In this document: one piece after another, positions 1 to 64,000 of the stretch
Layout of the letters: each line of letters opens with the position of its first letter
How positions within the stretch are numbered: the stretch's first letter is position 1
Source of the DNA: an uncultured Lachnospiraceae bacterium
GTDB taxonomy: Bacteria > Bacillota > Clostridia > Lachnospirales > Lachnospiraceae
Length of the DNA stretch: 64,000 bases
Assembly (NCBI GenBank): GCA_944381485.1
Contig: CALWLI010000001.1
Span: 60,634-124,633 of the forward strand
Reading direction: 5' to 3'
The notes under the pieces: model-generated
Seen by the model: only the letters and a program-made list of their open reading frames with translations
Database searches by the model: none
Told to the model about the DNA's origin: nothing
Translations under genes and position numbers: made by a program

Positions 1-1
1 T

Positions 2-1531
2 GAGCAGAACTACCGATCCACAAAAAATATTTTGAATGCCGCGAACGAGGTGATAAAAAACAATGTGGGAAGGAAGGAAAAACGGCTTTGGACAGACAAC
101 GAGGCAGGAGAGAAGCCGATCTTCAAGGAGTATGACACGGCGGGGGCCGAGGCTGATGCGGTGGTAAGCGAGGCGGCCTCCTGCGGACTTCCCTTAAAAA
201 ATCAGGCTGTTCTCTACAGGACAAATGCTCAGTCCAGACTTATTGAGGAGAGATGCATAGCGAGAAATGTCCCTTACCGCATGGTGGGAGGAGTGAACTT
301 CTATCAGAGAAAAGAGATAAAGGACGTGCTGTCCTACCTCAAAGTAACGGCAAACGGAGTTGACGATCTGGCAGTGGAGAGGATAATAAATGTCCCCAAG
401 AGAGGTATAGGAGCCACCACTGTATCCAGGGTAAAGGACTATGCAAGGATAAACTCTCTCAGCATGTACGATGCACTTAAAAAGGCTCGGGAGATACCCG
501 GAATCGGGGCGGCGGCAAAAAAGATAGCAGGCTTTGTGGAAGTGATAGAGGGCTTCAGAGAGAAGAATGAGGACCCGCAGATAAGCATAAGAGATCTTAT
601 AGAATCGGTAAAGACCGACACAGGATATGAGGAGGAGCTGAGAAAGGATGACGAGATAGAGGCTCAGACCAGAATAGAGAACATAGAAGAGCTTATAAAC
701 AAGGCGGTGAGCTTTGAGGATGACAGCTCCAATGATGACAGGAGCCTTTCAGCCTTTCTGGAGGAGGTCTCCCTGGTGGCTGACATAGATAATACAGACT
801 TCGGAGACGACAGGCTTACGCTGATGACCCTCCACAGCGCAAAAGGGTTGGAGTTTGAAAAGGTCTATCTTGTGGGCATGGAGGAGGGACTGTTTCCCTC
901 CGCCTCCGCAATAAACTCGGATGATCCCGAGGGGGAGATAGAGGAGGAGAGAAGGCTCTGCTATGTGGGAATAACAAGAGCGAAAAGGATACTCAAGATG
1001 TCCTCTGCAAGGGAGAGGATGATAAACGGGGAGATGCGGTATGAAAAGCCTTCCCGGTTTGTGGCTGAGCTTCCCGAGGAAACTGTGGAGAAGGAGATGA
1101 GAAGCTTAAGACCCGCAAGATGGGAGGACTATGATGATGACTATGAATCGCCCATCCCCAGATCAAGGAGCTTTAAAAATGATCCTTCAAGCTTTGCCGG
1201 GAGATTCGGCTTCGGTACCCATACCGTAAATTACGGAGATGAGGGAGGGGTTCCCGGAAGAAATGTCATGGTGGGGAGATTCGGAAGCCTTGACAGAAGC
1301 TCCAAGGGCCCCTCGTCAAAGAGAGTATCCTTCGGCAAGGAATTCTCCGTAAAAAAGCCTGAGCATCTTGATTACGGTGTCGGCGACAGAGTAAGACACA
1401 TAAAATTCGGGGACGGGACCGTAAAAAATATAGAAGACGGCCCTAAGGACTATGAGGTGACGGTGGACTTTGACTCTTATGGGGAGAAGCGCATGTTTGC
1501 AGGTTTCGCAAAGCTTGTCAAAATTAATTGA
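2..1531 (+). CDS. pcrA: ATP-dependent DNA helicase PcrA/UvrD, 3' part (5' end outside the window)
   Basis: The open frame is already running at the first base; the first full codon is at position 2 and encodes EQNYRST, helicase motif IV of the UvrD/PcrA superfamily 1 family. Motif V (MTLHSAKGLEFE) lies near 826-860 and motif VI (EEERRLCYVGITRAK) near 945-990. The protein ends with a linker rich in Arg, Ser and Gly and a Tudor-like tail (GDRVRHIKFGDGTV) typical of Firmicutes PcrA, which in that family contacts RNA polymerase. The enzyme is a 3'-5' helicase for repair and rolling-circle replication. About 510 residues are present, so roughly the first 230-250, including Walker A, are missing to the left. 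A TTG codon at 32 is not a start, because homology extends upstream of it. Confidence 0.95.
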   Translation, partial: EQNYRSTKNILNAANEVIKNNVGRKEKRLWTDNEAGEKPIFKEYDTAGAEADAVVSEAASCGLPLKNQAVLYRTNAQSRLIEERCIARNVPYRMVGGVNFYQRKEIKDVLSYLKVTANGVDDLAVERIINVPKRGIGATTVSRVKDYARINSLSMYDALKKAREIPGIGAAAKKIAGFVEVIEGFREKNEDPQISIRDLIESVKTDTGYEEELRKDDEIEAQTRIENIEELINKAVSFEDDSSNDDRSLSAFLEEVSLVADIDNTDFGDDRLTLMTLHSAKGLEFEKVYLVGMEEGLFPSASAINSDDPEGEIEEERRLCYVGITRAKRILKMSSARERMINGEMRYEKPSRFVAELPEETVEKEMRSLRPARWEDYDDDYESPIPRSRSFKNDPSSFAGRFGFGTHTVNYGDEGGVPGRNVMVGRFGSLDRSSKGPSSKRVSFGKEFSVKKPEHLDYGVGDRVRHIKFGDGTVKNIEDGPKDYEVTVDFDSYGEKRMFAGFAKLVKIN

Positions 1532-1548
1532 TTATGCATAAATTTTGG

Positions 1549-1577
1549 TAGTTTAATAATATAATTAATGGTATAAT
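1549..1577 (+). promoter_or_regulatory. candidate promoter for the small membrane protein
   Basis: A consensus -10 hexamer TATAAT lies at 1572-1577, about 60 bases before the start at 1640. The -35 is poor: TAGTTT at 1549-1554 with 17-base spacing, or TTGGTA at 1545 with an over-long spacer. The intergenic stretch is AT-rich. No convincing pcrA terminator is visible. Confidence 0.35.
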
Positions 1578-1639
1578 AGTAAAAAATCAGGACCGAGTAT
1601 TATAAAGCTTTATGTACCCGGGACAAAAGGAGGTTTTTT

Positions 1640-1945
1640 ATGGACAGATTCAACGAGAAGCTTTCAGCTTTCAGACAGGATACCGGCGACAGGATAGAGG
1701 AGATCATCCACGGACTTAAGATGAAGGAGATCATCGAGAAGAACGAGGAAGAGGAGAAGACAAGAAAGATCATTATAGCTGTCTTTGCGATCGTGGGAAT
1801 AGTTGCGGCTATAGCTGCTATCTCATATGCGGTATACAGATTTGTCACACCTGATTACCTTGAGGACTATGAGGACGATTTTGATGATGACTTTCTCGAC
1901 AGTATAGATGAGAAGGCCGAGGTGCCTGAGGAAAAGGCCGAGTAA
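1640..1945 (+). CDS. small single-pass membrane protein, acidic tail, function unknown
   Basis: This 101-residue protein starts at an ATG preceded by a near-perfect ribosome binding site AAAAGGAGG (1625-1633). Residues 1-42 are charged and probably helical (many Glu, Lys, Arg). Residues about 43-67 form one hydrophobic membrane segment (IIIAVFAIVGIVAAIAAISYAVY). The remaining tail is very acidic, with runs such as DYEDDFDDDF. The arrangement suggests a cytosolic amphipathic N-terminus, one membrane span and an acidic C-terminus. The family was not recognised. It lies 13 bases before the rRNA methyltransferase gene and is probably co-transcribed with it. The strong ribosome binding site suggests real and efficient translation. 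Confidence 0.8.
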   Translation: MDRFNEKLSAFRQDTGDRIEEIIHGLKMKEIIEKNEEEEKTRKIIIAVFAIVGIVAAIAAISYAVYRFVTPDYLEDYEDDFDDDFLDSIDEKAEVPEEKAE

Positions 1946-1958
1946 GAGGAAATACCGA

Positions 1959-3230
1959 ATGGAAAATATCAACAACTGCCTGCTGGCAGGGATATGCGGC
2001 GGATGTAAACACACCGCCGTTTCCTATGCCGAGCAGCTGAAAATAAAAAACGACTATGTAAAAGAGCTGTTGGACAAAGCAGTGGAGAGCGAGTGCGAAT
2101 ATGAGGGCATAATTGAGAGCCCTCTTATTTTTGCCTACAGAAACAAGATGGAGTACAGCTTCGGAGACGAGAGAAAGGACGGGCCTCTCACCTTGGGACT
2201 TCACAAGAAGAGGAGCTACTACGATGTCACAGACTGTGACTGCTGTCTTTTAGTACATGATGATTTCAACAGGATAGTCAAGGCCACCAAAGAATACTTT
2301 TCAGAGCTGGGTGTCACCTATAAGGATAAGAGGAGCCACAAGGGCTACTTAAGACATCTTCTTATAAGAAGGGCTGTAAACACAGGAGATATACTTGTTG
2401 ACTTGGTAACTACAGGAGAGAGCCCTCGGAAGGTGGAAAAGCACAGCGACATAAACGATGACTCAAAGATACTTGAGTGCTACGACAGAGAAGAGGTCAC
2501 AAAGGTCTGGTGCGACAGGATAAGAGAGCTGCCTCTTGAAGGAAACATAAGAGGGATACTTAACACTGTGAATGACAGCATGGCTGATGCCATAAAGAAC
2601 GACAGGACGGACATACTCTACGGCGAAGACTTTATATATGAGGAGATACTGGGACTTAAGTTCAAGATAACTCCCTTCTCTTTCTTCCAGACAAACTCAA
2701 AGGGGGCGGAAGTACTATACAAGAAGGCCAGGGAGTATGTGCTCTGGGATGACAAAGGAGGCCACGGAGAGGGACTCTCGGGAAAGACGGTCTATGACCT
2801 CTATTCGGGCACAGGCACAATAGCCCAGGTGCTCTCACCGAGCGCAAAGGAAGTGATAGGAGTGGAGATAGTTGAGGAGGCTGTGGAGGCCGCAGGTCAG
2901 AATGCTAAGCTCAACGGACTTGAAAACTGCAGATTTATCGCGGGAGATGTGTTAAAGACTCTTGACAGCATACAGGAGAAGCCTGATCTCATAGTCCTGG
3001 ATCCTCCCAGAGACGGAATAAATCCCAAGGCTCTTAAGAAGATAACAGACTATGGTGTTGAAAGGATAGTATACATATCCTGCAAGGCACAGAGCCTTGC
3101 AAGGGACTTGGGCCCACTGCAGTATAGCGGCTACAGGCTCATAAAAGCCTGTGCCGTAGATCAATTCCCCTGGACTGATAATGTGGAGACTATCGCTTTA
3201 CTTTCCAAGCATCAGACTGTAAACGCATAA
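1959..3230 (+). CDS. rlmD: 23S rRNA (uracil-5-)-methyltransferase, RlmD/RumA (TrmA) family
   Basis: This 423-residue SAM-dependent methyltransferase of the TrmA/RumA family would methylate a uracil C5 in 23S rRNA. The N-terminus carries the iron-sulfur ligands CLLAGICGGC (C-x5-C-x2-C), with a further Cys in the CDCCLL stretch. The SAM site is DLYSGTGT near residue 285. DPPRDG and the catalytic-cysteine motif YISCKAQSLARDL follow near the C-terminus. No N-terminal TRAM domain is visible, as in shorter RlmCD-type members. The ATG at 1959 is chosen because AGAGGA (1945-1950) precedes it; the 17 codons upstream overlap the previous gene and look spurious. RlmD versus RlmC/TrmA target position cannot be decided from sequence alone. 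Confidence 0.88.
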   Translation: MENINNCLLAGICGGCKHTAVSYAEQLKIKNDYVKELLDKAVESECEYEGIIESPLIFAYRNKMEYSFGDERKDGPLTLGLHKKRSYYDVTDCDCCLLVHDDFNRIVKATKEYFSELGVTYKDKRSHKGYLRHLLIRRAVNTGDILVDLVTTGESPRKVEKHSDINDDSKILECYDREEVTKVWCDRIRELPLEGNIRGILNTVNDSMADAIKNDRTDILYGEDFIYEEILGLKFKITPFSFFQTNSKGAEVLYKKAREYVLWDDKGGHGEGLSGKTVYDLYSGTGTIAQVLSPSAKEVIGVEIVEEAVEAAGQNAKLNGLENCRFIAGDVLKTLDSIQEKPDLIVLDPPRDGINPKALKKITDYGVERIVYISCKAQSLARDLGPLQYSGYRLIKACAVDQFPWTDNVETIALLSKHQTVNA

Positions 3231-3261
3231 TATAACATATATTGTATCCGATATGGCCATG

Positions 3262-3303
3262 AAAAAAGCTGCGGCAGTTATCCCTAAGGAAGCTGCCGCA
3301 GTT
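3262..3303 (-). terminator. intrinsic terminator of the leftward reductase operon
   Basis: A 9-bp perfect stem (CTGCGGCAG at 3269-3277 with CTGCCGCAG at 3293-3301) is followed on the minus strand by a run of six T (the A-run 3262-3267). It lies just past the stop of the aldo/keto reductase. In the plus direction it is followed by TTGATTTATTTT and may also stop rlmD transcription. Confidence 0.85.
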
Positions 3304-3306
3304 GAT

Positions 3307-4404
3307 TTATTTTCCGAAATATTTTGCTATTTCCTCCATCCTTTCGGACTGGGCTACCTTGAAGGGGCAGCGCCTGTCGCAATGACCGCAGGAGATGCAG
3401 TCAGAGGCCTTTTTGTCAAGCTTTTCATAGTGATCTCTGGCAAGGCTGTCACCTATCAACGCAAGATCATAGTATTTATTTATAAGGCCGATATTAAGTC
3501 CCGCCGGGCAAGGCCTGCAGTGATTGCAGTAAACGCAAGTCCCTGTGACATCCTTGGGACTGAAAGTTCCGATTACAGAGTAATCCCTCTCCTCGGCAGA
3601 AGCCTCTGTAAATCTGACGATTTCTTTTACATCCTCCGTATTGCGTATGCCGGGCAGTACAGTCAAAACCCCGGGCTTGTCCAGAGCATATTGAATGCAC
3701 TGATACTTTGTCAGGGCCTTTCCGAAAGGTGAGGTCTTTTCATCAAGGAGCTGTCCTCCGGAGTAGGGCTTCATTACTGAGATACCTATCCCCTTAGCCT
3801 CGCAGCGGCGATAAAGCTCCATTCTTTCCCCTGCACTTCCTATGGCAAATTCGCCCTGCTGATAATCATATCCGGGATTTATGGAAAACATCAGTTGTTC
3901 TACGAGCCCTGTATCCAAAATAGTATTAATAAGTTCAGGAGTGTGAGAGGAGAGTCCTATGTGATGAACGACTCCCTCTTTTTTCATTTCAAGGAGATAG
4001 TCAAGGACTCCGTTTTTCTGATATGCCTCCCAATCTGATAACTCGTCAAGACAGTGTATAAATCCGTAGTCTATATAATCAGTCCTCAATTCCTTGAGCT
4101 GCCAATCGATCTGGCTCTTTACTTTCTCAATGTCTGTGGTCCAACCGTACTCTCCTGTTTCGTAGTCTGCACCAAAGTGAACCTGATAAAACATATCCTT
4201 GCGGACAGATTCAAAGGCCTTGCCGGCATAGGTGAAGGTCTTTGCCCCTGCAGTTGCAAAATCCGCATAGTTTATACCGTGCTCATGAGCGTAGGAGAGA
4301 GCTGAGACCCCTTCTTTTTCAGATGCTTCAAATATGGGGCCTGTGCCTATACCAATTATACTTATCCTATCTCCCGTCTTGGGATGAATCCTGTATTCCA
4401 TCAT
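3307..4404 (-). CDS. aldo/keto reductase with C-terminal 2x[4Fe-4S] ferredoxin domain
   Basis: This 365-residue protein has an AKR TIM barrel over residues 1-270: an early IGIGTG strand, an NYADFATAG region, the LRTDYIDYGFIH stretch and GLSSH. The C-terminal extension carries two cysteine clusters, CVYCNHCRPCPAG near residue 293 and CISCGHCDRRCPF near residue 340, the spacing of a bacterial ferredoxin domain. The barrel would reduce a carbonyl, with electrons possibly passing through the Fe-S centres rather than NADPH only. The substrate is unknown. The start is ATG at 4404 (a second ATG follows directly); AAGGA lies at 4421-4427. It is the last gene of the flavodoxin-TetR-AKR operon and ends at a strong terminator, suggesting a shared redox or electrophile-detoxification role. 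Confidence 0.9.
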   Translation of the reverse strand: MMEYRIHPKTGDRISIIGIGTGPIFEASEKEGVSALSYAHEHGINYADFATAGAKTFTYAGKAFESVRKDMFYQVHFGADYETGEYGWTTDIEKVKSQIDWQLKELRTDYIDYGFIHCLDELSDWEAYQKNGVLDYLLEMKKEGVVHHIGLSSHTPELINTILDTGLVEQLMFSINPGYDYQQGEFAIGSAGERMELYRRCEAKGIGISVMKPYSGGQLLDEKTSPFGKALTKYQCIQYALDKPGVLTVLPGIRNTEDVKEIVRFTEASAEERDYSVIGTFSPKDVTGTCVYCNHCRPCPAGLNIGLINKYYDLALIGDSLARDHYEKLDKKASDCISCGHCDRRCPFKVAQSERMEEIAKYFGK

Positions 4405-4451
4405 AAATACACTAACATGCTCCTTTCTCAGGCGTTTATAAAATCAAAAGC

Positions 4452-5090
4452 TCAAGATCTGGCGGCAAACGGAGCGAGCATTTTTGTCACAAAGGAATTT
4501 GTTATCTCGTATACAGAATACCTTGGATATTCTATGTGGGCAAGCTCCATTGCCTCCTTTTGCTTTTGAGTAGCGCAGGTGTAGGGATATACTCCGAACA
4601 TAAAGGGAAAAAGGGCGTATATAAACTCCTTTATATCATTTGCACTCATTTTCGGAAAAAACTTTTCCAGACAACAGGAGAGTATCCTCATAGCATCTGC
4701 ATACACAATTTTAAAGGCCACCAGATTTTCTATGCGGCTGTTCCCCTCCATGTCATAGAGATTCATGGACATGAGCTTAAGCATAGAGCCGCGCTTTTCA
4801 AGGCTTTTCGAGAGCTCGTCCGAAAAACTTTCAGTAGAGAGAGAATCATTTTCCGACATTATTTTTTTCAGATCGGAGGTCCATGCCTCGTATTCTCTCT
4901 GAAGAAGGGCGAGAAATATCTCCTCTTTTGTCTGAAAATAATTATAAACAGATGTTCTGGTAAATGAGGTCTTTGCACCTATGTCCCTTATTGAAATATC
5001 CTTAAACCCATGATCTTCATACAGTAAAGCGCAGGCATTTATTATTTCCTCTTTTCGTGAATTCGTGAGTTCTTCTGATCCCTTAGGCAT
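4452..5090 (-). CDS. TetR-family transcriptional regulator
   Basis: This is a 212-residue one-component repressor. Residues 10-57 form a typical TetR helix-turn-helix (IRDIGAKTSFTRTSVYNYFQTKEEIF), followed by an all-helical ligand-binding domain. It lies between the flavodoxin gene (24-base gap) and the aldo/keto reductase gene in one leftward operon. The two copies of a 13-base palindrome over the operon promoter (5618-5632 and 5655-5667) are its likely operators, so autoregulation is inferred. The ligand is unknown; electrophilic or quinone-like compounds would fit the redox neighbours. The ATG at 5090 follows GGGAG at a normal distance. Confidence 0.88.
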   Translation of the reverse strand: MPKGSEELTNSRKEEIINACALLYEDHGFKDISIRDIGAKTSFTRTSVYNYFQTKEEIFLALLQREYEAWTSDLKKIMSENDSLSTESFSDELSKSLEKRGSMLKLMSMNLYDMEGNSRIENLVAFKIVYADAMRILSCCLEKFFPKMSANDIKEFIYALFPFMFGVYPYTCATQKQKEAMELAHIEYPRYSVYEITNSFVTKMLAPFAARS

Positions 5091-5114
5091 ATCTCTCCCT
5101 CTCTTTTAAACTTG

Positions 5115-5585
5115 TCAGTCCTTCAGCACAGCTTTTGCCCAAGCTGACACGCTGCCGCTGTTTAAAAGCTTTCCCTTTTTCCAATCTCCCTTGGGGCAGT
5201 GCTCCTTAAGGCTCTTTTCGGAATTTTCTATGCCGCTTCCTCCTGAGGTCGCAAAGGGGATCAGAGTCTTCCCCGAAAAATCATGGGCCTCAAGGAAGGT
5301 GTCAATGATGCGGGGCTCCACATACCACCATACGGGGAAACCTACGAAAATAATATCATAGTCCGCTGCGTCGACCGAGTCCTTAATGGCAGGACGGCAG
5401 GCGGGATCATTCATCTCCAAAGTGCTGCGGCTCGTTTTATCCATCCAGTCAAGGTCCGCTGAGGTATAGGGCTTTTCCGGAACTATCTCGTAAAGGTCTG
5501 CATCTGCAGCTTCGGATATCTCCTTTGCGACGCGGGCTGTGACTCCGCTCGCTGAAAAATATGCTACCAAAATATTATTATTCAT
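5115..5585 (-). CDS. flavodoxin-like FMN protein
   Basis: This 156-residue flavodoxin-fold protein opens with the FMN phosphate-binding loop YFSASGVTARVA (residues 9-20) and contains FVGFPVWWY (about 80-88) and TSGGSGIENS (about 113-122), all typical of the Flavodoxin_4 family. It would carry one or two electrons with FMN in the cytosol, or act as a small NAD(P)H:quinone-type reductase. It is the first gene of the leftward operon. Its ATG at 5585 follows AAAGGAG at about 7 bases, and its promoter carries both TetR operators. The downstream ferredoxin-tailed aldo/keto reductase is a plausible electron partner. Confidence 0.9.
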   Translation of the reverse strand: MNNNILVAYFSASGVTARVAKEISEAADADLYEIVPEKPYTSADLDWMDKTSRSTLEMNDPACRPAIKDSVDAADYDIIFVGFPVWWYVEPRIIDTFLEAHDFSGKTLIPFATSGGSGIENSEKSLKEHCPKGDWKKGKLLNSGSVSAWAKAVLKD

Positions 5586-5617
5586 GAATGCTCTCCTTTA
5601 ATCATTTTCCGCTTATT

Positions 5618-5632
5618 CTGACACTGTGTCAG
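5618..5632. promoter_or_regulatory. TetR operator copy 1
   Basis: CTGACACTGTGTCAG is a perfect 7+1+7 inverted repeat. It sits at the predicted transcription start of the flavodoxin operon. A 17-base core, ATTCTGACACTGTGTCA, recurs exactly 36 bases away. Confidence 0.8.
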
Positions 5633-5639
5633 TAATTAA

Positions 5640-5668
5640 AACATATCATCATTCTGACACTGTGTCAA
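5640..5668 (-). promoter_or_regulatory. promoter of the flavodoxin-TetR-AKR operon
   Basis: On the minus strand, TTGACA (plus 5663-5668) and TATGTT (plus 5640-5645) are separated by exactly 17 bases. The -35 lies inside operator copy 2, and copy 1 starts about 8 bases downstream of the -10, a layout for strong repression. Confidence 0.8.
5655..5667. promoter_or_regulatory. TetR operator copy 2
   Basis: TGACACTGTGTCA is an inverted repeat overlapping the -35 hexamer. The 36-base distance between operator centres is about three and a half helical turns. Confidence 0.8.
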
Positions 5669-5735
5669 TATATAAAAGTAAGAGGACCCGGTAAAATTAA
5701 CAAAGGAAAAGCGCAGATACTCTTCAGTCAAATCG

Positions 5736-5755
5736 ATACCCTAACAGAAGGGTAT
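5736..5755. repeat. short inverted repeat in the 5586-5881 intergenic stretch
   Basis: ATACCCT and AGGGTAT pair perfectly around a 6-base loop. There is no T-run on either side. The rest of the 296-base gap between the flavodoxin and thrB holds the operon promoter and operators and is otherwise AT-rich without a supported gene. Confidence 0.4.
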
Positions 5756-5881
5756 AGCAGCAAAGAGCCTGAGCCTAAAAAACGATTTTAAAAGATATAT
5801 ACTATATAATATGTTACTGCATAAGTCTAAGCCTTATTAAAGAAGCTTCCTTTATAATATTTTATTCTATGCAAAAACCGG

Positions 5882-6790
5882 CTAAATAACAGCAGCGCCT
5901 TCCTTGCATGCTTCAAGGATAAGTACATCAAAGGCGGGGAAGGCAGTGCGAAGAGCAGCTTGTATTTTTTCGGCAACTTCCTCGTCTCTTGTCATCGCTA
6001 TCATAGTCGAGCCTGAACCGCTTATAAAGAAGGCGTCTGCTCCTGAATCCAGGGAGACTTCTCTTACACTGTCATAATCCTTTATGAGTCCTTTTCTGTA
6101 GGGCTCATGGAGGACATCTCTGCAGGAATAGCCCAAAAGGCTGATGTCACCGGTCTCAAGTGCCTTTACCATGCACAGGGCATGGGAGACAGAGTATACT
6201 CCGTCAGAGAGCCGTATATCCTGCTTTACCACCTTTCTCGCCTCAGAGGTCTTTACCTCATAGTCAGGGATTACTGTTACATACCTCCAGTCTTCATGGC
6301 AGTCGAAGGAAGCGACATGAGGCATTCCGTCCTCCATAAAAGAGGCGGTGAGCCCACCGAAAAGACAGGGCGCCGCATTATCAGGATGCCCCTCAAGCTC
6401 TGTGCAGAGCATAAGGAGCTCCGAGCTCGTGAAAGGATTTCCGAGAAAGCCTTGGGCTGCAAGGACACCCGCTACGGTGCAGGTGGCGGAGGAGCCAAGA
6501 CCTCTTGCCACAGGGACTTGGGACTCTATCAGTATTTTTAAAGCAGGCAGGGATACCTGAGCTGAGCCTTGAGCCCCTGCCTTTTTATTATAATATTCAT
6601 AGGCCTTTTTAAATGCCTTCACCACAAGATTGTCCTCATTACGGAATTCCTCCGGGCAGCCCTCTATTATGAGCCTTTCACTTTTCTCAAATGTAAAGTC
6701 AGAGTAAAGGCCAAGGGCAAGGCCCATGCAGTCATACCCGGGACCAAGGTTTGCGCTGGTGGCGGGGACTCTTATTTTAAGCTTTTTCAT
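5882..6790 (-). CDS. thrB: homoserine kinase
   Basis: This 302-residue GHMP kinase phosphorylates L-homoserine to O-phospho-L-homoserine, the penultimate step to threonine. It shows the N-terminal VPATSANLGPGYDCMGLAL motif (residues 8-26), the ATP loop VPVARGLGSSAT (93-104) and the C-terminal GHMP glycine-rich stretch SGSGSTMIAM. Length matches the family. It follows thrC by 72 bases on the same strand, so the two genes form a thrC-thrB operon. AAAGGA precedes the ATG. Confidence 0.95.
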   Translation of the reverse strand: MKKLKIRVPATSANLGPGYDCMGLALGLYSDFTFEKSERLIIEGCPEEFRNEDNLVVKAFKKAYEYYNKKAGAQGSAQVSLPALKILIESQVPVARGLGSSATCTVAGVLAAQGFLGNPFTSSELLMLCTELEGHPDNAAPCLFGGLTASFMEDGMPHVASFDCHEDWRYVTVIPDYEVKTSEARKVVKQDIRLSDGVYSVSHALCMVKALETGDISLLGYSCRDVLHEPYRKGLIKDYDSVREVSLDSGADAFFISGSGSTMIAMTRDEEVAEKIQAALRTAFPAFDVLILEACKEGAAVI

Positions 6791-6862
6791 AGAAGCGGGA
6801 TCCTTTCACTGAAATGATTATTGGAATAAAACCTTCATAAATCAAAAACACGTAACAAAAGA

Positions 6863-8353
6863 TCAAAAAATCATATCTTCATGGGCTTTCTTCAATATAT
6901 ATCCACCCATGTCCTCTATATCTATGAGATCCTTTCTGATGACAGGCTTTGACTTGAGACTCCTTAATGACTCAGGGGCAGCTGTACCTGTGCCCTCCGA
7001 AAGCTTTTCCATGTAGTAAAAGCCGTCTTTTCCTGCCGAGTCCTTTTCCTTCTCATCAAATATGGCCTCATACACATCCTTGCAGAATTTATAGGGGCTT
7101 GCGGTGGAAAGCAGTACACAGGGAATACCCTCTGTTTTATTTTCCCTCATCACCTTGTAGCCGACTGCCGTATGAGGATCAATAAGCCTTCCGGTATCAT
7201 TATAGGCCCTTCGTATGGCTTCCTTTGTCTCCCTGTCATTGGCGTAGCCTGACTTGAATATTTCCTGCACCTTTGAGAGAAGCTCAGGGGATATCTCATA
7301 CCTGCCTGTCTCGGAAAGGCTTCTCATAAGCTCCGATATAAGGTCGCAGTCTCCTCCTGATATATAGTAGAGCATACGCTCAAGATTGCTTGATATAAGG
7401 ATGTCCATACTGGGGGATATGGTTTTCCTGAATTCTCTGTTTCTGTCGTAGACGCCTGTTGTCAAGAAATCTGTAAGGACTTTGTTTTCATTGCTCGCAA
7501 CAATAAGACTGTGGACAGGAAGACCCATGAGCTTTGCATAGTATCCCGCAAGCACGTCTCCGAAGTTTCCTGTGGGAACGCAGAAATCTACTTCGTCACC
7601 GGGCTTTATGATATTTTCATGGCAGAGCCTCTTATAGCTCTCAAAATAATATACTGTCTGAGGAACAAGTCTTCCTATATTTATGGAGTTTGCGCTGGAA
7701 AGAGATATTCCCGAAGCGGAAAGCTTTTTGCATGCATCAGAGGAGAAAAGCCTCTTAACTCCGCTTTGAGCGTCGTCAAAATTTCCGTTTATAGCGCAGA
7801 CCTCCACATTTTTCCCTTCCTGAGTCGCCATTTGAAGATACTGGATGTCGCTGACCTTTTTGTAGGGATAGAAAACGATTATTCCTATATCGTCCACATC
7901 TCTGAAGCCTTCAAGGGCAGCCTTTCCGGTATCTCCGCTGGTGGCGGTTACGATGAGTATCTTTTTTCCGCTTCCCTTAAGAGCCTTGGACATAAGCTGA
8001 GGAAGCATCTGCAGAGCCACATCCTTAAAGGCACAGGTGGGGCCGTGGTAGAGCTCCAAAAGGAAATCATCTCCTATGGAGGAGAGGGGAGTGATGCTCT
8101 CAGTATCAAAGCTTCCGGTATAGGCGGACTCAACGGCAGCTGTCAGCTCTTCCTCTGTATAATCGTCAAGGAGGAGAGAAAATATTTTTTTGGCAGTCTC
8201 CTTGTAGGAAAGGCCTGAGATCTCATTGAGATCCAAGCTGACCTCCCTGAGTCTGTCGCTTACAAAGAGCCCTCCGTCATCACATAATCCCTTTAAGATC
8301 GCTTCCTTAGAGTCAGCTTTTTCTTTTTTGTTTCTTGTGCTATGATATATCAT
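6863..8353 (-). CDS. thrC: threonine synthase
   Basis: This 496-residue PLP enzyme of fold type II converts O-phosphohomoserine to threonine. The N-terminus (MIYHSTRNK) is the usual threonine synthase opening, and the PLP lysine is Lys110 in GPTCAFKD. The phosphate-binding loop TSGDTGKAAL and the PTGNFGDVLAG stretch follow. The length fits the longer (E. coli/yeast-like) class. The start is the ATG at 8353, preceded by GGAG (plus 8361-8364). An open reading extension of 41 codons upstream would encode an implausible Cys/Phe/Asn-rich leader overlapping the promoter and was rejected. It is divergent from hom, so all aspartate-to-threonine steps after aspartate are within 6 kb. Confidence 0.95.
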   Translation of the reverse strand: MIYHSTRNKKEKADSKEAILKGLCDDGGLFVSDRLREVSLDLNEISGLSYKETAKKIFSLLLDDYTEEELTAAVESAYTGSFDTESITPLSSIGDDFLLELYHGPTCAFKDVALQMLPQLMSKALKGSGKKILIVTATSGDTGKAALEGFRDVDDIGIIVFYPYKKVSDIQYLQMATQEGKNVEVCAINGNFDDAQSGVKRLFSSDACKKLSASGISLSSANSINIGRLVPQTVYYFESYKRLCHENIIKPGDEVDFCVPTGNFGDVLAGYYAKLMGLPVHSLIVASNENKVLTDFLTTGVYDRNREFRKTISPSMDILISSNLERMLYYISGGDCDLISELMRSLSETGRYEISPELLSKVQEIFKSGYANDRETKEAIRRAYNDTGRLIDPHTAVGYKVMRENKTEGIPCVLLSTASPYKFCKDVYEAIFDEKEKDSAGKDGFYYMEKLSEGTGTAAPESLRSLKSKPVIRKDLIDIEDMGGYILKKAHEDMIF

Positions 8354-8418
8354 AAATTTTCTCCGTTTGTGTATTTTAAGGTACTGAATGAATAAAGTAT
8401 TGCGGTTTCTTTTACAAA

Positions 8419-8447
8419 ATGATACAATGTTTGCGTTATAAAAACAA
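8419..8447 (-). promoter_or_regulatory. candidate thrC-thrB promoter
   Basis: On the minus strand, TTGTTT (plus 8442-8447) and TATCAT (plus 8419-8424) have 17-base spacing, leaving a leader of about 60 bases before the thrC ATG. Confidence 0.5.
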
Positions 8448-8468
8448 GTGTTTTTTGCAGAAGGACAG

Positions 8469-8490
8469 AAGGGCAAAAAAATATGCCCTT
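8469..8490. repeat. inverted repeat between thrC and hom
   Basis: AAGGGCA and TGCCCTT form a 7-bp stem with an A-rich loop (T-rich on the other strand). It sits in the divergent intergenic region upstream of both promoters and may be an operator. No T-box or threonine leader peptide was recognised. Confidence 0.4.
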
Positions 8491-8564
8491 AATGCACAAT
8501 TACCTATATTATATAGTTTTAAGGTCGATTTTTACAGCTTAAAATACGACAGAATGGAGAAATT

Positions 8565-9650
8565 ATGAAGATCGCGCTGCTGGGTTACGGAACTGTGGGA
8601 AGGAGCCTCCATGATCTCTTGGAAAAAAGAGATCTTGGAATAGAGGTAAAAAGGATACTGAGAAGAAAGGCAGATCCCGCAGATCCCCGAATTACGGACA
8701 GAATAGAGGACATACTTGAGGATGGGGAGATAGAATGCGTCGCCGAGGCCCTTAGCGGCAGCGAGCCCGCAGGAGAGTATCTTAAGATGCTTATGAAGTC
8801 GGGGAAGCATGTGGTTAGCGCCAACAAGGCCGCCATTGCAAATGACTTTGAGGGCCTTCTCAGGCTTGCGGAAAAAAACAATGTTTTTTTTCAGTTTGAG
8901 GCAAGCAGTGGTGGTACGATACCCTGGATAGAGAATATCAAGGATATAAGCTCTGCTGACGAGATCATCTCCATGAAGGGAATACTGAACGGCACCTGCA
9001 ATTTCATTATCGACAAGATGGAGAGAGAGGGCTTTGACTTTGAACAGGCTCTTTCAATAGCTCAGTCTCTGGGATATGCAGAGGCCGATCCCACAGCGGA
9101 CATAGGCGGCCAGGATACCTACAACAAGGCTCTTATATCCTGTTCTCTCGGATACAGAGGCTTTGTCAAAAAGGATTTCCCTGTTTTAGGAATAGAAAAG
9201 CTTTCGCCGGATGGGCTTTGGGAGCTTTACAAGGAGGAAAAGACCGTCAGGTTTATGATGATATCAAGGCGCCTTGGGGAAAGATATGCTGTAGGCGTAG
9301 TCCCCACTGTAGTCAGAAAGGACAGCATAGAGGCAAATGTGAGGGAGAATTTCAACTGCGCCTCCATTACAGGAGCCACAACGGGAGAACTTAAATTCTA
9401 CGGCCAGGGAAGCGGAGGCTATCCCACGGCGGATGCCATGGTGAGAGACCTGGTGAGAATAAGAGACAGAGTGGCGGAAAATGATATTCCCTATAGAAAG
9501 CTCATATACGATGACAGCCTGCTTTGGGGCGTGGGACATTTTCCCGGGGAGAAGAAAAGAGGAAAACTTTCAGAGCTCATAAAGGAAGCTTTAGAGAAAG
9601 ATATATTTATGGCATTTGAATGCGAGGAGGATAATACAAAAAATGCTTAA
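8565..9650 (+). CDS. hom: homoserine dehydrogenase, short form without ACT domain
   Basis: This 361-residue enzyme reduces aspartate semialdehyde to homoserine with NAD(P)H. The Rossmann loop is GYGTVGRSL (residues 8-16). The catalytic core contains SANKAAIAN, GGTIPWI, GILNGTCNFI and the family signature around AEADPTADIGGQD. The usual Firmicutes enzyme is about 430 residues with a C-terminal ACT domain; this one ends soon after the catalytic domain, so allosteric threonine inhibition through ACT is not expected. A ribosome binding site (GGAG) precedes the ATG. It overlaps lysC by 8 bases, implying translational coupling. Confidence 0.93.
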   Translation: MKIALLGYGTVGRSLHDLLEKRDLGIEVKRILRRKADPADPRITDRIEDILEDGEIECVAEALSGSEPAGEYLKMLMKSGKHVVSANKAAIANDFEGLLRLAEKNNVFFQFEASSGGTIPWIENIKDISSADEIISMKGILNGTCNFIIDKMEREGFDFEQALSIAQSLGYAEADPTADIGGQDTYNKALISCSLGYRGFVKKDFPVLGIEKLSPDGLWELYKEEKTVRFMMISRRLGERYAVGVVPTVVRKDSIEANVRENFNCASITGATTGELKFYGQGSGGYPTADAMVRDLVRIRDRVAENDIPYRKLIYDDSLLWGVGHFPGEKKRGKLSELIKEALEKDIFMAFECEEDNTKNA

Positions 9651-10965
9651 AATAACAAAATTCGGTGGCAGCAGTGTGGCTGACAGCACACAATTTAAAA
9701 AGGTAAAGTCTATAATAGAGAGCGATCCTGCCAGAAAATTTGTGATAGTGTCGGCATCAGGCAAGAGGAATCCGAAGGACAACAAGATAACAGATCTCCT
9801 GTATCTGTGCCATGCCCATATTGAGTACCATGTGGACTATCTGCCTCTGTTTAAAATGATAGAGCAGAGGTTTCTTGATATAAAAAATGAGCTTTCTCTT
9901 AATACAGATATCGAATCGGAACTGGCTGTGCTTGAGGTGGAGCTGCCGAAGCTTAGTATAGATGAGCTGGTGAGCAGAGGCGAGTACTTCACAGCAAGGC
10001 TCATGGCGGATTACCTGGGATTCCCCTTTGTGGACGCAAAGGATGTAATAGAGATAAGATATGACGGCAGCTTTGATTACGACAGGACCTCGGAGAACCT
10101 TAAAAAGATACTTGTGGAGAACAAGAGATTTGTGATGCCCGGATTTTACGGAAGGACTCCTGACGGAAAGATAAGGGTAATGACAAGAGGCGGTTCCGAT
10201 ATATCAGGCTCCATACTTGCAAGATGCCTCAAGGCGGATGTTTATGAGAACTGGACCGATGTATCCGGCTTTCTCATTGCGGATCCGAGAATAGTAAAGA
10301 ATCCCAGAAATATTGAGAAGATCACCTACTCGGAGCTTAGAGAGCTCTCATATATGGGAGCAAGCGTACTCCATGAGGATGCAATATTCCCCATAAGGAA
10401 GTATAATATACCCATACATATTTTAAATACAAACAGGCCTGAGGATCAGGGAACCATAATCCTTGACAACATACCTGAGGAGGATGACAAGGAAAGCCCT
10501 ATCATCACAGGAATTGCGGGAAAGAAGGACTTTACCGCAGTAGAGATTTATAAAAAGCATATGTCCAACGATGTGGGCATAGTGAGGAAGACCCTTAGCG
10601 TATTTGAAAAGTACGGTGTCAGCATAGAACATATCCCCAGTGGAATTGACTCCTTCAGCATAGTTGTAAGGAGCAAGGATGTAAGTGAAAACATATATGA
10701 CATAGTATCGGAGATAAAGGAGGCCATTCACACGGACCACATAAATATAGCTGACGGCATAGCCCTCATAGCTACAGTGGGAAGAAATATGAACAGCCGC
10801 CCCGGAACCTCGGGAAAGCTGTTTGCAGCCCTCGGAAACAGCGGTATCAACATAAGGATGATAGCCCAGGGCAGTGACGAGATAAATATCATAGTTGGAG
10901 TGGAGAACAAGGATTTTGAGAGAGCGATCTCAATAATCTACAATAATTTCATCGGAGAGGAGTAA
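9643..10965 (+). CDS. lysC: aspartate kinase (monofunctional, two ACT domains)
   Basis: This 440-residue enzyme phosphorylates L-aspartate, the first step toward Lys, Thr and Met. The nucleotide-site motif KFGGSSVAD is at residues 5-13, the substrate region TRGGSDISG lies near residue 186, and two C-terminal ACT repeats begin at about 305 (VGIVRKTLSVFEKYGVSIEH) and 385 (NSRPGTSGKLFAALGNSGI). Feedback control is therefore probably placed here, given the missing ACT in hom. The start is the ATG at 9643, with GAGGAGG upstream and an ATGCTTAA overlap with the hom stop. The longer reading frame from 9616 was rejected. Confidence 0.94.
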   Translation: MLKITKFGGSSVADSTQFKKVKSIIESDPARKFVIVSASGKRNPKDNKITDLLYLCHAHIEYHVDYLPLFKMIEQRFLDIKNELSLNTDIESELAVLEVELPKLSIDELVSRGEYFTARLMADYLGFPFVDAKDVIEIRYDGSFDYDRTSENLKKILVENKRFVMPGFYGRTPDGKIRVMTRGGSDISGSILARCLKADVYENWTDVSGFLIADPRIVKNPRNIEKITYSELRELSYMGASVLHEDAIFPIRKYNIPIHILNTNRPEDQGTIILDNIPEEDDKESPIITGIAGKKDFTAVEIYKKHMSNDVGIVRKTLSVFEKYGVSIEHIPSGIDSFSIVVRSKDVSENIYDIVSEIKEAIHTDHINIADGIALIATVGRNMNSRPGTSGKLFAALGNSGINIRMIAQGSDEINIIVGVENKDFERAISIIYNNFIGEE

Positions 10966-10969
10966 AGCT

Positions 10970-11995
10970 GTGAAAAGTCTTAAAATAGGAATCTTAGGTG
11001 CAACGGGAGCAGTCGGCAGACAGATGCTTGAGGTCTTGGAGGAGAGGAAGTTTAATGTGGAGGAACTGAGGCTCTTCGCAGGAACAAGAAGTGCCGGATC
11101 AAAGATAGAGGCCTTCGGAAAGGAATGGACTGTAGAACTTACGGATACCGAAAGATTTGCAGGCCTTGACCTTCTTCTTGGAGCTGCGGAGAATGACATA
11201 GCAAAAAAATACCTGCCTGAGGCTGCACGCATGGGTGTGCAGGTGGTGGACAACTCCAGTGCCTTCAGACTTGATCCTGAGATACCTCTTGTTATACCTG
11301 AGGTGAATCCTGAGGATGTGAAGCTTACAAAGGGCATAATAGCGAACCCCAACTGCTCAACCATCATAGCTCTCACAGCTGTAAATGCCCTCCACAGATA
11401 TGCAAAGATCAAGAGGATGGTAGTCTCCACCTATCAGGCGGTAAGCGGAGCGGGAAAGGACGGAATAGACGAGCTCTATAATGAGGTGTCAAAGCTTTCG
11501 GAAGGAGGAGAGCTCGGTAAGGAGAATTTCAAGGTCTTCCCCTACCAGATAGCCTACAACCTTATCCCCCAGATAGGAGGCTTTGATGACATGGGCTACA
11601 GCTCCGAGGAGATGAAGATGCAAAACGAAGGCCGCAAGATGCTCCATGACGATAAACTCAGGGTAAACTGCACCTGCGTGAGAGTCCCGGTGGTGAGATC
11701 CCATTCAGAGAGCATAAACATAGAGTTTGAGCGGGAGATAAGCCCTGAGAAAGCGAGAGAGCTTCTCAAGGATGCTCCCGGAGTAAGGCTTTATGACGAG
11801 CCTTCGGAGAAGGTATACCCCATGCCCCTTCTCACAAGCGATCAGGATCTTGTATATGTGGGAAGGATAAGGAGGGATATCTCGGCTCCTGAGGAGGAGT
11901 ACAACAGATCCCTTACACTTTTCTGCTGTGGAGATCAGGTGAGGAAGGGAGCTGCAACCAATGCGGTACAGATAGCGGAGCTTATTTTCAAATAG
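10970..11995 (+). CDS. asd: aspartate-semialdehyde dehydrogenase
   Basis: This 341-residue enzyme reduces aspartyl phosphate to aspartate semialdehyde. It has the NADP loop GATGAVGRQML (residues 10-20), DNSSAFR (94-100) and the active-site Cys129 in NPNCST. The start appears to be GTG at 10970, only 4 bases after the lysC stop, with GGAGAGGAG inside the end of lysC as ribosome binding site. It is the third gene of hom-lysC-asd, and a hairpin follows at 12027-12053. Confidence 0.95.
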   Translation: MKSLKIGILGATGAVGRQMLEVLEERKFNVEELRLFAGTRSAGSKIEAFGKEWTVELTDTERFAGLDLLLGAAENDIAKKYLPEAARMGVQVVDNSSAFRLDPEIPLVIPEVNPEDVKLTKGIIANPNCSTIIALTAVNALHRYAKIKRMVVSTYQAVSGAGKDGIDELYNEVSKLSEGGELGKENFKVFPYQIAYNLIPQIGGFDDMGYSSEEMKMQNEGRKMLHDDKLRVNCTCVRVPVVRSHSESINIEFEREISPEKARELLKDAPGVRLYDEPSEKVYPMPLLTSDQDLVYVGRIRRDISAPEEEYNRSLTLFCCGDQVRKGAATNAVQIAELIFK

Positions 11996-12026
11996 GCCGG
12001 TTATAAAAATATAAACATGAGGTTTT

Positions 12027-12053
12027 AAAGGGGAGACAGGGCGTTTCCCCTTT
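12027..12053 (+). terminator. possible terminator after asd
   Basis: AAAGGGGA pairs with TCCCCTTT (8 bp) around an 11-base loop. Only three T end the right arm, so termination may be weak. Confidence 0.5.
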
Positions 12054-12062
12054 ACTGCTGCA

Positions 12063-12091
12063 TTGACTTTGACTTTTAAGGATCCTATAAT
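12063..12091 (+). promoter_or_regulatory. lrgAB promoter
   Basis: TTGACT at 12063-12068 and TATAAT at 12086-12091 are spaced by exactly 17 bases, ending about 30 bases before the lrgA start. Confidence 0.8.
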
Positions 12092-12121
12092 TTTAAAAAA
12101 CGGTGTTTTGGGGGAGTGAAA

Positions 12122-12469
12122 ATGAAATATTTAAGGCAGCTTACCATAATACTTTTTATATCCTTTGTGGGGGAGATAATGAATCAGCTCATTCCGCTTC
12201 CTGTCCCTGCGGGAATATACGGACTACTGATTTTGCTTCTGAGCCTTTCTTCAGGGATATTAAAGACAAGTCAAATAAGGGAGACAGCCCTGTTTTTGGT
12301 GGAGATAATGCCCGTCATGTTTGTGCCTGCGGCAGTGGGGCTTATGAATGCCGAGAATGAGCTTTCAGGCATGCTTACAGCCCTTATAGTAATGATTCCT
12401 GTGACCACGACCATAGGTATCGCCGCTGCAGGTCTTGTCACCCAATTTGTTATAAGGAGGAAGAAATGA
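12122..12469 (+). CDS. lrgA: LrgA/CidA family holin-like membrane protein
   Basis: This 115-residue integral membrane protein has four hydrophobic segments and the LrgA signature around IPLPVPAGIYGLLILLL. LrgA/CidA proteins work with LrgB/CidB in the membrane and have been linked to murein hydrolase control, overflow metabolism and pyruvate uptake. The ATG at 12122 is preferred to the GTG at 12116, because GGGGGAG (12110-12115) is 6 bases upstream of it but abuts the GTG. It overlaps lrgB by ATGA. No LytS/LytR two-component genes are adjacent. Confidence 0.88.
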   Translation: MKYLRQLTIILFISFVGEIMNQLIPLPVPAGIYGLLILLLSLSSGILKTSQIRETALFLVEIMPVMFVPAAVGLMNAENELSGMLTALIVMIPVTTTIGIAAAGLVTQFVIRRKK

Positions 12470-13164
12470 TCAACGATTTTTTTGAGGAAGCACTTTTTTC
12501 AGGGGCTGCACTCACACTGCTTGCTTACGAGCTGGGACTGCTCCTTAAGAGGAGGTTTCGCTCTGCGATTTTCAACCCTATACTCATAGCTGTAATATGC
12601 GTCATAGCCCTGCTGAAGCTTCTTAATATTGAATACAGCTCATATGAGTCGGGGGCAAAGTATATCTCCTATCTGCTGACCCCTGCCACAGTATGTCTTG
12701 CCCTTCCGCTCTATGAGGAGCTGAAGCTTTTGAAGGATAATTTGGCGGCGGTAGCCTGCGGCATACTATCAGGCATACTCTCCGGCATGGCGGGAGTGTT
12801 TTTACTGTGTAAGATTTTCCGGCTCTCCCATACCCAATATGTAACTCTGCTTCCTAAATCCGTGACGACAGCCATAGGCATGGGTATATCCGAGGAGCTG
12901 GGCGGTACAGTTACCATCACGGTGGCTGTGATAATCATTACAGGAATATTCGGAAATATCTTTGCTGACTTCATATTTTCGGCTCTCAAGATAAAGGAGC
13001 CGGTTGCGAAGGGCATAGCTCTCGGCACCTGCTCCCATGCCATAGGTACCGCCAGAGCCATGGAACTGGGGGAGGCCGAGGGGGCCATGAGCAGCCTTGC
13101 CATAGCGGTTGCAGGTATGCTCACTGTTGTTCTGGCACCGATATTTTCAGGCCTTCCACTTTAA
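12466..13164 (+). CDS. lrgB: LrgB family membrane protein
   Basis: This 232-residue polytopic protein has about six to eight membrane segments and the LrgB-type motifs LLPKSVTTAIGMGISEELGG and SHAIGTARAMELGE. It is the usual partner of LrgA, and the ATGA overlap with lrgA shows tight coupling. In the family it forms a membrane complex tied to cell lysis control or export/import of small acids. The transported substrate in this organism is not evident. Confidence 0.9.
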   Translation: MINDFFEEALFSGAALTLLAYELGLLLKRRFRSAIFNPILIAVICVIALLKLLNIEYSSYESGAKYISYLLTPATVCLALPLYEELKLLKDNLAAVACGILSGILSGMAGVFLLCKIFRLSHTQYVTLLPKSVTTAIGMGISEELGGTVTITVAVIIITGIFGNIFADFIFSALKIKEPVAKGIALGTCSHAIGTARAMELGEAEGAMSSLAIAVAGMLTVVLAPIFSGLPL

Positions 13165-13201
13165 CAAATCCTTACAGTTGCCTTAAATACTTTGCAGATT
13201 A

Positions 13202-13229
13202 TAGACTTTTGAGTCCTCGGAGTTATAAT
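13202..13229 (+). promoter_or_regulatory. candidate promoter of the LCP gene
   Basis: TATAAT at 13224-13229 is preceded by TAGACT at 13202-13207 with 16-base spacing. The -35 is a moderate match. Confidence 0.45.
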
Positions 13230-13287
13230 TGATTAGCTGAATACAAAAAGACCTAAGATAAACCGAATTATTGCGAAAGAGGAAAAA

Positions 13288-15018
13288 ATGAATTCTGAAG
13301 ATTACAGGAGATACAATAATACAAGAGGCGGAGAGCATAAGAGAGTAAGGCGCTCCGCGCCCACCATGCCTGATGAGAGAAGCTTGAGGCGCTCTGCCGC
13401 GACGCATAAAGGGGAGCCTTTAAGGCGAGGCAGGGACATATCCTCAGGAAGAAATAAAAGGCATGAAAGATATGAAGAGCCCGGATATGAGGAATACGAC
13501 TACAGAGACGAGTATGAAGACGAAGATTATGAAGATGACAGGTACGAAGAGGAAGAGTATGACTACTATGATAAGGAGCAAGCTTCCCGAGGCAGGCATA
13601 AGGGAGGAAGGAGAAAAAAGAAGAAGAGAAGATTTCTAAAGCTTCTCTTTGCAGTGATTCTTATAGTTGCCGCCTTTTTTGTGGGTAAAAACATACTCCA
13701 AGGAAATAATTGGACCGTTGCCGTGTTCGGAGTAGACGCGAGAGACGGGGAACTGGAGAAGGGTACCCGCTCAGATGTCATAATGGTGGTCAATGTAAAC
13801 AAGAGCTCAGGTGAGGTAAAGCTGGTGTCTGTTTTCAGAGACACCTACCTGAAGATAGATGACGACGGCAATTATAATAAGATAAATGCCGCCTACGAGA
13901 GAGGAGGGCATGAGCAGGCCATCAAGGCTCTCGAGGAGAATCTTGATTTAAAGATCGATGACTACATAACCTTCAGCTGGTCAGCAGTTGCAAAGGGAAT
14001 AAATGCTCTGGGAGGCATAGATCTTGAGATCAGTGACGCGGAGTTTTCCTACATAAATGCCTTCATTACAGAGACTGTAAATTCCACAGGCATAGGCTCG
14101 GTACAGCTTAAATCGGCAGGCATGAACCATCTTGACGGTGTTCAGGCCGTGGCTTACGGAAGACTGAGGCTTATGGACACGGATTTCAACAGGACTGCAA
14201 GGCAGAGAAAGGTGATAGGACTTGCTGTGGACAAGGCAAAGGCTGCTGACTTTGACACACTGAAAAATACGGCTCTGGCTGTGCTTCCTGAGGTATCCAC
14301 AAGCATAGGCATAGATGACCTTGTACCTCTTCTCAGAAACATAGACAAATACAATATAGCAGACTCTACAGGCTTCCCCTTCTCAAGGCAGACTATGGAT
14401 ATAGGCAGGCTGGACTGCGTTGTGCCTACGACCCTTGAAAGCAATGTAGTGACTCTACATCAGATACTTTTCGGAGAGGAAAACTATGAACCTTCCTCAA
14501 CAGTGAAGAGTATAAATGCCCACATAGGAGAGGTGACAGGACTTACAGACGCCGGTGAGAATGCTCCCGAGGCGGGAACCGGGGGAGGAATAGTACATAA
14601 GGATAGTACTCCTGCCAAGCAGGAGACTGCAGAGGTGACAGAGGCTGTAACAGAGACTGAGACTGAAGCTGAAACGGAAGGGGAGAGTGAGAGCTCTTCC
14701 GAAGGTCAGGAGGAGTCTTTGGAGAGCTCATCCGAAGAGGCGGAGAGTTCCTCCGGAAATGAAGAAGAGCAGGAGACCAAGGCCGAGAACAACGATGCGA
14801 AAGAGACTGAAGGAGAAAAAGAGGAGAGCACAGTCCATGAGAGACCTTCAGAGACGGTAAAGCCCACAGAGCCCTCAAGGGAGACTGAAGCTGAGACTCA
14901 TGGAGGAAACACAGCCATAATATCCCCTGACGGTCCCAAGCCCCTTGAGGAGGTCACTGATAACGGTCCCGGTGTCTCAGGACCTGTGGAGGGGCCTATG
15001 GGAGGCCCGGGAGTATAA
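13288..15018 (+). CDS. LytR-CpsA-Psr (LCP) family cell-wall glycopolymer ligase with long acidic tails
   Basis: This 576-residue type II membrane protein has a cytosolic N-terminus of about 115 residues: first basic, then extremely Tyr/Glu/Asp-rich (70-95), then a Lys/Arg patch. One membrane segment follows at about 116-137. The extracellular LCP domain (about 140-395) contains GVDAR (148-152) and TRSDVIMV (160-167), the conserved Arg/Asp pyrophosphate-binding residues. LCP enzymes attach teichoic acids or capsule polymers to peptidoglycan. The last 160 residues are low-complexity Glu/Ser/Thr with Gly/Pro at the end and look disordered. It is monocistronic between lrgB and a convergent MATE gene. 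Confidence 0.92.
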   Translation: MNSEDYRRYNNTRGGEHKRVRRSAPTMPDERSLRRSAATHKGEPLRRGRDISSGRNKRHERYEEPGYEEYDYRDEYEDEDYEDDRYEEEEYDYYDKEQASRGRHKGGRRKKKKRRFLKLLFAVILIVAAFFVGKNILQGNNWTVAVFGVDARDGELEKGTRSDVIMVVNVNKSSGEVKLVSVFRDTYLKIDDDGNYNKINAAYERGGHEQAIKALEENLDLKIDDYITFSWSAVAKGINALGGIDLEISDAEFSYINAFITETVNSTGIGSVQLKSAGMNHLDGVQAVAYGRLRLMDTDFNRTARQRKVIGLAVDKAKAADFDTLKNTALAVLPEVSTSIGIDDLVPLLRNIDKYNIADSTGFPFSRQTMDIGRLDCVVPTTLESNVVTLHQILFGEENYEPSSTVKSINAHIGEVTGLTDAGENAPEAGTGGGIVHKDSTPAKQETAEVTEAVTETETEAETEGESESSSEGQEESLESSSEEAESSSGNEEEQETKAENNDAKETEGEKEESTVHERPSETVKPTEPSRETEAETHGGNTAIISPDGPKPLEEVTDNGPGVSGPVEGPMGGPGV

Positions 15019-15026
15019 AGAGAAAG

Positions 15027-15082
15027 GCGGAAAGCCGGAATACTAAGCTGTGACTGTATGCTTCAGCCACTTTCCGCTTTTA
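15027..15082 (+). terminator. possible terminator of the LCP gene, inside the 3' end of the MATE gene
   Basis: GCGGAAAG (15027-15034) pairs with CTTTCCGC (15070-15077), followed by TTTTAT. The 35-base loop is long, and the right arm lies within the convergent MATE coding sequence. Confidence 0.35.
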
Positions 15083-16386
15083 TATCTGGCGATGAAAAAC
15101 ATACCTCTCACAGTCCAGTCTGCAAACATTCCTATCCATACAGCTATGGGGCCGAAGCCCATGACACGTATGAGGAAGACGCAGAGGCTGACCCTGCATA
15201 TCCACATGGAGAGACAGGAGAGGATCATGGAGAACTTCACATCCCCTGCGGCCTTCATGCCGTAGGCGGGGATGAAGGAGGCTGTCCATACCAGAGGCTT
15301 CACCACGGTTATAACACTCATCATGTATATGCACATAGATGCGCTCTCAGACTCAAGCCCCGCAAGGCGGGTGACAGGGCCCGTGACAGAAAAGATCAGT
15401 AAACAGCTCAGTATTATTACGATTTCAGCTATAATACTGAGCTTTTTTATATAGTGATCAGCCTCATCCGGGCGGCCGGCTCCCAGACACTGACCTACTA
15501 CTGTCATCATGCCTATGCCTATACCCATGGCGGCTATTCCGTTGAAATTTTCAAGTATATTAGTCATGGCCTGGGCGGCGATGGCCACAGTTCCCAGGGT
15601 GGAGACTGTGGACTGTATGGCAAGCTTTCCGAACTGAAACATTCCGTTTTCAATGCCTGCAGGTATACCTATGCGCAGTATGTTTTTGATAAGGCGGATT
15701 CGGGGCTTTAGAAAAAGAAAATTACCGATAATTATATCACCCTCTTTTCTCCTTAGAAGGATGAGAACTGCAAGTGCTGCCGCGATCCTTGAGAGAAGGG
15801 TGGATATTGCAGCCCCGGCGACTCCAAGGCCAAAGCCCCATATAAGCAAGGCGTTTCCGAATATATTCATTATATTTGTCAGTATGGTTATGATCATAGG
15901 GAGCCGGCTGTTGTTCTGCGCGCGAAAAACAGAGGAGCCGGAGTCAAAAAGGGCGATAAAGGGGAAGGAGAGGGCCGTATAAAAGAAGTATACAAGAGCC
16001 GCTTCCATGACATCTCTTTCCACCGCTCCGAAGATAAGGGAGAGGAGCTGCCGCCTGAAAAGGAGACATAGGAGGGTTATTGCCACGGATATATAGAATA
16101 TTACAAAGAGGAGCTGATCAGCGGAGCCTGAGGCCTTGTCCTTCCTTCCCTGTCCGAGATAATTTGCGCAGACTATGGCTCCTCCCGAGGCGAGGGCATA
16201 GAAAGCCTGGATAAAGAGGATGTTTATTGAGTCCACCAGTGAGACGGCGGATATGGCTGCAGCCCCCACATTGCTGACCATCATGGAGTCGGCAGTGCCC
16301 ATAAAAGCGGTAAATATCTGTTCGCATATAAGGGGCAGCATCAGGGAGATGAGCTGTCTTTTGCTGTACATATGGTTCATGATCAT
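15043..16386 (-). CDS. MATE family efflux transporter
   Basis: This 447-residue membrane protein has about twelve hydrophobic segments in two pseudo-symmetric halves. It opens with KRQLISLMLPLICEQIF and MGTADSMMVSNVGAAAISAVS, the standard NorM/DinF-like first helices and loop. MATE proteins export drugs or metabolites in exchange for Na+ or H+. No regulator is adjacent on its side and its substrate is unknown. It ends about 24 bases from the LCP stop and begins 110 bases from the divergent sbcD-like gene. Confidence 0.92.
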   Translation of the reverse strand: MIMNHMYSKRQLISLMLPLICEQIFTAFMGTADSMMVSNVGAAAISAVSLVDSINILFIQAFYALASGGAIVCANYLGQGRKDKASGSADQLLFVIFYISVAITLLCLLFRRQLLSLIFGAVERDVMEAALVYFFYTALSFPFIALFDSGSSVFRAQNNSRLPMIITILTNIMNIFGNALLIWGFGLGVAGAAISTLLSRIAAALAVLILLRRKEGDIIIGNFLFLKPRIRLIKNILRIGIPAGIENGMFQFGKLAIQSTVSTLGTVAIAAQAMTNILENFNGIAAMGIGIGMMTVVGQCLGAGRPDEADHYIKKLSIIAEIVIILSCLLIFSVTGPVTRLAGLESESASMCIYMMSVITVVKPLVWTASFIPAYGMKAAGDVKFSMILSCLSMWICRVSLCVFLIRVMGFGPIAVWIGMFADWTVRGMFFIARYKSGKWLKHTVTA

Positions 16387-16496
16387 TTCCTCAAAAATTT
16401 TTTAAGACCTATTCATTTCAGACCATAGTTTATTATATACTTATTCATGAATATTTAAAGAGCTGATAGAAAAGGATCGCAAGGAGATTTTTAACT

Positions 16497-17606
16497 ATGA
16501 AGATCATTCACTGCGCTGACCTTCATCTTGACTCTAAGATGGAGAGCAATCTGGACAGAGAAAAGGCTGTGGAGAGAAAGTCAGAGCTTTTTGACACCTT
16601 CTGCAGGATGGCGGAATATGCAAAGCTTAATGAGGTAAAGGTCATAATAATAGCGGGAGACCTGTTTGATACCTCCAAAAACATGCAGCTGAGGGTAAAA
16701 AGGAGGGTGCTCTCCGTAATAAGAGACACTCCTGATACAGATTTCCTCTATATAAAAGGAAACCATGACAGCGAGGATTTTTTGGAGGGGGAGGACTTGC
16801 CTGAAAACCTCAAGCTGTTTTCCCGGGAAGGACGCTCCTATGAATATGCTAATGTCCTGATCACGGGAAAGGACTATAAAAAGGGAATGACGGAGAAAGA
16901 TTGGTCAGAGTTTTGTGCAAAGCTGAAAAACGATCCTGAGAAGATAAATATATTGGTACTTCATGAGCAGGAGGGGAAGAGCTTCGGCAAAGAAGGCTCG
17001 GTAAATATGTCCGTATTTAAGGACCTTAATATAGATTATCTTGCCCTTGGTCATATACACTCATATAAGTGCCACAAGCTTGACAAGAGAGGCGTGTATT
17101 GTTACAGCGGCTGCCTTGAGGGCAGAGGCTTTGACGAGTGCGGGGATAAGGGCTTTGTGCTTTTGGAGACAGAGGAGGACCAAAAGACAGGCGGAAGGCT
17201 TCGCCACAGCTTTGTCCCCTTTGCAAAGAGAAGGATCCATGATCTCAGGCTTAAGCTGGATGGCGGCTACAGCCGGGAGGATATAGAGGAACTTATATCT
17301 GAAAAAATTAAGGATATACCGGAAACAGATATGGTTAAGCTTACTTTTTCCGGAGAGGTAGAAGAGGATACAGATATAGATATCGAATTTTTACAGAAAA
17401 AATTTGGCGAAGGCTTCTATTTTATGAAGATGTGTGATGAGACAAAGCTTAAGCTCAGCTATGAGGACTACGAGAATGACATTTCCCTCAAGGGAGAATT
17501 CATAAGACTTGTGAAGGGGAAGAGAATGAGAGAAGAGGACAAAAGGGAGATAATACTCATGGGCCTCAGAGCCCTGTCCGACAGGGAGATAGATATATGG
17601 AGATAA
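16497..17606 (+). CDS. SbcD/YhaO-like metallophosphoesterase (DNA repair exonuclease)
   Basis: This 369-residue protein of the Mre11/SbcD family has the binuclear metal motifs CADLHLD (residues 6-12), AGDLFDT near 57, GNHDSED near 89 and GHIHSYK near 186. It would be the nuclease partner of the SMC-like ATPase encoded directly downstream, with a 10-base gene overlap. Together they resemble Bacillus YhaO-YhaN rather than classic SbcD-SbcC, because the partner is short and has a membrane hairpin. The ATG at 16497 follows AAGGAG. Confidence 0.88.
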   Translation: MKIIHCADLHLDSKMESNLDREKAVERKSELFDTFCRMAEYAKLNEVKVIIIAGDLFDTSKNMQLRVKRRVLSVIRDTPDTDFLYIKGNHDSEDFLEGEDLPENLKLFSREGRSYEYANVLITGKDYKKGMTEKDWSEFCAKLKNDPEKINILVLHEQEGKSFGKEGSVNMSVFKDLNIDYLALGHIHSYKCHKLDKRGVYCYSGCLEGRGFDECGDKGFVLLETEEDQKTGGRLRHSFVPFAKRRIHDLRLKLDGGYSREDIEELISEKIKDIPETDMVKLTFSGEVEEDTDIDIEFLQKKFGEGFYFMKMCDETKLKLSYEDYENDISLKGEFIRLVKGKRMREEDKREIILMGLRALSDREIDIWR

Positions 17607-20044
17607 AGAGCTGTTATATAGAGAATTTCGGAATACTCTCAAAGAGAAGCTTTGAGTTCTCTGAGGGGTTAAATGTCATAGAGGATGACAACGGAAGGGG
17701 AAAGACCACACTTTCCGTGTTTATAAAGTCCATGTTTTACGGAATGGAATACTCTAAAAAAAGAAAACCCGTATCAGAGAGAGAAAGGTACCTCCCTTGG
17801 CAGGGCGGAAACTATGGAGGGAGGCTCAGCTTTTCCATAAACGGAAATGAGTATGAGATAACACGCTTTTTCGGCAAGAAGAAGGATGAGGATGAATTTG
17901 AATTGAGGGAAAAGGGCTCCGGAAAGCCAAGCACCGACTACTCCGAGAACATTGGCGAGGAGATATTCGGCATAGATGAGGACTCCTTTGAGAGAAGCAT
18001 ATTCATAAGCCTTTCAGGAAAGACTCCCGCCATGCAGGACAGCATAAATGCGAAGCTGGGAAATCTTATAGACAACACAGACGACATCAACAACTATGCC
18101 TCCGCCATTGAAAGACTCTCGGAACTTGCAAAAAGCCTTAAGCCCTTGAGAGAGGGTGGCGAGGAAAAGCTCATAAAAAAATATGAGAATGAGAGAGATA
18201 AGAGGAAGAGAGAGATAAATGATGCTGTCTTGGCTGAAGAAAAAGGCAGAGAGACAGCAGAGCATATATCGGAGCTTAAGGAAGAGAAAAAAAGACTGGA
18301 TGAGGAGCTTTCGGAGAATAATGAGAGAATGAAGCTTGCAGCCCTGAGAGACAGGTTCAGAATGTATGAAAGCCTTAAAAAAACTCTAAGAGAGGATGAA
18401 GAGGACTGTAAAAGACTGGAGGAGTCCTTCGAAAAAAACGTACCCTCAGAGGAGGAGCTTGATGCCTGTGAAAAGAGGGCTGAGGAATACTCTCAGACCG
18501 TAAGAAGGATCAAAGAAATCGGAGAATGCTTCGGCGACTTAAGGGAGATCAATGACCGCATTGAGCTCTTAAAAAGAGAATTTCCCTGTGGATTTCCCGA
18601 TGATGAAGAGATCTCGGAGTACAGAGCCTCCCGAAGAGAGAGGGAGAGAGTGGAGATAGAAGAGAGGGCCCTTAAGCCCTCTGAGGAGGAGCTATCATTC
18701 TTAAAGGAGTATGATAGAGGAGAGGCACAAAATAAGGAGGAAACAGACGAAATCAAAGCCCTGAGGCTTAGAACAGCTTTTAAGGTGACAGCCCTTCTTG
18801 CAGTCACCCTCATAGCCTGCCTCGGTATCTTCGGTGCAGGGGACGGAATAGGGGAGAAACGAGGCATTTTGCTCCTTGCCGTATTTTTATTGATGGCTGC
18901 AGCCTTCTTTTTTACAGGTAGAGCTTACAGAAAGAAAAGCAGGGAGATTGAGGCGATCAGAGAGGAGAGAGAAAGAGAAAATCAGAAACTTGAGATAAGA
19001 TATGAGGCTGTATCTCAAAAGCTGTCCTCCTATGAGAAGTTAAAGGCCGCCAACAGTGAAAGGCTTAAGGAGCTTTTTTCGACGATGGAGAGCTTTGAGA
19101 GAGCCTACGGAAAAAGCAGTCTTGCCTGCCCTCATGAGGAAGGCTTTTTGAGGAAGCTCTCAGAGCTTAAAGATAAACTTGATGAACTTGAGAAGGCAAA
19201 AAAGGACTGTACAGATAAGCTTCTGAGACAGGCGGAATACAAAAAAATGATCGAGGCCTTTTTACTTTCACACGGGAGAAGAGTCGAAGAGGGACAATAC
19301 TTTAAGCTTATATCGGATATGAGAAAGGACAGGGCCCTGCTCCTTGAAAAGAGAGAGGAGGAAAGAAAGAGCAGAGATGAGCTTGAGTCCTTCTCAAAAG
19401 ATAATGATACAGCGCTTCTCGAAAGCCTAGGCGAGGAGAGCTTTTCTTCTCTGGAGGGAACGGATCCTTCAAAAGAGCAAAACCGCCTTATAACCGAGAC
19501 AGAGAGGATAAAACGGAGTATAGAAGATGATGAGGAAAGGCTGGAAGCCATAAGGGAGGTGGCAGACAGAAGGCCGGAGCTTGAGCGAGAGTATGAGGAG
19601 CTCTCGGAAAAGACTGAGCATTTAAAGAAAAAGCATGAGCTTCTGATTGAGACCATGGATCTTCTGTCGGAGGCAAAAAACAACCTGTCCACATCTTACA
19701 TGTATGATATGAGAAAAGCCTTCAACAAATATATTTCAATGCTTGACAACGGAGAACAAAGCTTTAACATAGATAATGACCTTGACATAGAGGTGGAAGG
19801 CGGGGGAAAGAACCGAAAAAGTGAGTACCTCAGCAGGGGATACAGAGATCTGGTGAATATCTGCACAAGATTTGCCCTGATCGATGTGATGTATAAAAAC
19901 GAGAAACCTTTTATAATACTTGACGACCCCTTTGTGAATCTGGATGAGGGCAAGCTTTGTAAAGCTCTTGACTTTATAAAGAAGCTTTCAGAGGAGCGTC
20001 AGGTGATATACTTTGTATGTCATCCTTCAAGGTGTCCCGCGTAA
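17597..20044 (+). CDS. SbcC/YhaN-like SMC-type ATPase with membrane hairpin
   Basis: This 815-residue ATPase has Walker A DDNGRGKTT at residues 30-38. Long Glu/Lys/Arg-rich coiled-coil arms follow, interrupted at about 394-450 by two hydrophobic segments (VTALLAVTLIACLGIF and GILLLAVFLLMAAAFFF). The ABC-type end has a signature-like SRGYRDLVNICTRFALID and Walker B FIILDDPFVNLDEG. Classic SbcC is about 1000 residues or more with a zinc hook; here the predicted membrane hairpin sits at the arm apex instead, as in Bacillus YhaN. It probably works with the upstream nuclease in DNA end processing, possibly at the membrane. It overlaps the upstream gene by 10 bases. Confidence 0.87.
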   Translation: MEIKSCYIENFGILSKRSFEFSEGLNVIEDDNGRGKTTLSVFIKSMFYGMEYSKKRKPVSERERYLPWQGGNYGGRLSFSINGNEYEITRFFGKKKDEDEFELREKGSGKPSTDYSENIGEEIFGIDEDSFERSIFISLSGKTPAMQDSINAKLGNLIDNTDDINNYASAIERLSELAKSLKPLREGGEEKLIKKYENERDKRKREINDAVLAEEKGRETAEHISELKEEKKRLDEELSENNERMKLAALRDRFRMYESLKKTLREDEEDCKRLEESFEKNVPSEEELDACEKRAEEYSQTVRRIKEIGECFGDLREINDRIELLKREFPCGFPDDEEISEYRASRRERERVEIEERALKPSEEELSFLKEYDRGEAQNKEETDEIKALRLRTAFKVTALLAVTLIACLGIFGAGDGIGEKRGILLLAVFLLMAAAFFFTGRAYRKKSREIEAIREERERENQKLEIRYEAVSQKLSSYEKLKAANSERLKELFSTMESFERAYGKSSLACPHEEGFLRKLSELKDKLDELEKAKKDCTDKLLRQAEYKKMIEAFLLSHGRRVEEGQYFKLISDMRKDRALLLEKREEERKSRDELESFSKDNDTALLESLGEESFSSLEGTDPSKEQNRLITETERIKRSIEDDEERLEAIREVADRRPELEREYEELSEKTEHLKKKHELLIETMDLLSEAKNNLSTSYMYDMRKAFNKYISMLDNGEQSFNIDNDLDIEVEGGGKNRKSEYLSRGYRDLVNICTRFALIDVMYKNEKPFIILDDPFVNLDEGKLCKALDFIKKLSEERQVIYFVCHPSRCPA

Positions 20045-20068
20045 ATATTTAATTATCAGGAGAAAAAA

Positions 20069-20983
20069 ATGGTTATAGCAGGTTTGCTTTTTGAGAGGAT
20101 AGGAATGATGTTCATACTCATGTTTTTGGGTATGTTCATGTTCAGAACAGGAAAGATAACAGAAAAGGGCAGTAAGGATATGGGTAATATCCTCATATAT
20201 ATAGTCATACCCGCGGTGGTCATAAAATCCTGCCTCTCGGAATATTCACAGGAAAGGCTTGAGATGTTCTTTTGGTCCTTTGTGTTGGCGGGAGCCTCTC
20301 TTCTTCTCTCCATGGCAGTATGTGCCCTTGTGTTTAAGAAAAATCCCATAGAAAATTTCGGCACATCCTTCTCAAATGCCGGATTTATGTCCATACCTCT
20401 TGTGGAGGCGGTGCTGGGAAGCGAGGCTGTTTTCTATTCGGCACCCCTTGTGGGACTTATGAATATACTTCAGTGGACCTACGGTGTGTATGTCATAACA
20501 AAGGACAGGAGCACTGTGTCTTTAAAAAAGGTGCTCCTTAACCCGGTACTCCTTGCCATGGCAGTGGGAATAATAATATTCGTCCTTCCAATAGAGCTTC
20601 CGAAGGTGGTCACAGGAACTCTTGACATGATAGCGGCGGCAAACGCTCCTCTGGCCATGCTCTGCCTTGGGACCTATCTGGCTCAGACCCGCATAGCTGA
20701 GATATTTACCGACAGGAAGGTGTACCTGAGCTGCCTGTTCAGGCTCATTGTTATCCCTCTCCTCACCATCGCTCTGATGACGCCCTTTCCGGTTTCAGTC
20801 ACTGCAAAGCTGGCCATACTTATGGGAGCGGCGGCACCTGTGGGGATCAATGTGGCAGTCTTTGCCCAGATACACGGAAAGGACTACCCTCAGTCTGTAA
20901 AGAGCATAGTCTTAAGCACCATCTTTTCCATACTGAGCATGCCTGTCATAATCGGCATAGCCGGTACGGTGTGGAGCGTTTAG
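20069..20983 (+). CDS. AEC family transporter (auxin efflux carrier/malate permease type)
   Basis: This 304-residue carrier has about ten membrane segments in two repeats of five. It contains the typical N-terminal TGKITEKGSKDMGNILIYIVIP and the mid-protein NAGFMSIPLVEAVLGSEAVF. Bacterial AEC members move malate, malonate or other anions. It lies 24 bases after the SbcC-like gene but functionally fits the next block better: a LysR regulator, aspartate ammonia-lyase, malic enzyme and fumarase, all handling C4 dicarboxylates. CAGGAG precedes the ATG. Confidence 0.88.
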   Translation: MVIAGLLFERIGMMFILMFLGMFMFRTGKITEKGSKDMGNILIYIVIPAVVIKSCLSEYSQERLEMFFWSFVLAGASLLLSMAVCALVFKKNPIENFGTSFSNAGFMSIPLVEAVLGSEAVFYSAPLVGLMNILQWTYGVYVITKDRSTVSLKKVLLNPVLLAMAVGIIIFVLPIELPKVVTGTLDMIAAANAPLAMLCLGTYLAQTRIAEIFTDRKVYLSCLFRLIVIPLLTIALMTPFPVSVTAKLAILMGAAAPVGINVAVFAQIHGKDYPQSVKSIVLSTIFSILSMPVIIGIAGTVWSV

Positions 20984-20994
20984 CGGTCATCTGA

Positions 20995-21942
20995 TCACAG
21001 GCTTTTGAGGAACTCCTCCATGGCTCTTGTCATGTATCTGCTCTTTTTATAATAAAAATAAATATTTCTCTCATTATCACTGCCCTCAGGCTTAAAGAAA
21101 ACGATCTTTTTGTCCGAGGGTACTTTTTTTATCAGCGTGTCTGTGACAAAGGCTATACCCATTCCGTAGCAGGCTATGTGGTAGGCTGTGATCTGTTGAT
21201 CCAGCTTAAGGAGTATCTTTGGGTGGTGTATGCCTGAGGCGGAGAGGATGATGTCGGAGCGCTCCCTTGTATCGTTTCCCGGCCTCAGCAGAAGGAAGGG
21301 GGCATCCTTAAAGAGGGACAAGTCAAGGGGCTTTGCCGAGGGAGACAGATGACGGTCGTGTCTTATGTCGTCGGCGGTCATAACTATGTCGGAAAGCAAA
21401 TCCCCCTTCTCATCGACCATAGCCTTGGGGACGGCAATGAGAAGATGTTCGGTCCTGAACAGATGCCTTGAGTATATATTTTTCGGAAAGGGATAGTTAT
21501 CTATTACAAGATCAAGATTTCCTGTAAAAAGCAGCCTCTCCAGAGCCTTGGTGTTGGATTCTACCATATTTACTTCCACCTTGGGATATTTTTTCATAAA
21601 ATCAGCAAGCAGAGGGGGAAGTATGTATGAGGAGAAGAGGTTTGTCCCTCCTATTGAGAGATGCCCTGTGCTCAGACCCTCCAGATCGTTCATATAGTTG
21701 CTGAATTCATTCTCCATATCCATGAGCTTTTCAATGCAGTGTATATACTTCTCACCACATTCTGTGAGCTGCAGAGGAGTAGTACTGCGGTCAAATATAG
21801 GAGAACCTATCTTTTTTTCTATTTTCTTTATGACAGCGCTGAGGGAGGGCTGAGTTATATATAAATTTTCAGCAGCTCTGGAAAAACTTCTTGTCTTATA
21901 AACCTCATACACATAATCTTTTCCTTCAAACACAGAAGACAC
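20995..21942 (-). CDS. LysR-family transcriptional regulator
   Basis: This 315-residue protein has an N-terminal winged helix (YKTRSFSRAAENLYITQPS, about residues 14-32) and a periplasmic-binding-like effector domain. It is divergent from aspA. Two inverted repeats in the 127-base intergenic region (21963-21980 and 21988-22007) are its likely binding sites, and the second overlaps the aspA -35. The convergent AEC permease gene ends 11 bases from its stop. It probably senses a C4 dicarboxylate or amino acid; this is inferred from context only. Confidence 0.9.
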   Translation of the reverse strand: MSSVFEGKDYVYEVYKTRSFSRAAENLYITQPSLSAVIKKIEKKIGSPIFDRSTTPLQLTECGEKYIHCIEKLMDMENEFSNYMNDLEGLSTGHLSIGGTNLFSSYILPPLLADFMKKYPKVEVNMVESNTKALERLLFTGNLDLVIDNYPFPKNIYSRHLFRTEHLLIAVPKAMVDEKGDLLSDIVMTADDIRHDRHLSPSAKPLDLSLFKDAPFLLLRPGNDTRERSDIILSASGIHHPKILLKLDQQITAYHIACYGMGIAFVTDTLIKKVPSDKKIVFFKPEGSDNERNIYFYYKKSRYMTRAMEEFLKSL

Positions 21943-21962
21943 CGTCCTTTTAGAGATAATGA

Positions 21963-21980
21963 TATAGATAAATATCTATA
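21963..21980. promoter_or_regulatory. putative LysR-binding inverted repeat 1
   Basis: TATAGATAAATATCTATA is a perfect 7+4+7 inverted repeat of T-N11-A type, 21 bases from the lysR start on the aspA side. Confidence 0.6.
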
Positions 21981-21987
21981 GTTAATA

Positions 21988-22007
21988 TTCAAATATATGT
22001 ATTTGAA
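21988..22007. promoter_or_regulatory. putative LysR-binding inverted repeat 2
   Basis: TTCAAATATATGTATTTGAA is an 8+4+8 perfect inverted repeat that covers five of the six -35 bases of the aspA promoter. Confidence 0.6.
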
Positions 22008-22031
22008 ACAATCTTAGACTAATTTTATAAT
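22003..22031 (+). promoter_or_regulatory. aspA promoter
   Basis: TTGAAA (22003-22008) and TATAAT (22026-22031) are separated by exactly 17 bases, about 40 bases before the aspA start. Confidence 0.8.
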
Positions 22032-22069
22032 TAAGGCAATATATAAAATATACATAAGAGGAGTGTATT

Positions 22070-23518
22070 ATGAGCGAAGAGCAAAACAAATTCAGAACCG
22101 AGCATGATTCTATTGGGGAGAAGCAGGTGCCTATAGACGCCTACTACGGAGTCCAGACCTTGAGGGCATCAGAGAACTTCTACATAACAGGTCTTACCAT
22201 GCATCCTGAGATGATAGTCAGCATTGCCCAGATCAAAAAGGCTGCGGCCATCACAAACTTTGAGGTAGGAAGACTTGAGAAGAAGAAGGCTGAGGCCATA
22301 GTAAGGGCCTGCGATGAGATAATCGAGGGAAAGCTTCATGACCAGTTTATAGTTGACCCCATTCAGGGAGGAGCGGGAACCTCTCTTAACATGAATGCCA
22401 ATGAGGTCATTGCCAACCGTGCCATAGAGATACTTGGGGGAAAGAAGGGAGATTATTCCATCATAAACCCCAACGACCATGTAAACTACGGACAGTCCAC
22501 AAACGACGTATTCCCCTCCTGCGGAAGGATGACAGCAATGAAGCTCCTTCAGAAGGCGAGAGTACAGCTTGAGAGGCTCTATGATGCTCTCATGAAAAAG
22601 AGCGAGGAGTTTGACTCCGTAATAAAGATGGGAAGGACCCAGCTTCAGGACGCCGTTCCCATAAGACTCGGACAGGAGTTCCATGCCTACGGCACAGCTA
22701 TTCAGAGAGATATAAGGCGTTTTGACAATGCTATGCATGAGATGGGAGCCCTGAATATAGGAGGAACAGCTGTAGGAACAGGACTCAACGCTGACGTTCA
22801 GTATTTCAGAAAGGTCGTACAGAACATAGCTCTCGTATCAGGCCTTGACCTTATACAGTCCTTTGACCTTATAGACGCCACCCAGAACCTTGACGGCTAC
22901 GCTTCCGTTTCAGGAACAGTAAAGACCTGTGCTATCAACCTTTCAAAGATGTCAAACGACCTGAGACTTATGTCATCAGGCCCCAGAACAGGAATTGGAG
23001 AGATAAATCTTCCGGCAAAGCAGAACGGATCATCCATAATGCCCGGAAAGGTAAACCCTGTTATTCCCGAGGTCGTAAACCAGGTTGCCTTCAACATTAT
23101 AGGAAACGACATGACCATAGCAATGGCTACAGAGGCAGGACAGCTTGAACTCAACGCCTTCGAGCCCATTATCTTCTACAACCTCTTCCAGTCCGTAGAG
23201 ACCCTTTCATTTGCTGTAAGGACTCTTGTAGACAACTGTATAACAGGTATCACCGCAAATGAGGACAGATGCAGAAACGAAGTCCTCAACAGCGTCGGAA
23301 TAATCACCGCTATCTGCCCTCATGTGGGATATGAGAGAGCTGCAATAGTTGCTAAGGAGGCAATAAAGACAGGTGCTTCCGTGAGAGAGCTTATCCTCAG
23401 AGACAAGCTTTTAACAGAGGAAGAGCTCAATATTATACTTGACCCCTACTCAATGACAGAGCCCGGAATATCCGGAGAGGAGCTTCTTGACAAGAAGGCT
23501 GACGGCGGCTTGTTATAA
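22070..23518 (+). CDS. aspA: aspartate ammonia-lyase (aspartase)
   Basis: This 482-residue member of the fumarase/aspartase superfamily releases ammonia from L-aspartate to give fumarate. Diagnostic aspartase features are GGAGTSLNMNANEVIANRA near residue 103 and NPNDHVNYGQSTNDVFP near 140. The superfamily signature [11 protein letters not shown] is at about 320-330. It is distinguished from the fumarase at 24924 by the AGTS loop instead of GSGTQSN. It is the first gene of an aspA / malic enzyme / fumC run, under a strong promoter with LysR-type operators. GAGGAG lies upstream of the ATG. Confidence 0.92.
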   Translation: MSEEQNKFRTEHDSIGEKQVPIDAYYGVQTLRASENFYITGLTMHPEMIVSIAQIKKAAAITNFEVGRLEKKKAEAIVRACDEIIEGKLHDQFIVDPIQGGAGTSLNMNANEVIANRAIEILGGKKGDYSIINPNDHVNYGQSTNDVFPSCGRMTAMKLLQKARVQLERLYDALMKKSEEFDSVIKMGRTQLQDAVPIRLGQEFHAYGTAIQRDIRRFDNAMHEMGALNIGGTAVGTGLNADVQYFRKVVQNIALVSGLDLIQSFDLIDATQNLDGYASVSGTVKTCAINLSKMSNDLRLMSSGPRTGIGEINLPAKQNGSSIMPGKVNPVIPEVVNQVAFNIIGNDMTIAMATEAGQLELNAFEPIIFYNLFQSVETLSFAVRTLVDNCITGITANEDRCRNEVLNSVGIITAICPHVGYERAAIVAKEAIKTGASVRELILRDKLLTEEELNIILDPYSMTEPGISGEELLDKKADGGLL

Positions 23519-23553
23519 TAATTCGGAAATAATTTGCATATTATAGAGAAACG

Positions 23554-23586
23554 GTATTGCAGCGAGGGAAAAATCGCTGCCGATAC
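23554..23586 (+). terminator. hairpin after aspA, possible weak terminator
   Basis: GTAT-GCAGCGA (23554-23565) pairs with TCGCTGC-ATAC (23574-23586) with an internal bulge. No proper T-run follows, so it may protect mRNA ends rather than terminate. The remaining intergenic sequence to 23654 is AT-rich and could hold a promoter for the malic enzyme. Confidence 0.45.
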
Positions 23587-23654
23587 TGTGAAAAAAGACT
23601 TTTATTGTTGTAAAATATGATTATAAAATAAACTGATTCAGAGAGGTGGATGAA

Positions 23655-24830
23655 ATGGATTACAGTAAAGCAAGCCTTATAATGCATGAGGAGCATCACG
23701 GAAAGATCGAGGTCAATTCAAAGGTGTCTGTGAAGACAAAGGATGACCTCAGCACAGCCTACACACCTGGAGTAGCCGAGCCCTGCAAAAAGATACATGA
23801 GAACGTAAACGACGCTTACAAATATACAGCAAAGGGAAACCTTGTGGCTGTAGTTACAGACGGAACAGCCGTTCTCGGACTTGGAGATATAGGCCCTGAG
23901 GCGGGAATGCCTGTAATGGAGGGAAAGGCAATACTCTTTAAGAGCTTCGGAAATGTGGATGCCTTCCCCATCTGCCTTAACACAAAGAATGTGGATGAGA
24001 TAGTGGAGACTGTAAAGAGGATAGCTCCCACCTTCGGCGGCATCAACCTTGAGGATATATCAGCTCCCAGATGCTTTGAGATCGAGGAGAGACTCAAGGA
24101 GGAACTGGATATCCCGGTATTCCACGATGACCAGCACGGAACCGCTGTAGTATGCCTTGCCGGAATCATAAACGCTTTAAAGATAGTAGGAAAGAAGGCT
24201 GAGGATGTACAGGTAGTCATAAACGGAGCCGGAGCGGCAGGTGTAGCCATCTCAAAGCTTCTCATAAACTACGGAGTAGGAAATGTTATCCTCTGCGACA
24301 GGACAGGAGCTGTGGTAAGGGGCAGGGAGAACATGAATCCTGTCAAGGAAAAGATCGCCGAGATCACAAACAAGAATAATGAGCACGGAAGTCTTGCTGA
24401 TGTTATAAAGGGAAAGGACATATTCCTCGGTGTCTCAGCACCCAACACTCTCACAAAGGAGATGGTAAGCTCAATGGCTAAGGATGCCATCATTTTCGCC
24501 ATGGCAAACCCTGTACCTGAGATAATGCCTGATGACGCAAAGGCTGCAGGAGCAAAGGTCATCGCCACAGGAAGAAGCGATTTCCCCAACCAGATCAACA
24601 ACGTACTTGTATTCCCCGGAATATTCAGAGGAGCTCTTGACGCCCACGCTACAAAGATCACCGAGGAGATGAAGATGGCCGCAGCAAAGGCCATAGCTTC
24701 TCTGGTTGATGAGAAGGAGCTTGACCCTGACTACATCATACCCGATGCTTTTGACAACAGAGTGGCAAAGGTGGTTTCAGAGAGTGTCATGAAGGTGGCA
24801 AAGGAGCAGGGTATCTGCAAAAATATCTAA
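23655..24830 (+). CDS. NAD(P)-dependent malic enzyme (oxaloacetate-decarboxylating malate dehydrogenase)
   Basis: This 391-residue bacterial short-form malic enzyme oxidatively decarboxylates malate to pyruvate. It contains YTPGVAEPCK near the N-terminus, VTDGTAVLGLGDIGPEAGMPVMEGK, the metal/substrate region FHDDQHGTAVV and the Rossmann loop NGAGAAGVA. The start is taken at the ATG 23655, 8 bases after GAGAGG; an in-frame GTG at 23646 overlaps that site and was rejected. With aspA and fumC it completes aspartate to fumarate to malate to pyruvate, giving NADH and CO2. Confidence 0.92.
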   Translation: MDYSKASLIMHEEHHGKIEVNSKVSVKTKDDLSTAYTPGVAEPCKKIHENVNDAYKYTAKGNLVAVVTDGTAVLGLGDIGPEAGMPVMEGKAILFKSFGNVDAFPICLNTKNVDEIVETVKRIAPTFGGINLEDISAPRCFEIEERLKEELDIPVFHDDQHGTAVVCLAGIINALKIVGKKAEDVQVVINGAGAAGVAISKLLINYGVGNVILCDRTGAVVRGRENMNPVKEKIAEITNKNNEHGSLADVIKGKDIFLGVSAPNTLTKEMVSSMAKDAIIFAMANPVPEIMPDDAKAAGAKVIATGRSDFPNQINNVLVFPGIFRGALDAHATKITEEMKMAAAKAIASLVDEKELDPDYIIPDAFDNRVAKVVSESVMKVAKEQGICKNI

Positions 24831-24855
24831 GATTCTGATATAAAATATGAATAAG

Positions 24856-24903
24856 GAGTTTTGACCTCGGCATAAAGCACCAGTCAATGCCGGGTCAAAG
24901 CTC
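24856..24903. terminator. long stem-loop between the malic enzyme and fumC
   Basis: GAGTTTTGACC-CGGCAT (24856-24873) pairs with ATGCCGGGTCAAAGCTC (24887-24903): about 17 bp with one bulge and a G-T pair, 13-base loop. No T-run follows. It may be a transcript-end stabiliser or partial terminator that tunes fumC relative to the malic enzyme. Confidence 0.55.
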
Positions 24904-24923
24904 TTAAATATTGTAGGGAGAAT

Positions 24924-26303
24924 ATGGAGAATATAGAGATGGAATACAGAACAGAGCATGATTCCATGGGAGAGATGAAAGTTCCTGCAGGTGCCTACTG
25001 GGGAGCGCAGACAGAGAGATCTCATGAGAATTTTGTAATAGGAACAGAGACTATGCCGAGGGAGGTCATAAAGGCCTTCTCCATACTTAAAAAGGCTGCC
25101 GCCATCACCAACAACAAGCTCAACAGACTTTCTGATGAGAAGTGCGAGGCCATAAAGGCGGCTTGTGACGAGATATACGAGGGAAAGCTTTGGGATCATT
25201 TCCCTCTGGTAGTCTGGCAGACCGGCTCAGGGACCCAGTCCAATATGAACGTCAATGAGGTGGTTGCAAACAGGGGAAATGAGATCGCAGGATCAAAGCT
25301 TCTCCACCCCAACGATGATGTAAATATGTCTCAGTCCTCAAATGATACCTTCCCCACAGCCATGCACATAGCGGCTGTATCAGAGACCGAGGAGAGACTG
25401 ATACCTGCAGTTGAAAGGCTTATTGAGACCTTTGAGAGGCTTGAGGAGGAAAACAGAGGAGTTATAAAGAGCGGAAGGACTCATCTTCAGGATGCTACCC
25501 CCATAGCCTTCTCCCAGGAGATAAGCGGATGGAGATACATGCTTAAAAATAATCTGGAGGAGATCAGAGCATCTCTCAAATGGCTTTCAAAGCTGGCTCT
25601 TGGAGGCACGGCAGTGGGAACAGGCCTTAACTGTCCCGAAGGCTTTGCCGAGATGGTGGCAAGGGAGGTGTCAGAGCTTACAGGACATGAGTTTGTCACA
25701 GATGAGAACAAATTCCACGCCCTCACCTCAAAGGATGCCTTAAGCTTCGGCCACGGAGCCCTCAAGGCTCTTGCCGCAAATATGATGAAGATAGCAAACG
25801 ATGTCAGATGGCTTGCCAGCGGACCCAGGCTGGGCTTAGGGGAGATAACCATCCCCGCCAATGAGCCGGGATCTTCCATAATGCCGGGAAAAGTAAACCC
25901 CACTCAGTGTGAGGCTGTCACCATGGTGGCTGTACAGGTAATGGGAAATGACGCTGCCGTGGGCTTTGCAGCTTCACAGGGAAATTTTGAGCTCAATGTC
26001 TTTATGCCTGTCATAATATACAACTACCTTCAGTCTGTGAGACTGCTGGCGGACAGCATAGATTCCTTTAACAAGAACTGTGCTTCCGGAATCAAGGCTG
26101 ACAGAGAGAAGATGCATCACAATCTTCACAATTCTCTCATGCTTGTAACCTGTCTTAACCCCTACATAGGCTATGAGAATGCGGCCAAGGTGGCAAAAAA
26201 GGCCTACGCTGAGAACACAAGCCTGAGAGAGGCCTGTGTGGCCCTGGGATTCTTAAGTCCTGAGAGATTTGACGAGGTCTTTAAGCCTGAGGAAATGATC
26301 TGA
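24924..26303 (+). CDS. fumC: class II fumarate hydratase
   Basis: This 459-residue enzyme hydrates fumarate to malate reversibly. It shows the fumarase-type [13 protein letters not shown] near residue 100, [17 protein letters not shown] near 131, [10 protein letters not shown] near 185 and [16 protein letters not shown] near 316. It is clearly paralogous to aspA two genes upstream ([11 protein letters not shown] versus FRTEHDSIGE at the N-terminus), but the active-site loops assign different reactions. It links aspartase to malic enzyme. A near-perfect terminator follows. Confidence 0.94.
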
Positions 26304-26351
26304 TAAGGGCTTTATCACAGAGGATTTCAGTTTATCTTTTATAAGCTGAAC

Positions 26352-26397
26352 ATACACCCTATTATGAATTAAATTCATAATAGGGTGTATTTTTGTT
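26352..26397 (+). terminator. strong intrinsic terminator after fumC
   Basis: The arms at 26352-26370 (starting ATACACCCTATTATG) and 26372-26390 are perfect complements over 19 bases, followed by TTTTTG. It separates the C4 module from the peptide-transport region. Confidence 0.93.
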
Positions 26398-26414
26398 GAT
26401 ACAAATAAAAAATA

Positions 26415-26444
26415 TTGACAGAAATTACCTTTATAGGTGATAAT
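26415..26444 (+). promoter_or_regulatory. promoter of the dpp-like operon
   Basis: TTGACA (26415-26420) and GATAAT (26439-26444) have 18-base spacing. A leader of about 80 bases follows before the substrate-binding-protein start. Confidence 0.75.
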
Positions 26445-26478
26445 TTAACACAAGTTGTCAGAATGAGAAACTGTATCC

Positions 26479-26500
26479 TGCCGGCTTAAAAGGCGCGGCA
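26479..26500 (+). other. small GC-rich hairpin in the dpp leader
   Basis: TGCCG and CGGCA pair around a GCTT...GGCG interior, about 30 bases before the ATG and just before AAAGGAGG (26513-26520). No known riboswitch class was recognised. Confidence 0.35.
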
Positions 26501-26529
26501 ACCCAAAACCTTAAAGGAGGATAACGCTT

Positions 26530-28260
26530 ATGAAAAAGAATCTGAAAAGGCTTGCAGCTCTGGCGATGGCCGGGGCAATGGCTCTTTCACTTGCAGGCTG
26601 CGGAGGCGGAGGATCATCATCCGGAAGCGCTGACGCTCAGGGAACAACTGCTGCTGAGGGCGCTGCGGGAGAAGCTGCTGCAGATGCTGCGGCTACAGCC
26701 CTTCCTGTGTCTGCCACAGAGATCACTGTACCTGAGGGAGAATCAGTATCCCAGGAGACAGATGTTGTAGGAGCCATGCTGGTAGATTTCACTACAATGG
26801 ATCCCATGGATACTTCCGATACTCTTTCAGGCGGAATCCAGAGACTCATCATGGACGGATTTTTCGGATTTGACGATGAGATGGAGATCATTCCCATGCT
26901 CGCCGAGAGCTATGAGGCCAATGATGACGCCACAGAGTACACACTTCATTTGAGACAGGGTATCTCCTTCTCGGACGGCACACCCTTTGACGCCGAGGCG
27001 GCAAAGGCAAACCTTGACCGCTGGGGAGATGAGAACCTGGGACTTAAGAGGACTACACTTCTCTGCAATGTTATAGACAGCACAGAGATAATTGACGATT
27101 ACACAGTAAAGATACATCTCCAGGAGCCCTTCGGAGCATTTATCGCTACCCTTGCACATCCCGCCTGCGTGCTCATGAGCCCTCAGGTAATAGCTCAGGG
27201 TAATGATGCCTGCGCCGAGAATCCTGTAGGTACCGGCCAGTACACCTTTGTTGAGTGGGTTGCAGGAGATCACGCTACAGTAGAGCTCAACAAGGATTGG
27301 TGGGGATACGACCCCGAGATCTGCGGAGGAGAGGCTCTGGCAGAGTCTGACGCCGGATTTAAGAGCATAACATTCCGTCCTGTTGCCGAGAACGCCACTC
27401 GTGTTGCTATGCTTCAGGCAGGTGATGCTGACTTCATTTGGCCTGTTCCCACAGAGAGCATGGCTACCTTGGCACAGGATACAAGCGTATATGTCGGAGC
27501 AGAGGAGGGTATCGTTGTCCGTTACCTCTTCATGAACAATCAGAAGGCTCCCTTCAATGACGTGAGAGTACGTCAGGCTATGAACTACGCTATCAACAAG
27601 GATGCCTATGTTGCAGTCGTAAAGAACGGTCTTGCATCACCGGCAACCTCTATCATGGGACCTGCCACACAGCATTACAAGGCAAACGATCCTTATGAGT
27701 ACAATCCCGAGAAGGCAAAGGAGCTCCTTGCAGAGGCAGGATATCCCGACGGCTTTGAGACCACACTTATATGTTCAAGTACAACCACAAACTTAAAGCA
27801 GGCTGAGTTCTTGCAGCAGCAGCTTGCACAGGTAGGCATAACAATGAACATCAACTCTTTGGAGAGTGCCGTTGTCAATGATACTGTAGAAAATGTAAGC
27901 GGACCCGGAGCGGAGGCTGAGGTAGAGCTCTACATCATCGGATGGTCATCATCCACAGGTGATGCGGACTGGGCTATAAGACCTCTCCTTGCAATAGAGT
28001 CAGAGCCGCCTATGAGCTACAATATCTGCTACTATGAGAATGAGGAATTCGACAACCTTCTCTACGAGGCTCTTGCAACAGCTGATGAGTCAGTAAGAGC
28101 TGAGAAGTACGCTGAGGCTCAGGACATAGTTTGGGAGGACTGCCCTCTTGTATGCCTTGCAAACGACTATAATACTTGGGCTACATCTAACAAGATAGCC
28201 AATGTCAAGGTATTCCCTGACAACTGCCTTAACGTCAGAAACGCAAGAATGCTTCAGTAA
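26530..28260 (+). CDS. peptide/nickel-type ABC transporter substrate-binding lipoprotein
   Basis: This 576-residue SBP_bac_5 (DppA/OppA) family protein has a signal peptide ending at lipobox LAGC with Cys24 as the lipid anchor, followed by a Gly/Ser/Ala-rich linker (25-60). The binding domain contains the family stretch YEANDDATEYTLHLRQGISFSDGTPFDAE (about 137-165) and NNQKAPFNDVRVRQAMNYAINK. It captures short peptides or similar cations at the membrane surface. AAAGGAGG precedes the ATG. A stable hairpin after the stop, before the permeases, fits the usual excess of binding protein. The downstream D-aminopeptidase suggests D-amino-acid-containing peptides. Confidence 0.92.
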   Translation: MKKNLKRLAALAMAGAMALSLAGCGGGGSSSGSADAQGTTAAEGAAGEAAADAAATALPVSATEITVPEGESVSQETDVVGAMLVDFTTMDPMDTSDTLSGGIQRLIMDGFFGFDDEMEIIPMLAESYEANDDATEYTLHLRQGISFSDGTPFDAEAAKANLDRWGDENLGLKRTTLLCNVIDSTEIIDDYTVKIHLQEPFGAFIATLAHPACVLMSPQVIAQGNDACAENPVGTGQYTFVEWVAGDHATVELNKDWWGYDPEICGGEALAESDAGFKSITFRPVAENATRVAMLQAGDADFIWPVPTESMATLAQDTSVYVGAEEGIVVRYLFMNNQKAPFNDVRVRQAMNYAINKDAYVAVVKNGLASPATSIMGPATQHYKANDPYEYNPEKAKELLAEAGYPDGFETTLICSSTTTNLKQAEFLQQQLAQVGITMNINSLESAVVNDTVENVSGPGAEAEVELYIIGWSSSTGDADWAIRPLLAIESEPPMSYNICYYENEEFDNLLYEALATADESVRAEKYAEAQDIVWEDCPLVCLANDYNTWATSNKIANVKVFPDNCLNVRNARMLQ

Positions 28261-28286
28261 TCTAAAATCGAAACAGGATTTAGCGC

Positions 28287-28325
28287 AATTGGCTTGGCGG
28301 CACGTCAAAGGCTGCCAAGCCAATT
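28287..28325 (+). other. intercistronic stem-loop between binding protein and permease
   Basis: AATTGGCTTGGC (28287-28298) pairs perfectly with GCCAAGCCAATT (28314-28325). No T-run follows. Such hairpins commonly stabilise the upstream binding-protein mRNA. Confidence 0.65.
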
Positions 28326-28354
28326 TAATAAGAAGAAAAACGGGAGAATAAGGA

Positions 28355-29275
28355 ATGCTTAGATATATTGTTAAGAGAATAATCGGCGTAATTCCCACTC
28401 TGATAATCGTGGTTACCTTCGTGTTCTTCTTTGTCCGCATGATACCCGGAGATCCCGCCCGTCTTGTGGCAGGACCCCAGGCAACTCTTGAGGATGTGGA
28501 GGTTATCAGAGAGGAATTAGGCCTCAATGAGCCTATTCCGAAGCAGTATGTGGAATATGTCACAGGGCTTCTTCACGGGGATCTGGGAGATTCCTTGAGG
28601 ACAAAGCGTCCTGTCGCTTTGGAGGTAAGCCTTCGATATATGAACACAGTAAAGCTCACGGTATTCAGCCTTGTATGGAGCGTTATAGTGGGCGTGCTTT
28701 TGGGAGTATGGTCAGGAAAGCACAGATCCAAATGGCAGGACTATACCGGAATGACCTTGGCCATTTCGGGAATATCAATGCCATCCTTCTGGATAGGCTT
28801 TCTTTTGATAATGGTGTTTGCCGTAAATCTAAACTGGTTCCCTACAACGGGAGCGGATTCCTGGAAGAGCTTCGTGCTTCCCGGAATAGCTCTGGGAACG
28901 AGTATAGCCGCCATAATAGCAAGATTTACCAGATCTTCAATAATAGAAGTTATGAAGGAGGATTACATAAGGACTGCAAGGGCAAAGGGACTCAGAGAGA
29001 AAACTGTAATATGGAAGCATGCCTTCAGAAATGCCATGATCTCCGTAGTTACTGTAGTAGGCCTTCAGTTCGGATTCCTTCTTGGAGGATCCGTAGTTAC
29101 CGAGTCGGTCTTCGCCTTCCCGGGACTGGGCTCACTTCTTGTAGAGTCTGTAAATTACAGAGACTATAACGCTATACAGTCTCTTATACTGATATTCTCT
29201 CTGCACTTTATCGTGATCAATCTGGTAGTGGACATCCTGTATGCCCTCTTGAACCCTGAGATCAAGCTGAGTTAA
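28355..29275 (+). CDS. peptide ABC transporter permease, DppB type
   Basis: This 306-residue inner-membrane permease has about six membrane segments. The N-terminus MLRYIVKRIIGVIPTL and FFVRMIPGDPAR are typical of DppB/OppB. The cytoplasmic EAA-like loop (DYIRTARAKGLREKTVIWKHAFRN) that contacts the ATPases lies near residue 205. It pairs with the DppC-type permease 18 bases downstream. Confidence 0.92.
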   Translation: MLRYIVKRIIGVIPTLIIVVTFVFFFVRMIPGDPARLVAGPQATLEDVEVIREELGLNEPIPKQYVEYVTGLLHGDLGDSLRTKRPVALEVSLRYMNTVKLTVFSLVWSVIVGVLLGVWSGKHRSKWQDYTGMTLAISGISMPSFWIGFLLIMVFAVNLNWFPTTGADSWKSFVLPGIALGTSIAAIIARFTRSSIIEVMKEDYIRTARAKGLREKTVIWKHAFRNAMISVVTVVGLQFGFLLGGSVVTESVFAFPGLGSLLVESVNYRDYNAIQSLILIFSLHFIVINLVVDILYALLNPEIKLS

Positions 29276-29293
29276 AGAAAGGAGGTCTGCTAT

Positions 29294-30172
29294 ATGGCTA
29301 AAGATAAAGTTTTAACCGAAAAGACGGATGTGAACACACCGTTTAAGGATTTTGTCAGAAAATTCAAAAAGCAAAAGACAGCTTTGGTAGCGCTGGCATT
29401 TATCATAATGCTTGTCATCCTCTCTTTCATCAGCTATCAGATAGCGCCCTACGGTATCAATGAGTATGACTATACTGCAATAATGCAGGGACCCAGCGCC
29501 GCACACTGGTTCGGAACAGATGAGTTCGGAAGGGATCTCTTTTCAAGGATAATCTGCGGAACCAGGATATCTCTGAGCGTGGGACTGTTTTCAGTAAGTA
29601 TTGCTGCTATATGCGGAACGGTGCTCGGACTTCTGGGAGGCTATTACGGTGGATTCCTTGACTCGTGTATAATGCGTGTCTGTGACGTGCTCTTTGCCTT
29701 CCCCGGAATAATCCTTGCCATAGCCATAATCGCTATACTGGGAAGCGGAATGACAAATGTTGTGATCGCAGTAGCCGTGTTCAGCACACCCACCTTTGCA
29801 AGACTTGTTCGAAGCACGACTCTTGCCACCAAGGGAAATGTGTTTGTGCAGGCTGCCAAGAATATCGGAGACAGCGATGCCAGGATACTTTTCCGCCACA
29901 TTTTGCCCAGCGCCATACCCAACATCATAGTTCAGTACACCATGTCCATAGGTACCTCCATACTTACGGCTTCAAGCTTGAGCTTTTTGGGAATGGGAGC
30001 TCAGCCTCCCACACCGGAGTGGGGACTGCTCTTAAGTAACGGAAGAACATATATGATGACCAGCTGGCACATCACTCTGTTCCCGGGACTTGCTATATTC
30101 TTTACTGTGCTTTGCTTCAACCTTTTGGGTGACGGACTGAGAGACGCCCTTGATCCGAAGCTTAGCGATTGA
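29294..30172 (+). CDS. peptide ABC transporter permease, DppC type
   Basis: This 292-residue permease has a cytosolic N-terminus, a first membrane span near 35-55, the periplasmic HWFGTDEFGRDLFSRIICGTR motif diagnostic of DppC/OppC, and a later coupling loop (VQAAKNIGDSDARILFRHILP). AAAGGAGG precedes the ATG. It forms the channel with the DppB-type protein. Confidence 0.92.
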   Translation: MAKDKVLTEKTDVNTPFKDFVRKFKKQKTALVALAFIIMLVILSFISYQIAPYGINEYDYTAIMQGPSAAHWFGTDEFGRDLFSRIICGTRISLSVGLFSVSIAAICGTVLGLLGGYYGGFLDSCIMRVCDVLFAFPGIILAIAIIAILGSGMTNVVIAVAVFSTPTFARLVRSTTLATKGNVFVQAAKNIGDSDARILFRHILPSAIPNIIVQYTMSIGTSILTASSLSFLGMGAQPPTPEWGLLLSNGRTYMMTSWHITLFPGLAIFFTVLCFNLLGDGLRDALDPKLSD

Positions 30173-30185
30173 TGGAGGGCGAGAT

Positions 30186-31163
30186 ATGGATAACAGGAAA
30201 AACATTCTTGAAATCAAAAACATGCACACCTACTTCTACACTGACAACGGAGTAGTAAAGTCGGTGGACGGTGTGGACATAGAGCTTAAGGAGGGCTCCA
30301 CCCTGGGAATAGTAGGAGAGTCGGGAAGCGGTAAATCCGTTACAGCCCTCTCTGTGATGGGACTCCTTATGGGAACCACCGGCAAGGTGGTGGACGGAGA
30401 GATAATCCTTGACGGAAAGGATATCACTCACTTGAGCGACGAGGAGAGAAGAAAGATCAGGGGAAATCAGATATCCATGATCTTCCAGGAGCCCATGACC
30501 AGCCTTAACCCTGTCATGAAGATAGGGGACCAGATAGTGGAAGCCATACGCATGCATCAGGATAAGTCCAAGGCCGAGGCCAGAAAGATGGCTGTGGAGA
30601 TGCTTAAAAAGACAGGACTCCCCAGAGCAGAGCGCATGGTGGATGAGTATCCCTTCCAGCTTTCGGGAGGACAGCGCCAGAGGGTAATGATAGCCATGGC
30701 CCTTGTCTGCAACCCCAAGATACTTATTGCGGATGAGCCCACTACGGCCCTTGACGTTACCATTCAGGCTCAGATCATAGATCTGATGAACCATCTTAAG
30801 GAAGAGATAGGAACCTCTATAATATTTATCACCCATGACCTGGGCGTCGTAGCTGAGACCTGCGATGACGTAGTGGTAATGTACTGCGGCCGAGTTGTGG
30901 AAAAGGGAAATGTCTATGACATATTTGACAGGACGGCTCATCCCTATACAGAGGGACTCCTCAACTCCATACCGAAGCTGGGACAGCATGTGGAGGAGCT
31001 GGCCTCCATCCCCGGCAATGTACCTAACCCCAAATATATGCCCAAGGGCTGCAAATTCGCGCCGAGATGTCCCTATGCGACAGAACGCTGCAGAGAAGAG
31101 GAACCGGGATTTTTTGATGTCGGCGACGGTCATCTGAGCAGATGCTGGCGCTGTGAAAAGTAG
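30186..31163 (+). CDS. peptide ABC transporter ATPase, DppD type
   Basis: This 325-residue ATPase has Walker A GESGSGKS (44-51), a Q-loop in IFQEPMTSLNPV, the signature QLSGGQRQRV, Walker B ILIADEPTTALD and the OppD/DppD C-terminal extension with a cysteine cluster (CKFAPRCPYATERC) that in this subfamily may bind an Fe-S centre. The start is the ATG at 30186 behind GGAGG; the in-frame extension from 30150 overlaps dppC and was rejected. Confidence 0.93.
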   Translation: MDNRKNILEIKNMHTYFYTDNGVVKSVDGVDIELKEGSTLGIVGESGSGKSVTALSVMGLLMGTTGKVVDGEIILDGKDITHLSDEERRKIRGNQISMIFQEPMTSLNPVMKIGDQIVEAIRMHQDKSKAEARKMAVEMLKKTGLPRAERMVDEYPFQLSGGQRQRVMIAMALVCNPKILIADEPTTALDVTIQAQIIDLMNHLKEEIGTSIIFITHDLGVVAETCDDVVVMYCGRVVEKGNVYDIFDRTAHPYTEGLLNSIPKLGQHVEELASIPGNVPNPKYMPKGCKFAPRCPYATERCREEEPGFFDVGDGHLSRCWRCEK

Positions 31164-31173
31164 GGAGGACAGT

Positions 31174-32220
31174 ATGGCAGAAGATTTATTAAAGGTTGAA
31201 GGATTAAAACAATACTATCCCGTGTCAGGCGGTATCCTTGAGAAAAAGATATTTGTAAAGGCCGTTGACGGGGTGGATTTTGAAGTAAAAAGAGGAGAGG
31301 TATTCGGAATAGTAGGAGAGTCCGGATGCGGAAAATCAACTCTCGGAAAAGCTATCTGTAAGCTGATAGAGCCCACTGAGGGAAAAATCATACTTGACGG
31401 CGAGGAGATACAGGATTACAACAGTAATCAGATGAGAAAGGTGAGGAAGAAGGTCCAGATGGTATTTCAGGACCCCTACGCTTCTCTGAACCCCAGAATG
31501 TCTGTGAGAGATATTTTGGCGGAGCCCCTTATAGTTCACGGCCTTGCCAAGGACAAGAAGGAGATAGATGAGACTGTGGTAAGGCTTCTACGCGAGGTAG
31601 GAATGGATGACTACCACGCAAGGCGCTACCCCCACGAGTTCTCCGGAGGACAGAGGCAGAGGATAGGTATAGCGAGAGCTTTGGCAGTCCGCCCTCAGCT
31701 TATCGTGGCGGATGAGCCGGTATCAGCCCTTGACGTTTCAATTCAGTCTCAGGTGCTGAACCTTATGTCCAAGCTCAAGAAGGAGTACAATCTCACATAT
31801 ATCTTCATAGCTCATGATCTGAGCGTTGTGGAACATATAAGTGACAGGATAGGAGTTATGTATCTGGGCAATTTTGTGGAGGAGGCAAACAAGGAAAACC
31901 TCTATAAGAACCCTATGCACCCCTATACCCAGGCTCTTCTCTCGGCAGTGCCCATACCTGATCCCAATGTCAAGAAGGACAGGATAATACTTGAGGGAAA
32001 TATACCCTCAGCCATAAATCCTCCTTCGGGCTGCAAGTTCCACACCAGATGTCCCAAGTGCATGGAGATCTGTAAGAGGGAGGCCCCGAAGAAATATCAG
32101 GTAGGAGATGACCATTTCGTATACTGCCACCTCTATGACAAGGAGAACCCTGCTGTAAACGGGTCATTGGAAGGGGCAAAAGACGACAATAAGGCGGAAG
32201 ATAACGCCAAGGAGGCATAA
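31174..32220 (+). CDS. peptide ABC transporter ATPase, DppF type
   Basis: This 348-residue second ATPase has Walker A GESGCGKST (48-56), signature EFSGGQRQRIG, Walker B LIVADEPVSALD and the family C-terminal CKFHTRCPKCMEICK cysteine cluster. The ATG at 31174 follows GGGAGG; an in-frame extension into dppD was rejected. The last 30 residues are Asp/Lys/Ala-rich. It heterodimerises with the DppD-type subunit. Confidence 0.93.
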   Translation: MAEDLLKVEGLKQYYPVSGGILEKKIFVKAVDGVDFEVKRGEVFGIVGESGCGKSTLGKAICKLIEPTEGKIILDGEEIQDYNSNQMRKVRKKVQMVFQDPYASLNPRMSVRDILAEPLIVHGLAKDKKEIDETVVRLLREVGMDDYHARRYPHEFSGGQRQRIGIARALAVRPQLIVADEPVSALDVSIQSQVLNLMSKLKKEYNLTYIFIAHDLSVVEHISDRIGVMYLGNFVEEANKENLYKNPMHPYTQALLSAVPIPDPNVKKDRIILEGNIPSAINPPSGCKFHTRCPKCMEICKREAPKKYQVGDDHFVYCHLYDKENPAVNGSLEGAKDDNKAEDNAKEA

Positions 32221-32226
32221 TTTAAA

Positions 32227-33027
32227 ATGAAGCTGTTTATCAGTGCTGACATTGAGGGCTGCATCGGCACAACTTTAAGTGCCGAGACCCACAAGGAGGA
32301 GGCTTGCTATCGTCCCTTCGCAGAGGAGATGACGAGAGAGGTGGCGGCTGTATGTGAGGCCTTGATAGAGGCCGGAGCTGATGAGATAGTAGTAAAGGAT
32401 GGGCACGGGGATGCGACAAACATAGATTTTTCGGCTCTCCCCGAGAAGGTAAAGCTCATAAGAGGAAAGAGCGGACATCCCTTCAACATGATGTTTGGTC
32501 TGGACGAGAGCTTTGACGCTGTGCTTTATGTGGGCTACCATGCCCCGGCAGGCTGCGGAGGAAACCCCATAAGCCATACTTCCACGGGAAACAGCAACCA
32601 TATTTATCTCAACGGAAAGCTTATGAGTGAGTTTATGCTCAACAGCTACACAGCGGCCCTGTTTAAAGTCCCTGTAGTTTTTGTTTCGGGAGATGAGGCA
32701 ATATGCTCTCTGGCAAAGGAGATGGTCCCCGGGATAACCACGGCTCCTGTAAAGAAGGGGGTGGGTGCATCCACCATAAATATGAGTTTGCCTGAAGGCC
32801 TGAGATTTCTCAGGGAAAGGGCAAAGGCTGCCGTTTCAGGGGATCTGTCCTCCTGCAGGATAGAGCTTCCTGAGAAGTTTGAGTATGTGGTAAACTATAA
32901 AGACCTAAAAAAAGCTTATCAGATGTCCTTCTTCCCGGGAGCGGAGAGGGTGGACGAGCGCACAAACAGGGTCGTAAGCGGAGATTGGAAGGATATTGTC
33001 ACAGCTCATTCATTCATGGTATATTGA
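32227..33027 (+). CDS. M55 family D-aminopeptidase (DppA type)
   Basis: This 266-residue zinc peptidase of family M55 resembles Bacillus DppA, which releases N-terminal D-amino acids. The metal ligands Asp8 and Glu10 lie in ISADIEG, with further conserved DGHGDATN (about 58-65) and GYHAPAG and NPISHTSTGN (about 104-125). It starts 6 bases after the DppF-type gene, so it is co-transcribed with the transporter. The operon therefore probably imports and hydrolyses D-Ala-containing or other D-peptides, such as peptidoglycan fragments. Confidence 0.9.
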   Translation: MKLFISADIEGCIGTTLSAETHKEEACYRPFAEEMTREVAAVCEALIEAGADEIVVKDGHGDATNIDFSALPEKVKLIRGKSGHPFNMMFGLDESFDAVLYVGYHAPAGCGGNPISHTSTGNSNHIYLNGKLMSEFMLNSYTAALFKVPVVFVSGDEAICSLAKEMVPGITTAPVKKGVGASTINMSLPEGLRFLRERAKAAVSGDLSSCRIELPEKFEYVVNYKDLKKAYQMSFFPGAERVDERTNRVVSGDWKDIVTAHSFMVY

Positions 33028-33040
33028 TTAAACAGGTTAA

Positions 33041-33095
33041 AATATTGATCCTGAGACGGACTCACAAAAAGAGTCCATTCTCAGGGTCAAATATT
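33041..33095. terminator. long stem-loop between D-aminopeptidase and racemase genes
   Basis: AATATTGATCCTGAG pairs with CTCAGGGTCAAATATT, and inside it GGACTC pairs with GAGTCC, with an ACAAAAA loop. No T-run follows. It is a probable transcript stabiliser or partial terminator. Confidence 0.55.
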
Positions 33096-33109
33096 ATGAG
33101 GAGAACATC

Positions 33110-33823
33110 ATGGAAAACAGTTTCAGCGAAAAGAAGATGCTCGGAGTGATAGGGGGAATGGGCCCTCTTGCCACAAAGCTTTTTTATGAGATGATAATAG
33201 AAAAAACCGACGCAAAAACCGATCAGGACAATGTGGATATGCTTATACTCAGCGACGCCTCGATGCCTGACAGAACAGGAGCCATACTTTCAGGGGTCAC
33301 AGGCCCCGTGAGGGACAGAATGCTGAGGGACGCAAACATACTCAAAAATGCGGGCTGCTCAGCTGTGGCTGTCACCTGCAATACAGCCCACTACTTCGTG
33401 GATATGATAGAGGAAGAGGCGGACATAAAATTCATACATATGATAAGAGAGACGGCAAAGGAGCTTCAAAAAAAATTTGAAGGGAAGCGAGTTGCCATAC
33501 TTGCGACTGACGGCACTATAAAGACGGAGCTATATCAAAGGGAAATGATAAAATACGGTGTGGAGCCCTATGCTCCCCCGGAGGAGATACAAAAGAAGGT
33601 AATGCACACAATATACGGGCTGATAAAGCAGAATAAGCCTGCGGATTGGAAATTATGGGATTCAATTGAGATAGGGTGCCTTGACGGGGGCTGCGACGGA
33701 GCTGTCCTTGCCTGCACGGAGCTGTCAGTTGTGAGAAAACAACTCTCCCTGTCAAAAAGCTTCTATGTGGACCCTATGGAGGTCCTTGCGGAAAAGTGTC
33801 TGGAATTTTGCGGGGTGCGCTGA
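33110..33823 (+). CDS. aspartate/glutamate racemase family protein
   Basis: This 237-residue PLP-independent racemase has GVIGGMGPLAT at residues 12-22 and the two catalytic cysteines Cys90 (VTCNTAH) and Cys202 (LACTELS), as in RacD/YgeA aspartate racemases. It interconverts L- and D-Asp or a related acid. Placed directly after a D-aminopeptidase, it could turn released D-Asp or D-Glu into the L-form, which the aspartase/fumarase module upstream can burn. Confidence 0.9.
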   Translation: MENSFSEKKMLGVIGGMGPLATKLFYEMIIEKTDAKTDQDNVDMLILSDASMPDRTGAILSGVTGPVRDRMLRDANILKNAGCSAVAVTCNTAHYFVDMIEEEADIKFIHMIRETAKELQKKFEGKRVAILATDGTIKTELYQREMIKYGVEPYAPPEEIQKKVMHTIYGLIKQNKPADWKLWDSIEIGCLDGGCDGAVLACTELSVVRKQLSLSKSFYVDPMEVLAEKCLEFCGVR

Positions 33824-33841
33824 TCACCTGAGGAGTAGGAT

Positions 33842-35449
33842 ATGGCTTTTACTATAGAAGATGCCTTGAAGCTTAAGGCTCTTGAGGATTGCAAGCTTAT
33901 AGCGGGAGCAAAGGGGACGGGAAGGAAGATCACCTGTATAGACACCATGGAGATACCTGACATAACTCCCTGGCTTAAGAAAAACGAATTGCTTGTCACC
34001 ACAGGTTATTCCATAAAGGACAATGAAAGCGAGGCCCTCTGCAAGATAGTGGAGTGCTTAAAAAAAGCGGGCTCCGCGGGAATGATGATAAAGACAAGGT
34101 TTATAGGAGAGCTTCCGGATAAGTTTATCGAGCTGGCGGATGAGCTGGGTGTGCCGGTGATACACATACCTGATGATATGCCCTTTATAGTGCTCATAAA
34201 TGCCCTTATGAAGGTGGTGGTAAACGAGCAGAACAAACTTCTTGACTATTCCGAGAAGGTAAGAAAGAAGTTTTTTGAGATGGAGATCTCCGAGGGCGGA
34301 TTGAGAAACATCGGCGGAATGATGTATGAGCTATTGAGACGTCCTGTGCTGCTTATAGATAACTATGACAAGGACATATTCGTATTCCCTTCAACAGACA
34401 TCTTCAGCTCTGATATAACAGACTACTATTCTACAACCATCACAAACCTTATAAGGGATATTGATGGGGCGGCCGTAAAACAGATAGGAGAGATGCGGTT
34501 CTATATAAAGGCCATAAAGATACACAACGAGGTTTGCGGATATCTGGCGGTATCTGTATTGGCAGGCGTGAGCCTTGATGAAGAGGACATGGTGGTAATA
34601 GAGCACACAGAGACCATAATGGCCCTTGAGCTCTCAAACAGGGAGACAAGCTATCACAAGCACAGCATAATGGACACGAACCTGTTCACGGACATAATAA
34701 TGGGCAACATAAAAAGCTCCAGCGAAGTGGAGATAAGGGCCAATTATCTGAAATGGCAGAAGATGCCTGTAATAATGGCTGTGATAGACATAAACGGCTT
34801 CGGAGAATTTGCGGAGAAGAAAAGAGAGAAGGAAAATCTTTTTATAAAGCATGAGATATTCTCCGCAATAAGAACACACGCGGGCTCTCTGAAGCTGGAG
34901 TGCACCATAATAAATGAGAGCGACAATTTTATATGTATGCTGCCGAAAAACGGCTACGGAAAGCTTAGTGAGCTCTTTTCAGGGGTGAGAAAATATATAT
35001 ATTCAAAATTCGGTCTCAATCTGAATGTGGGAGTATCAGGTGTTATCAATAATTACACGGATATAGCAAAGGCATATAAGGATGCGGAGGATGCACTTAA
35101 GATAGGAAAGGCTCTTGGGGAGGAGATAGTATTTATAGAAAAATACTGTCTTGAGCAGGCGGTGATCAACAGCTCCGACAGGACTTATCTCAAGTCCTTT
35201 GTAAGGGGCAGTATAGGAAAGCTGGAGGACTATGACAGAGAAAACGAGACGGAGCTGCTTAAGACCTTACATGTTTTAATAAACAATATGGGCATAAGGA
35301 CCAAGACGGCGGAGCAGCTGTTTCTGCACAGAAATACTCTGGCCTACAGGATAAAAAAGATAGAGCAGATACTGGAGTGTGACCTTTCCAAAGAGGAAAA
35401 GCTCTTGGATCTTGGCATAGCGATAAGGCTGTCAAAGCTTATAGGATAG
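33842..35449 (+). CDS. PucR-family transcriptional regulator
   Basis: This 535-residue protein has an N-terminal PucR domain (residues 5-125, starting IEDALKLKALEDCKLIAG), a central GGDEF-like CdaR region and a C-terminal helix-turn-helix of the HTH_30 type (TAEQLFLHRNTLAYRIKKIE near 498-517). PucR proteins activate purine, amino acid or sugar acid catabolic genes. It starts 18 bases after the racemase and ends at a terminator. Candidate targets are the dpp operon it belongs to, the ECF operon just downstream, or the purine genes 10 kb away; sequence alone does not decide. Confidence 0.9.
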   Translation: MAFTIEDALKLKALEDCKLIAGAKGTGRKITCIDTMEIPDITPWLKKNELLVTTGYSIKDNESEALCKIVECLKKAGSAGMMIKTRFIGELPDKFIELADELGVPVIHIPDDMPFIVLINALMKVVVNEQNKLLDYSEKVRKKFFEMEISEGGLRNIGGMMYELLRRPVLLIDNYDKDIFVFPSTDIFSSDITDYYSTTITNLIRDIDGAAVKQIGEMRFYIKAIKIHNEVCGYLAVSVLAGVSLDEEDMVVIEHTETIMALELSNRETSYHKHSIMDTNLFTDIIMGNIKSSSEVEIRANYLKWQKMPVIMAVIDINGFGEFAEKKREKENLFIKHEIFSAIRTHAGSLKLECTIINESDNFICMLPKNGYGKLSELFSGVRKYIYSKFGLNLNVGVSGVINNYTDIAKAYKDAEDALKIGKALGEEIVFIEKYCLEQAVINSSDRTYLKSFVRGSIGKLEDYDRENETELLKTLHVLINNMGIRTKTAEQLFLHRNTLAYRIKKIEQILECDLSKEEKLLDLGIAIRLSKLIG

Positions 35450-35516
35450 AGGGTAGCTCTCAAAAGACAAAAGAAAAGAGAAAGGCTGCAGCCCGGAAAA
35501 ATATATATAAGAAGAT

Positions 35517-35550
35517 AAGGATCTGTCACAGAGACAGGTCCTTTTATTTT
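35517..35550 (+). terminator. intrinsic terminator after pucR
   Basis: AAGGATCTGTC (35517-35527) pairs with GACAGGTCCTT (35533-35543) with one G-T pair and a 5-base loop, followed by TTATTTT. Confidence 0.85.
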
Positions 35551-35584
35551 GCGAAAGGAAAGGCTTAGAGGAAATAATATCTAC

Positions 35585-35599
35585 TGTGCATGCTGCACA
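35585..35599. promoter_or_regulatory. inverted repeat upstream of the ECF operon, operator candidate
   Basis: TGTGCA TGC TGCACA is a perfect 6+3+6 repeat, about 60 bases upstream of the candidate -10 at 35656. It could be a PucR or other regulator site. The 288-base gap 35450-35737 also holds the pucR terminator and the promoter. Confidence 0.45.
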
Positions 35600-35655
35600 A
35601 AAAGAGGCGATAATATAGGACTGCCCCGCACAATGTAAATTTTTGTAGTTGTTGT

Positions 35656-35661
35656 TATAAT
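35656..35661 (+). promoter_or_regulatory. -10 element of the ECF operon promoter
   Basis: A consensus TATAAT lies 77 bases before the ATPase start. No good -35 is present at 16-18 bases, which fits an activator-dependent promoter. Confidence 0.45.
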
Positions 35662-35737
35662 ACACACATAAAAATAAAAAAAGAATAAATTTATTGTTAA
35701 ATTTTACAAGCAAAAAGAGGAGGGAGGCTAAAAAAGA

Positions 35738-37477
35738 ATGGGCGAATTGATCAGATTCGATCACGTTTCATACACATACCCCGGCGCAGATGATCCTGCC
35801 GTGGATGATGTGTCTCTTTCAATTAATGAAGGGGAAATTGTGCTTATCACAGGACCTTCAGGTGCAGGAAAGACAACTCTGTGCTCAATGCTCAACAGGA
35901 TAGTTCCTGAGTCCTACGGAGGTGATATCTCCGGAAAAATATTTATAGAGGGGGCGGATATATCTCAATATACCATCGGTCAGATGGCATTTATATCAGG
36001 ACTTCTTTTCCAGGATCCCAGCGGACAGCTTACCAGCGCCACTGTCGGAGACGAGATAGCCTTCGGACCCGAGAACAAGGGGCTTCCTGTTGACAAGATC
36101 AATTCATTGGTGGACGAGTACATAGGCTATGTGAATATGCAGAAGTTTATAAAGCGTCCGCCTCAGGCACTTTCCGGAGGACAGCAGCAGTCAATAGTCT
36201 ACGCATCAGTCCTTGCCATGGAGCCTGAGATATACATACTCGACGAACCCACATCAAACCTCGATCCCCTTGGAAGCGACCTGGTATTCAGACTTATGAA
36301 GAAGGTTGCCACGGACAAGAAAAAGACGGCGATCATAGTCGAGCACAAGCTTGAAAAGATAATAGATATGGTGGACCGCATCATAATCATGGATAAGGGA
36401 AAGATAGCCTTTAACGGTACACCTAAGGATGTGCTCTCCCACTATAAGGAGCTCTCTCAAATAGGAGTGGAGGTCCCTCAGATCGATCAGGTAATAAACA
36501 GGATCAACGAAGAAAAGGGATACAAGCTTCCTGCCCCTATCACCCTTTCCGAGGGCGTGAATGAGCTTAAGTCGATACTCCCTGAAAAGCTGCCTGTGGA
36601 TGCCATGCAGGCGGTGGGCAGAACCTTCAAGGAGCCGAGGAAGTTTGACAAGCCTATCATAGAAGTGAAAGATCTTCACTTTTACTACAACCCGGAGGTG
36701 GAAATACTTCACGGTATTAATATGGACATTTACGACGGAGAATTCCTCTCCATAGTCGGACAGAACGGTTCAGGAAAGACCACCATAGTCAAGACCTTCA
36801 ACGGTCTTCATAAGCCCACAGGAGGCAGCGTAATAGTAAAGGGAGTGGACACAAAGAATGCTACAGTGGCAAAGCTGTCAAGAAGCGTAGGCTACTGCTT
36901 CCAGAACCCCGACCATCAGATCTTCTCATCAGTGGTCAGAGACGAACTGACCTACGGCCCAAAAAATGTGGGAATGCCTCAGGAAGAGATAGACAAGATC
37001 GTTGATGAAGTGGCAAAGATGATAGGCATTGAGGACATACTGGATGAAAACCCCTACAACCTGTCAAAGGGACAGCGTCAGCAGATAGCTGTTGCAGCCA
37101 TACTTACAATGCAGCCTGATGTAATAGTTGTAGATGAGCCCACAACCGGACAGGATCCCAGACAGAGCCATCAGATGATGGACATGGTCAAGAAGCTCAA
37201 TACAGACTACGGAAAGACCATAGTTGTCATCACCCACGATATGAGCATTGCAGCGGAGTATTCCGACAGGATAATCACCATGCATAACGGTACCATAATC
37301 GCTCAAGGAACTCCCAGAGAGGTGTTTAAGGAGGAGGAGATGCTGAACTCATCAAACCTTGAGCCCCCTCAGGTGACGAGGCTCTTAAAGAGGGCGGGGA
37401 TCACAGATCCTGTAGCTATAGATGTGGATGAGGCTATGCAGCTTCTCTCTACCATGGATTTAAAGAAGGAGGCATAG
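35738..37477 (+). CDS. ECF transporter fused ATPase (EcfA-EcfA')
   Basis: This 579-residue protein has two full ABC ATPase domains in tandem. Domain 1 has Walker A GPSGAGKTT (about 39-47), signature LSGGQQQ and Walker B YILDEPTSNLD. Domain 2 has Walker A GQNGSGKTT (about 340-348), signature LSKGQRQQ and VVDEPTTGQD. Fused ATPases are typical of some energy-coupling-factor vitamin/metal transporters such as YkoD. A long ribosome binding site GAGGAGGGAGG precedes the ATG. T protein, small membrane protein and S component follow in the same operon, so this is a dedicated transporter rather than a shared module. Confidence 0.92.
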   Translation: MGELIRFDHVSYTYPGADDPAVDDVSLSINEGEIVLITGPSGAGKTTLCSMLNRIVPESYGGDISGKIFIEGADISQYTIGQMAFISGLLFQDPSGQLTSATVGDEIAFGPENKGLPVDKINSLVDEYIGYVNMQKFIKRPPQALSGGQQQSIVYASVLAMEPEIYILDEPTSNLDPLGSDLVFRLMKKVATDKKKTAIIVEHKLEKIIDMVDRIIIMDKGKIAFNGTPKDVLSHYKELSQIGVEVPQIDQVINRINEEKGYKLPAPITLSEGVNELKSILPEKLPVDAMQAVGRTFKEPRKFDKPIIEVKDLHFYYNPEVEILHGINMDIYDGEFLSIVGQNGSGKTTIVKTFNGLHKPTGGSVIVKGVDTKNATVAKLSRSVGYCFQNPDHQIFSSVVRDELTYGPKNVGMPQEEIDKIVDEVAKMIGIEDILDENPYNLSKGQRQQIAVAAILTMQPDVIVVDEPTTGQDPRQSHQMMDMVKKLNTDYGKTIVVITHDMSIAAEYSDRIITMHNGTIIAQGTPREVFKEEEMLNSSNLEPPQVTRLLKRAGITDPVAIDVDEAMQLLSTMDLKKEA

Positions 37478-37481
37478 AAGG

Positions 37482-38300
37482 ATGGAGAACAATAAGATAG
37501 AGAAATCTTTCATATACAGCCTTGACCCCAGGACCAAGATGCTCATATTGCTGCTCATGATATTTATAGGTGTCATGGTTATGGATCCCTTTTGTACACT
37601 GATAATTATATTTTGTGTCTATTTGACATACAGGGCCAACGGATTTTCAAATAAGCAGGTATGGAAGACCACAAAACCCTTGCTCTTTGCTTTTGTACTG
37701 TTTTTCATCCTGAATTTTCCTTTTGCCACACCCCTTCCCGACGAGGAGGTCTACTTCAAGGTACTCTCAATACCTGTGACAATGACGGGAATACTTACGG
37801 GACTTGGAAATGCTCTGAGATTTATGATGTTCATATGGATAGCAGACCTTATAACCCAGGTAACTCCCACGGGAGACATAGTTCTGGCTCTCAATAAAGC
37901 CCATGTTCCCCCGGAGGCCTCAATAGCAATAGGCATAGCCTTTTCCTACATCCCTGTTCTCAAAAAGGAGATAGGAACTATCATAGAGGCTCAGAAGTCA
38001 AGAGGAGCAAACTTTGAGAGCAAGAATGTATTCAAAAAGATAAAGGCCTATATACCGGTAATCGTACCCGGACTTTTCATCTCAATAATGAGAGGAAGAG
38101 ATATAGCCAGAGCCATAGAGGCCAGAGGATTTACCTATGACCCTGTAAACAGAACATACAGAAATGAGATAAAGCTCAGAGGCAGAGATTTTGCTGTGAT
38201 AGCTTTTATGCTCATACTCTTCTGTATCATAGCTTACTTGAGCATAACAAAAGGCTGGTTCGGAACAAGGTTCGTGTATACGCTCATGACCCGGTCTTAA
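37482..38300 (+). CDS. ECF transporter transmembrane protein EcfT
   Basis: This 272-residue protein has five or six membrane spans. A C-terminal cytoplasmic helix pair carries the EcfT coupling motifs, AQKSRGANFE near 168 and the Ala-Arg-Gly type IEARGF near 211, that contact the ATPases. It begins 4 bases after the ATPase stop. It scaffolds the S component encoded two genes downstream. Confidence 0.92.
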   Translation: MENNKIEKSFIYSLDPRTKMLILLLMIFIGVMVMDPFCTLIIIFCVYLTYRANGFSNKQVWKTTKPLLFAFVLFFILNFPFATPLPDEEVYFKVLSIPVTMTGILTGLGNALRFMMFIWIADLITQVTPTGDIVLALNKAHVPPEASIAIGIAFSYIPVLKKEIGTIIEAQKSRGANFESKNVFKKIKAYIPVIVPGLFISIMRGRDIARAIEARGFTYDPVNRTYRNEIKLRGRDFAVIAFMLILFCIIAYLSITKGWFGTRFVYTLMTRS

Positions 38301-38325
38301 GCAAAAATAAAAGGAGGTGCACAAT

Positions 38326-38514
38326 ATGGATAAAAAAACTGTCCTTGGCATTGTAGGCTTGGTAGTGCTCTTTGCTTTCTTTATAGCATTCAGAGTATTT
38401 TACCAACAGGGGGCGAAGCTTTTGGAGGGCAATACACCCCTTATGATGGGAGCGTTTGCGGTTATCCTGGTATTGCTCGGATTCTTCGCATTTAAGTTCA
38501 CTAAGAAAAAATAG
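38326..38514 (+). CDS. 62-residue two-span membrane protein in the ECF operon
   Basis: The ATG at 38326 follows AAAGGAGG at a good distance; an in-frame GTG at 38317 touches that site and was rejected. The protein is two hydrophobic segments (about 5-24 and 40-57) joined by a short loop, with a basic end FKFTKKK. It lies between EcfT and the S component with about 20-base gaps. The family was not recognised; it may be an accessory subunit, like the small proteins seen in some metal ECF systems. Confidence 0.75.
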   Translation: MDKKTVLGIVGLVVLFAFFIAFRVFYQQGAKLLEGNTPLMMGAFAVILVLLGFFAFKFTKKK

Positions 38515-38534
38515 CAGAAAAGGAGTATCAAACT

Positions 38535-39104
38535 ATGGCAGAAAACGGAAAGCTGGATGTCAAGGAGAGAAAAGCCTTTTTGACATCCAATCAGATAGGA
38601 ATAGCAGCAGCCTTCGGAGGTGCGGCGTTTGCATTCAGAGCATTGGGAATATCTATCCCTGTAGTTCCCCCTCTGGTAATGGATCCGGGAGCATTGATGC
38701 CCTGCCTTGCAGGAATGGCAGGAGGTCCCATAGTAGGCGCGATAGTTGGAATAGCCAGAGCCATTCCTTCAGGAACTCCTATAGTTGATATATGGGCTCA
38801 GCCCATAAAGGGAATATATTGGGCACTGGTTTGGCAGCATGTCATCCTCAAGATAGCAGACCCCAAGAAGAGATGGATAGCCTTCGGTGTGCTGACCATG
38901 CTCCTGCAGTTCTTTGTAGAGCAGCCCATGTCAGTTGGAGGAAATGCATTCCTGCTTCACCTTTATCCCTTCTATCCTACCTGGCCCTTCACTCTGGGAT
39001 GGTATGGAATAGTATACGGAATTTTCCAGATAGTTATATTTGCAGCTATAATAAAAGCGTTCCCGGGACTGTTCGGCTGGAAGACAAACAAAAAGAAAGC
39101 TTAG
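38535..39104 (+). CDS. ECF transporter substrate-binding S component, substrate unknown
   Basis: This 189-residue protein has about six membrane spans, including the glycine-rich stretch MAGGPIVGAIVGIARAIPSG, consistent with an S component. It has no recognised vitamin-specific signature. The operon it ends, together with the following deacylase/racemase genes, suggests an organic amino-acid-like or heterocyclic ligand rather than a common vitamin. A terminator follows. The ribosome binding region and start context (GGAG-TATCAAACTATG) is almost repeated before the M20 gene at 39209. Confidence 0.82.
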   Translation: MAENGKLDVKERKAFLTSNQIGIAAAFGGAAFAFRALGISIPVVPPLVMDPGALMPCLAGMAGGPIVGAIVGIARAIPSGTPIVDIWAQPIKGIYWALVWQHVILKIADPKKRWIAFGVLTMLLQFFVEQPMSVGGNAFLLHLYPFYPTWPFTLGWYGIVYGIFQIVIFAAIIKAFPGLFGWKTNKKKA

Positions 39105-39114
39105 AGTGACATTG

Positions 39115-39150
39115 GCGGGCAGTTTCAAGACTAAGAGCTGCCCGCTTTAT
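39115..39150 (+). terminator. intrinsic terminator after the ECF operon
   Basis: GCGGGCAG (39115-39122) pairs with CTGCCCGC (39138-39145), followed by TTTAT. Read-through to the M20 gene is possible, as the T-run is short. Confidence 0.75.
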
Positions 39151-39208
39151 AAGAGCTTGAAATTTAAAAGGTATAAGTTATTTATTTTTAGAAGGAGAGT
39201 ATCAAACT

Positions 39209-40459
39209 ATGTTGTCAAATAAGGAACTCAAGGATCTGGTGGAGAAGAACAAGGAGGAGCTTTTAAAGCTCTGCAGCGATCTTATAAAAATACCCAGCGT
39301 CAACCCTCCGGGAGATGTGGAGGAGATAGTAGAGTACATATGTAATTATCTCAAGGAACACAACGTATCCTACGAGGTGTTAAGGCCTACTCCCGGAACT
39401 CCTGATATAGTGGCAAGATACGGAAATCCCAACGGAAAAAAACTTATATTGAACGGACACTGCGATGTGGTTCCCATAGGAGACAGGAACAGGTGGGCCT
39501 TCGATCCCTTCTCCGGGGAGATAAAAGACGGAAAGATCCTGGGAAGAGGAACCTCGGATATGAAGTGCGGCCTTGCAGGCCTTATATTTGTAATGTGCCT
39601 CCTTGCCAAGAACAATATAGAGCTTGACGGCGAGATCATTCTCACTGTTGTTCCCGATGAGGAGACCTTCGGTGACTGGGGAACAAAGTGGCTTACCGAG
39701 AGCGGCACAGTTACAGGAGATGCCTGCATCATAGGCGAGCCTACAGGATATTTCAACTGTGAGATAGGCCAGAAGGGAAATGCCAGCTTCAAGCTTATTG
39801 CCGAGGGAACACCCGCCCACGGAAGCCTCTCTCCCTTTGTAGGAGAAAACGCTATCGTAAAGCTTTTGAAGGTGCTCTCAAAGGTGGACAGCATCAGAGA
39901 CATAGTTCCCAGGTACTCCGATGAGGTGGCAGAGGTGATGCAGGAGTCAAGGGAAATGGCCAAGAAGCTCATAGCAGGAAACGGAGCATGGCATGTTGTA
40001 AACCACTGCACAGTGAACATAGGAACCATAAAGGGCGGAACCAAGGTGAATATGGTTGCGGACCACGCTGAGGCGGAGATCGATGTCAGAACACCCATAG
40101 GCGTAACTGTCGAGATGGTGGAGGAGCAGATCGTAAAGATACTCAGAGAGGCTGATGTCAGCAACGTGAGATATGAGATGCTCTACAACGCCGAGGCTAA
40201 CAGCACGGACAGAAAGGCCGACATAGTTGAAGCTGTGGCTCAGAACGTGCTTGATGTATGGGGAGAGGAGCTCAACCGCACATATCAGTGGGCCTCCAGC
40301 GACGCCAGATACTTCAGATATCTCGGCATACCTACTCTGCAGTACGGACCTGCGGATCTTGAGGGAATACATGCCTACAATGAGACCGTGGGAGTTCAGG
40401 ACGTCATTAATGCGGCAAAGGTATATGTGGGAGCAATAACAGACTATCTGAAAAAGTAA
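39209..40459 (+). CDS. M20 family peptidase/deacylase (ArgE/DapE type)
   Basis: This 416-residue di-zinc amidohydrolase has metal/catalytic residues visible as His84 and Asp86 (GHCDVVP), Asp117 (TSDMKCG), Glu151-Glu152 (PDEET) and a dimerisation domain in the middle. The family includes acetylornithine deacetylase, succinyl-DAP desuccinylase, carboxypeptidase G2 and YgeY. Context (ECF importer, racemase, DUF1177, AroM) suggests hydrolysis of an N-acyl or N-carbamoyl amino acid or dipeptide rather than Arg or Lys biosynthesis. AGAAGGAGAG precedes the ATG. A weak promoter (TTGAAA at 39157, TATTTA at 39179) may serve it. Confidence 0.88.
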   Translation: MLSNKELKDLVEKNKEELLKLCSDLIKIPSVNPPGDVEEIVEYICNYLKEHNVSYEVLRPTPGTPDIVARYGNPNGKKLILNGHCDVVPIGDRNRWAFDPFSGEIKDGKILGRGTSDMKCGLAGLIFVMCLLAKNNIELDGEIILTVVPDEETFGDWGTKWLTESGTVTGDACIIGEPTGYFNCEIGQKGNASFKLIAEGTPAHGSLSPFVGENAIVKLLKVLSKVDSIRDIVPRYSDEVAEVMQESREMAKKLIAGNGAWHVVNHCTVNIGTIKGGTKVNMVADHAEAEIDVRTPIGVTVEMVEEQIVKILREADVSNVRYEMLYNAEANSTDRKADIVEAVAQNVLDVWGEELNRTYQWASSDARYFRYLGIPTLQYGPADLEGIHAYNETVGVQDVINAAKVYVGAITDYLKK

Positions 40460-40485
40460 GTCTGAAAAGAAAAGGGAGAATAGCT

Positions 40486-41139
40486 GTGAAGAGATTCAGA
40501 GCGGGAGTTATAAGGGTCATAACTCTTTCCGATCAGAAAATGAGGGACCTTCACGGAGGACTGATAGAGAAGTACATACCCCAAATAGAGACAGAGAGCG
40601 TATGTATAGAGGATCAGCCGGAGGGGGTACACAGTCTTTACACTAAGGCCATGGCTGTGCCCAAGGTTATAAAGGCTGCAGGAAAATTTAAAGATCCGGA
40701 TGTCATCATAGTAAGCTGTGCGGATGATCCGGGAGTACCGGAACTCAGAGAACTGCTCCGCATTCCGGTGGTGGGAGCGGGAAGCTCCGCAGCCGCTTTC
40801 GCAAGGCTCTACGGGAAAAGGACAGGTGTCATAGGAATAACAGACTATGCCCCTGAGCCTTTTGAGAGAGTCTTCGGAGACGGAATAATAAACCTGGGAA
40901 GGCCGGAGGGCGTAAAAAGCACATTGGATTTGATGACAGACAAGGGAAAGAGCAGCGTGATAAAAAAGGCAAAGCAGCTCAAGGAAGCCGGAGCCGACTC
41001 CATATCTCTGGTATGCACCGGAATGAGCACAATAGGAGTGGCCGCGGATATAGAAAGGGCTCTCGATATACCTGTGGTGGATCCGGTCCTTGCAGAGGCG
41101 GTTTTTGCCTATCACGAGATTCTCAGAACTAAAATTTGA
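40486..41139 (+). CDS. Asp/Glu/hydantoin racemase superfamily protein
   Basis: This 217-residue protein has the two-cysteine racemase layout: Cys78 in VSCADDPG and Cys177 in LVCTGMS, about 100 residues apart. RVITLSDQ near the N-terminus resembles the hydantoin/allantoin racemase branch rather than RacD. The start is a GTG at 40486. It lies 26 bases after the M20 deacylase. A racemase next to a deacylase is the classic pairing for resolving both enantiomers of an amide, hydantoin or N-carbamoyl amino acid. Confidence 0.82.
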   Translation: MKRFRAGVIRVITLSDQKMRDLHGGLIEKYIPQIETESVCIEDQPEGVHSLYTKAMAVPKVIKAAGKFKDPDVIIVSCADDPGVPELRELLRIPVVGAGSSAAAFARLYGKRTGVIGITDYAPEPFERVFGDGIINLGRPEGVKSTLDLMTDKGKSSVIKKAKQLKEAGADSISLVCTGMSTIGVAADIERALDIPVVDPVLAEAVFAYHEILRTKI

Positions 41140-41159
41140 AACCAAGGGGAAATATTAGT

Positions 41160-42092
41160 ATGGTAAACAAACAGGTAATAGAGGTATTTGATATATTGGA
41201 CAGGCCTGATGCCTCAGCAGACAAAATAAAGGAGCTTTTTGTTGAGAGGGGAGCCGACAATATTCAGATACACGAGCTTTCAAAAAACGGCAGGAAGACC
41301 CAGTCCATAAAAATAAAGATCAAGGGAAAGAACGGAAAGTCCTCAGGGGGCAGCGCCCCCACTCTGGGCATACTGGGAAGGCTGGGCGGCCTGGGAGCAA
41401 GGCCCGCCATGGAGGGATTTGTTTCTGACGGCGACGGAGCCTTAGCCTCCCTCTCCGCAGCCTTAAAGATCATAGAGATGAACAGCTACGGAGACGTGCT
41501 GGAGGGAGATGTTATAGTATCCACCCACATCTGTCCTGATGCCCCCACCCAGGAGCACAAGCCCGTGCCCTTTATGGGAAATCCGGTAGATATGGAAATG
41601 CTCAACGAGGCAGAGGTGGACGAGGAGATGGATGCCATATTGTCCATAGACACTACCAAGGGTAACAGGATAGTAAACCACAACGGTTTCGCCATAACCC
41701 CCACAGTCAAGGAGGGATACATACTCAAGGTGAGCGAGGATCTTATGGAGATCATGCAGACCTCCACAGGGGAGCTTCCCTGGACCTTCCCCATCACACT
41801 TCAGGATATCACACCCTATGGAAACGGTCTCTACCATGTAAACAGCATACTTCAGCCCTGCACTCATACGAGTGCGCCGGTGGTGGGAGTTGCCATAACG
41901 ACTCAGTCCATGGTACCGGGATGCGCTACGGGAGCCACACATGCGGACGACGTGGAGGAGACATCAAGATTTGTCATAGAGGTGGCAAAACGATTCGGAG
42001 AGGGAAACTGTGCCTTTTACGACAAGGACGAGTTTGAGCTTATGAAGAAAAAATACGGCTCAATGGCCAGGTTCCAGACTCAGGGAGAATAG
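41160..42092 (+). CDS. DUF1177 family protein
   Basis: This 310-residue protein was recognised as DUF1177 from KQVIEVFDILDRPDASADK (residues 4-22) and GGSAPTLGILGRLGGLGARPA (about 65-85). It has many His/Asp/Cys positions in the middle (STHICPDAPTQEHKP) that could bind metal. No function is established for the family, to my knowledge; it often accompanies AroM and Asp/Glu racemase genes. The ATG at 41160 follows AAGGGGA. The frame extends 24 bases upstream into the racemase end, but without a ribosome binding site. Confidence 0.85.
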   Translation: MVNKQVIEVFDILDRPDASADKIKELFVERGADNIQIHELSKNGRKTQSIKIKIKGKNGKSSGGSAPTLGILGRLGGLGARPAMEGFVSDGDGALASLSAALKIIEMNSYGDVLEGDVIVSTHICPDAPTQEHKPVPFMGNPVDMEMLNEAEVDEEMDAILSIDTTKGNRIVNHNGFAITPTVKEGYILKVSEDLMEIMQTSTGELPWTFPITLQDITPYGNGLYHVNSILQPCTHTSAPVVGVAITTQSMVPGCATGATHADDVEETSRFVIEVAKRFGEGNCAFYDKDEFELMKKKYGSMARFQTQGE

Positions 42093-42102
42093 TATTTAAC
42101 AT

Positions 42103-42187
42103 ACAGGCCTTAAAAAGTACATCTTCGACAGCTCTATCATCAGAGATGCTGATTAGCCGAAATGTCTCTTTAAAGGCCTGTTTTTTG
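42103..42187 (+). other. nested RNA fold ending in a T-run before aroM (attenuator or unknown riboswitch candidate)
   Basis: ACAGGCCTT (42103-42111) pairs with AAGGCCTGT (42173-42181) immediately before TTTTTTG. Inside, ACAT (42119-42122) pairs with ATGT (42162-42165), TTCG (42124-42127) with CGAA (42158-42161), CAGC (42129-42132) with GCTG (42148-42151) and TCT with AGA. The fold is concentric, about 85 bases long, and ends 19 bases before the aroM ATG. Confidence 0.65.
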
Positions 42188-42205
42188 TTTGAGACAGGAG
42201 ACGAT

Positions 42206-42877
42206 ATGAAAAAAATAGGTTTTTTAACTATAGGACAATCACTGAGAACGGATGTCACGGGGGAGATACGCGGTTTTTTACCTGAAAATGTGGAGATAGA
42301 AGAGAGCGGAGCCCTGGACGGCCTGGGAGAGAAGGAGATAAAGGAGCTTTGGCCCGAGGAGGGAGAGGAAGTCCTTGTATCAAGGCTTAAAAACGGCGGA
42401 TTTACAAAGATGGGGGAGAAGAAGATAATCCCTCTTATGGAGGAGAGGATAAGGGAGCTGGAGAAAAGGGGCGTGACTATGGCAGTCGTACTCTGCACAG
42501 GCAAATTTCCGGATCTCAAATCCGATATCCCTCTTATATATCCACAGAGACTCCTGTACAAGACAGTGCCTCTTTTCACAAGGGGAAAGTGTATTGCCAC
42601 TGTAAATCCGAGCAGGGACCAATTTGCCCAATCGGAGGCAAACTGGGGAAAGGCCTTTTGTAAGGTAATAGCGACGGAATGCAATCCCTACGGATATAAG
42701 GGGGAGGAGAGTGCTGCGTCCGCGGCTGAGATCATAAGAGATTCAGATGCGGAGCTGGTTGTGGCAGACTGCATAGGATATACAGGAAAAATGAAGGCGG
42801 ATCTTGAAAAACTTACAGGAAAGACAGTCGTCCTTCCCAGAATACTTGTGGCCTCCATAGTGGGGGAGCTGCTATGA
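42206..42877 (+). CDS. AroM family protein
   Basis: This 223-residue protein was recognised by the N-terminal IGFLTIGQSLRTDV (residues 4-17) and the VLCTGKFPDL stretch with a conserved Cys. AroM is named for its place in the E. coli aroL region, but its biochemical role is not known; the fold appears related to Asp/Glu racemase-like proteins. The ATG at 42206 follows CAGGAG; the in-frame extension from 42146 runs through the structured leader and was rejected. It ends with an ATGA overlap into the next gene. Confidence 0.85.
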   Translation: MKKIGFLTIGQSLRTDVTGEIRGFLPENVEIEESGALDGLGEKEIKELWPEEGEEVLVSRLKNGGFTKMGEKKIIPLMEERIRELEKRGVTMAVVLCTGKFPDLKSDIPLIYPQRLLYKTVPLFTRGKCIATVNPSRDQFAQSEANWGKAFCKVIATECNPYGYKGEESAASAAEIIRDSDAELVVADCIGYTGKMKADLEKLTGKTVVLPRILVASIVGELL

Positions 42878-43710
42878 CGATACAGTTTGCTCTTACGGTA
42901 AATGAGGGGAAATATCTCATTGCAAAGGCCATATCAGAGCTTCCTGAGGTGAGAGAGGCGATCTCAGGAGGAAAGCTTGTGCTGAAGGGCGGGACTACGG
43001 TCTCCCTTCTTTCCGAGCTGCTTTTTGATCTGCCCCTAAGAATATCCGGCCGCATGACAAAGAGAGGAGCTGTATCGGCAGCGTCAAACTGTGATGCTCC
43101 ACATACTGTGGCATGGGAAAATGGGAAAATAATAAATCTTGACGAGAAAGTTGAGGAGTACACCTCGGACATGGGGCCCGGGGATGTCATAGTTACAGGG
43201 GCAAATATTATAGACAGAGAGGGAAATGGGGCCCTTCTTGCAGGGAGCAAGTCCGGGGGACTCTGCGGACGGAGCATTTCGGCCTGGAGCGTTGAGGGAG
43301 CCGAGGTCATAATTGCCGCAGGGCTTGAAAAGCTGATACCGGGCAGGGTGGCGGATTCGGTGAGAGCGGCTCACAGAAAAAATGTTGATCTGGCCATGGG
43401 CATGGCCTGTGGTCTGTTTCCCGTCACAGGAAAACTCGTAACCGAGATCGAGGCCGTAGAGATACTTACAGGAATAAAACCTGTGGTAATAGGAAGAGGC
43501 GGCATTTACGGCGCAGAGGGTGGAGTGCTTTTCCAGGCTGAGGGCGAAAATGACAAGGTGGAGAGGCTTTCAGCCCTTGTAAAGGAGTGCAAGGGAAAGG
43601 AAACGGGAGGCGACATAAGAAGTCTTAAGGAGTGCTCCGTGCCTTCCCCGGGATGCAGATATCACCTATCCTGCATGTACAGAAGCGGAAATGACCGGAC
43701 AAAGAGGTAA
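42874..43710 (+). CDS. unrecognised 278-residue protein, translationally coupled to aroM
   Basis: The start overlaps the aroM stop (ATGA). The protein opens with FALTVNEGKYLIAKAISELP, then has glycine-rich loops KGGTTVS (about 38-44), GPGDVIVTGANIIDREGNGALLAGSKSGG (about 101-129) and VIGRGGIYGAEGGV. The C-terminus has two Cys (PGCRYHLSC). The regular alternation of hydrophobic strands and Gly-rich turns suggests an alpha/beta enzyme with a phosphate, nucleotide or thiol-bound substrate. No signal peptide or membrane span is seen. I do not recognise the family and assign no function; its strict coupling to aroM suggests a joint role. Confidence 0.8.
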   Translation: MTIQFALTVNEGKYLIAKAISELPEVREAISGGKLVLKGGTTVSLLSELLFDLPLRISGRMTKRGAVSAASNCDAPHTVAWENGKIINLDEKVEEYTSDMGPGDVIVTGANIIDREGNGALLAGSKSGGLCGRSISAWSVEGAEVIIAAGLEKLIPGRVADSVRAAHRKNVDLAMGMACGLFPVTGKLVTEIEAVEILTGIKPVVIGRGGIYGAEGGVLFQAEGENDKVERLSALVKECKGKETGGDIRSLKECSVPSPGCRYHLSCMYRSGNDRTKR

Positions 43711-43769
43711 AAATCTTATATCATAAGTTAGAGGAAAAGATATAAATCATCTCAGTCAGGAGGAAAGAC

Positions 43770-45053
43770 ATGTATAAAGAGACAAGTAGAGATCTTCTTA
43801 AATTTATAAAAAACAGCCCCAGCTGCTTCCACGCCGTGGCGGAGATCACAAAAAGACTCTCGGAAAACGGCTTTAAGGAGCTTAAGGAGTCAGACAGATG
43901 GGAGCTTTGCCCGGGAGGATATTTTACAGTCAGGAACAATTCCTCTGTGATCGCCTTCTACATACCGGAGGATCATGACCTCTCTGTAAGGATCACAGCG
44001 GCCCACTCCGACTCCCCCACATTCAAGATAAAGGAAAACCCTGAGATCAGTGTTGAAAACAAATATATTACTCTGAACACGGAAAAGTACGGAGGCATGC
44101 TCTGTGCCCCCTGGTTTGACAGGCCTCTTTCCGTGGCGGGAAGGATATTTGTAAAGGGCGAGGCCTCTGATGGAGAGGGAACAGGAATAAGGGAGCTTAT
44201 GGTAAATGTGGACAGGGATCTCCTTATCATCCCCAATGTGGCCATCCACATGAACAGAAATGTAAATGACGGATATAAGTATGACCCTCAGACAGACATG
44301 CTGCCCCTCTTTGCCATGGGCGGAGAAAAGGGAAGGTTTATGAGGATCATCGCCGAGAGTGCAGGAGTGGATGAGAAGGATATACTTGGCCATGACCTGT
44401 ATCTCTACAATCGCGCGGAGGGAAGCATATGGGGAGCTGAGGACGAGTTTGTATCCTCGGCAAAGCTGGATGATCTCCAGTGCGCCTACAGTACACTCAC
44501 AGGCTTCATTAAGGGCTCCAAGAAAAAGCACATAAGCCTTTGCTGTGTGTTTGACAATGAGGAGGTAGGAAGCGGAACAAGACAGGGAGCAGGCTCCACC
44601 TTCCTCTACGATGTGCTGATGCGCATATGCAGAGGGCTGAATGCGGACTATGAGGATTACCTTAGGATGCTTGCGGAGGGGATAATGCTGTCTGCCGATA
44701 ATGCCCACGCTGTCCACCCCAACCACAAGGAGCTTACAGACCCCACAAACAGGGTGTACATAAACGAGGGAATAGTCATAAAATACAATGCTCAGCAAAA
44801 ATACTGCACCGACGGTTTCTCCTCAGCCTTTTTCAAGGCTCTCTGCATGAAGGCCAAGGTGCCTTTCCAGATCTTCGTGAACCGTTCCGACATGCTCGGA
44901 GGTTCGACCTTGGGCAATATATCCAATACTAAGGTGGCCCTTAGGAGCGTGGACATAGGACTGCCTCAGCTTGCAATGCACTCTCCTTATGAGACAGCGG
45001 GAGTGAAGGATACAGAGTACATGATAAAAGCTGTCACAGAGTTTTTTGATTAG
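43770..45053 (+). CDS. M18 family aminopeptidase
   Basis: This 427-residue aspartyl-aminopeptidase-like zinc enzyme has metal ligands visible as His79 and Asp81 (AAHSDSPTF), the FDNEEVGSGTRQGAGS motif near 258 and HAVHPNH (near 312). M18 enzymes remove N-terminal, preferably acidic, residues from peptides in the cytosol, forming large dodecamers. It could complete digestion of peptides imported by the dpp system. CAGGAGGAAAG precedes the ATG. A terminator ends this transcript. Confidence 0.92.
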   Translation: MYKETSRDLLKFIKNSPSCFHAVAEITKRLSENGFKELKESDRWELCPGGYFTVRNNSSVIAFYIPEDHDLSVRITAAHSDSPTFKIKENPEISVENKYITLNTEKYGGMLCAPWFDRPLSVAGRIFVKGEASDGEGTGIRELMVNVDRDLLIIPNVAIHMNRNVNDGYKYDPQTDMLPLFAMGGEKGRFMRIIAESAGVDEKDILGHDLYLYNRAEGSIWGAEDEFVSSAKLDDLQCAYSTLTGFIKGSKKKHISLCCVFDNEEVGSGTRQGAGSTFLYDVLMRICRGLNADYEDYLRMLAEGIMLSADNAHAVHPNHKELTDPTNRVYINEGIVIKYNAQQKYCTDGFSSAFFKALCMKAKVPFQIFVNRSDMLGGSTLGNISNTKVALRSVDIGLPQLAMHSPYETAGVKDTEYMIKAVTEFFD

Positions 45054-45078
45054 AAAAAGCTTTAAGATCTATATATGG

Positions 45079-45120
45079 GCCTCCATGGAGAGATACGTCC
45101 CTCCGTGGAGGCTTTTTATT
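45079..45120 (+). terminator. strong intrinsic terminator after the M18 peptidase
   Basis: GCCTCCATGGAG (45079-45090) pairs with CTCCGTGGAGGC (45101-45112) with one T-G pair, followed by TTTTTATT. It closes the 33-45 kb region. Confidence 0.93.
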
Positions 45121-45203
45121 GTGTGCTCTGTCGGCATTTGACAAAGGCACAGGAAAAAGGAAGGGAAAGAAGAATACAAGATGACTTTTATCTTTATGCA
45201 TTG

Positions 45204-45209
45204 TATAAT
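45204..45209 (+). promoter_or_regulatory. -10 element of the adenine deaminase promoter
   Basis: A perfect TATAAT lies 65 bases before the GTG start. The -35 region (ATGACT near 45181) is weak. No purine riboswitch motifs were found in the leader. Confidence 0.5.
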
Positions 45210-45273
45210 TGTGTTAATTTGTACGATCATTTCAACCGGAGCTTAAAATGAGAGACATGAGGGAGGAGGAGCC

Positions 45274-46974
45274 GTGAAATACGAGAGATTTATGAAAATA
45301 TCCAAGGTCACTCTCGGACAGGAGAAGGCGGACCTTGTACTTAAAAATGCCGAGGTGGTGGACGTTTTTACGGAGGAGACACACAGGGCCGATGTGGCTG
45401 TGTGCGACGGTATTATTGCAGGCATAGGCAGCTACTACGAGGGAAAAGAGGAGATAGACCTTAAGGGCATGTACCTTATGCCGGGATTTATGGATGCCCA
45501 TCTGCACCTTGAGTCCACCATGGTCACACCCAATGAGCTTGTAAGCCTTGCAGCCGCCCACGGCACTACGACATTTATAGTTGATCCCCATGAGGCCGCA
45601 AATGTCTCGGGAACAGCCGGAATAGATTATATTCTGGATCAGACTGAGGGATCTCCAGCCAATGTCTATGTGATGATGCCGTCCTGTGTGCCCGCCACAG
45701 AGTTTGATGATAACGGCTGTGAGCTTACGGCGGAGAAGATGGCTCCCTACCTTAATAATCCGAGGATATTGGGCTTGGGAGAGGTGATGAACGATCCCGG
45801 GGTGGTATACGGAGACAGAAGCCTCCATGAAAAGCTGTCGCTTTTTGAGGAAAAGATCTCGGATGGACATGCCCCTTTTCTTCCCTCCGATGAGCTCTCA
45901 GCCTATGCCCTTGCAGGGATCAGAACAGATCACGAATGCACGGATTATGAGTATGCCATGGAGGAGGTAAGGCGGGGGATCCACGTTCACATAAGGGAGG
46001 GCAGCGCCGCCCACAATCTTGAAGCCATAGTAAAGGGTATAGTTAAACACAACACCCCCACAGACTGCTTTTCCTTCTGTACTGATGACAAGCATATCGA
46101 AGATATCCTCAGAGACGGACATATAGGCTATAATGTGAAAAAGGCCATAGAGCTGGGGCTCTCACCTTTAAAGGCCATAAAGATGGCAACTGTAAATACA
46201 GCGCGCTGCTACGGCCTGAGACATTTGGGGGCTTTGGCTCCCGGGTATCAGGCGGACATGGTAGTTATGGACAGCCTTGAAAAGCCGAATATAAAAGCTG
46301 TGTTCTTTAAAGGAAAAAGGATAGATCCTGAAAAGAAGCCTGAGATAAAGGCCTGTCCAAAGGAGCTTAAAGAGACTGTACATTTAACTAAGCTTAAGGA
46401 GGAGGATTTCAGGCTGCCTGTCAATGGAAATCGAGTTCATATCATAGAGCTTGACCCTTCACAGATAAGCACTAAGCACAGGGAGAAGGCCTTAAGGGAT
46501 ACGGAGAACTATATTCCCGCAAACGGCCTCAACAAGATCGCCGCTGTGGAGAGACATAGGGGAACGGGAATGATAGGAATAGGTATATGCTCTCGCTATG
46601 GTATAGAAAACGGAGCCGTGGCCTCAAGTGTATCCCATGATTCTCACAACATCATAGTTGTGGGGGACAACGACAGAGACATGGCTTTGGCGGTAAACGC
46701 CGTCATAGAGGCCAAGGGAGGATACAGCCTTGTGGAGAAGGGAAAGGTGTACGACATACTTCCCCTTCCCGTCATGGGACTTATGTCCGAGGCGGGCTAT
46801 GAAGAGGTGAGCGAAAAGCTTGAGAGGATGATAAAAAAGGCTCACTCCATGGGGATATCCGACGATGTGGATCCCTTCATAACACTGTCATTCCTTGCAC
46901 TTCCTGTTATACCTGAGATAAGGATAACCCCGAGAGGCCTTCTGGATACAGTCGAGTTTAAATTGATCAAATGA
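45274..46974 (+). CDS. ade: adenine deaminase
   Basis: This 566-residue amidohydrolase converts adenine to hypoxanthine and ammonia. It shows the metal-binding motif GFMDAHLHLESTMV near residue 70 and IVDPHEAANVSGTAG near 105, both diagnostic of bacterial Ade. Length matches the two-domain family. The start is a GTG at 45274 behind GAGGAGGAG. It is first in an ade-yqeB-guaD-xdhABC run that feeds adenine and guanine through hypoxanthine and xanthine toward urate. Confidence 0.94.
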   Translation: MKYERFMKISKVTLGQEKADLVLKNAEVVDVFTEETHRADVAVCDGIIAGIGSYYEGKEEIDLKGMYLMPGFMDAHLHLESTMVTPNELVSLAAAHGTTTFIVDPHEAANVSGTAGIDYILDQTEGSPANVYVMMPSCVPATEFDDNGCELTAEKMAPYLNNPRILGLGEVMNDPGVVYGDRSLHEKLSLFEEKISDGHAPFLPSDELSAYALAGIRTDHECTDYEYAMEEVRRGIHVHIREGSAAHNLEAIVKGIVKHNTPTDCFSFCTDDKHIEDILRDGHIGYNVKKAIELGLSPLKAIKMATVNTARCYGLRHLGALAPGYQADMVVMDSLEKPNIKAVFFKGKRIDPEKKPEIKACPKELKETVHLTKLKEEDFRLPVNGNRVHIIELDPSQISTKHREKALRDTENYIPANGLNKIAAVERHRGTGMIGIGICSRYGIENGAVASSVSHDSHNIIVVGDNDRDMALAVNAVIEAKGGYSLVEKGKVYDILPLPVMGLMSEAGYEEVSEKLERMIKKAHSMGISDDVDPFITLSFLALPVIPEIRITPRGLLDTVEFKLIK

Positions 46975-47030
46975 TATATTCATAAAAGATATAAAACAGC
47001 GGAAATTTCTGATACGGAGATGATGTTAAA

Positions 47031-47855
47031 ATGGACAAGATCATTATAGTAAGAGGCGGAGGTGATCTGGCCACAGGGGTCATATCAGTGCTCCACAAGG
47101 CAGGATTCAATATACTTTCTCTGGAGGCGGAAAAGCCCTCGGCCATAAGGCGAACCGTGGCCTTCAGCGAGGCTGTCTACGAGGGGAGTTCAGAGATCGA
47201 GGGCTTGAAATGCGTGCTGTGCTCTGACCTCGGGGAAGCTGAGGAGGAGATGAAAAATGGCAATGTGGCAATGATGAAGGACCCTGAGTGCGAGGTCTTA
47301 AATAAGATTAGGCCCTTTGCCTTGGTGGACGCCATACTTGCAAAGAAGAATTTGGGAACGAAAAAGGATATGGCTGACATAGTAGTGGCTCTGGGACCCG
47401 GCTTTGAGGCGGGAGTCGACGCGGATATAGTAATAGAGACAAAAAGAGGACATAAGCTCGGCAGGATGTATGAGACGGGCTTCGCTATCCCCAACACAGG
47501 CGTTCCGGGCCTTATAGCAGGCCACTCCTCGGACAGAGTGATACATGCCTCCCATAAGGGCGTACTTTACAACAGAGCCTCCATAGGAGATATAGTAGAG
47601 GAGGGACAGGTCATAGCTGTCATAAGAGATGAGGAGGCAAAGGAACACGAGGTGAAAGCCGGCTTCACAGGACTTTTAAGAGGACTTATAAGGGACGGCT
47701 TTCCCGTGACAGAGGGCTTTAAGATAGCCGACATAGATGCGAGAAAGGAAGAGCACGACAACTGCTTTACCATATCTGACAAGGCCAGAAGCCTTGGGGG
47801 AAGCACTCTGTGTGCAATAATGTATCTTGCGGCAAAGAAGGGCCTGTCTCTGTAA
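47031..47855 (+). CDS. yqeB: YqeB, selenium-dependent molybdenum hydroxylase accessory protein
   Basis: This 274-residue protein begins IIIVRGGGDLATGVISVLHKAGF, a Rossmann-like opening of the YqeB/EF2563 family. It also shows LGPGFEAGVDADIVIETKRGH and NTGVPGLIAGHSSDRVIHA. Family members co-occur with xanthine dehydrogenases that carry a labile selenium at the molybdenum site, and with selD. Its position between ade and guaD, next to xdhABC, predicts that the xanthine dehydrogenase here is the selenium-dependent form. Its exact reaction is not established. Confidence 0.85.
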   Translation: MDKIIIVRGGGDLATGVISVLHKAGFNILSLEAEKPSAIRRTVAFSEAVYEGSSEIEGLKCVLCSDLGEAEEEMKNGNVAMMKDPECEVLNKIRPFALVDAILAKKNLGTKKDMADIVVALGPGFEAGVDADIVIETKRGHKLGRMYETGFAIPNTGVPGLIAGHSSDRVIHASHKGVLYNRASIGDIVEEGQVIAVIRDEEAKEHEVKAGFTGLLRGLIRDGFPVTEGFKIADIDARKEEHDNCFTISDKARSLGGSTLCAIMYLAAKKGLSL

Positions 47856-47887
47856 AGTGCCTTTATCCCATACAGGGAGGAGATATT

Positions 47888-49180
47888 ATGAAAAAAGACT
47901 GCTTTATCATAAAGGGAGATATAGTATACAGCGAGAGTAAGACAGAGCTTAAGGAGATAAAGGACGGGTATCTCATATGCGGTGAGGGAAAGAGCCTTGG
48001 AACCTGTAAAAGGAAAGAGGAGATACCTGAAGCCTCGAGAGACTTTGAGCTTTATGATTTTACCGGCAAATTAATCATCCCCGGGCTTTATGATCTGCAC
48101 ATACATGCCCCTCAGTATGCCTTCAGGGGGATGTGGATGGACATGGAGCTCATAGAATGGCTGAACTCTCACACCTTCCCGGAGGAGGCAAAATACGGAG
48201 ACAGGGAATACAGCGAGAAGGCCTACAAAATATTTGTAAGAGACCTGCTGAAGAGCCCGACTGCACGGTTCTGTGCTTTTTCAACTGTTCACAGGGAGAC
48301 CACAGAGCTCCTTATGGATATGGTGGAGGACAGTGGACTTAAGGCCTTTATAGGCAAGGTAAACATGGACCGCAACTGTCCTGACTTTTTGAGGGAAAGC
48401 ACAGTTTCATCCTATGAAGAGACCTTGAGATGGCTTGAGGATACGGAAAAAAGAAACTATAAAAACGTAAGGCCCATATTGACTCCCAGGTTTATACCTT
48501 CCTGTACGGATGAACTGATGAAAAAGCTTGGCGGGCTCATAGAGGAGAGAGGATTAGCGCTTCAATCTCATCTCTCGGAAAATCTCTCGGAGGTGGAGTG
48601 GGTCCATGAGCTCTGCCCTGAATCCGAAAACTACGGAGACGCCTACGAGAGATTCGGGCTGTTCGGAGGACATGGAAATCCCACCATAATGGCCCACTGC
48701 GTTTGGTCCGGAGATGAGGAGGCTAAGCTGATGAAGAAAAACGGGGTCTATGTTGCCCACAGCCCCTCATCAAACAACAATATCGCATCGGGCATAGCTC
48801 CTCTCAGAAAGTTTATGGATATGGGGCTTAATATAGGACTTGCCACGGACGTGGCGGGCGGCAGCACAGTATCAGTTATGAGGATAATTACGGATGCGAT
48901 ACAGGCTTCAAAGCTTTATTGGAGGCTTGTGGATGACAGGAAAAAACCTGTGACCTTTCCGGAGGCGTTTTATTTGGCAACTGTGGGTGGAGGATCTTTT
49001 TTCGGAAAGACAGGCAGCTTTGAAAAGGGATATGAGGCGGATATACTTATACTTTCCGATGAGGACATACCTACAGCGATAGAGGGATTGAGCCTTTCCG
49101 AGAGACTGGAGAGATATGCATATATAGCAGGGGACAGACCGGTGGAACATAAATTTGTTGCCGGGAAAATGCTGTTCTGA
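47888..49180 (+). CDS. guaD: guanine deaminase
   Basis: This 430-residue amidohydrolase converts guanine to xanthine. The zinc site appears as LYDLHIHAPQYAFRG near residue 67, with downstream LQSHLSENLSEVEW, MAHCVW and LATDVAGG motifs typical of GuaD. The ATG at 47888 follows GGGAGG (47876-47881). An in-frame extension upstream overlaps yqeB and was rejected. It supplies xanthine to the dehydrogenase encoded next. Confidence 0.92.
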   Translation: MKKDCFIIKGDIVYSESKTELKEIKDGYLICGEGKSLGTCKRKEEIPEASRDFELYDFTGKLIIPGLYDLHIHAPQYAFRGMWMDMELIEWLNSHTFPEEAKYGDREYSEKAYKIFVRDLLKSPTARFCAFSTVHRETTELLMDMVEDSGLKAFIGKVNMDRNCPDFLRESTVSSYEETLRWLEDTEKRNYKNVRPILTPRFIPSCTDELMKKLGGLIEERGLALQSHLSENLSEVEWVHELCPESENYGDAYERFGLFGGHGNPTIMAHCVWSGDEEAKLMKKNGVYVAHSPSSNNNIASGIAPLRKFMDMGLNIGLATDVAGGSTVSVMRIITDAIQASKLYWRLVDDRKKPVTFPEAFYLATVGGGSFFGKTGSFEKGYEADILILSDEDIPTAIEGLSLSERLERYAYIAGDRPVEHKFVAGKMLF

Positions 49181-49243
49181 TAATATTTCGGAGCAGGATC
49201 GATGTTTCCTCAAAAACATACTGCTTTAATATACGGAGAATGT

Positions 49244-49249
49244 TATAAT
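49244..49249 (+). promoter_or_regulatory. -10 element upstream of xdhA
   Basis: TATAAT lies 71 bases before the xdhA ATG; the -35 (CTGCTT at 49221, 17-base spacing) is poor. A small CAAAAC GCCG GTTTTG hairpin follows at about 49261-49276. xdhABC may thus be transcribed both from ade and from here. Confidence 0.45.
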
Positions 49250-49319
49250 TTTTTTGATTCAAAACGCCGGTTTTGATATGAAATCATAAAAATCGGAAAT
49301 TATCTGAAAGGAGAACCGG

Positions 49320-51782
49320 ATGAATACAGTCGGCAAGGATCTTATAAGAGTTGACGCATATGGAAAGGTTACAGGAGAAGCTCACTACACCGCTGACCTT
49401 GAGCCTAAGGGAATACTTCATGCAAAGGTGCTTCACTCTGAGATCGCAAACGGTGTTGTTAAAAATTTTGATCTTACCGAGGCCTTAAAGGTCCCCGGAG
49501 TGGTAAAGATAGTAACCTGCTTTGATGTCCCTGACTGCCAATTTCCCACGGCAGGACATCCCTGGAGCGTGGAGAAGGCTCATCAGGATATATGTGACAG
49601 AAAAATATTGAATAAGAGGGTAAGATTTTACGGTGACGATATAGCGGCTGTGGTAGCTGAGGATGAGGTGGCTGCAGCTCGTGCCTTAAAGCTTATCAAG
49701 GTGGAGTATGAGGAGTATGAGCCTATAGTCACTGTGGAGAAGGCTCTCTCAGAGGGGGCAACTCCTCTCCATGAGGACCTGAGAAAAGACAATATAATCG
49801 TAAAGTCCCATATGACTATGGGAGGGCCTGACTTCAGCTTTGAAAAGGCTGTTGATGAGGCCTCTGAAAAATACGGAAAAGACAATATAGAGGTGATAGA
49901 CAGAGTATACAATACTCCCAGGATATCCCACTGCCACCTGGAGCTTCCTGTATCCTGGGCATACGTGGATACAAACGGAAAGATAACGATCACCTCCTCA
50001 ACCCAGATACCTCACATAGTAAAGTCATGCACGGCAATGGCTTTGGGAGTGCCTGTGGGTAAGATAAGGATAATAAAGCCATATATAGGCGGTGGCTTCG
50101 GAAACAAGCAGGATGTTCTCTATGAGCCCTTGAACGCCTTCCTTTCCATGCAGGTGGGAGGAAGACCGGTACGCCTTGAGATAAGCCGCGAGGAGACCAT
50201 ATCCTGCACAAGAACGAGACACGCAATAGAGGGAAGATGCAGAGCCCTCTTTACAAAGGATGGAAAGCTCCTTGCGAGAAAGCTTGAGGCCTATGCCAAC
50301 AACGGCGCCTATGCTTCCCACGGACATGCCATCTGTGCAAACTGCGGTACTGTATTTAAAGATCTCTATGCCGACGAGATGGGCGCTGAGGTTGACTGCG
50401 CCACAGTTTACACCTCGTCTCCCACAGCGGGAGCCATGAGGGCCTACGGCATACCCCAGTCCATATGGTTTACAGAGTGCCTTGCAGACGATATATGCAA
50501 TATTACAGGGGAGGATCCCTGCGATTTCAGGGTGAGAAGCTGCATGCAGGAAGGCTTTGTGGATCCCGGAACCAAGATACCCTTCCTCACCTACGGACTT
50601 AAAAAGTGCATAGAGGAGGGAAGAAAATACATCAAATGGGATGAGAAGAGAGCTGCCTACAAAAATCAAAAAGGCCATATAAGACGCGGAGTAGGAATGG
50701 CCATCTTCTGCTACAAGACAGGCGTGCACCCTATATCTCTTGAGACGGCTTCCTGCAGGATGGTTTTGAACCAGGACGGCTCCATGCAGCTTGTCATGGG
50801 AGCTACAGAGATAGGACAGGGAGCGGACACAGTATTTACACAGATGGCTGCGGAGACCACAGGCATAAGCTGTGACAAGATATACATAGTCTCAACTCAG
50901 GACACAGATGTGACGCCCTTTGACACAGGAGCTTACGCCTCAAGGCAGACCTATGTATCGGGAAAGGCCTGCAAGAAATGCGGAGAGCTTCTGAGGGAGA
51001 GGATACTGGAATATGCGGCTTACATGCTGGTAAATGAGATAAGTGACATATCAAAAACCGTCTATGCAGAGACTGTTAAGGCGGCCAAGGATATGATGAA
51101 ATCAGCTCTCGGAATAGCTGAGGACTCAGATATAAAGCCTGAAATGCTTGACATTGAAAACAATGCCATAGTTATGAGGGAGTCATACCTTAAGGAGAGG
51201 GGCTCTGAGAAGGGCTTTGAAGAGAGAAAGCTCTTCGAGCTTTCAGTGCTTGCGGACACCGCCTTCTACTCACTTGACCGTTCACAGCACATTACGGCGG
51301 AGGTCACAAACCACTGCAAGGAGAACACTTTTGCCTCAGGCTGCTGCTTTGCGGATATCGAGGTGGACATGCCTCTCGGAAAGGTTACGGTAAAGGACGT
51401 GGTGAATGTCCACGACTCCGGAATACTGATAAACCCCAAGCTGGCTGAGGCTCAGGTCCACGGAGGCATGAGCATGAGCCTGGGATTCGGTCTCTCCGAG
51501 GAGCTTTTGATAGACGAGAAGACAGGAAAACCCTATAACAACAATCTTTTGGATTACAAGATACCCACAGCCATGGATACTCCTGACTTAAAGGTGCGCT
51601 TTGTTCAGCTGGATGACCCTTCCGGCCCTTACGGTAACAAGGCACTGGGAGAGCCCCCGGCTATTCCCGTGGCACCTGCCATAAGGAATGCCATACTGAA
51701 CGCGACAGGGGTTGCAATGAACGAGGCACCTATGACTTCCGAGCGCCTTATAAAGGCTTTCAAGGAAGCGGAGCTTATTTGA
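49320..51782 (+). CDS. xdhA: xanthine dehydrogenase, molybdenum-binding subunit
   Basis: This 820-residue catalytic subunit binds molybdopterin. It contains VDAYGKVTGEAHYTAD near the N-terminus, IGGGFGNKQD (about 257-266) and MRAYGIPQS (about 374-382), GATEIGQGADT (about 495-505) and ALGEPPAIPVAPAI near the C-terminus with the conserved Glu of GEPP. A region around 560-640 is longer than in compact family members. It would oxidise hypoxanthine or xanthine, but related purine hydroxylases cannot be excluded. AAAGGAG precedes the ATG. FAD and Fe-S subunits follow. Confidence 0.92.
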   Translation: MNTVGKDLIRVDAYGKVTGEAHYTADLEPKGILHAKVLHSEIANGVVKNFDLTEALKVPGVVKIVTCFDVPDCQFPTAGHPWSVEKAHQDICDRKILNKRVRFYGDDIAAVVAEDEVAAARALKLIKVEYEEYEPIVTVEKALSEGATPLHEDLRKDNIIVKSHMTMGGPDFSFEKAVDEASEKYGKDNIEVIDRVYNTPRISHCHLELPVSWAYVDTNGKITITSSTQIPHIVKSCTAMALGVPVGKIRIIKPYIGGGFGNKQDVLYEPLNAFLSMQVGGRPVRLEISREETISCTRTRHAIEGRCRALFTKDGKLLARKLEAYANNGAYASHGHAICANCGTVFKDLYADEMGAEVDCATVYTSSPTAGAMRAYGIPQSIWFTECLADDICNITGEDPCDFRVRSCMQEGFVDPGTKIPFLTYGLKKCIEEGRKYIKWDEKRAAYKNQKGHIRRGVGMAIFCYKTGVHPISLETASCRMVLNQDGSMQLVMGATEIGQGADTVFTQMAAETTGISCDKIYIVSTQDTDVTPFDTGAYASRQTYVSGKACKKCGELLRERILEYAAYMLVNEISDISKTVYAETVKAAKDMMKSALGIAEDSDIKPEMLDIENNAIVMRESYLKERGSEKGFEERKLFELSVLADTAFYSLDRSQHITAEVTNHCKENTFASGCCFADIEVDMPLGKVTVKDVVNVHDSGILINPKLAEAQVHGGMSMSLGFGLSEELLIDEKTGKPYNNNLLDYKIPTAMDTPDLKVRFVQLDDPSGPYGNKALGEPPAIPVAPAIRNAILNATGVAMNEAPMTSERLIKAFKEAELI

Positions 51783-51795
51783 CGGGAGGAAGGAT

Positions 51796-52746
51796 ATGTT
51801 TGATATAAAATCATTTTATGAGGCCACATCTGTGGCAGATGCCATCAGGGCTCTGAAGGCGGATGAGGATGCTGAGCTTATAAGCGGAGGAACAGACGTA
51901 CTTATAAGACTGAGAGAGGGAAAGAAAGCAGACCTTTCCCTTGTCTCAATACACAACATTGCCGAGCTTAAAAAGATCGAAAAGGATGCCTGCGGAAACA
52001 TTATAATAGGAGCAGGAGCTTCATTTTCGGATATAACCAACAATGAGATCATAAAGGAAGGGGCAAATGTCCTGGGAGAGGCTGCCGACACTGTCGGAGG
52101 ACCACAGATAAGAAACGTGGGCACCATAGGAGGAAATATATGTAACGGTGCCACTTCGGCAGACACGGCCTCAACCCTGCTTTCCTTTGATGCGGCTGTT
52201 GTCCTTGAGGGACCTGAAGGGGTAAGAGAGGTAGCTGTAAGAGAATTTTACTGCGGACCTGGAAAGACAGTCAGAAGACATGATGAGGTGTGCACATCCT
52301 TCAAGATAAAAAATGAGGAGTGGGAGGGCTTTGAGGGCCATTATATAAAGTACGGCAAGAGGAACGCCATGGAGATCGCAACTCTTGGCTGCGTTGTGAG
52401 GGTAAAGCTTTCTGCTGACAAAAAGTATATTGAGGACGCAAGGCTTGCCTTCGGAGTTGCAGGCCCCACCCCTTTAAGATGCCTTAAGGCAGAGGCGGCG
52501 GTAAAGGGCATGAGCGTCTCAGATGCCGATATATATGAGAAGCTTGCGACTACGGCCCTCACAGAGGTAAATCCCAGAAGCTCTTGGAGAGCCTCAAAGG
52601 AATTCAGACTGCAGCTCATATCAGAGCTGTCAAAGAGAGCTCTGAGGGAGGCTATACTTAAGTCCGGAGCAGATGAGGACAAAGTGGCGCCCCTCCCTTA
52701 TAAGGGAGAAGAAAATGACACAGAGTCTGCAGGGGAGGTGAGATGA
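51796..52746 (+). CDS. xdhB: xanthine dehydrogenase, FAD-binding subunit
   Basis: This 316-residue FAD subunit has the FAD-binding LISGGTDVLIRLREGKK near residue 32 and VGGPQIRNVGTIGGNICNGATSADTAS near 101, the two standard flavin loops of the CoxM family. It passes electrons from the Fe-S subunit to NAD+ or another acceptor. It overlaps xdhC by 4 bases and follows xdhA by 13. Confidence 0.93.
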   Translation: MFDIKSFYEATSVADAIRALKADEDAELISGGTDVLIRLREGKKADLSLVSIHNIAELKKIEKDACGNIIIGAGASFSDITNNEIIKEGANVLGEAADTVGGPQIRNVGTIGGNICNGATSADTASTLLSFDAAVVLEGPEGVREVAVREFYCGPGKTVRRHDEVCTSFKIKNEEWEGFEGHYIKYGKRNAMEIATLGCVVRVKLSADKKYIEDARLAFGVAGPTPLRCLKAEAAVKGMSVSDADIYEKLATTALTEVNPRSSWRASKEFRLQLISELSKRALREAILKSGADEDKVAPLPYKGEENDTESAGEVR

Positions 52747-53231
52747 TGCTTAAGATCATACATATGAATGTAAACGGCAAGGACACAGAGCTTGCCGTGG
52801 ATGAGAGGGAAGCTCTGCTTGACACCCTGAGAAACAGACTGGGACTTACAAGTGTGAAAAAGGGCTGCGAGGTAGGAGAGTGCGGAGCCTGCACTGTCCT
52901 TGTGGACGGCAAGGCCATAGACAGCTGCATCTACCTCACCATGTGGGCCGACGGAAAAAAGGTAATGACCACAGAGGGACTTAAGGGGCCGGGAGGAGAG
53001 CTCAGCCCTATACAGAAGGCCTTTATAGAGGAGGCCGCAGTCCAGTGCGGCTTCTGTACTCCCGGGCTGATAATGACCGCAGTGGAGATAGTAGGTACGG
53101 GAAAGAAGTACAACAGGGAGGAGCTTAAAAAGCTTATCTCAGGCCACCTTTGCCGCTGTACGGGATATGAAAATATCTTAAATGCCATGGAAAGGATAGT
53201 GGATGAGACCTACAAGGTTTGCGGGAAATAA
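52743..53231 (+). CDS. xdhC: xanthine dehydrogenase, [2Fe-2S] subunit
   Basis: This 162-residue subunit binds two [2Fe-2S] clusters. The plant-type ferredoxin cluster cysteines are in KGCEVGECGACTVLVDG near residues 40-56 with a further Cys near 60, and the second cluster cysteines in QCGFCTPG (near 101) and HLCRCTGYENI (near 136). Its ATGATG start overlaps the xdhB stop. A strong terminator follows. Confidence 0.94.
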   Translation: MMLKIIHMNVNGKDTELAVDEREALLDTLRNRLGLTSVKKGCEVGECGACTVLVDGKAIDSCIYLTMWADGKKVMTTEGLKGPGGELSPIQKAFIEEAAVQCGFCTPGLIMTAVEIVGTGKKYNREELKKLISGHLCRCTGYENILNAMERIVDETYKVCGK

Positions 53232-53252
53232 TTAAAGTTGTTCAATTAAATT

Positions 53253-53309
53253 TTCTCCTTCTTTTGGAATCTGATATTACAAAGGAAGGGGAATTTTTAT
53301 TTTTTTTTT
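53253..53309 (+). terminator. intrinsic terminator after xdhC
   Basis: TTCTCCTTCTTTTG (53253-53266) pairs with CAAAGGAAGGGGAA (53280-53293) over 14 bp including two G-T pairs, followed by T5-A-T10. Confidence 0.85.
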
Positions 53310-53319
53310 GGGGGGGGGG
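53300..53319. repeat. T10G10 homopolymer tract
   Basis: Ten T are directly followed by ten G, at the end of the xdh terminator. Such tracts are slippage-prone. The surrounding 299-base gap (53232-53530) is very AT-rich and otherwise holds TTGTTTAA-like operator motifs. Confidence 0.9.
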
Positions 53320-53493
53320 ATGTATGAAATTTTTTAAAGGGACATAGGATGAGTTTTTTTGAAAAAAAGAACAAGTTAGTATACAAATTAAACAATTAAG
53401 CGAGTTAAAACAGAACAAATTTACTAAAAATAACAGCTATTATGCAAAGACTATTGATAATTTGTTTAATTTGTAGTATATAAAAGATACAAG

Positions 53494-53515
53494 TTGTTTA
53501 TAGTTGTTTAAACAA
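53494..53515. promoter_or_regulatory. GntR/FadR-type operator cluster upstream of gntR
   Basis: TTGTTTA (53494-53500) is followed by the perfect palindrome TTGTTTAAACAA (53504-53515), 15 bases before the gene start. Similar motifs occur at 53238 (TTGTTCAATTAAA), 53387 (ATTAAACAATTAA) and 53461 (TTTGTTTAATTTGT). Confidence 0.6.
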
Positions 53516-53530
53516 ATGAGGATACAATAT

Positions 53531-54226
53531 ATGAATAAAAATAAAATAACTCAAGGAGAATACATTTTTAATAAATTGAGAGAAAAGATCCATAATGGTG
53601 AATATAAGGGTGGAGATCAGTTGCCGACAGAAATGGAATTGGCTGATGAATACTCAGTTAGCAGAAACACCGTGAGGGCTGCTATTAACAGGTTGGTAAT
53701 GATTGGAATAGTTGAGTCCTTTCAAGGCAAGGGTACATTCGTAAAGGAAAACTACTTTTCAGGTAAAACGAAAGAAATCCTTCCTGTGATTCTGTCTGAA
53801 GGGAGTGACTATCTTACATTGATGAATTTAAGAAGTGCTATTGAATCACAATCGGCTTACCTTGCGGCACAGAGAGCAACTTTCAGAGAAATCCGTCAAT
53901 TGGATGATATTGTAAATGACCTGGAGGAGCATAAGGACGATCTGAAGTATTATTCAGAAAACGATATAAAAATTCACTCCAAGATTGCAGAGATTTCAGG
54001 AAACAAGATTTTTGTCTCTCTATTAGAAATGATAAGGGAAATATTAAAAGATGTGCTTGAAGATTTTGTGATGGAATATGGAAACTATGAAAGCATGAAA
54101 GCGCACAGAGATATAGTGAACGCTATAAAAATGGCTGATCCTGAAAAAGCCAGAGAGTCGATGCATAAGCACATGCAGACAGTTATCAACAGATATTTAC
54201 TGATGCCTAAAGAGGAGGAAGAGTAA
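53531..54226 (+). CDS. GntR family regulator, FadR/FCD subfamily
   Basis: This 231-residue protein has an N-terminal winged helix-turn-helix (about 4-72) with the typical LREKIHNGEYKGGDQLPTE and EYSVSRNTVRAAINRL, followed by an all-helical FCD ligand domain with the metal-ligand His region near IKIHSKIAEISGNK and AHRDIVNAI. Such regulators control sugar acid catabolism. The ATG at 53531 is chosen because GAGGA (53518-53522) is 8 bases upstream; earlier in-frame TTG (53504) and ATG (53516) overlap the palindromic operator. The gene is visibly more AT-rich than everything to its left. It probably controls the following ABC and catabolic genes. Confidence 0.9.
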   Translation: MNKNKITQGEYIFNKLREKIHNGEYKGGDQLPTEMELADEYSVSRNTVRAAINRLVMIGIVESFQGKGTFVKENYFSGKTKEILPVILSEGSDYLTLMNLRSAIESQSAYLAAQRATFREIRQLDDIVNDLEEHKDDLKYYSENDIKIHSKIAEISGNKIFVSLLEMIREILKDVLEDFVMEYGNYESMKAHRDIVNAIKMADPEKARESMHKHMQTVINRYLLMPKEEEE

Positions 54227-54270
54227 ATAGAAAATTAGGAATTTAACAGGGAGGAGGTTAGAGAAGGAGT

Positions 54271-55764
54271 ATGCAGAATTTGGTTGAATTTCGGCATATT
54301 ACAAAGCGTTTTCCGGGGGTGTTGGCGCTTGATGATATCAATATTGAACTTAAACCGGGAGAGGTTCATGTATTGATAGGTGAAAACGGCGCGGGAAAAT
54401 CCACTTTGATGAAAGTGCTGTCAGGCGCTTACAAGCAGGATGAAGGGGAACTTTTGATAGACGGAAAAGTCGTGGAAAAGAATTCACCTATAATTTCTTC
54501 TTCACTGGGGATAGGAATGATCTATCAAGAGCTGAATTTGATACCTGAACTTTCTATCATGAAAAATATCTTCTTGGGGAACGAAAAAAAGAAGGGGATA
54601 TTTGATGATAAGAAATATATGTATCAAAAATCCAAAGAATACTTGAGCATGTTGCACTTGGATATCGATCCGAACACTCTTGTAAAGAATTTGGGTGTTG
54701 GAACTCAGCAAATGGTTGAGATAGCAAAGGCTATTTCAAAGAATTCAAAAGTTTTGGTGTTGGATGAACCTACCAGTTCACTGACGGATTCTGAGATAAA
54801 AGAACTCTTTTCCATAATAAGGATGCTCAAGGAAAAGGGTGTGGGGATGTTTTATATCTCGCATAGACTTGAGGAGCTTTATGAAGTCGGAGACAGGGTC
54901 ACTATAATGCGAGACGGCACTAAGGTAGGAACATATGATCTCAATGAAATAAAAATGGATGAGATGATAGAAAAAATTGCCGGAAGAAAGATAGAGAATC
55001 TGTATCCGAGAAATCGAATAAAGCATGGGGATTGCGTTCTTGAGGTAAAGAACCTCACAGGTAAAGGCTTTGAGAATATAAGCCTTAAGGTGTATTCCGG
55101 GGAGATAGCAGGCCTCTCAGGTCTGGTTGGCGCAGGACGTACCGAGCTTGCAAGAGCGATATTCGGAATAGACAACTACACTTCGGGAGAAATATTCGTT
55201 AATGGGGTAAAGATAAATAAAAATAGCACCGGAGAGGCGGTAAAAGCGGGAATAGGTCTTCTGCCGGAGGACAGAAAGATACAGGGACTGGCTCTTAAGA
55301 AAAATATCAGAGAAAATATGGTGATCACAGTGCTGTCTTCATTAGGTAAAAAGGGAGTGGCCAACCTCAAGAAGGAGAAAGAGGTCTGTCAAAAATATGT
55401 TGATGAACTGGAGATAGCGACTCCCACCATAGAAAAGCTTGCAGGATTTTTGTCAGGAGGTACACAACAAAAGGTCGTAATCGCAAAATGGCTGATGGCT
55501 AATTTAAAACTGTTTATATTTGATGAACCCACAAGAGGAATAGATGTGGGAGCTAAAAGTGAGATATACAGACTTATGGATGAGCTTGTCGCAAAGGGAG
55601 CCGCAGTACTCATGATTTCATCAGATCTGCCTGAGGTGTTGGGAATGAGCGATAGGATATATATAATGTCTCAGGGAAAAATGACCGGATGCCTGAACCA
55701 TGATGAGGCTGATCAGAATCTTGTTTTGACATATGCATATAATCAGACGGAGGAGGCGGTATAA
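54271..55764 (+). CDS. sugar ABC transporter ATPase, RbsA/MglA type
   Basis: This 497-residue double ATPase has a first domain with Walker A GENGAGKST (37-45), VGTQQMVEIAKAIS signature region and Walker B VLVLDEPTSSLT. The second domain has the degenerate loop GLVGAGRTELARAIFG, as usual in RbsA, SGGTQQKVVIAKWL and FIFDEPTRGIDVG. It energises import of a sugar, cyclitol or autoinducer-2-like ligand with the two permeases and binding protein encoded next. GGGAGGAGG lies upstream. Confidence 0.93.
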   Translation: MQNLVEFRHITKRFPGVLALDDINIELKPGEVHVLIGENGAGKSTLMKVLSGAYKQDEGELLIDGKVVEKNSPIISSSLGIGMIYQELNLIPELSIMKNIFLGNEKKKGIFDDKKYMYQKSKEYLSMLHLDIDPNTLVKNLGVGTQQMVEIAKAISKNSKVLVLDEPTSSLTDSEIKELFSIIRMLKEKGVGMFYISHRLEELYEVGDRVTIMRDGTKVGTYDLNEIKMDEMIEKIAGRKIENLYPRNRIKHGDCVLEVKNLTGKGFENISLKVYSGEIAGLSGLVGAGRTELARAIFGIDNYTSGEIFVNGVKINKNSTGEAVKAGIGLLPEDRKIQGLALKKNIRENMVITVLSSLGKKGVANLKKEKEVCQKYVDELEIATPTIEKLAGFLSGGTQQKVVIAKWLMANLKLFIFDEPTRGIDVGAKSEIYRLMDELVAKGAAVLMISSDLPEVLGMSDRIYIMSQGKMTGCLNHDEADQNLVLTYAYNQTEEAV

Positions 55765-56778
55765 ATGAAAAAAGATTCAAAACGCTCCTTAAGAGAGCTG
55801 ATCCGACTTCTTCCAAATTCTACTTATATATTCGTTGTACTGTTTATCGCATTTGTAGCTTTTATTCCGAATTTCGGCTCTGCCACAAATATCTCGTCTT
55901 TGATAGGACAGGCCGCCATACTTATGATCTTAAGTTCGGCTATGTCGGTTGCGATAATTACCGGGGGAATAGACCTTTCAGTGGGTGGAATAGTGTCTTT
56001 GGTAGGTGTTGTGATGGCACAGCTGGTGGGGCATGGAATGAATGACGTAATGTCCATCCTGCTCGGTTTGGCATTCGGATGTCTTTTCGGACTGGTAAAC
56101 GGTATCGTGGTAGTAAAGCTCAAAGTGGCACCTTTTATAGCCACCTTCGGAATGCAGGGAGTGGCATACGGACTTGCAAACACCCTTTCAGACAGCAGGG
56201 CATTATATATGCCGGATGAGGGTGTCCCGGTCATAAAAGCATTGCAGACCAACCTTTTGGAATGGATGTTTCCTTCGGGAAATATTCTCACTATAAGCGT
56301 TCAGGTATTGATAACGATCGTGACTTTGATGCTTTTGATATTGTTCTTTAAAAAGACTGTTTTCGGAACATACATTTATGCATTAGGGGGAAACAGGGAG
56401 GCGGCAAAGCTCTCTAATATCCGAACAGATAAGTGGAACATCATGGTTTATGTGATAACAGGGCTCTTGGCCTCTGTAGCCGCACTCTTGATGCTTTTGA
56501 GAATAAACTCGGCACAGCCTACTTCCGGGGACGGACTTGAATTCCAAGCTGTGGTTGCGGCGGTATTGGGAGGCAACTACCTTGCGGGAGGTAGAGGAAG
56601 TATACCGGGTGCAATATTGGGAGCCTTGGTGGTTTACACAGTAAGAAACGGGCTGTCGTTGGCCGGAGTCAATGCAAATATGATAATGGTGGTTTTGGGG
56701 ATCGTTTTGGTTCTCGGCATGGTCATGAATGAGGTTGCGGTCAGGGGACTGAGCTTTGGTGACAGGAGGAAAAAATGA
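55765..56778 (+). CDS. ribose-type ABC transporter permease 1
   Basis: This 337-residue RbsC-family permease has eight to ten membrane spans and the family motifs IITGGIDLSVGGIVSLVGV (about 68-86) and GGNREAAKLSNI (about 209-220) plus AVLGGNYLAGGRGSIPG. The ATG directly follows the ATPase stop. It overlaps the second permease by ATGA. Two different RbsC-like subunits imply a heterodimeric channel, unlike ribose systems with one permease. Confidence 0.92.
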   Translation: MKKDSKRSLRELIRLLPNSTYIFVVLFIAFVAFIPNFGSATNISSLIGQAAILMILSSAMSVAIITGGIDLSVGGIVSLVGVVMAQLVGHGMNDVMSILLGLAFGCLFGLVNGIVVVKLKVAPFIATFGMQGVAYGLANTLSDSRALYMPDEGVPVIKALQTNLLEWMFPSGNILTISVQVLITIVTLMLLILFFKKTVFGTYIYALGGNREAAKLSNIRTDKWNIMVYVITGLLASVAALLMLLRINSAQPTSGDGLEFQAVVAAVLGGNYLAGGRGSIPGAILGALVVYTVRNGLSLAGVNANMIMVVLGIVLVLGMVMNEVAVRGLSFGDRRKK

Positions 56779-57782
56779 TGAGAGATAAGGGTAGGATTTA
56801 CGATTTTTCAACTTTTTTTATCCTGATTGCAATAATAATAGCGTTCTCGATATTCGGCAACAGCTTTTTAAAAGCAGGAAATATATCAAATATAATTAAC
56901 CAAGCATCCTTTTTAGCCATTATAGGAGTCGCACAGTTGGTGGTTATACTTACAGGAGGAATAAATCTTTCCATAGGATCGATAATGGCTCTTTCAACAG
57001 TCCTTTGCGGACCTATGATGCTGAGAGAATCAACAGTGCCTGTAATCGTTCCCATTATACTGACGTTGGTCTTCGGATCTCTTGTAGGGCTTTTAAACGG
57101 CTTCATGGTTACAAAACTTAATATCCCTGCATTTCTGGCAACATTTGCCACTATGTATGTCGCAAGAGGGGCCGCGTGGCTTTATATAGGTCAGGGAGTA
57201 TATTACGGAATCAAGGAAAGTATAAGATTTTGGGCGACAGGAGTTCTTTTCGAAGTTGGCGGATTCAGAGTAACAATGCCTATGGTCGTGGTAACGGTAT
57301 TCCTGTTAATAATATGGTTTGTGATATCAAAGACGAATCTGGGAAGGCGACTTTATTTTACAGGTTCCAATACGACTGCGGCAGAGTTTTCCGGTGTGCC
57401 TACAAAAAGGATAGTGGTTATAGCCCATGTATTGAGCGGGCTTATATCAGGTATTGCCGGAATAATGTATGTTGCAAGGATCAACGCGGCAGATGCCAAT
57501 TTGGGGACCCAGTATCATTTTGATGCTATTTCCGTAGCACTTATAGGTGGAGCGGTAATGTCAGGTGGTGTCGGAAGCATTTGGGGCGTTGCCGGTGGAG
57601 CATTGATAATTGCAGTTATACAGAGCGGAATGAATAATATGCAGATACCTTCAGAGGTACAAAAGGCTTTCCTGGGAGTAGTTATTATATTTGCCGTATT
57701 CTTTAACAACTGGTTCCAAGAGAAAAAAATGAAAGTAGGGGACACGCAGCCTGCTAAGACTAAAAGCGAGGCTAAAGCGTGA
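56775..57782 (+). CDS. ribose-type ABC transporter permease 2
   Basis: This 335-residue RbsC paralogue has ILTGGINLSIGSIMALSTVL (about 57-76), TGSNTTAAEFSGV (about 196-208) and IGGAVMSGGVGSIWGVAGG. It is related to, but clearly diverged from, the upstream permease. It overlaps it by 4 bases, so equal amounts are expected. The C-terminus is a short basic/acidic tail. Confidence 0.92.
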   Translation: MMRDKGRIYDFSTFFILIAIIIAFSIFGNSFLKAGNISNIINQASFLAIIGVAQLVVILTGGINLSIGSIMALSTVLCGPMMLRESTVPVIVPIILTLVFGSLVGLLNGFMVTKLNIPAFLATFATMYVARGAAWLYIGQGVYYGIKESIRFWATGVLFEVGGFRVTMPMVVVTVFLLIIWFVISKTNLGRRLYFTGSNTTAAEFSGVPTKRIVVIAHVLSGLISGIAGIMYVARINAADANLGTQYHFDAISVALIGGAVMSGGVGSIWGVAGGALIIAVIQSGMNNMQIPSEVQKAFLGVVIIFAVFFNNWFQEKKMKVGDTQPAKTKSEAKA

Positions 57783-57827
57783 TAGTAAAGCGAAACTAAA
57801 ATTTTAAAATAAAAAAGGGGGTTACTT

Positions 57828-58826
57828 ATGTTTAAAAAAATCACAGCAATTGCAGTCGGTTTGACAATGGGAGCTATGGCTCTCGTAGGATGTTCAAATG
57901 TTGACACAGCAACTACTACCGCAGCAGCAACGGAGGCAGGCGCATCAGGAGAGACGGCGTCAGCACAAGTGTCAACAGGAGAGAAGTACGACATTGCCTT
58001 TATCGTCAAGTCTATGCAGTCGGCGTTTTTCATTAACATGACAGACGCAGCCGAGAAGTGCGGTCAGGATTATGCAGACAAGATAAATGTTGAGATAATG
58101 GCGCCGCAGACACCGTTTAATATTGAGGAGCAGATACAGCTTGTAGAGCAGTGCATAACAAATCAGGTGGATGCCATTGTCATTGCTCCTTGTGATTCAG
58201 AGGGCATAGTTCCCGCAATAGAAAAGGCAAACGCTGCGGGAATAGTGGTAGTTACAGCCAACACAAAATCAAACGGCGGAGATATAACGGCATATGTAGG
58301 AGTTGAAAACTATGATGTAGGATACAGCCTTGCCACAGCTTTGTTTGATAAATTGGGAGGCGAAGGAAATGTAATTCTTATAGAAGGAAAGGCCGGAAAT
58401 TCAACATCGGAGGAGAGAGCGGAAGGCTTTAAGGCAGCTATGGAGAACTATCCCGGAATCACACTTCTTTCAAGCCAGCCTGCTGATTGGGACAGAGCCT
58501 CAGCTATGACTGTTATGGAGAACTGCTTGCAGACATATGATGACATAGACGGTGTATTGACTTTGACTAAGGATATGGGACTTGGAGCTATAGAGGCTAT
58601 AAAGGCGGCCGGAAGAGAAGATGAGATCGTATCAATGACTTTCGATGTTGACGATGACGTTATAGCGGCACTTGAAGCCGGAGATCTTTATGCATCAGGT
58701 AATCAGAACGAGCAGAGCCAAGCTTATATAGCAATAATGACCGCTGTATTTGCGCTTGACGGATATAAGGTCGATGACGAGCAGATACTTCCGATTTCAG
58801 TAGTTACATTAGAAGATTTTCAATAA
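57828..58826 (+). CDS. ribose-type ABC transporter substrate-binding lipoprotein
   Basis: This 332-residue Peripla_BP_4 protein has a signal peptide with lipobox ALVGC, lipid-anchor Cys22, then a Thr/Ala/Ser-rich linker. The mature domain has AFIVKSMQSAFFINMTDAAEKCG and VDAIVIAPCDSEGIVPAIEKANAAGI, as in RbsB/inositol-binding proteins. It presents the ligand to the two permeases. AAAAAAGGGGG precedes the ATG. The binding-pocket residues do not by themselves define the sugar. Confidence 0.92.
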   Translation: MFKKITAIAVGLTMGAMALVGCSNVDTATTTAAATEAGASGETASAQVSTGEKYDIAFIVKSMQSAFFINMTDAAEKCGQDYADKINVEIMAPQTPFNIEEQIQLVEQCITNQVDAIVIAPCDSEGIVPAIEKANAAGIVVVTANTKSNGGDITAYVGVENYDVGYSLATALFDKLGGEGNVILIEGKAGNSTSEERAEGFKAAMENYPGITLLSSQPADWDRASAMTVMENCLQTYDDIDGVLTLTKDMGLGAIEAIKAAGREDEIVSMTFDVDDDVIAALEAGDLYASGNQNEQSQAYIAIMTAVFALDGYKVDDEQILPISVVTLEDFQ

Positions 58827-58859
58827 AAATAATTAACCGAAAACAGGAGGTGTTTTTAA

Positions 58860-59972
58860 ATGGAAAAGACAAAGTGGTTGACAACTGAAGAGCCCTCGGT
58901 GTTTTTTGAGGACAGTTCAGTAGGCAGATTGAAAAAGCAGATATGGGATGCAAGCGAGGAGGAGATAGAGAAAATACTTGAGGATTATGGCATACCCTCT
59001 CCTTCGGAGTTGGGAAAACCCAACACATATATTCAAACCACTAACAGGACTAAGGTAATTGAGAGAAGAAGAAAAAATGATATAGTATTTGTCCCTATCG
59101 GCTGTACGGAAAACCACGGAAAGCATGCAAACTCCGGACTCGACACCTTTATGGTAACGCAGATACTTGAGGGAGTAAGAAGATATACGGAGAAGCAAGG
59201 ACATGAGTGCAGTATAGCATTTACTCCACTTAACTATGGGGGACATCCTTATCATCATATAGCAATGCCGGGCACTGTAAACATGCCCCATGAGGTTGTT
59301 GTGGAGACCGTGATATATATGATGTTGGGACTTTGGAACGACGGCTTCAGAAAGATCATACTTGTCAATAACCATGGACAGTTATGGATGCTTGAGGCGG
59401 CGATCCAGGAATTCTGCAAGAGGTTCCAGCTTCCCGGAATATTCAGAGTAATTGACTGGCATAGAGCTATAAGAGAGTTCTTTATACCTGTAGACAGAGG
59501 AGACAGCTTTGAAACCACATTTATCCATGCGGACGAAATAGAGACATCTATGGGACTGCTTCTGTTTCCTGAGATGCTTGATATGGATAAGGCGGAGGAG
59601 GCTTGGCCTAAGAGCTATCTTCCGGGAGGACATTTTGATGTGTCGGTTGACGCATATAGGAGGCCCTGCAAGTGGAGTGAAGGGCAAGGCCATCAAGCGA
59701 TTGAGATAGCAGGAACACCGCAGGGAGTGGTTGGAAACCCCAAGCTTGCGTCTGCAAGAAAGGCTAAGAGAGCAACAGTTGCAATTCTTAAATATTTGAC
59801 GCTTGTACACGACGAGATATTGGAGGCGTTCCCGGCAGGAAAGGTACCTCCTGTAGAGGAAGTAACACTGAGGACTGAAGAGGAAATGGAGCCGTATCTC
59901 AAGGAACCTATGAGTGAAGGCTGGAAGTCGGTATATGGTATTCCGAAGATAGGAGCGTTCGAGAAATTATAA
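58860..59972 (+). CDS. creatininase-fold hydrolase, likely 3-dehydro-scyllo-inosose hydrolase (IolN) type
   Basis: This 370-residue protein carries creatininase-family metal motifs: GCTENHGKHANSGLDT (about 81-96, ligands Glu, His, Asp), VNNHGQLW (about 163-170) and HADEIETS (about 222-229). It is about 110 residues longer than creatininase, with N- and C-terminal extensions as in IolN of the Thermotoga-type inositol pathway, which hydrolytically opens a diketo-inositol ring. That assignment is inferred from family resemblance and from the sugar-type ABC importer and aldolase/kinase neighbours; a simple amidase cannot be excluded. CAGGAGG precedes the ATG. Confidence 0.7.
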   Translation: MEKTKWLTTEEPSVFFEDSSVGRLKKQIWDASEEEIEKILEDYGIPSPSELGKPNTYIQTTNRTKVIERRRKNDIVFVPIGCTENHGKHANSGLDTFMVTQILEGVRRYTEKQGHECSIAFTPLNYGGHPYHHIAMPGTVNMPHEVVVETVIYMMLGLWNDGFRKIILVNNHGQLWMLEAAIQEFCKRFQLPGIFRVIDWHRAIREFFIPVDRGDSFETTFIHADEIETSMGLLLFPEMLDMDKAEEAWPKSYLPGGHFDVSVDAYRRPCKWSEGQGHQAIEIAGTPQGVVGNPKLASARKAKRATVAILKYLTLVHDEILEAFPAGKVPPVEEVTLRTEEEMEPYLKEPMSEGWKSVYGIPKIGAFEKL

Positions 59973-59977
59973 AGAGT

Positions 59978-60019
59978 ACTTACGGCAGATTTTAGATTTT
60001 AAAATCTGCCGTAAGTTTT
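59978..60019 (+). terminator. stem-loop between the hydrolase and SDR genes
   Basis: ACTTACGGCAGATTTT (59978-59993) pairs perfectly over 16 bp with AAAATCTGCCGTAAGT (60001-60016), followed by TTT. It is probably a partial terminator or stabiliser that sets transport genes above catabolic genes. Confidence 0.7.
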
Positions 60020-60043
60020 AAAAACCGGAAAGAGGTGGCATTT

Positions 60044-60799
60044 ATGAATATGTTTGATTTGAGTGGGAAAAAGGCAATAGTTACAGGTGCGTGTCAGGGA
60101 TTGGGAAAGAGCATAGCGGAAGGTTTGGCAGAGGCAGGCGCAAAAGTCTGCATAATGGATCTTAACAGTGAATGCGAAAAGATTGCAAAGGATATGTCAA
60201 AGGACGGAAAAGAGTTTTCAGGGGTGGTTGTAAATCTGCTTGACAGAGAGGATTTGGTAAAAGGGTTTAATGACGCTGTATCAAAGCTTGGAGGTTTGGA
60301 CATACTTGTAAACAATGCAGGGATGCAGGTTAGAGGTAATGCAGAGGAAATAGAGCTTTCAAGGTGGGATAAGCTTATTGAATTGAATGTGACTTCTGTA
60401 TTTGAAATGAGCCAGCTTGCTGCAAGACATATGATTTCCAAGGGATATGGGAAAATAATAAATGTTGCTTCAATGCTGAGCTTTTTCGGAGGATATGTAT
60501 GCAGCCCTTATGCAGCATCGAAGGGAGCTGTGGCTCAGCTTACAAAGGCATTTTCAAACGAATGGGCAGGAAAGGGAATAAATGTGAATGCCATTGCTCC
60601 GGGGTATATGGATACACCCTTGAATACAGCTATAATCAATGATCCGGAAAGAAATCATGAAATAACATTGAGGATCCCCGCACACAGATGGGGGACTCCG
60701 GATGATTTAAAGGGAACAGTGGTGTTCCTTGCTTCCAAGGCATCGGATTATGTTTCAGGAGCGATAATCCCTATAGATGGCGGATATTTAGGAAGGTAA
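60044..60799 (+). CDS. SDR family oxidoreductase (KduD / gluconate 5-dehydrogenase like)
   Basis: This 251-residue classical short-chain dehydrogenase has cofactor loop TGACQGLGKSIA (14-25), NNAG (90-93) and the catalytic triad Ser143, Tyr156 and Lys160 (YAASK). Resemblance is to enzymes that act on keto sugar acids such as 2-deoxy-gluconate or 5-ketogluconate. The ATG at 60044 follows AAGAGGTGG; an upstream in-frame GTG (60035) overlaps that site. It would interconvert keto and hydroxy forms of the imported ligand. Confidence 0.88.
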   Translation: MNMFDLSGKKAIVTGACQGLGKSIAEGLAEAGAKVCIMDLNSECEKIAKDMSKDGKEFSGVVVNLLDREDLVKGFNDAVSKLGGLDILVNNAGMQVRGNAEEIELSRWDKLIELNVTSVFEMSQLAARHMISKGYGKIINVASMLSFFGGYVCSPYAASKGAVAQLTKAFSNEWAGKGINVNAIAPGYMDTPLNTAIINDPERNHEITLRIPAHRWGTPDDLKGTVVFLASKASDYVSGAIIPIDGGYLGR

Positions 60800-60819
60800 A
60801 TTCAAGAGAGGGAGAGACC

Positions 60820-61485
60820 ATGAGCACAGACGAGGTATTGAAAGAAATAAAAACGGAAAAAGCCATTGCCATTATAAGAGGCGTTGAGCTTAAGGATATT
60901 ATAAATACCGTAAAAGCACTGGTTGAAGGAGGATTTCACAATGTGGAGATCACTTTTGATCATTCATGCAAGTCGGGAATAAATGAGACTTTGGAAAAAA
61001 TAAGATCAGTAAAAAACAACTTGGGTGACAGAGTCTTCGTGGGGGCGGGAACTGTATTGACACCTGAGGAGGCGGAGCTTGCGGCAGAAGCGGGAGCTGA
61101 GTTTATGATCTCTCCTGATACCAATATAAATGTGATAAAGAAAACAAAGGAAATCGGAAAAATCTCTATTCCCGGAGCTCTGACACCAAGCGAGATAACG
61201 GCTGCTTATTATGCAGGGGCGGACATAATCAAGCTTTATCCTGCAGGGAATATGGGGTCATCATATTTAAAAGCTGTTAAGGCGCCACTTGTTCATATCC
61301 CTATGTATGCGGTGGGAGGGATAAAGCCGGAGGATATAGAGATTTATATGAAAGCAGGAGCGGACGGGTTCGGGATAGGAGGGAACTTGGTTCCTTTGGA
61401 TCTGATAAAAAAAGGAGAGTTCGACAGAATAACAGAAATTGCCCGCAGATATACAAAAGAGATCGCGAGATGCAGGAAGATGTAG
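60820..61485 (+). CDS. 2-dehydro-3-deoxy-phosphogluconate (KDPG) aldolase family
   Basis: This 221-residue class I aldolase of the Eda/KDPG-KHG family has Arg20 (IIRG), Glu43 (VEITFDH), GAGTVLTPEEA (75-85), SPDTN (98-102) and the Schiff-base Lys138 in IIKLYPAG. It cleaves KDPG or its galactonate isomer to pyruvate and glyceraldehyde 3-phosphate. With the downstream DgoK-type kinase it forms the final two steps of a hexuronate, aldonate or cyclitol-derived pathway. It lies 20 bases after the SDR. Confidence 0.92.
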   Translation: MSTDEVLKEIKTEKAIAIIRGVELKDIINTVKALVEGGFHNVEITFDHSCKSGINETLEKIRSVKNNLGDRVFVGAGTVLTPEEAELAAEAGAEFMISPDTNINVIKKTKEIGKISIPGALTPSEITAAYYAGADIIKLYPAGNMGSSYLKAVKAPLVHIPMYAVGGIKPEDIEIYMKAGADGFGIGGNLVPLDLIKKGEFDRITEIARRYTKEIARCRKM

Positions 61486-61494
61486 GTGGATGAG

Positions 61495-62787
61495 ATGAGT
61501 GTTGTGAATGACATTATAAAAGATATTCCTATACCTGAGCTGGTAAGGGTAAAACAAAGCTTTGACAGGACATGCCTTGAAGATATAGAAGACACTCTGT
61601 ACAGGGAAATAAAGACTGAAAAAATCATGAGCCGTATACATCCGGGACAGAGCATTGCTGTTGCGGTAGGCAGCAGAGGAATAAATCACCATGGACTTAT
61701 TACCAAAACAGTAGTTTCTGCTTTGAAAGAGCTTGGGGCCAATCCTTTTATTGTAGCCTCAATGGGCAGCCATGGGGGAGCGACTGTCGAGGGACAGAAA
61801 AGCATACTTGACGGGTATAATATTACAGAGGAGTACTGCGGCTGCCCTGTAAAAATAGGAACAGAGGTAAGCCTCATCGGTTACACAGATGACAGTAAGC
61901 CTGTGTATATAGACAAATTTGCCGCAGAGGCTGACGGTATAGTATTAATAAACAGAATAAAACCTCATACAGCCTTCAGAGGGCCTTATGAATCAGGGCT
62001 TATGAAGATGATGGCAATAGGGCTTGGAAAACAAAAGGGAGCCGAGACTTGCCATGCTGCAGGCTTTGAGAATATGGCTGAAAACATCCCTAAATTCGGA
62101 AATGCGGTACTTAAAAACTCAAATGTGATTTTCGGCTTGGCAATTCTTGAAAACGCCTATGACGAGACAAGGGAGCTTATAGCTCTTACGTCGGAGGAAA
62201 TTCCTGTGAAAGAGCCTGAGCTTTTACAGAGGGCTATGAGTTATATGCCTAAAATATTGCCTTCGTGTACGGATCTTTTGATAGTGGGAAGGATAGGCAA
62301 GAACTATTCAGGAGACGGAATGGATCCCAATATTTCAGGAACCTTTGCGACAAAATGTGCATCAGGAGGAGTGAAGTCCCAGAGAGTAGCGGTTCTTGAC
62401 ATTACGGAGGAGTCTCACGGGAATGGAGTGGGATTCGGAATGGCCGACGTATCAACAAAAAAAGCAGCGGACAAGTTTGATCCCGAAATGAGCTACCCGA
62501 ATGCCCTTACTTGTCTTGTTAGCCAAGTGGTGAAGATCCCTATGATATTTGACAATGACAGGCTGTGCATTCAAGCAGGAATTAAATTGTGTGCTGATGT
62601 GGATTACAGAGATGTAAGAGTAATATATGTAGATAATACTTTACAATTGGAGAATATTTACGTATCAAAAAATATGGTTGAAGAAGTGCGTGATATTCAA
62701 GGAGTCACTATAGACGGAGATTCTATGCCGCTTAAATTTGACGATGAAGGCAATGTTGTTTTTAGAGAGGGGAAGATGGTGATCTGA
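61495..62787 (+). CDS. LarA family protein (nickel-pincer racemase/epimerase homologue)
   Basis: This 430-residue LarA/DUF2088-family protein has GSRGINHHG near 61, GSHGGATVEGQ near 90, NRIKPHTAFRGPYESGLMKMMAIGLGKQKG (about 147-176) with the Lys and His positions that in LarA hold the nickel-pincer cofactor, and GMDPN near 278. LarA racemises lactate; homologues epimerise other 2-hydroxy acids, including malate and gluconate-type sugar acids. In this sugar-acid operon an aldonate 2-epimerase is more plausible than lactate racemase. No larB, larC or larE is in the window. The ATG at 61495 is preferred over the GTG at 61486, which immediately follows the aldolase stop. Confidence 0.85.
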   Translation: MSVVNDIIKDIPIPELVRVKQSFDRTCLEDIEDTLYREIKTEKIMSRIHPGQSIAVAVGSRGINHHGLITKTVVSALKELGANPFIVASMGSHGGATVEGQKSILDGYNITEEYCGCPVKIGTEVSLIGYTDDSKPVYIDKFAAEADGIVLINRIKPHTAFRGPYESGLMKMMAIGLGKQKGAETCHAAGFENMAENIPKFGNAVLKNSNVIFGLAILENAYDETRELIALTSEEIPVKEPELLQRAMSYMPKILPSCTDLLIVGRIGKNYSGDGMDPNISGTFATKCASGGVKSQRVAVLDITEESHGNGVGFGMADVSTKKAADKFDPEMSYPNALTCLVSQVVKIPMIFDNDRLCIQAGIKLCADVDYRDVRVIYVDNTLQLENIYVSKNMVEEVRDIQGVTIDGDSMPLKFDDEGNVVFREGKMVI

Positions 62788-62789
62788 GT

Positions 62790-63803
62790 ATGGAAAATTA
62801 TATTATTACAGTGGACGGCGGGACTACAAATACAAGGTGCATTTTGTGGGACAGCAACAGGAAGCGCATAAGAGAAGAAAAAAGAGAGGTTGGGGTGAGG
62901 AATACCTCGATAGACGGAAATAATGAAAGGTTAAAGAGCGCAGTCAGAGAGTGCCTTTATGGTCTTGTGGAAAAAGAAGGCATAAACTGGGAGCAGATAC
63001 ATAGGATAATAGCCAGTGGGATGATCACTTCGGATGTGGGAATAGTGGTGGTCCCCCATATAACGGCTCCAGCCGGAGTCGACGATCTGGCTAAAGCGAC
63101 AGTGGCAATAGATATGCCTGAAATATGCCCCATCCCCATATATTTTATTCCGGGAATAAAAAATTTCTCAGAAGAGGTTACATTCGAGAATTTTGAAATG
63201 ATGGATATTATGAGGGGTGAGGAGGTAGAAAGCGTACCTATAATAGAGAAATTTCATACAGGAAATCCCATGGTGTTGATATTGCCCGGCTCTCACAACA
63301 AATTTGTTGCCGTTGATGAAAACAAAAAGATTACAGGCTGCATCACATCTATCTCAGGCGAACTGCTTTCATCAATAACAAATGATACTATTCTTGCAAA
63401 GTCTGTGGGAAAAAGCTTTCTTGACCCTGCCGACTATGATAAGGAATGGCTGTTGGAAGGTTACAATAATTCGAAGAAGACCGGTCTTGGAAGAGCCTGC
63501 TTTTCCGCAAGGATATTGTATCTTTTCAAAAAGGACAGCGATGAGAAGAAAATTCAAAATTATGTACTCGGAGCCGCTCTTGCAGGAGATGTGACCGCAA
63601 TTATGAACTCTAAAGCCATAAAGGCGGATCTCGAAAAGACTCTTGCGGTCGTATGCGGAAAGGATCCTTTAAAAAGAGCTATAGTAGATATTTTGGAGTT
63701 TGAAAAAATATTTGCGGATATAAAAACCTTCACTCCGGAGGAAGGCATGTCCACTTCAGCCTTGGGAGCATATATCATTGCTGAAAGAAGTAAAATTTTA
63801 TAA
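62790..63803 (+). CDS. 2-dehydro-3-deoxygalactonokinase (DgoK) family
   Basis: This 337-residue ASKHA-fold kinase opens with ITVDGGTTNTRCILWD (residues 5-20) and contains IIASGMITSDVGI (about 70-82), MRGEEVES and LPGSHNKFV (about 168-176), all typical of DgoK. It phosphorylates 2-keto-3-deoxygalactonate or gluconate for the KDPG-type aldolase upstream. It begins 2 bases after the LarA homologue's stop, so translation is coupled. Confidence 0.9.
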   Translation: MENYIITVDGGTTNTRCILWDSNRKRIREEKREVGVRNTSIDGNNERLKSAVRECLYGLVEKEGINWEQIHRIIASGMITSDVGIVVVPHITAPAGVDDLAKATVAIDMPEICPIPIYFIPGIKNFSEEVTFENFEMMDIMRGEEVESVPIIEKFHTGNPMVLILPGSHNKFVAVDENKKITGCITSISGELLSSITNDTILAKSVGKSFLDPADYDKEWLLEGYNNSKKTGLGRACFSARILYLFKKDSDEKKIQNYVLGAALAGDVTAIMNSKAIKADLEKTLAVVCGKDPLKRAIVDILEFEKIFADIKTFTPEEGMSTSALGAYIIAERSKIL

Positions 63804-63816
63804 GGGGGATAAAATT

Positions 63817-64000
63817 ATGAAAGCGGTTATTACAGATTATCAATATAAGGATATTAATACAGAGAGAAGTATAATAGAAGGTGCGGGATTTGAGCTTATG
63901 GATTATCAGGAAAAGGATCCTGCGAAGCTTATTCCTCTTGTAAGAGATGCGGACGCTATAGTTACGCAATATTCCACAATAAACAAGGAAGTTATAGATT
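63817..64000 (+). CDS. D-isomer 2-hydroxyacid dehydrogenase family, 5' part (runs off the window)
   Basis: The ATG at 63817 follows AAGGGGG. The 61 visible residues (MKAVITDYQYKDINTERSI...DADAIVTQYSTINKEVI) match the start of the CtBP-like 2-hydroxyacid dehydrogenase branch. The NAD-binding and catalytic Arg/Glu/His residues lie beyond the edge, so the function is provisional. It would reduce or oxidise an alpha-keto/hydroxy sugar acid in this operon. Confidence 0.75.
   Translation, partial: MKAVITDYQYKDINTERSIIEGAGFELMDYQEKDPAKLIPLVRDADAIVTQYSTINKEVID

Follow-up and report, generated by a model that had tools for sequence, protein, structure and literature searches.

The window, that is, the whole 64,000-nt stretch analysed here (CALWLI010000001.1, 60,634 to 124,633, draft genome GCA_944381485.1), contains a single instance of a candidate catabolic operon, whose genes and features are summarized in Table 1. 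All genes named in the original prediction were found on one strand at about the expected coordinates, and the ATGA overlap (42874 to 42877) coupling the orphan protein U278 to aroM was called correctly. The S and M20 genes are separated by 104 nt containing a previously missed stem-loop (1 of 200 shuffles was as good). For DUF1177 and AroM, ATG 41160 and ATG 42206 are the likelier starts because sequence inspection revealed purine-rich, ribosome-binding-like sequence upstream of them, and the gap between both genes is therefore 113 nt. With a hairpin preceding the ECF genes and the stem-loop following them, a single ECF-to-U278 transcript is not assured; no Rfam element was detected at the gathering cut-off. 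A Dpp-type importer (26530 to 32220) lies 3.5 kb upstream of the ECF genes and is possibly a second importer of the pathway, and genes for adenine deaminase and molybdenum hydroxylase subunits lie downstream of the operon.

Table 1. Genes and RNA features in and around the operon (window positions).
Feature	Position	Strand	Evidence or remark
Dpp/Opp-type ABC importer, M55 D-aminopeptidase and CuyB-like amino-acid racemase	26530..33823	+	Pfam on solute-binding protein, one permease and M55
PucR-family regulator (PucR, GGDEF_2, HTH_30)	33842..35449	+	PF07905 E 2e-33; PF13556 E 6e-18
Terminator-like hairpin in the PucR/ECF gap	35517..35543	+	11-pair stem, then TTATTTT; fold z -4.84
ECF ATPase, A1-A2 fusion	35738..37477	+	two ABC_tran stretches; TIGR04520 E 9e-149, TIGR04521 E 5e-144
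ECF T component	37482..38300	+	PF02361 E 8e-32
62-aa ORF between T and S, possible small transporter subunit	38326..38514	+	AGGAGG site, two hydrophobic stretches; putative role
S-like membrane protein, candidate S component (189 aa)	38535..39104	+	operon position, hydropathy, sub-cut-off PF07694 (E 7e-4)
Stem-loop between S and M20, possible terminator or attenuator	39114..39146	+	about -20 kcal/mol; z -2.97; then TTTATAAG
M20 metallo-deacylase, ArgE/DapE type	39209..40459	+	TIGR01910 E 3e-87, above cut-off (among the best 25 of 54 rows)
Asp/Glu/hydantoin racemase family protein	40486..41139	+	PF01177 E 2e-23; two invariant Cys (78, 177)
DUF1177 protein	41160..42092 (alternative TTG start 41136)	+	PF06675 E 3e-135
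AroM protein, racemase-superfamily relative	42206..42877 (longer ORF from 42146)	+	PF07302 E 4e-65
U278, 278-aa orphan protein	42874..43710	+	no Pfam or NCBIfam family at E<=0.01; ATGA overlap with aroM
M18 aminopeptidase, possibly same operon	43770..45053	+	59 nt downstream; PF02127 E 1e-113

Gene neighbourhoods were compared at 91 other DUF1177 loci, with most counts taken within 6 kb and families Pfam-checked on one member each. Within this distance DUF1177 was accompanied by AroM at 53 loci (42 of the 91 with AroM no more than 300 nt away), M29 at 34, the racemase at 28, S-Me-THD/DUF917 at 26, OPT at 23 and M20 at 17, and, counted on the same strand, by PucR at 26 and M18 at 4, while M55 occurred at one locus and at none within 6 kb. 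A Dpp-type solute-binding protein was encoded within 8 kb on the same strand at 21 loci, and OPT, Dpp or NCS1 within 8 kb at 48. Less frequent partners were an NCS1 permease together with a carbon-nitrogen hydrolase (6/91), CDOA and CDOB relatives beside DUF1177 (4/91), molybdenum hydroxylase relatives (3/91, at L043, L045 and L104, two of them within 8 kb on the same strand), hydantoinase A (2/91) and guanine-deaminase-like matches of 20-25% identity (2/91); no locus yielded a relative of adenine deaminase or of YqeB. At 25 loci, some of which are short contigs, AroM, S-Me-THD, racemase, M29, M20 and OPT were all lacking within 8 kb on the same strand. Across 391 genomes of the class, DUF1177 was present in 9 of the 11 clear AroM carriers (p 7e-14, a value that ignores relatedness), and related gene sets were found on plasmids of Klebsiella, Paenibacillus, Planococcus and haloarchaea. 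Two loci, L013 and L047, show the order PucR-OPT-racemase, versus PucR-ECF-M20-racemase in the window. Across genomes the catabolic genes keep their linkage, and the transporter differs between loci (OPT, Dpp or NCS1). M20 and DUF917 did not exclude each other significantly (two loci carried both; Fisher p 0.08), and sign tests on the tree gave no significant joint gain of DUF917 with OPT (median p 0.125) or with AroM (median p 0.5).

Among the enzymes, matches to the M20 protein at E<=1e-60 in 371 genomes (its own included) were limited to two others, in G163 and G369, both at DUF1177 loci. A profile of 12 racemase relatives matched PDB 2eq5 at E 2e-92, an entry named 'hypothetical hydantoin racemase', of which the window protein is by this measure a homologue. 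The AroM profile aligned with the racemase alignment (95.3%, E 2e-8, 136 columns) with both conserved Cys regions matched, and Cys 98 and 190 of AroM were invariant in 13 sequences; by profile comparison, AroM is thus related to the Asp/Glu racemase superfamily. The DUF1177 model (pLDDT 78) gave a Foldseek E of 2.5e-8 (TM 0.53 of query, rmsd 5.4), and its predicted fold looks like that of M28/M20/M17 zinc exopeptidases. M28/M20 enzymes usually carry H-x-D as their first metal-binding motif; by inspection, this motif is not evident in the DUF1177 alignment. The window DUF1177 took no clear position in the tree, having an end branch of 0.64 versus a median of 0.26 and falling outside every starred group. 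No hydantoinase was recognised among the scanned operon proteins, and S-Me-THD/DUF917 (PF06032), the family sought elsewhere in the draft genome, was not found, in a search whose controls matched in 2 of 14 genomes. In the papers found, neither DUF1177 nor AroM has a tested activity.

U278 ends in a C-x6-C-x2-H-x2-C-x-Y tail that is present in all 7 close aligned sequences and in none of 6 distant ones. Its gene occurs within 6 kb of DUF1177 at 6 of the 91 loci, all six with DUF917, and at L015 it is fused to AroM in one 506-aa ORF. A single-sequence search of the genome contigs returned nothing, plasmids likewise yielded no match, and no fold match reached E<=0.001. The best fold match, to ribose-1,5-bisphosphate isomerase (E 4.5e-3, probability 0.99), had a TM of only 0.23 and was not adopted, and a weak profile match to 6-phosphogluconate dehydrogenase (E 0.009) was not trusted.

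The ECF cassette comprises two ATPase domains, a T component and a candidate S gene. The claim of a complete dedicated ECF transporter held by family assignment for A1-A2 and T, while S was assigned by position, hydropathy and a sub-cut-off match to PF07694, and the 62-aa ORF, which has no relative at the 91 DUF1177 loci, had been missed. PF07694 is reported to share the S-component fold (PMC11109136). The S protein fell above the cut-off of no Pfam or NCBIfam family, yielded only three partial matches in 390 other genomes of the class (best E 5.6e-4), showed no match on plasmids and no meaningful match in the PDB (best E 1), and its gene was not found in the 24 other genomes of the genus searched. 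Identity as a known vitamin S component was rejected on the family and PDB results.

Neither T nor S was found at any of the 91 other DUF1177 loci (three T and three S queries, namely the window's own and two from the same genome; E<=1e-4). Matches to the window ECF ATPase occurred at 45 loci, at 20 of them within 6 kb on the same strand; these are probably other ABC ATPases, because 71 of the 89 places were closer to the window oppD/oppF when these were used as rivals, and the 16 longer places left to ECF-A shared only 21-35% identity. Because T and S are missing from all 91 loci, the importer's role is read from its position, which suggests that it imports the operon's substrate. Conserved linkage, the check proposed originally, was thus recovered for DUF1177, AroM, racemase, M20, PucR and, at six loci, U278, but not for the S component. 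Two other ECF cassettes in the genome adjoin catabolic-looking genes.

The nearest described system found in the literature is that of non-CDPS cyclodipeptide-oxidase clusters (PMC11055893, 2024), which are reported to be enriched in PF01177 hydantoin racemases, AroM, DUF917, Dpp ABC transporters, OPT and peptidases, and for which its authors propose hydantoin- or allantoin-like substrates. To call the pathway undescribed was therefore too strong, although DUF1177 does not occur in the main text of that paper. The window shares with those clusters the hydantoin racemase family, AroM and a nearby peptide transporter, and differs in having an ECF importer, M20 and U278 and in that DUF917 was not found in its genome; PF19585 (CDOB) gave no match there, nor in any of the 14 controls. 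Also close are OPT-DUF917-DUF1177-AroM-M29 operons (Blautia, Anaerococcus and others; L047, L117), with which the window has PucR, racemase, DUF1177 and AroM in common, but with ECF and M20 and without OPT and DUF917. The hydantoinase/N-carbamoylase pathway consists of a hydantoin racemase, a ring-opening hydantoinase and an N-carbamoylase. The window has in common with it a hydantoin-racemase homologue and an M20-family amidohydrolase, but no hydantoinase was recognised in the operon, and the M20 protein scores above the ArgE/DapE cut-off. Dedicated ECF vitamin transporters form the class called group I. Like them, the window has A1-A2, T and S in one cassette; unlike them, its S protein has no family above cut-off, an extra 62-aa ORF is present, and the cassette adjoins amide-hydrolase and racemase genes.

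Tentatively, and with slightly less than even confidence, we propose that the operon breaks down a small peptide-derived amide, with dedicated ECF uptake, hydrolysis, racemisation and a PucR switch. Gene order, gene families and the linkage of the catabolic genes are directly observed, whereas we infer the substrate class, what the ECF system imports, which step each enzyme takes and the regulation, as follows. Candidate substrates are cyclic dipeptides, hydantoin-like rings, and N-blocked amino acids or dipeptides. The ECF importer, possibly aided by the 62-aa protein, would fill the slot taken by OPT, Dpp or NCS1 at many relatives; DUF1177 and M20 would cut amide bonds inside the cell; the hydantoin-racemase homologue and AroM may invert the alpha carbon, making both enantiomers usable; the aminopeptidase would complete the breakdown, PucR would turn the operon on, and U278 may be an accessory protein. 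An amide- or hydantoin-type amino-acid derivative is favoured because DUF917, NCS1 with a carbon-nitrogen hydrolase, and hydantoinase A occur at relatives. The proposal is further supported by the linkage counts, the AroM-DUF1177 co-occurrence, the restriction of the M20 subfamily to DUF1177 loci among 371 genomes, the swapped transporters and the PucR-OPT-racemase order, the plasmid gene sets, the genome's other ECF cassettes, the cyclodipeptide-oxidase genes at some relatives, the kinship of AroM to racemases and the exopeptidase-like fold predicted for DUF1177. It is weakened by the absence of ECF T and S from the 91 loci and of the S gene from the 24 genomes, the stem-loop and 104-nt gap, the failure to find DUF917 in the genome, the lack of a recognised operon hydantoinase, the 25 bare loci, the single instance in a draft genome and the H-x-D motif not evident in DUF1177. 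The earlier claim that an amide-bonded or heterocyclic derivative is imported and dismantled is partly supported: the gene content of relatives favours the class, whereas linkage of T or S was seen at 0/91 loci. A bolder form, in which a dedicated ECF transporter was recruited from vitamins to a cyclic dipeptide- or hydantoin-like nutrient, DUF1177 is a new amide or ring hydrolase of exopeptidase fold, AroM a racemase and U278, with its Cys/His tail, an extra enzyme, we consider unlikely.

The absence of T and S from other DUF1177 loci also fits a different arrangement, in which the ECF genes form a cassette of their own, serving a vitamin-like or other nutrient, and the catabolic genes are supplied by the upstream Dpp-type importer. 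The stem-loop between S and M20, that importer 3.5 kb upstream and the Dpp-type gene near DUF1177 at 21 of 91 loci agree with it; however, the ECF genes lie between PucR and the catabolic genes, in the slot that OPT occupies at L013 and L047, the genome's other ECF cassettes adjoin catabolic-looking genes, and S has no known family above cut-off, and we regard this arrangement as somewhat unlikely.

The substrate could also be of another kind. Degradation of linear D-amino-acid peptides, such as cell-wall fragments, by racemases and exopeptidases with no ring chemistry would account for the M55 D-aminopeptidase, M20, M18 and three racemase-superfamily proteins at 32227-45053, and relatives do carry Dpp and OPT transporters; yet M55 is nearly absent from the other loci, and the DUF917, hydantoinase A, NCS1 and cyclodipeptide oxidase of some relatives point to rings, which makes this substrate improbable. 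A purine breakdown product, an allantoin- or hydantoin-like ring tied to the downstream purine genes, is highly improbable: the PucR-type regulator, the adenine deaminase and molybdenum hydroxylase genes downstream, and the molybdenum hydroxylase relatives and NCS1/carbon-nitrogen hydrolase pairs at other loci speak for it, but adenine deaminase and YqeB are found at no other locus, guanine-deaminase-like matches at only two, and peptide-type transporters are commoner than NCS1 (OPT 23, Dpp 21, NCS1 6 of 91).

The gene set is of a widespread kind, already known though biochemically unsolved, and the window holds an unusual version of it, linked to an ECF importer where such sets often have peptide transporters. 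Both DUF1177 and AroM are found in bacteria as well as archaea; placing them in a single gene set that has been reassembled again and again makes two orphan families part of a pathway that can be tested. Should the ECF cassette import the compound that this gene set breaks down, ECF transport would widen from micronutrients to a peptide-derived nutrient.

Genes from PucR to the M18 peptidase run in a single direction along the window, which covers positions 60634-124633 of contig 1 in a draft genome (1.95 Mb, 41 contigs, 91% complete). The gene order of the original prediction was borne out, with the addition of a 62-aa ORF, absent from its list, which may encode a small transporter subunit. 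The spacing is 288 nt between PucR and the ECF cassette, 4 nt between A and T, 234 nt between T and S (an orphan ECF S-like membrane protein), where the 62-aa ORF lies, 104 nt between S and M20, 26 nt between M20 and the racemase, and 20 nt between the racemase and DUF1177. DUF1177 and AroM are 113 nt apart with the chosen starts (53 nt if the longer AroM ORF is used), AroM and the orphan protein U278 overlap by 4 nt, and 59 nt separate U278 from M18. A terminator-like hairpin lies 3′ of PucR, and a stem-loop at 39114-39146, between S and M20 (about −20 kcal/mol, z −2.97), is followed by TTTATAAG and is possibly an attenuator setting the downstream genes apart. Given these two structures, a single transcript across the run would be plausible at most.

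Gene order at the DUF1177 locus and its flanks (window coordinates)
Feature	Position	Strand	Remark
Dpp/Opp-type ABC importer, M55 D-aminopeptidase, CuyB-like racemase	26530-33823		upstream
PucR	33842-35449	+	
ECF A1-A2	35738-37477	+	
ECF T	37482-38300	+	
62-aa ORF	38326-38514	+	between ECF T and S; two hydrophobic stretches, strong AGGAGG site
S	38535-39104	+	
M20	39209-40459	+	
Racemase	40486-41139	+	
DUF1177	41160-42092	+	
AroM	42206-42877	+	
U278	42874-43710	+	
M18	43770-45053	+	
Purine cluster: adenine deaminase, further amidohydrolase, molybdenum hydroxylase subunits	45274-52746		downstream

A contig-database scan with 13 DUF1177 query sequences found at least 565 relatives among the stretches examined; the best 80 were kept and joined by 11 further loci, giving 91; L013 and L040 were omitted because their contigs are those of L112 and L047. 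The sample holds near relatives (four loci are from Clostridioides difficile, for instance, and several from Blautia), and at 18 loci one flank is shorter than 3 kb. Neighbors were sought by tblastn and counted when they shared the strand of DUF1177 and lay no more than 6 kb from it. AroM was found at 53/91 loci (within 300 nt at 42), the peptidase M29 at 34, racemase at 28, PucR and S-Me-THD (DUF917) at 26 each, OPT at 23, M20 at 17, U278 and NCS1 at 6 each, and hydantoinase A at 2. Within 8 kb, 66/91 loci carried one or more of AroM, S-Me-THD, racemase, M29, M20, and OPT, and 25 carried none. Thus, the conserved linkage anticipated in the original prediction held for AroM and, at few loci, for U278, but not for the S component, as ECF T or S was near DUF1177 at 0/91 loci, a result that recurred when three T and three S sequences served as queries. 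Mutual exclusion of M20 and DUF917 among the loci was not significant.

DUF1177 was present in 13 of 391 genomes of the class and in 1 of 25 of the genus, the window's own. AroM was likewise tallied in 13/391, of which 11 were counted as clear after dropping G019, whose weak match was its racemase gene, and G109. Nine of these 11 carry DUF1177, adjoining on the same contig in seven (hypergeometric p 7e-14, kinship ignored); joint gain tests on the tree were not significant. Among seven plasmid matches to DUF1177, the four examined carry related sets: in Klebsiella, OPT, DUF1177, AroM, PepE, and racemase; in Paenibacillus, Dpp, ArgE/DapE, DUF1177, and AroM; in the haloarchaeon Salinigranum, ABC, DUF917, DUF1177, AroM, aminopeptidase, and racemase; and in Planococcus, DUF1177 flanked by DUF917, cytosine permease, and hydantoinase genes without AroM. 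The gene set is real and conserved.

At E ≤ 1e-60, with at most four candidates scored per genome, the window M20 matched only two others among 371 genomes (G163, 47% identity; G369, 41%), both at DUF1177 loci; it belongs to a narrow group. A search of 390 other class genomes gave three sequences close to U278 (45-49%), each of them adjoining DUF1177 and AroM, and at L015:2535-4055 U278 and AroM are fused in one 506-aa reading frame. Seven weaker, shorter relatives (L016-L022, 27-35% identity) had no DUF1177 in up to 20 kb fetched. The ending C-x6-C-x2-H-x2-C-x-Y, present in 7/7 close U278 sequences aligned and 0/6 distant ones (L016-L021, 245-267 aa), suggests a metal-binding tail. U278 matched known structures only weakly, chiefly those of ribose-1,5-bisphosphate isomerase, eIF2B, and CoA transferases. 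S-Me-THD was present at 6/6 U278-bearing loci among the 91; it is absent from the window and was not found in its draft genome. In ergothioneine degradation, a DUF917 protein desulfurizes a thiohydantoin.

The racemase profile matched PDB 2eq5 (E 2e-92), an entry titled "hypothetical hydantoin racemase", and aligned with the AroM profile (95.3%, E 2e-8), AroM keeping two invariant cysteines; a racemase-like predicted structure of AroM was noted earlier in PMC11055893. The DUF1177 model (13 sequences, pLDDT 78) resembles M28, M20, and M17 zinc exopeptidases (best E 2.5e-8, TM 0.53). Since the usual first metal motif was not evident in the DUF1177 alignment, catalysis by the modeled protein is not certain.

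OPT, Dpp ABC, or NCS1 transporters lay within 8 kb at 48/91 loci and a DUF3100 membrane protein at five more, leaving 38 without any. Two loci, L013 and L047, have the order PucR-OPT-racemase, which corresponds to PucR-ECF-M20-racemase in the window; in position, the ECF cassette thus corresponds to a peptide importer. At four Clostridioides difficile loci (L084, L094, L110, L111), genes for a DUF3100 protein, a small 2HCT-like membrane protein, and an M20-type hydrolase precede DUF1177, which may mean that a further kind of transporter can occupy this position. The S gene had no clear match in 390 other class genomes, 24 other genus genomes, or plasmids; its only family match, PF07694 (E 7e-4, below the cut-off), agrees with the S-component fold reported for that family in PMC11109136. 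The ECF importer is the weakest link in a reading of the set as uptake and breakdown of a peptide-derived amide, because no other locus has ECF, S was not clearly found elsewhere, and a Dpp-type system lies upstream. Two further ECF cassettes on contig 3 of the same genome (30000-48000) adjoin, by names read from sequence, genes resembling purine-nucleoside phosphorylase and nucleoside hydrolase, and an M20 plus an amidohydrolase; with such catabolic-looking neighbors, catabolic ECF use would not be foreign to this organism. A fourth T domain in this genome is part of a fused 870-aa protein on contig 4.

As to substrate, a peptide-derived amide is the best-supported class, which we favor tentatively. 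PMC11055893 describes 274 cyclodipeptide-oxidase clusters, of which 88% lack a synthase, with enrichment of hydantoin racemases, DUF917, AroM, Dpp and OPT transporters, and peptidases; DUF1177 occurs 0 times in its main text. Relatives of both oxidase subunits, CDOA and CDOB, lie beside the DUF1177 set at 4/91 loci (L073, L090, L093, L117; the L090 and L093 oxidase proteins are identical, and Pfam was used to check the families at L073 and L117), so the clusters described there and the DUF1177 sets overlap. Beside a Blautia DUF1177 cluster, one protein (L073:13276-14145) combines nitroreductase-like CDOA and DUF6092/CDOB domains. The molybdenum hydroxylase encoded downstream has relatives at 3/91 DUF1177 loci (L043, L045, L104), so a purine-linked substrate also has to be considered, and we regard it as improbable. 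The kind of cluster itself is known and uncharacterized; what is new in the window is an ECF cassette with M20 and U278 in such surroundings.
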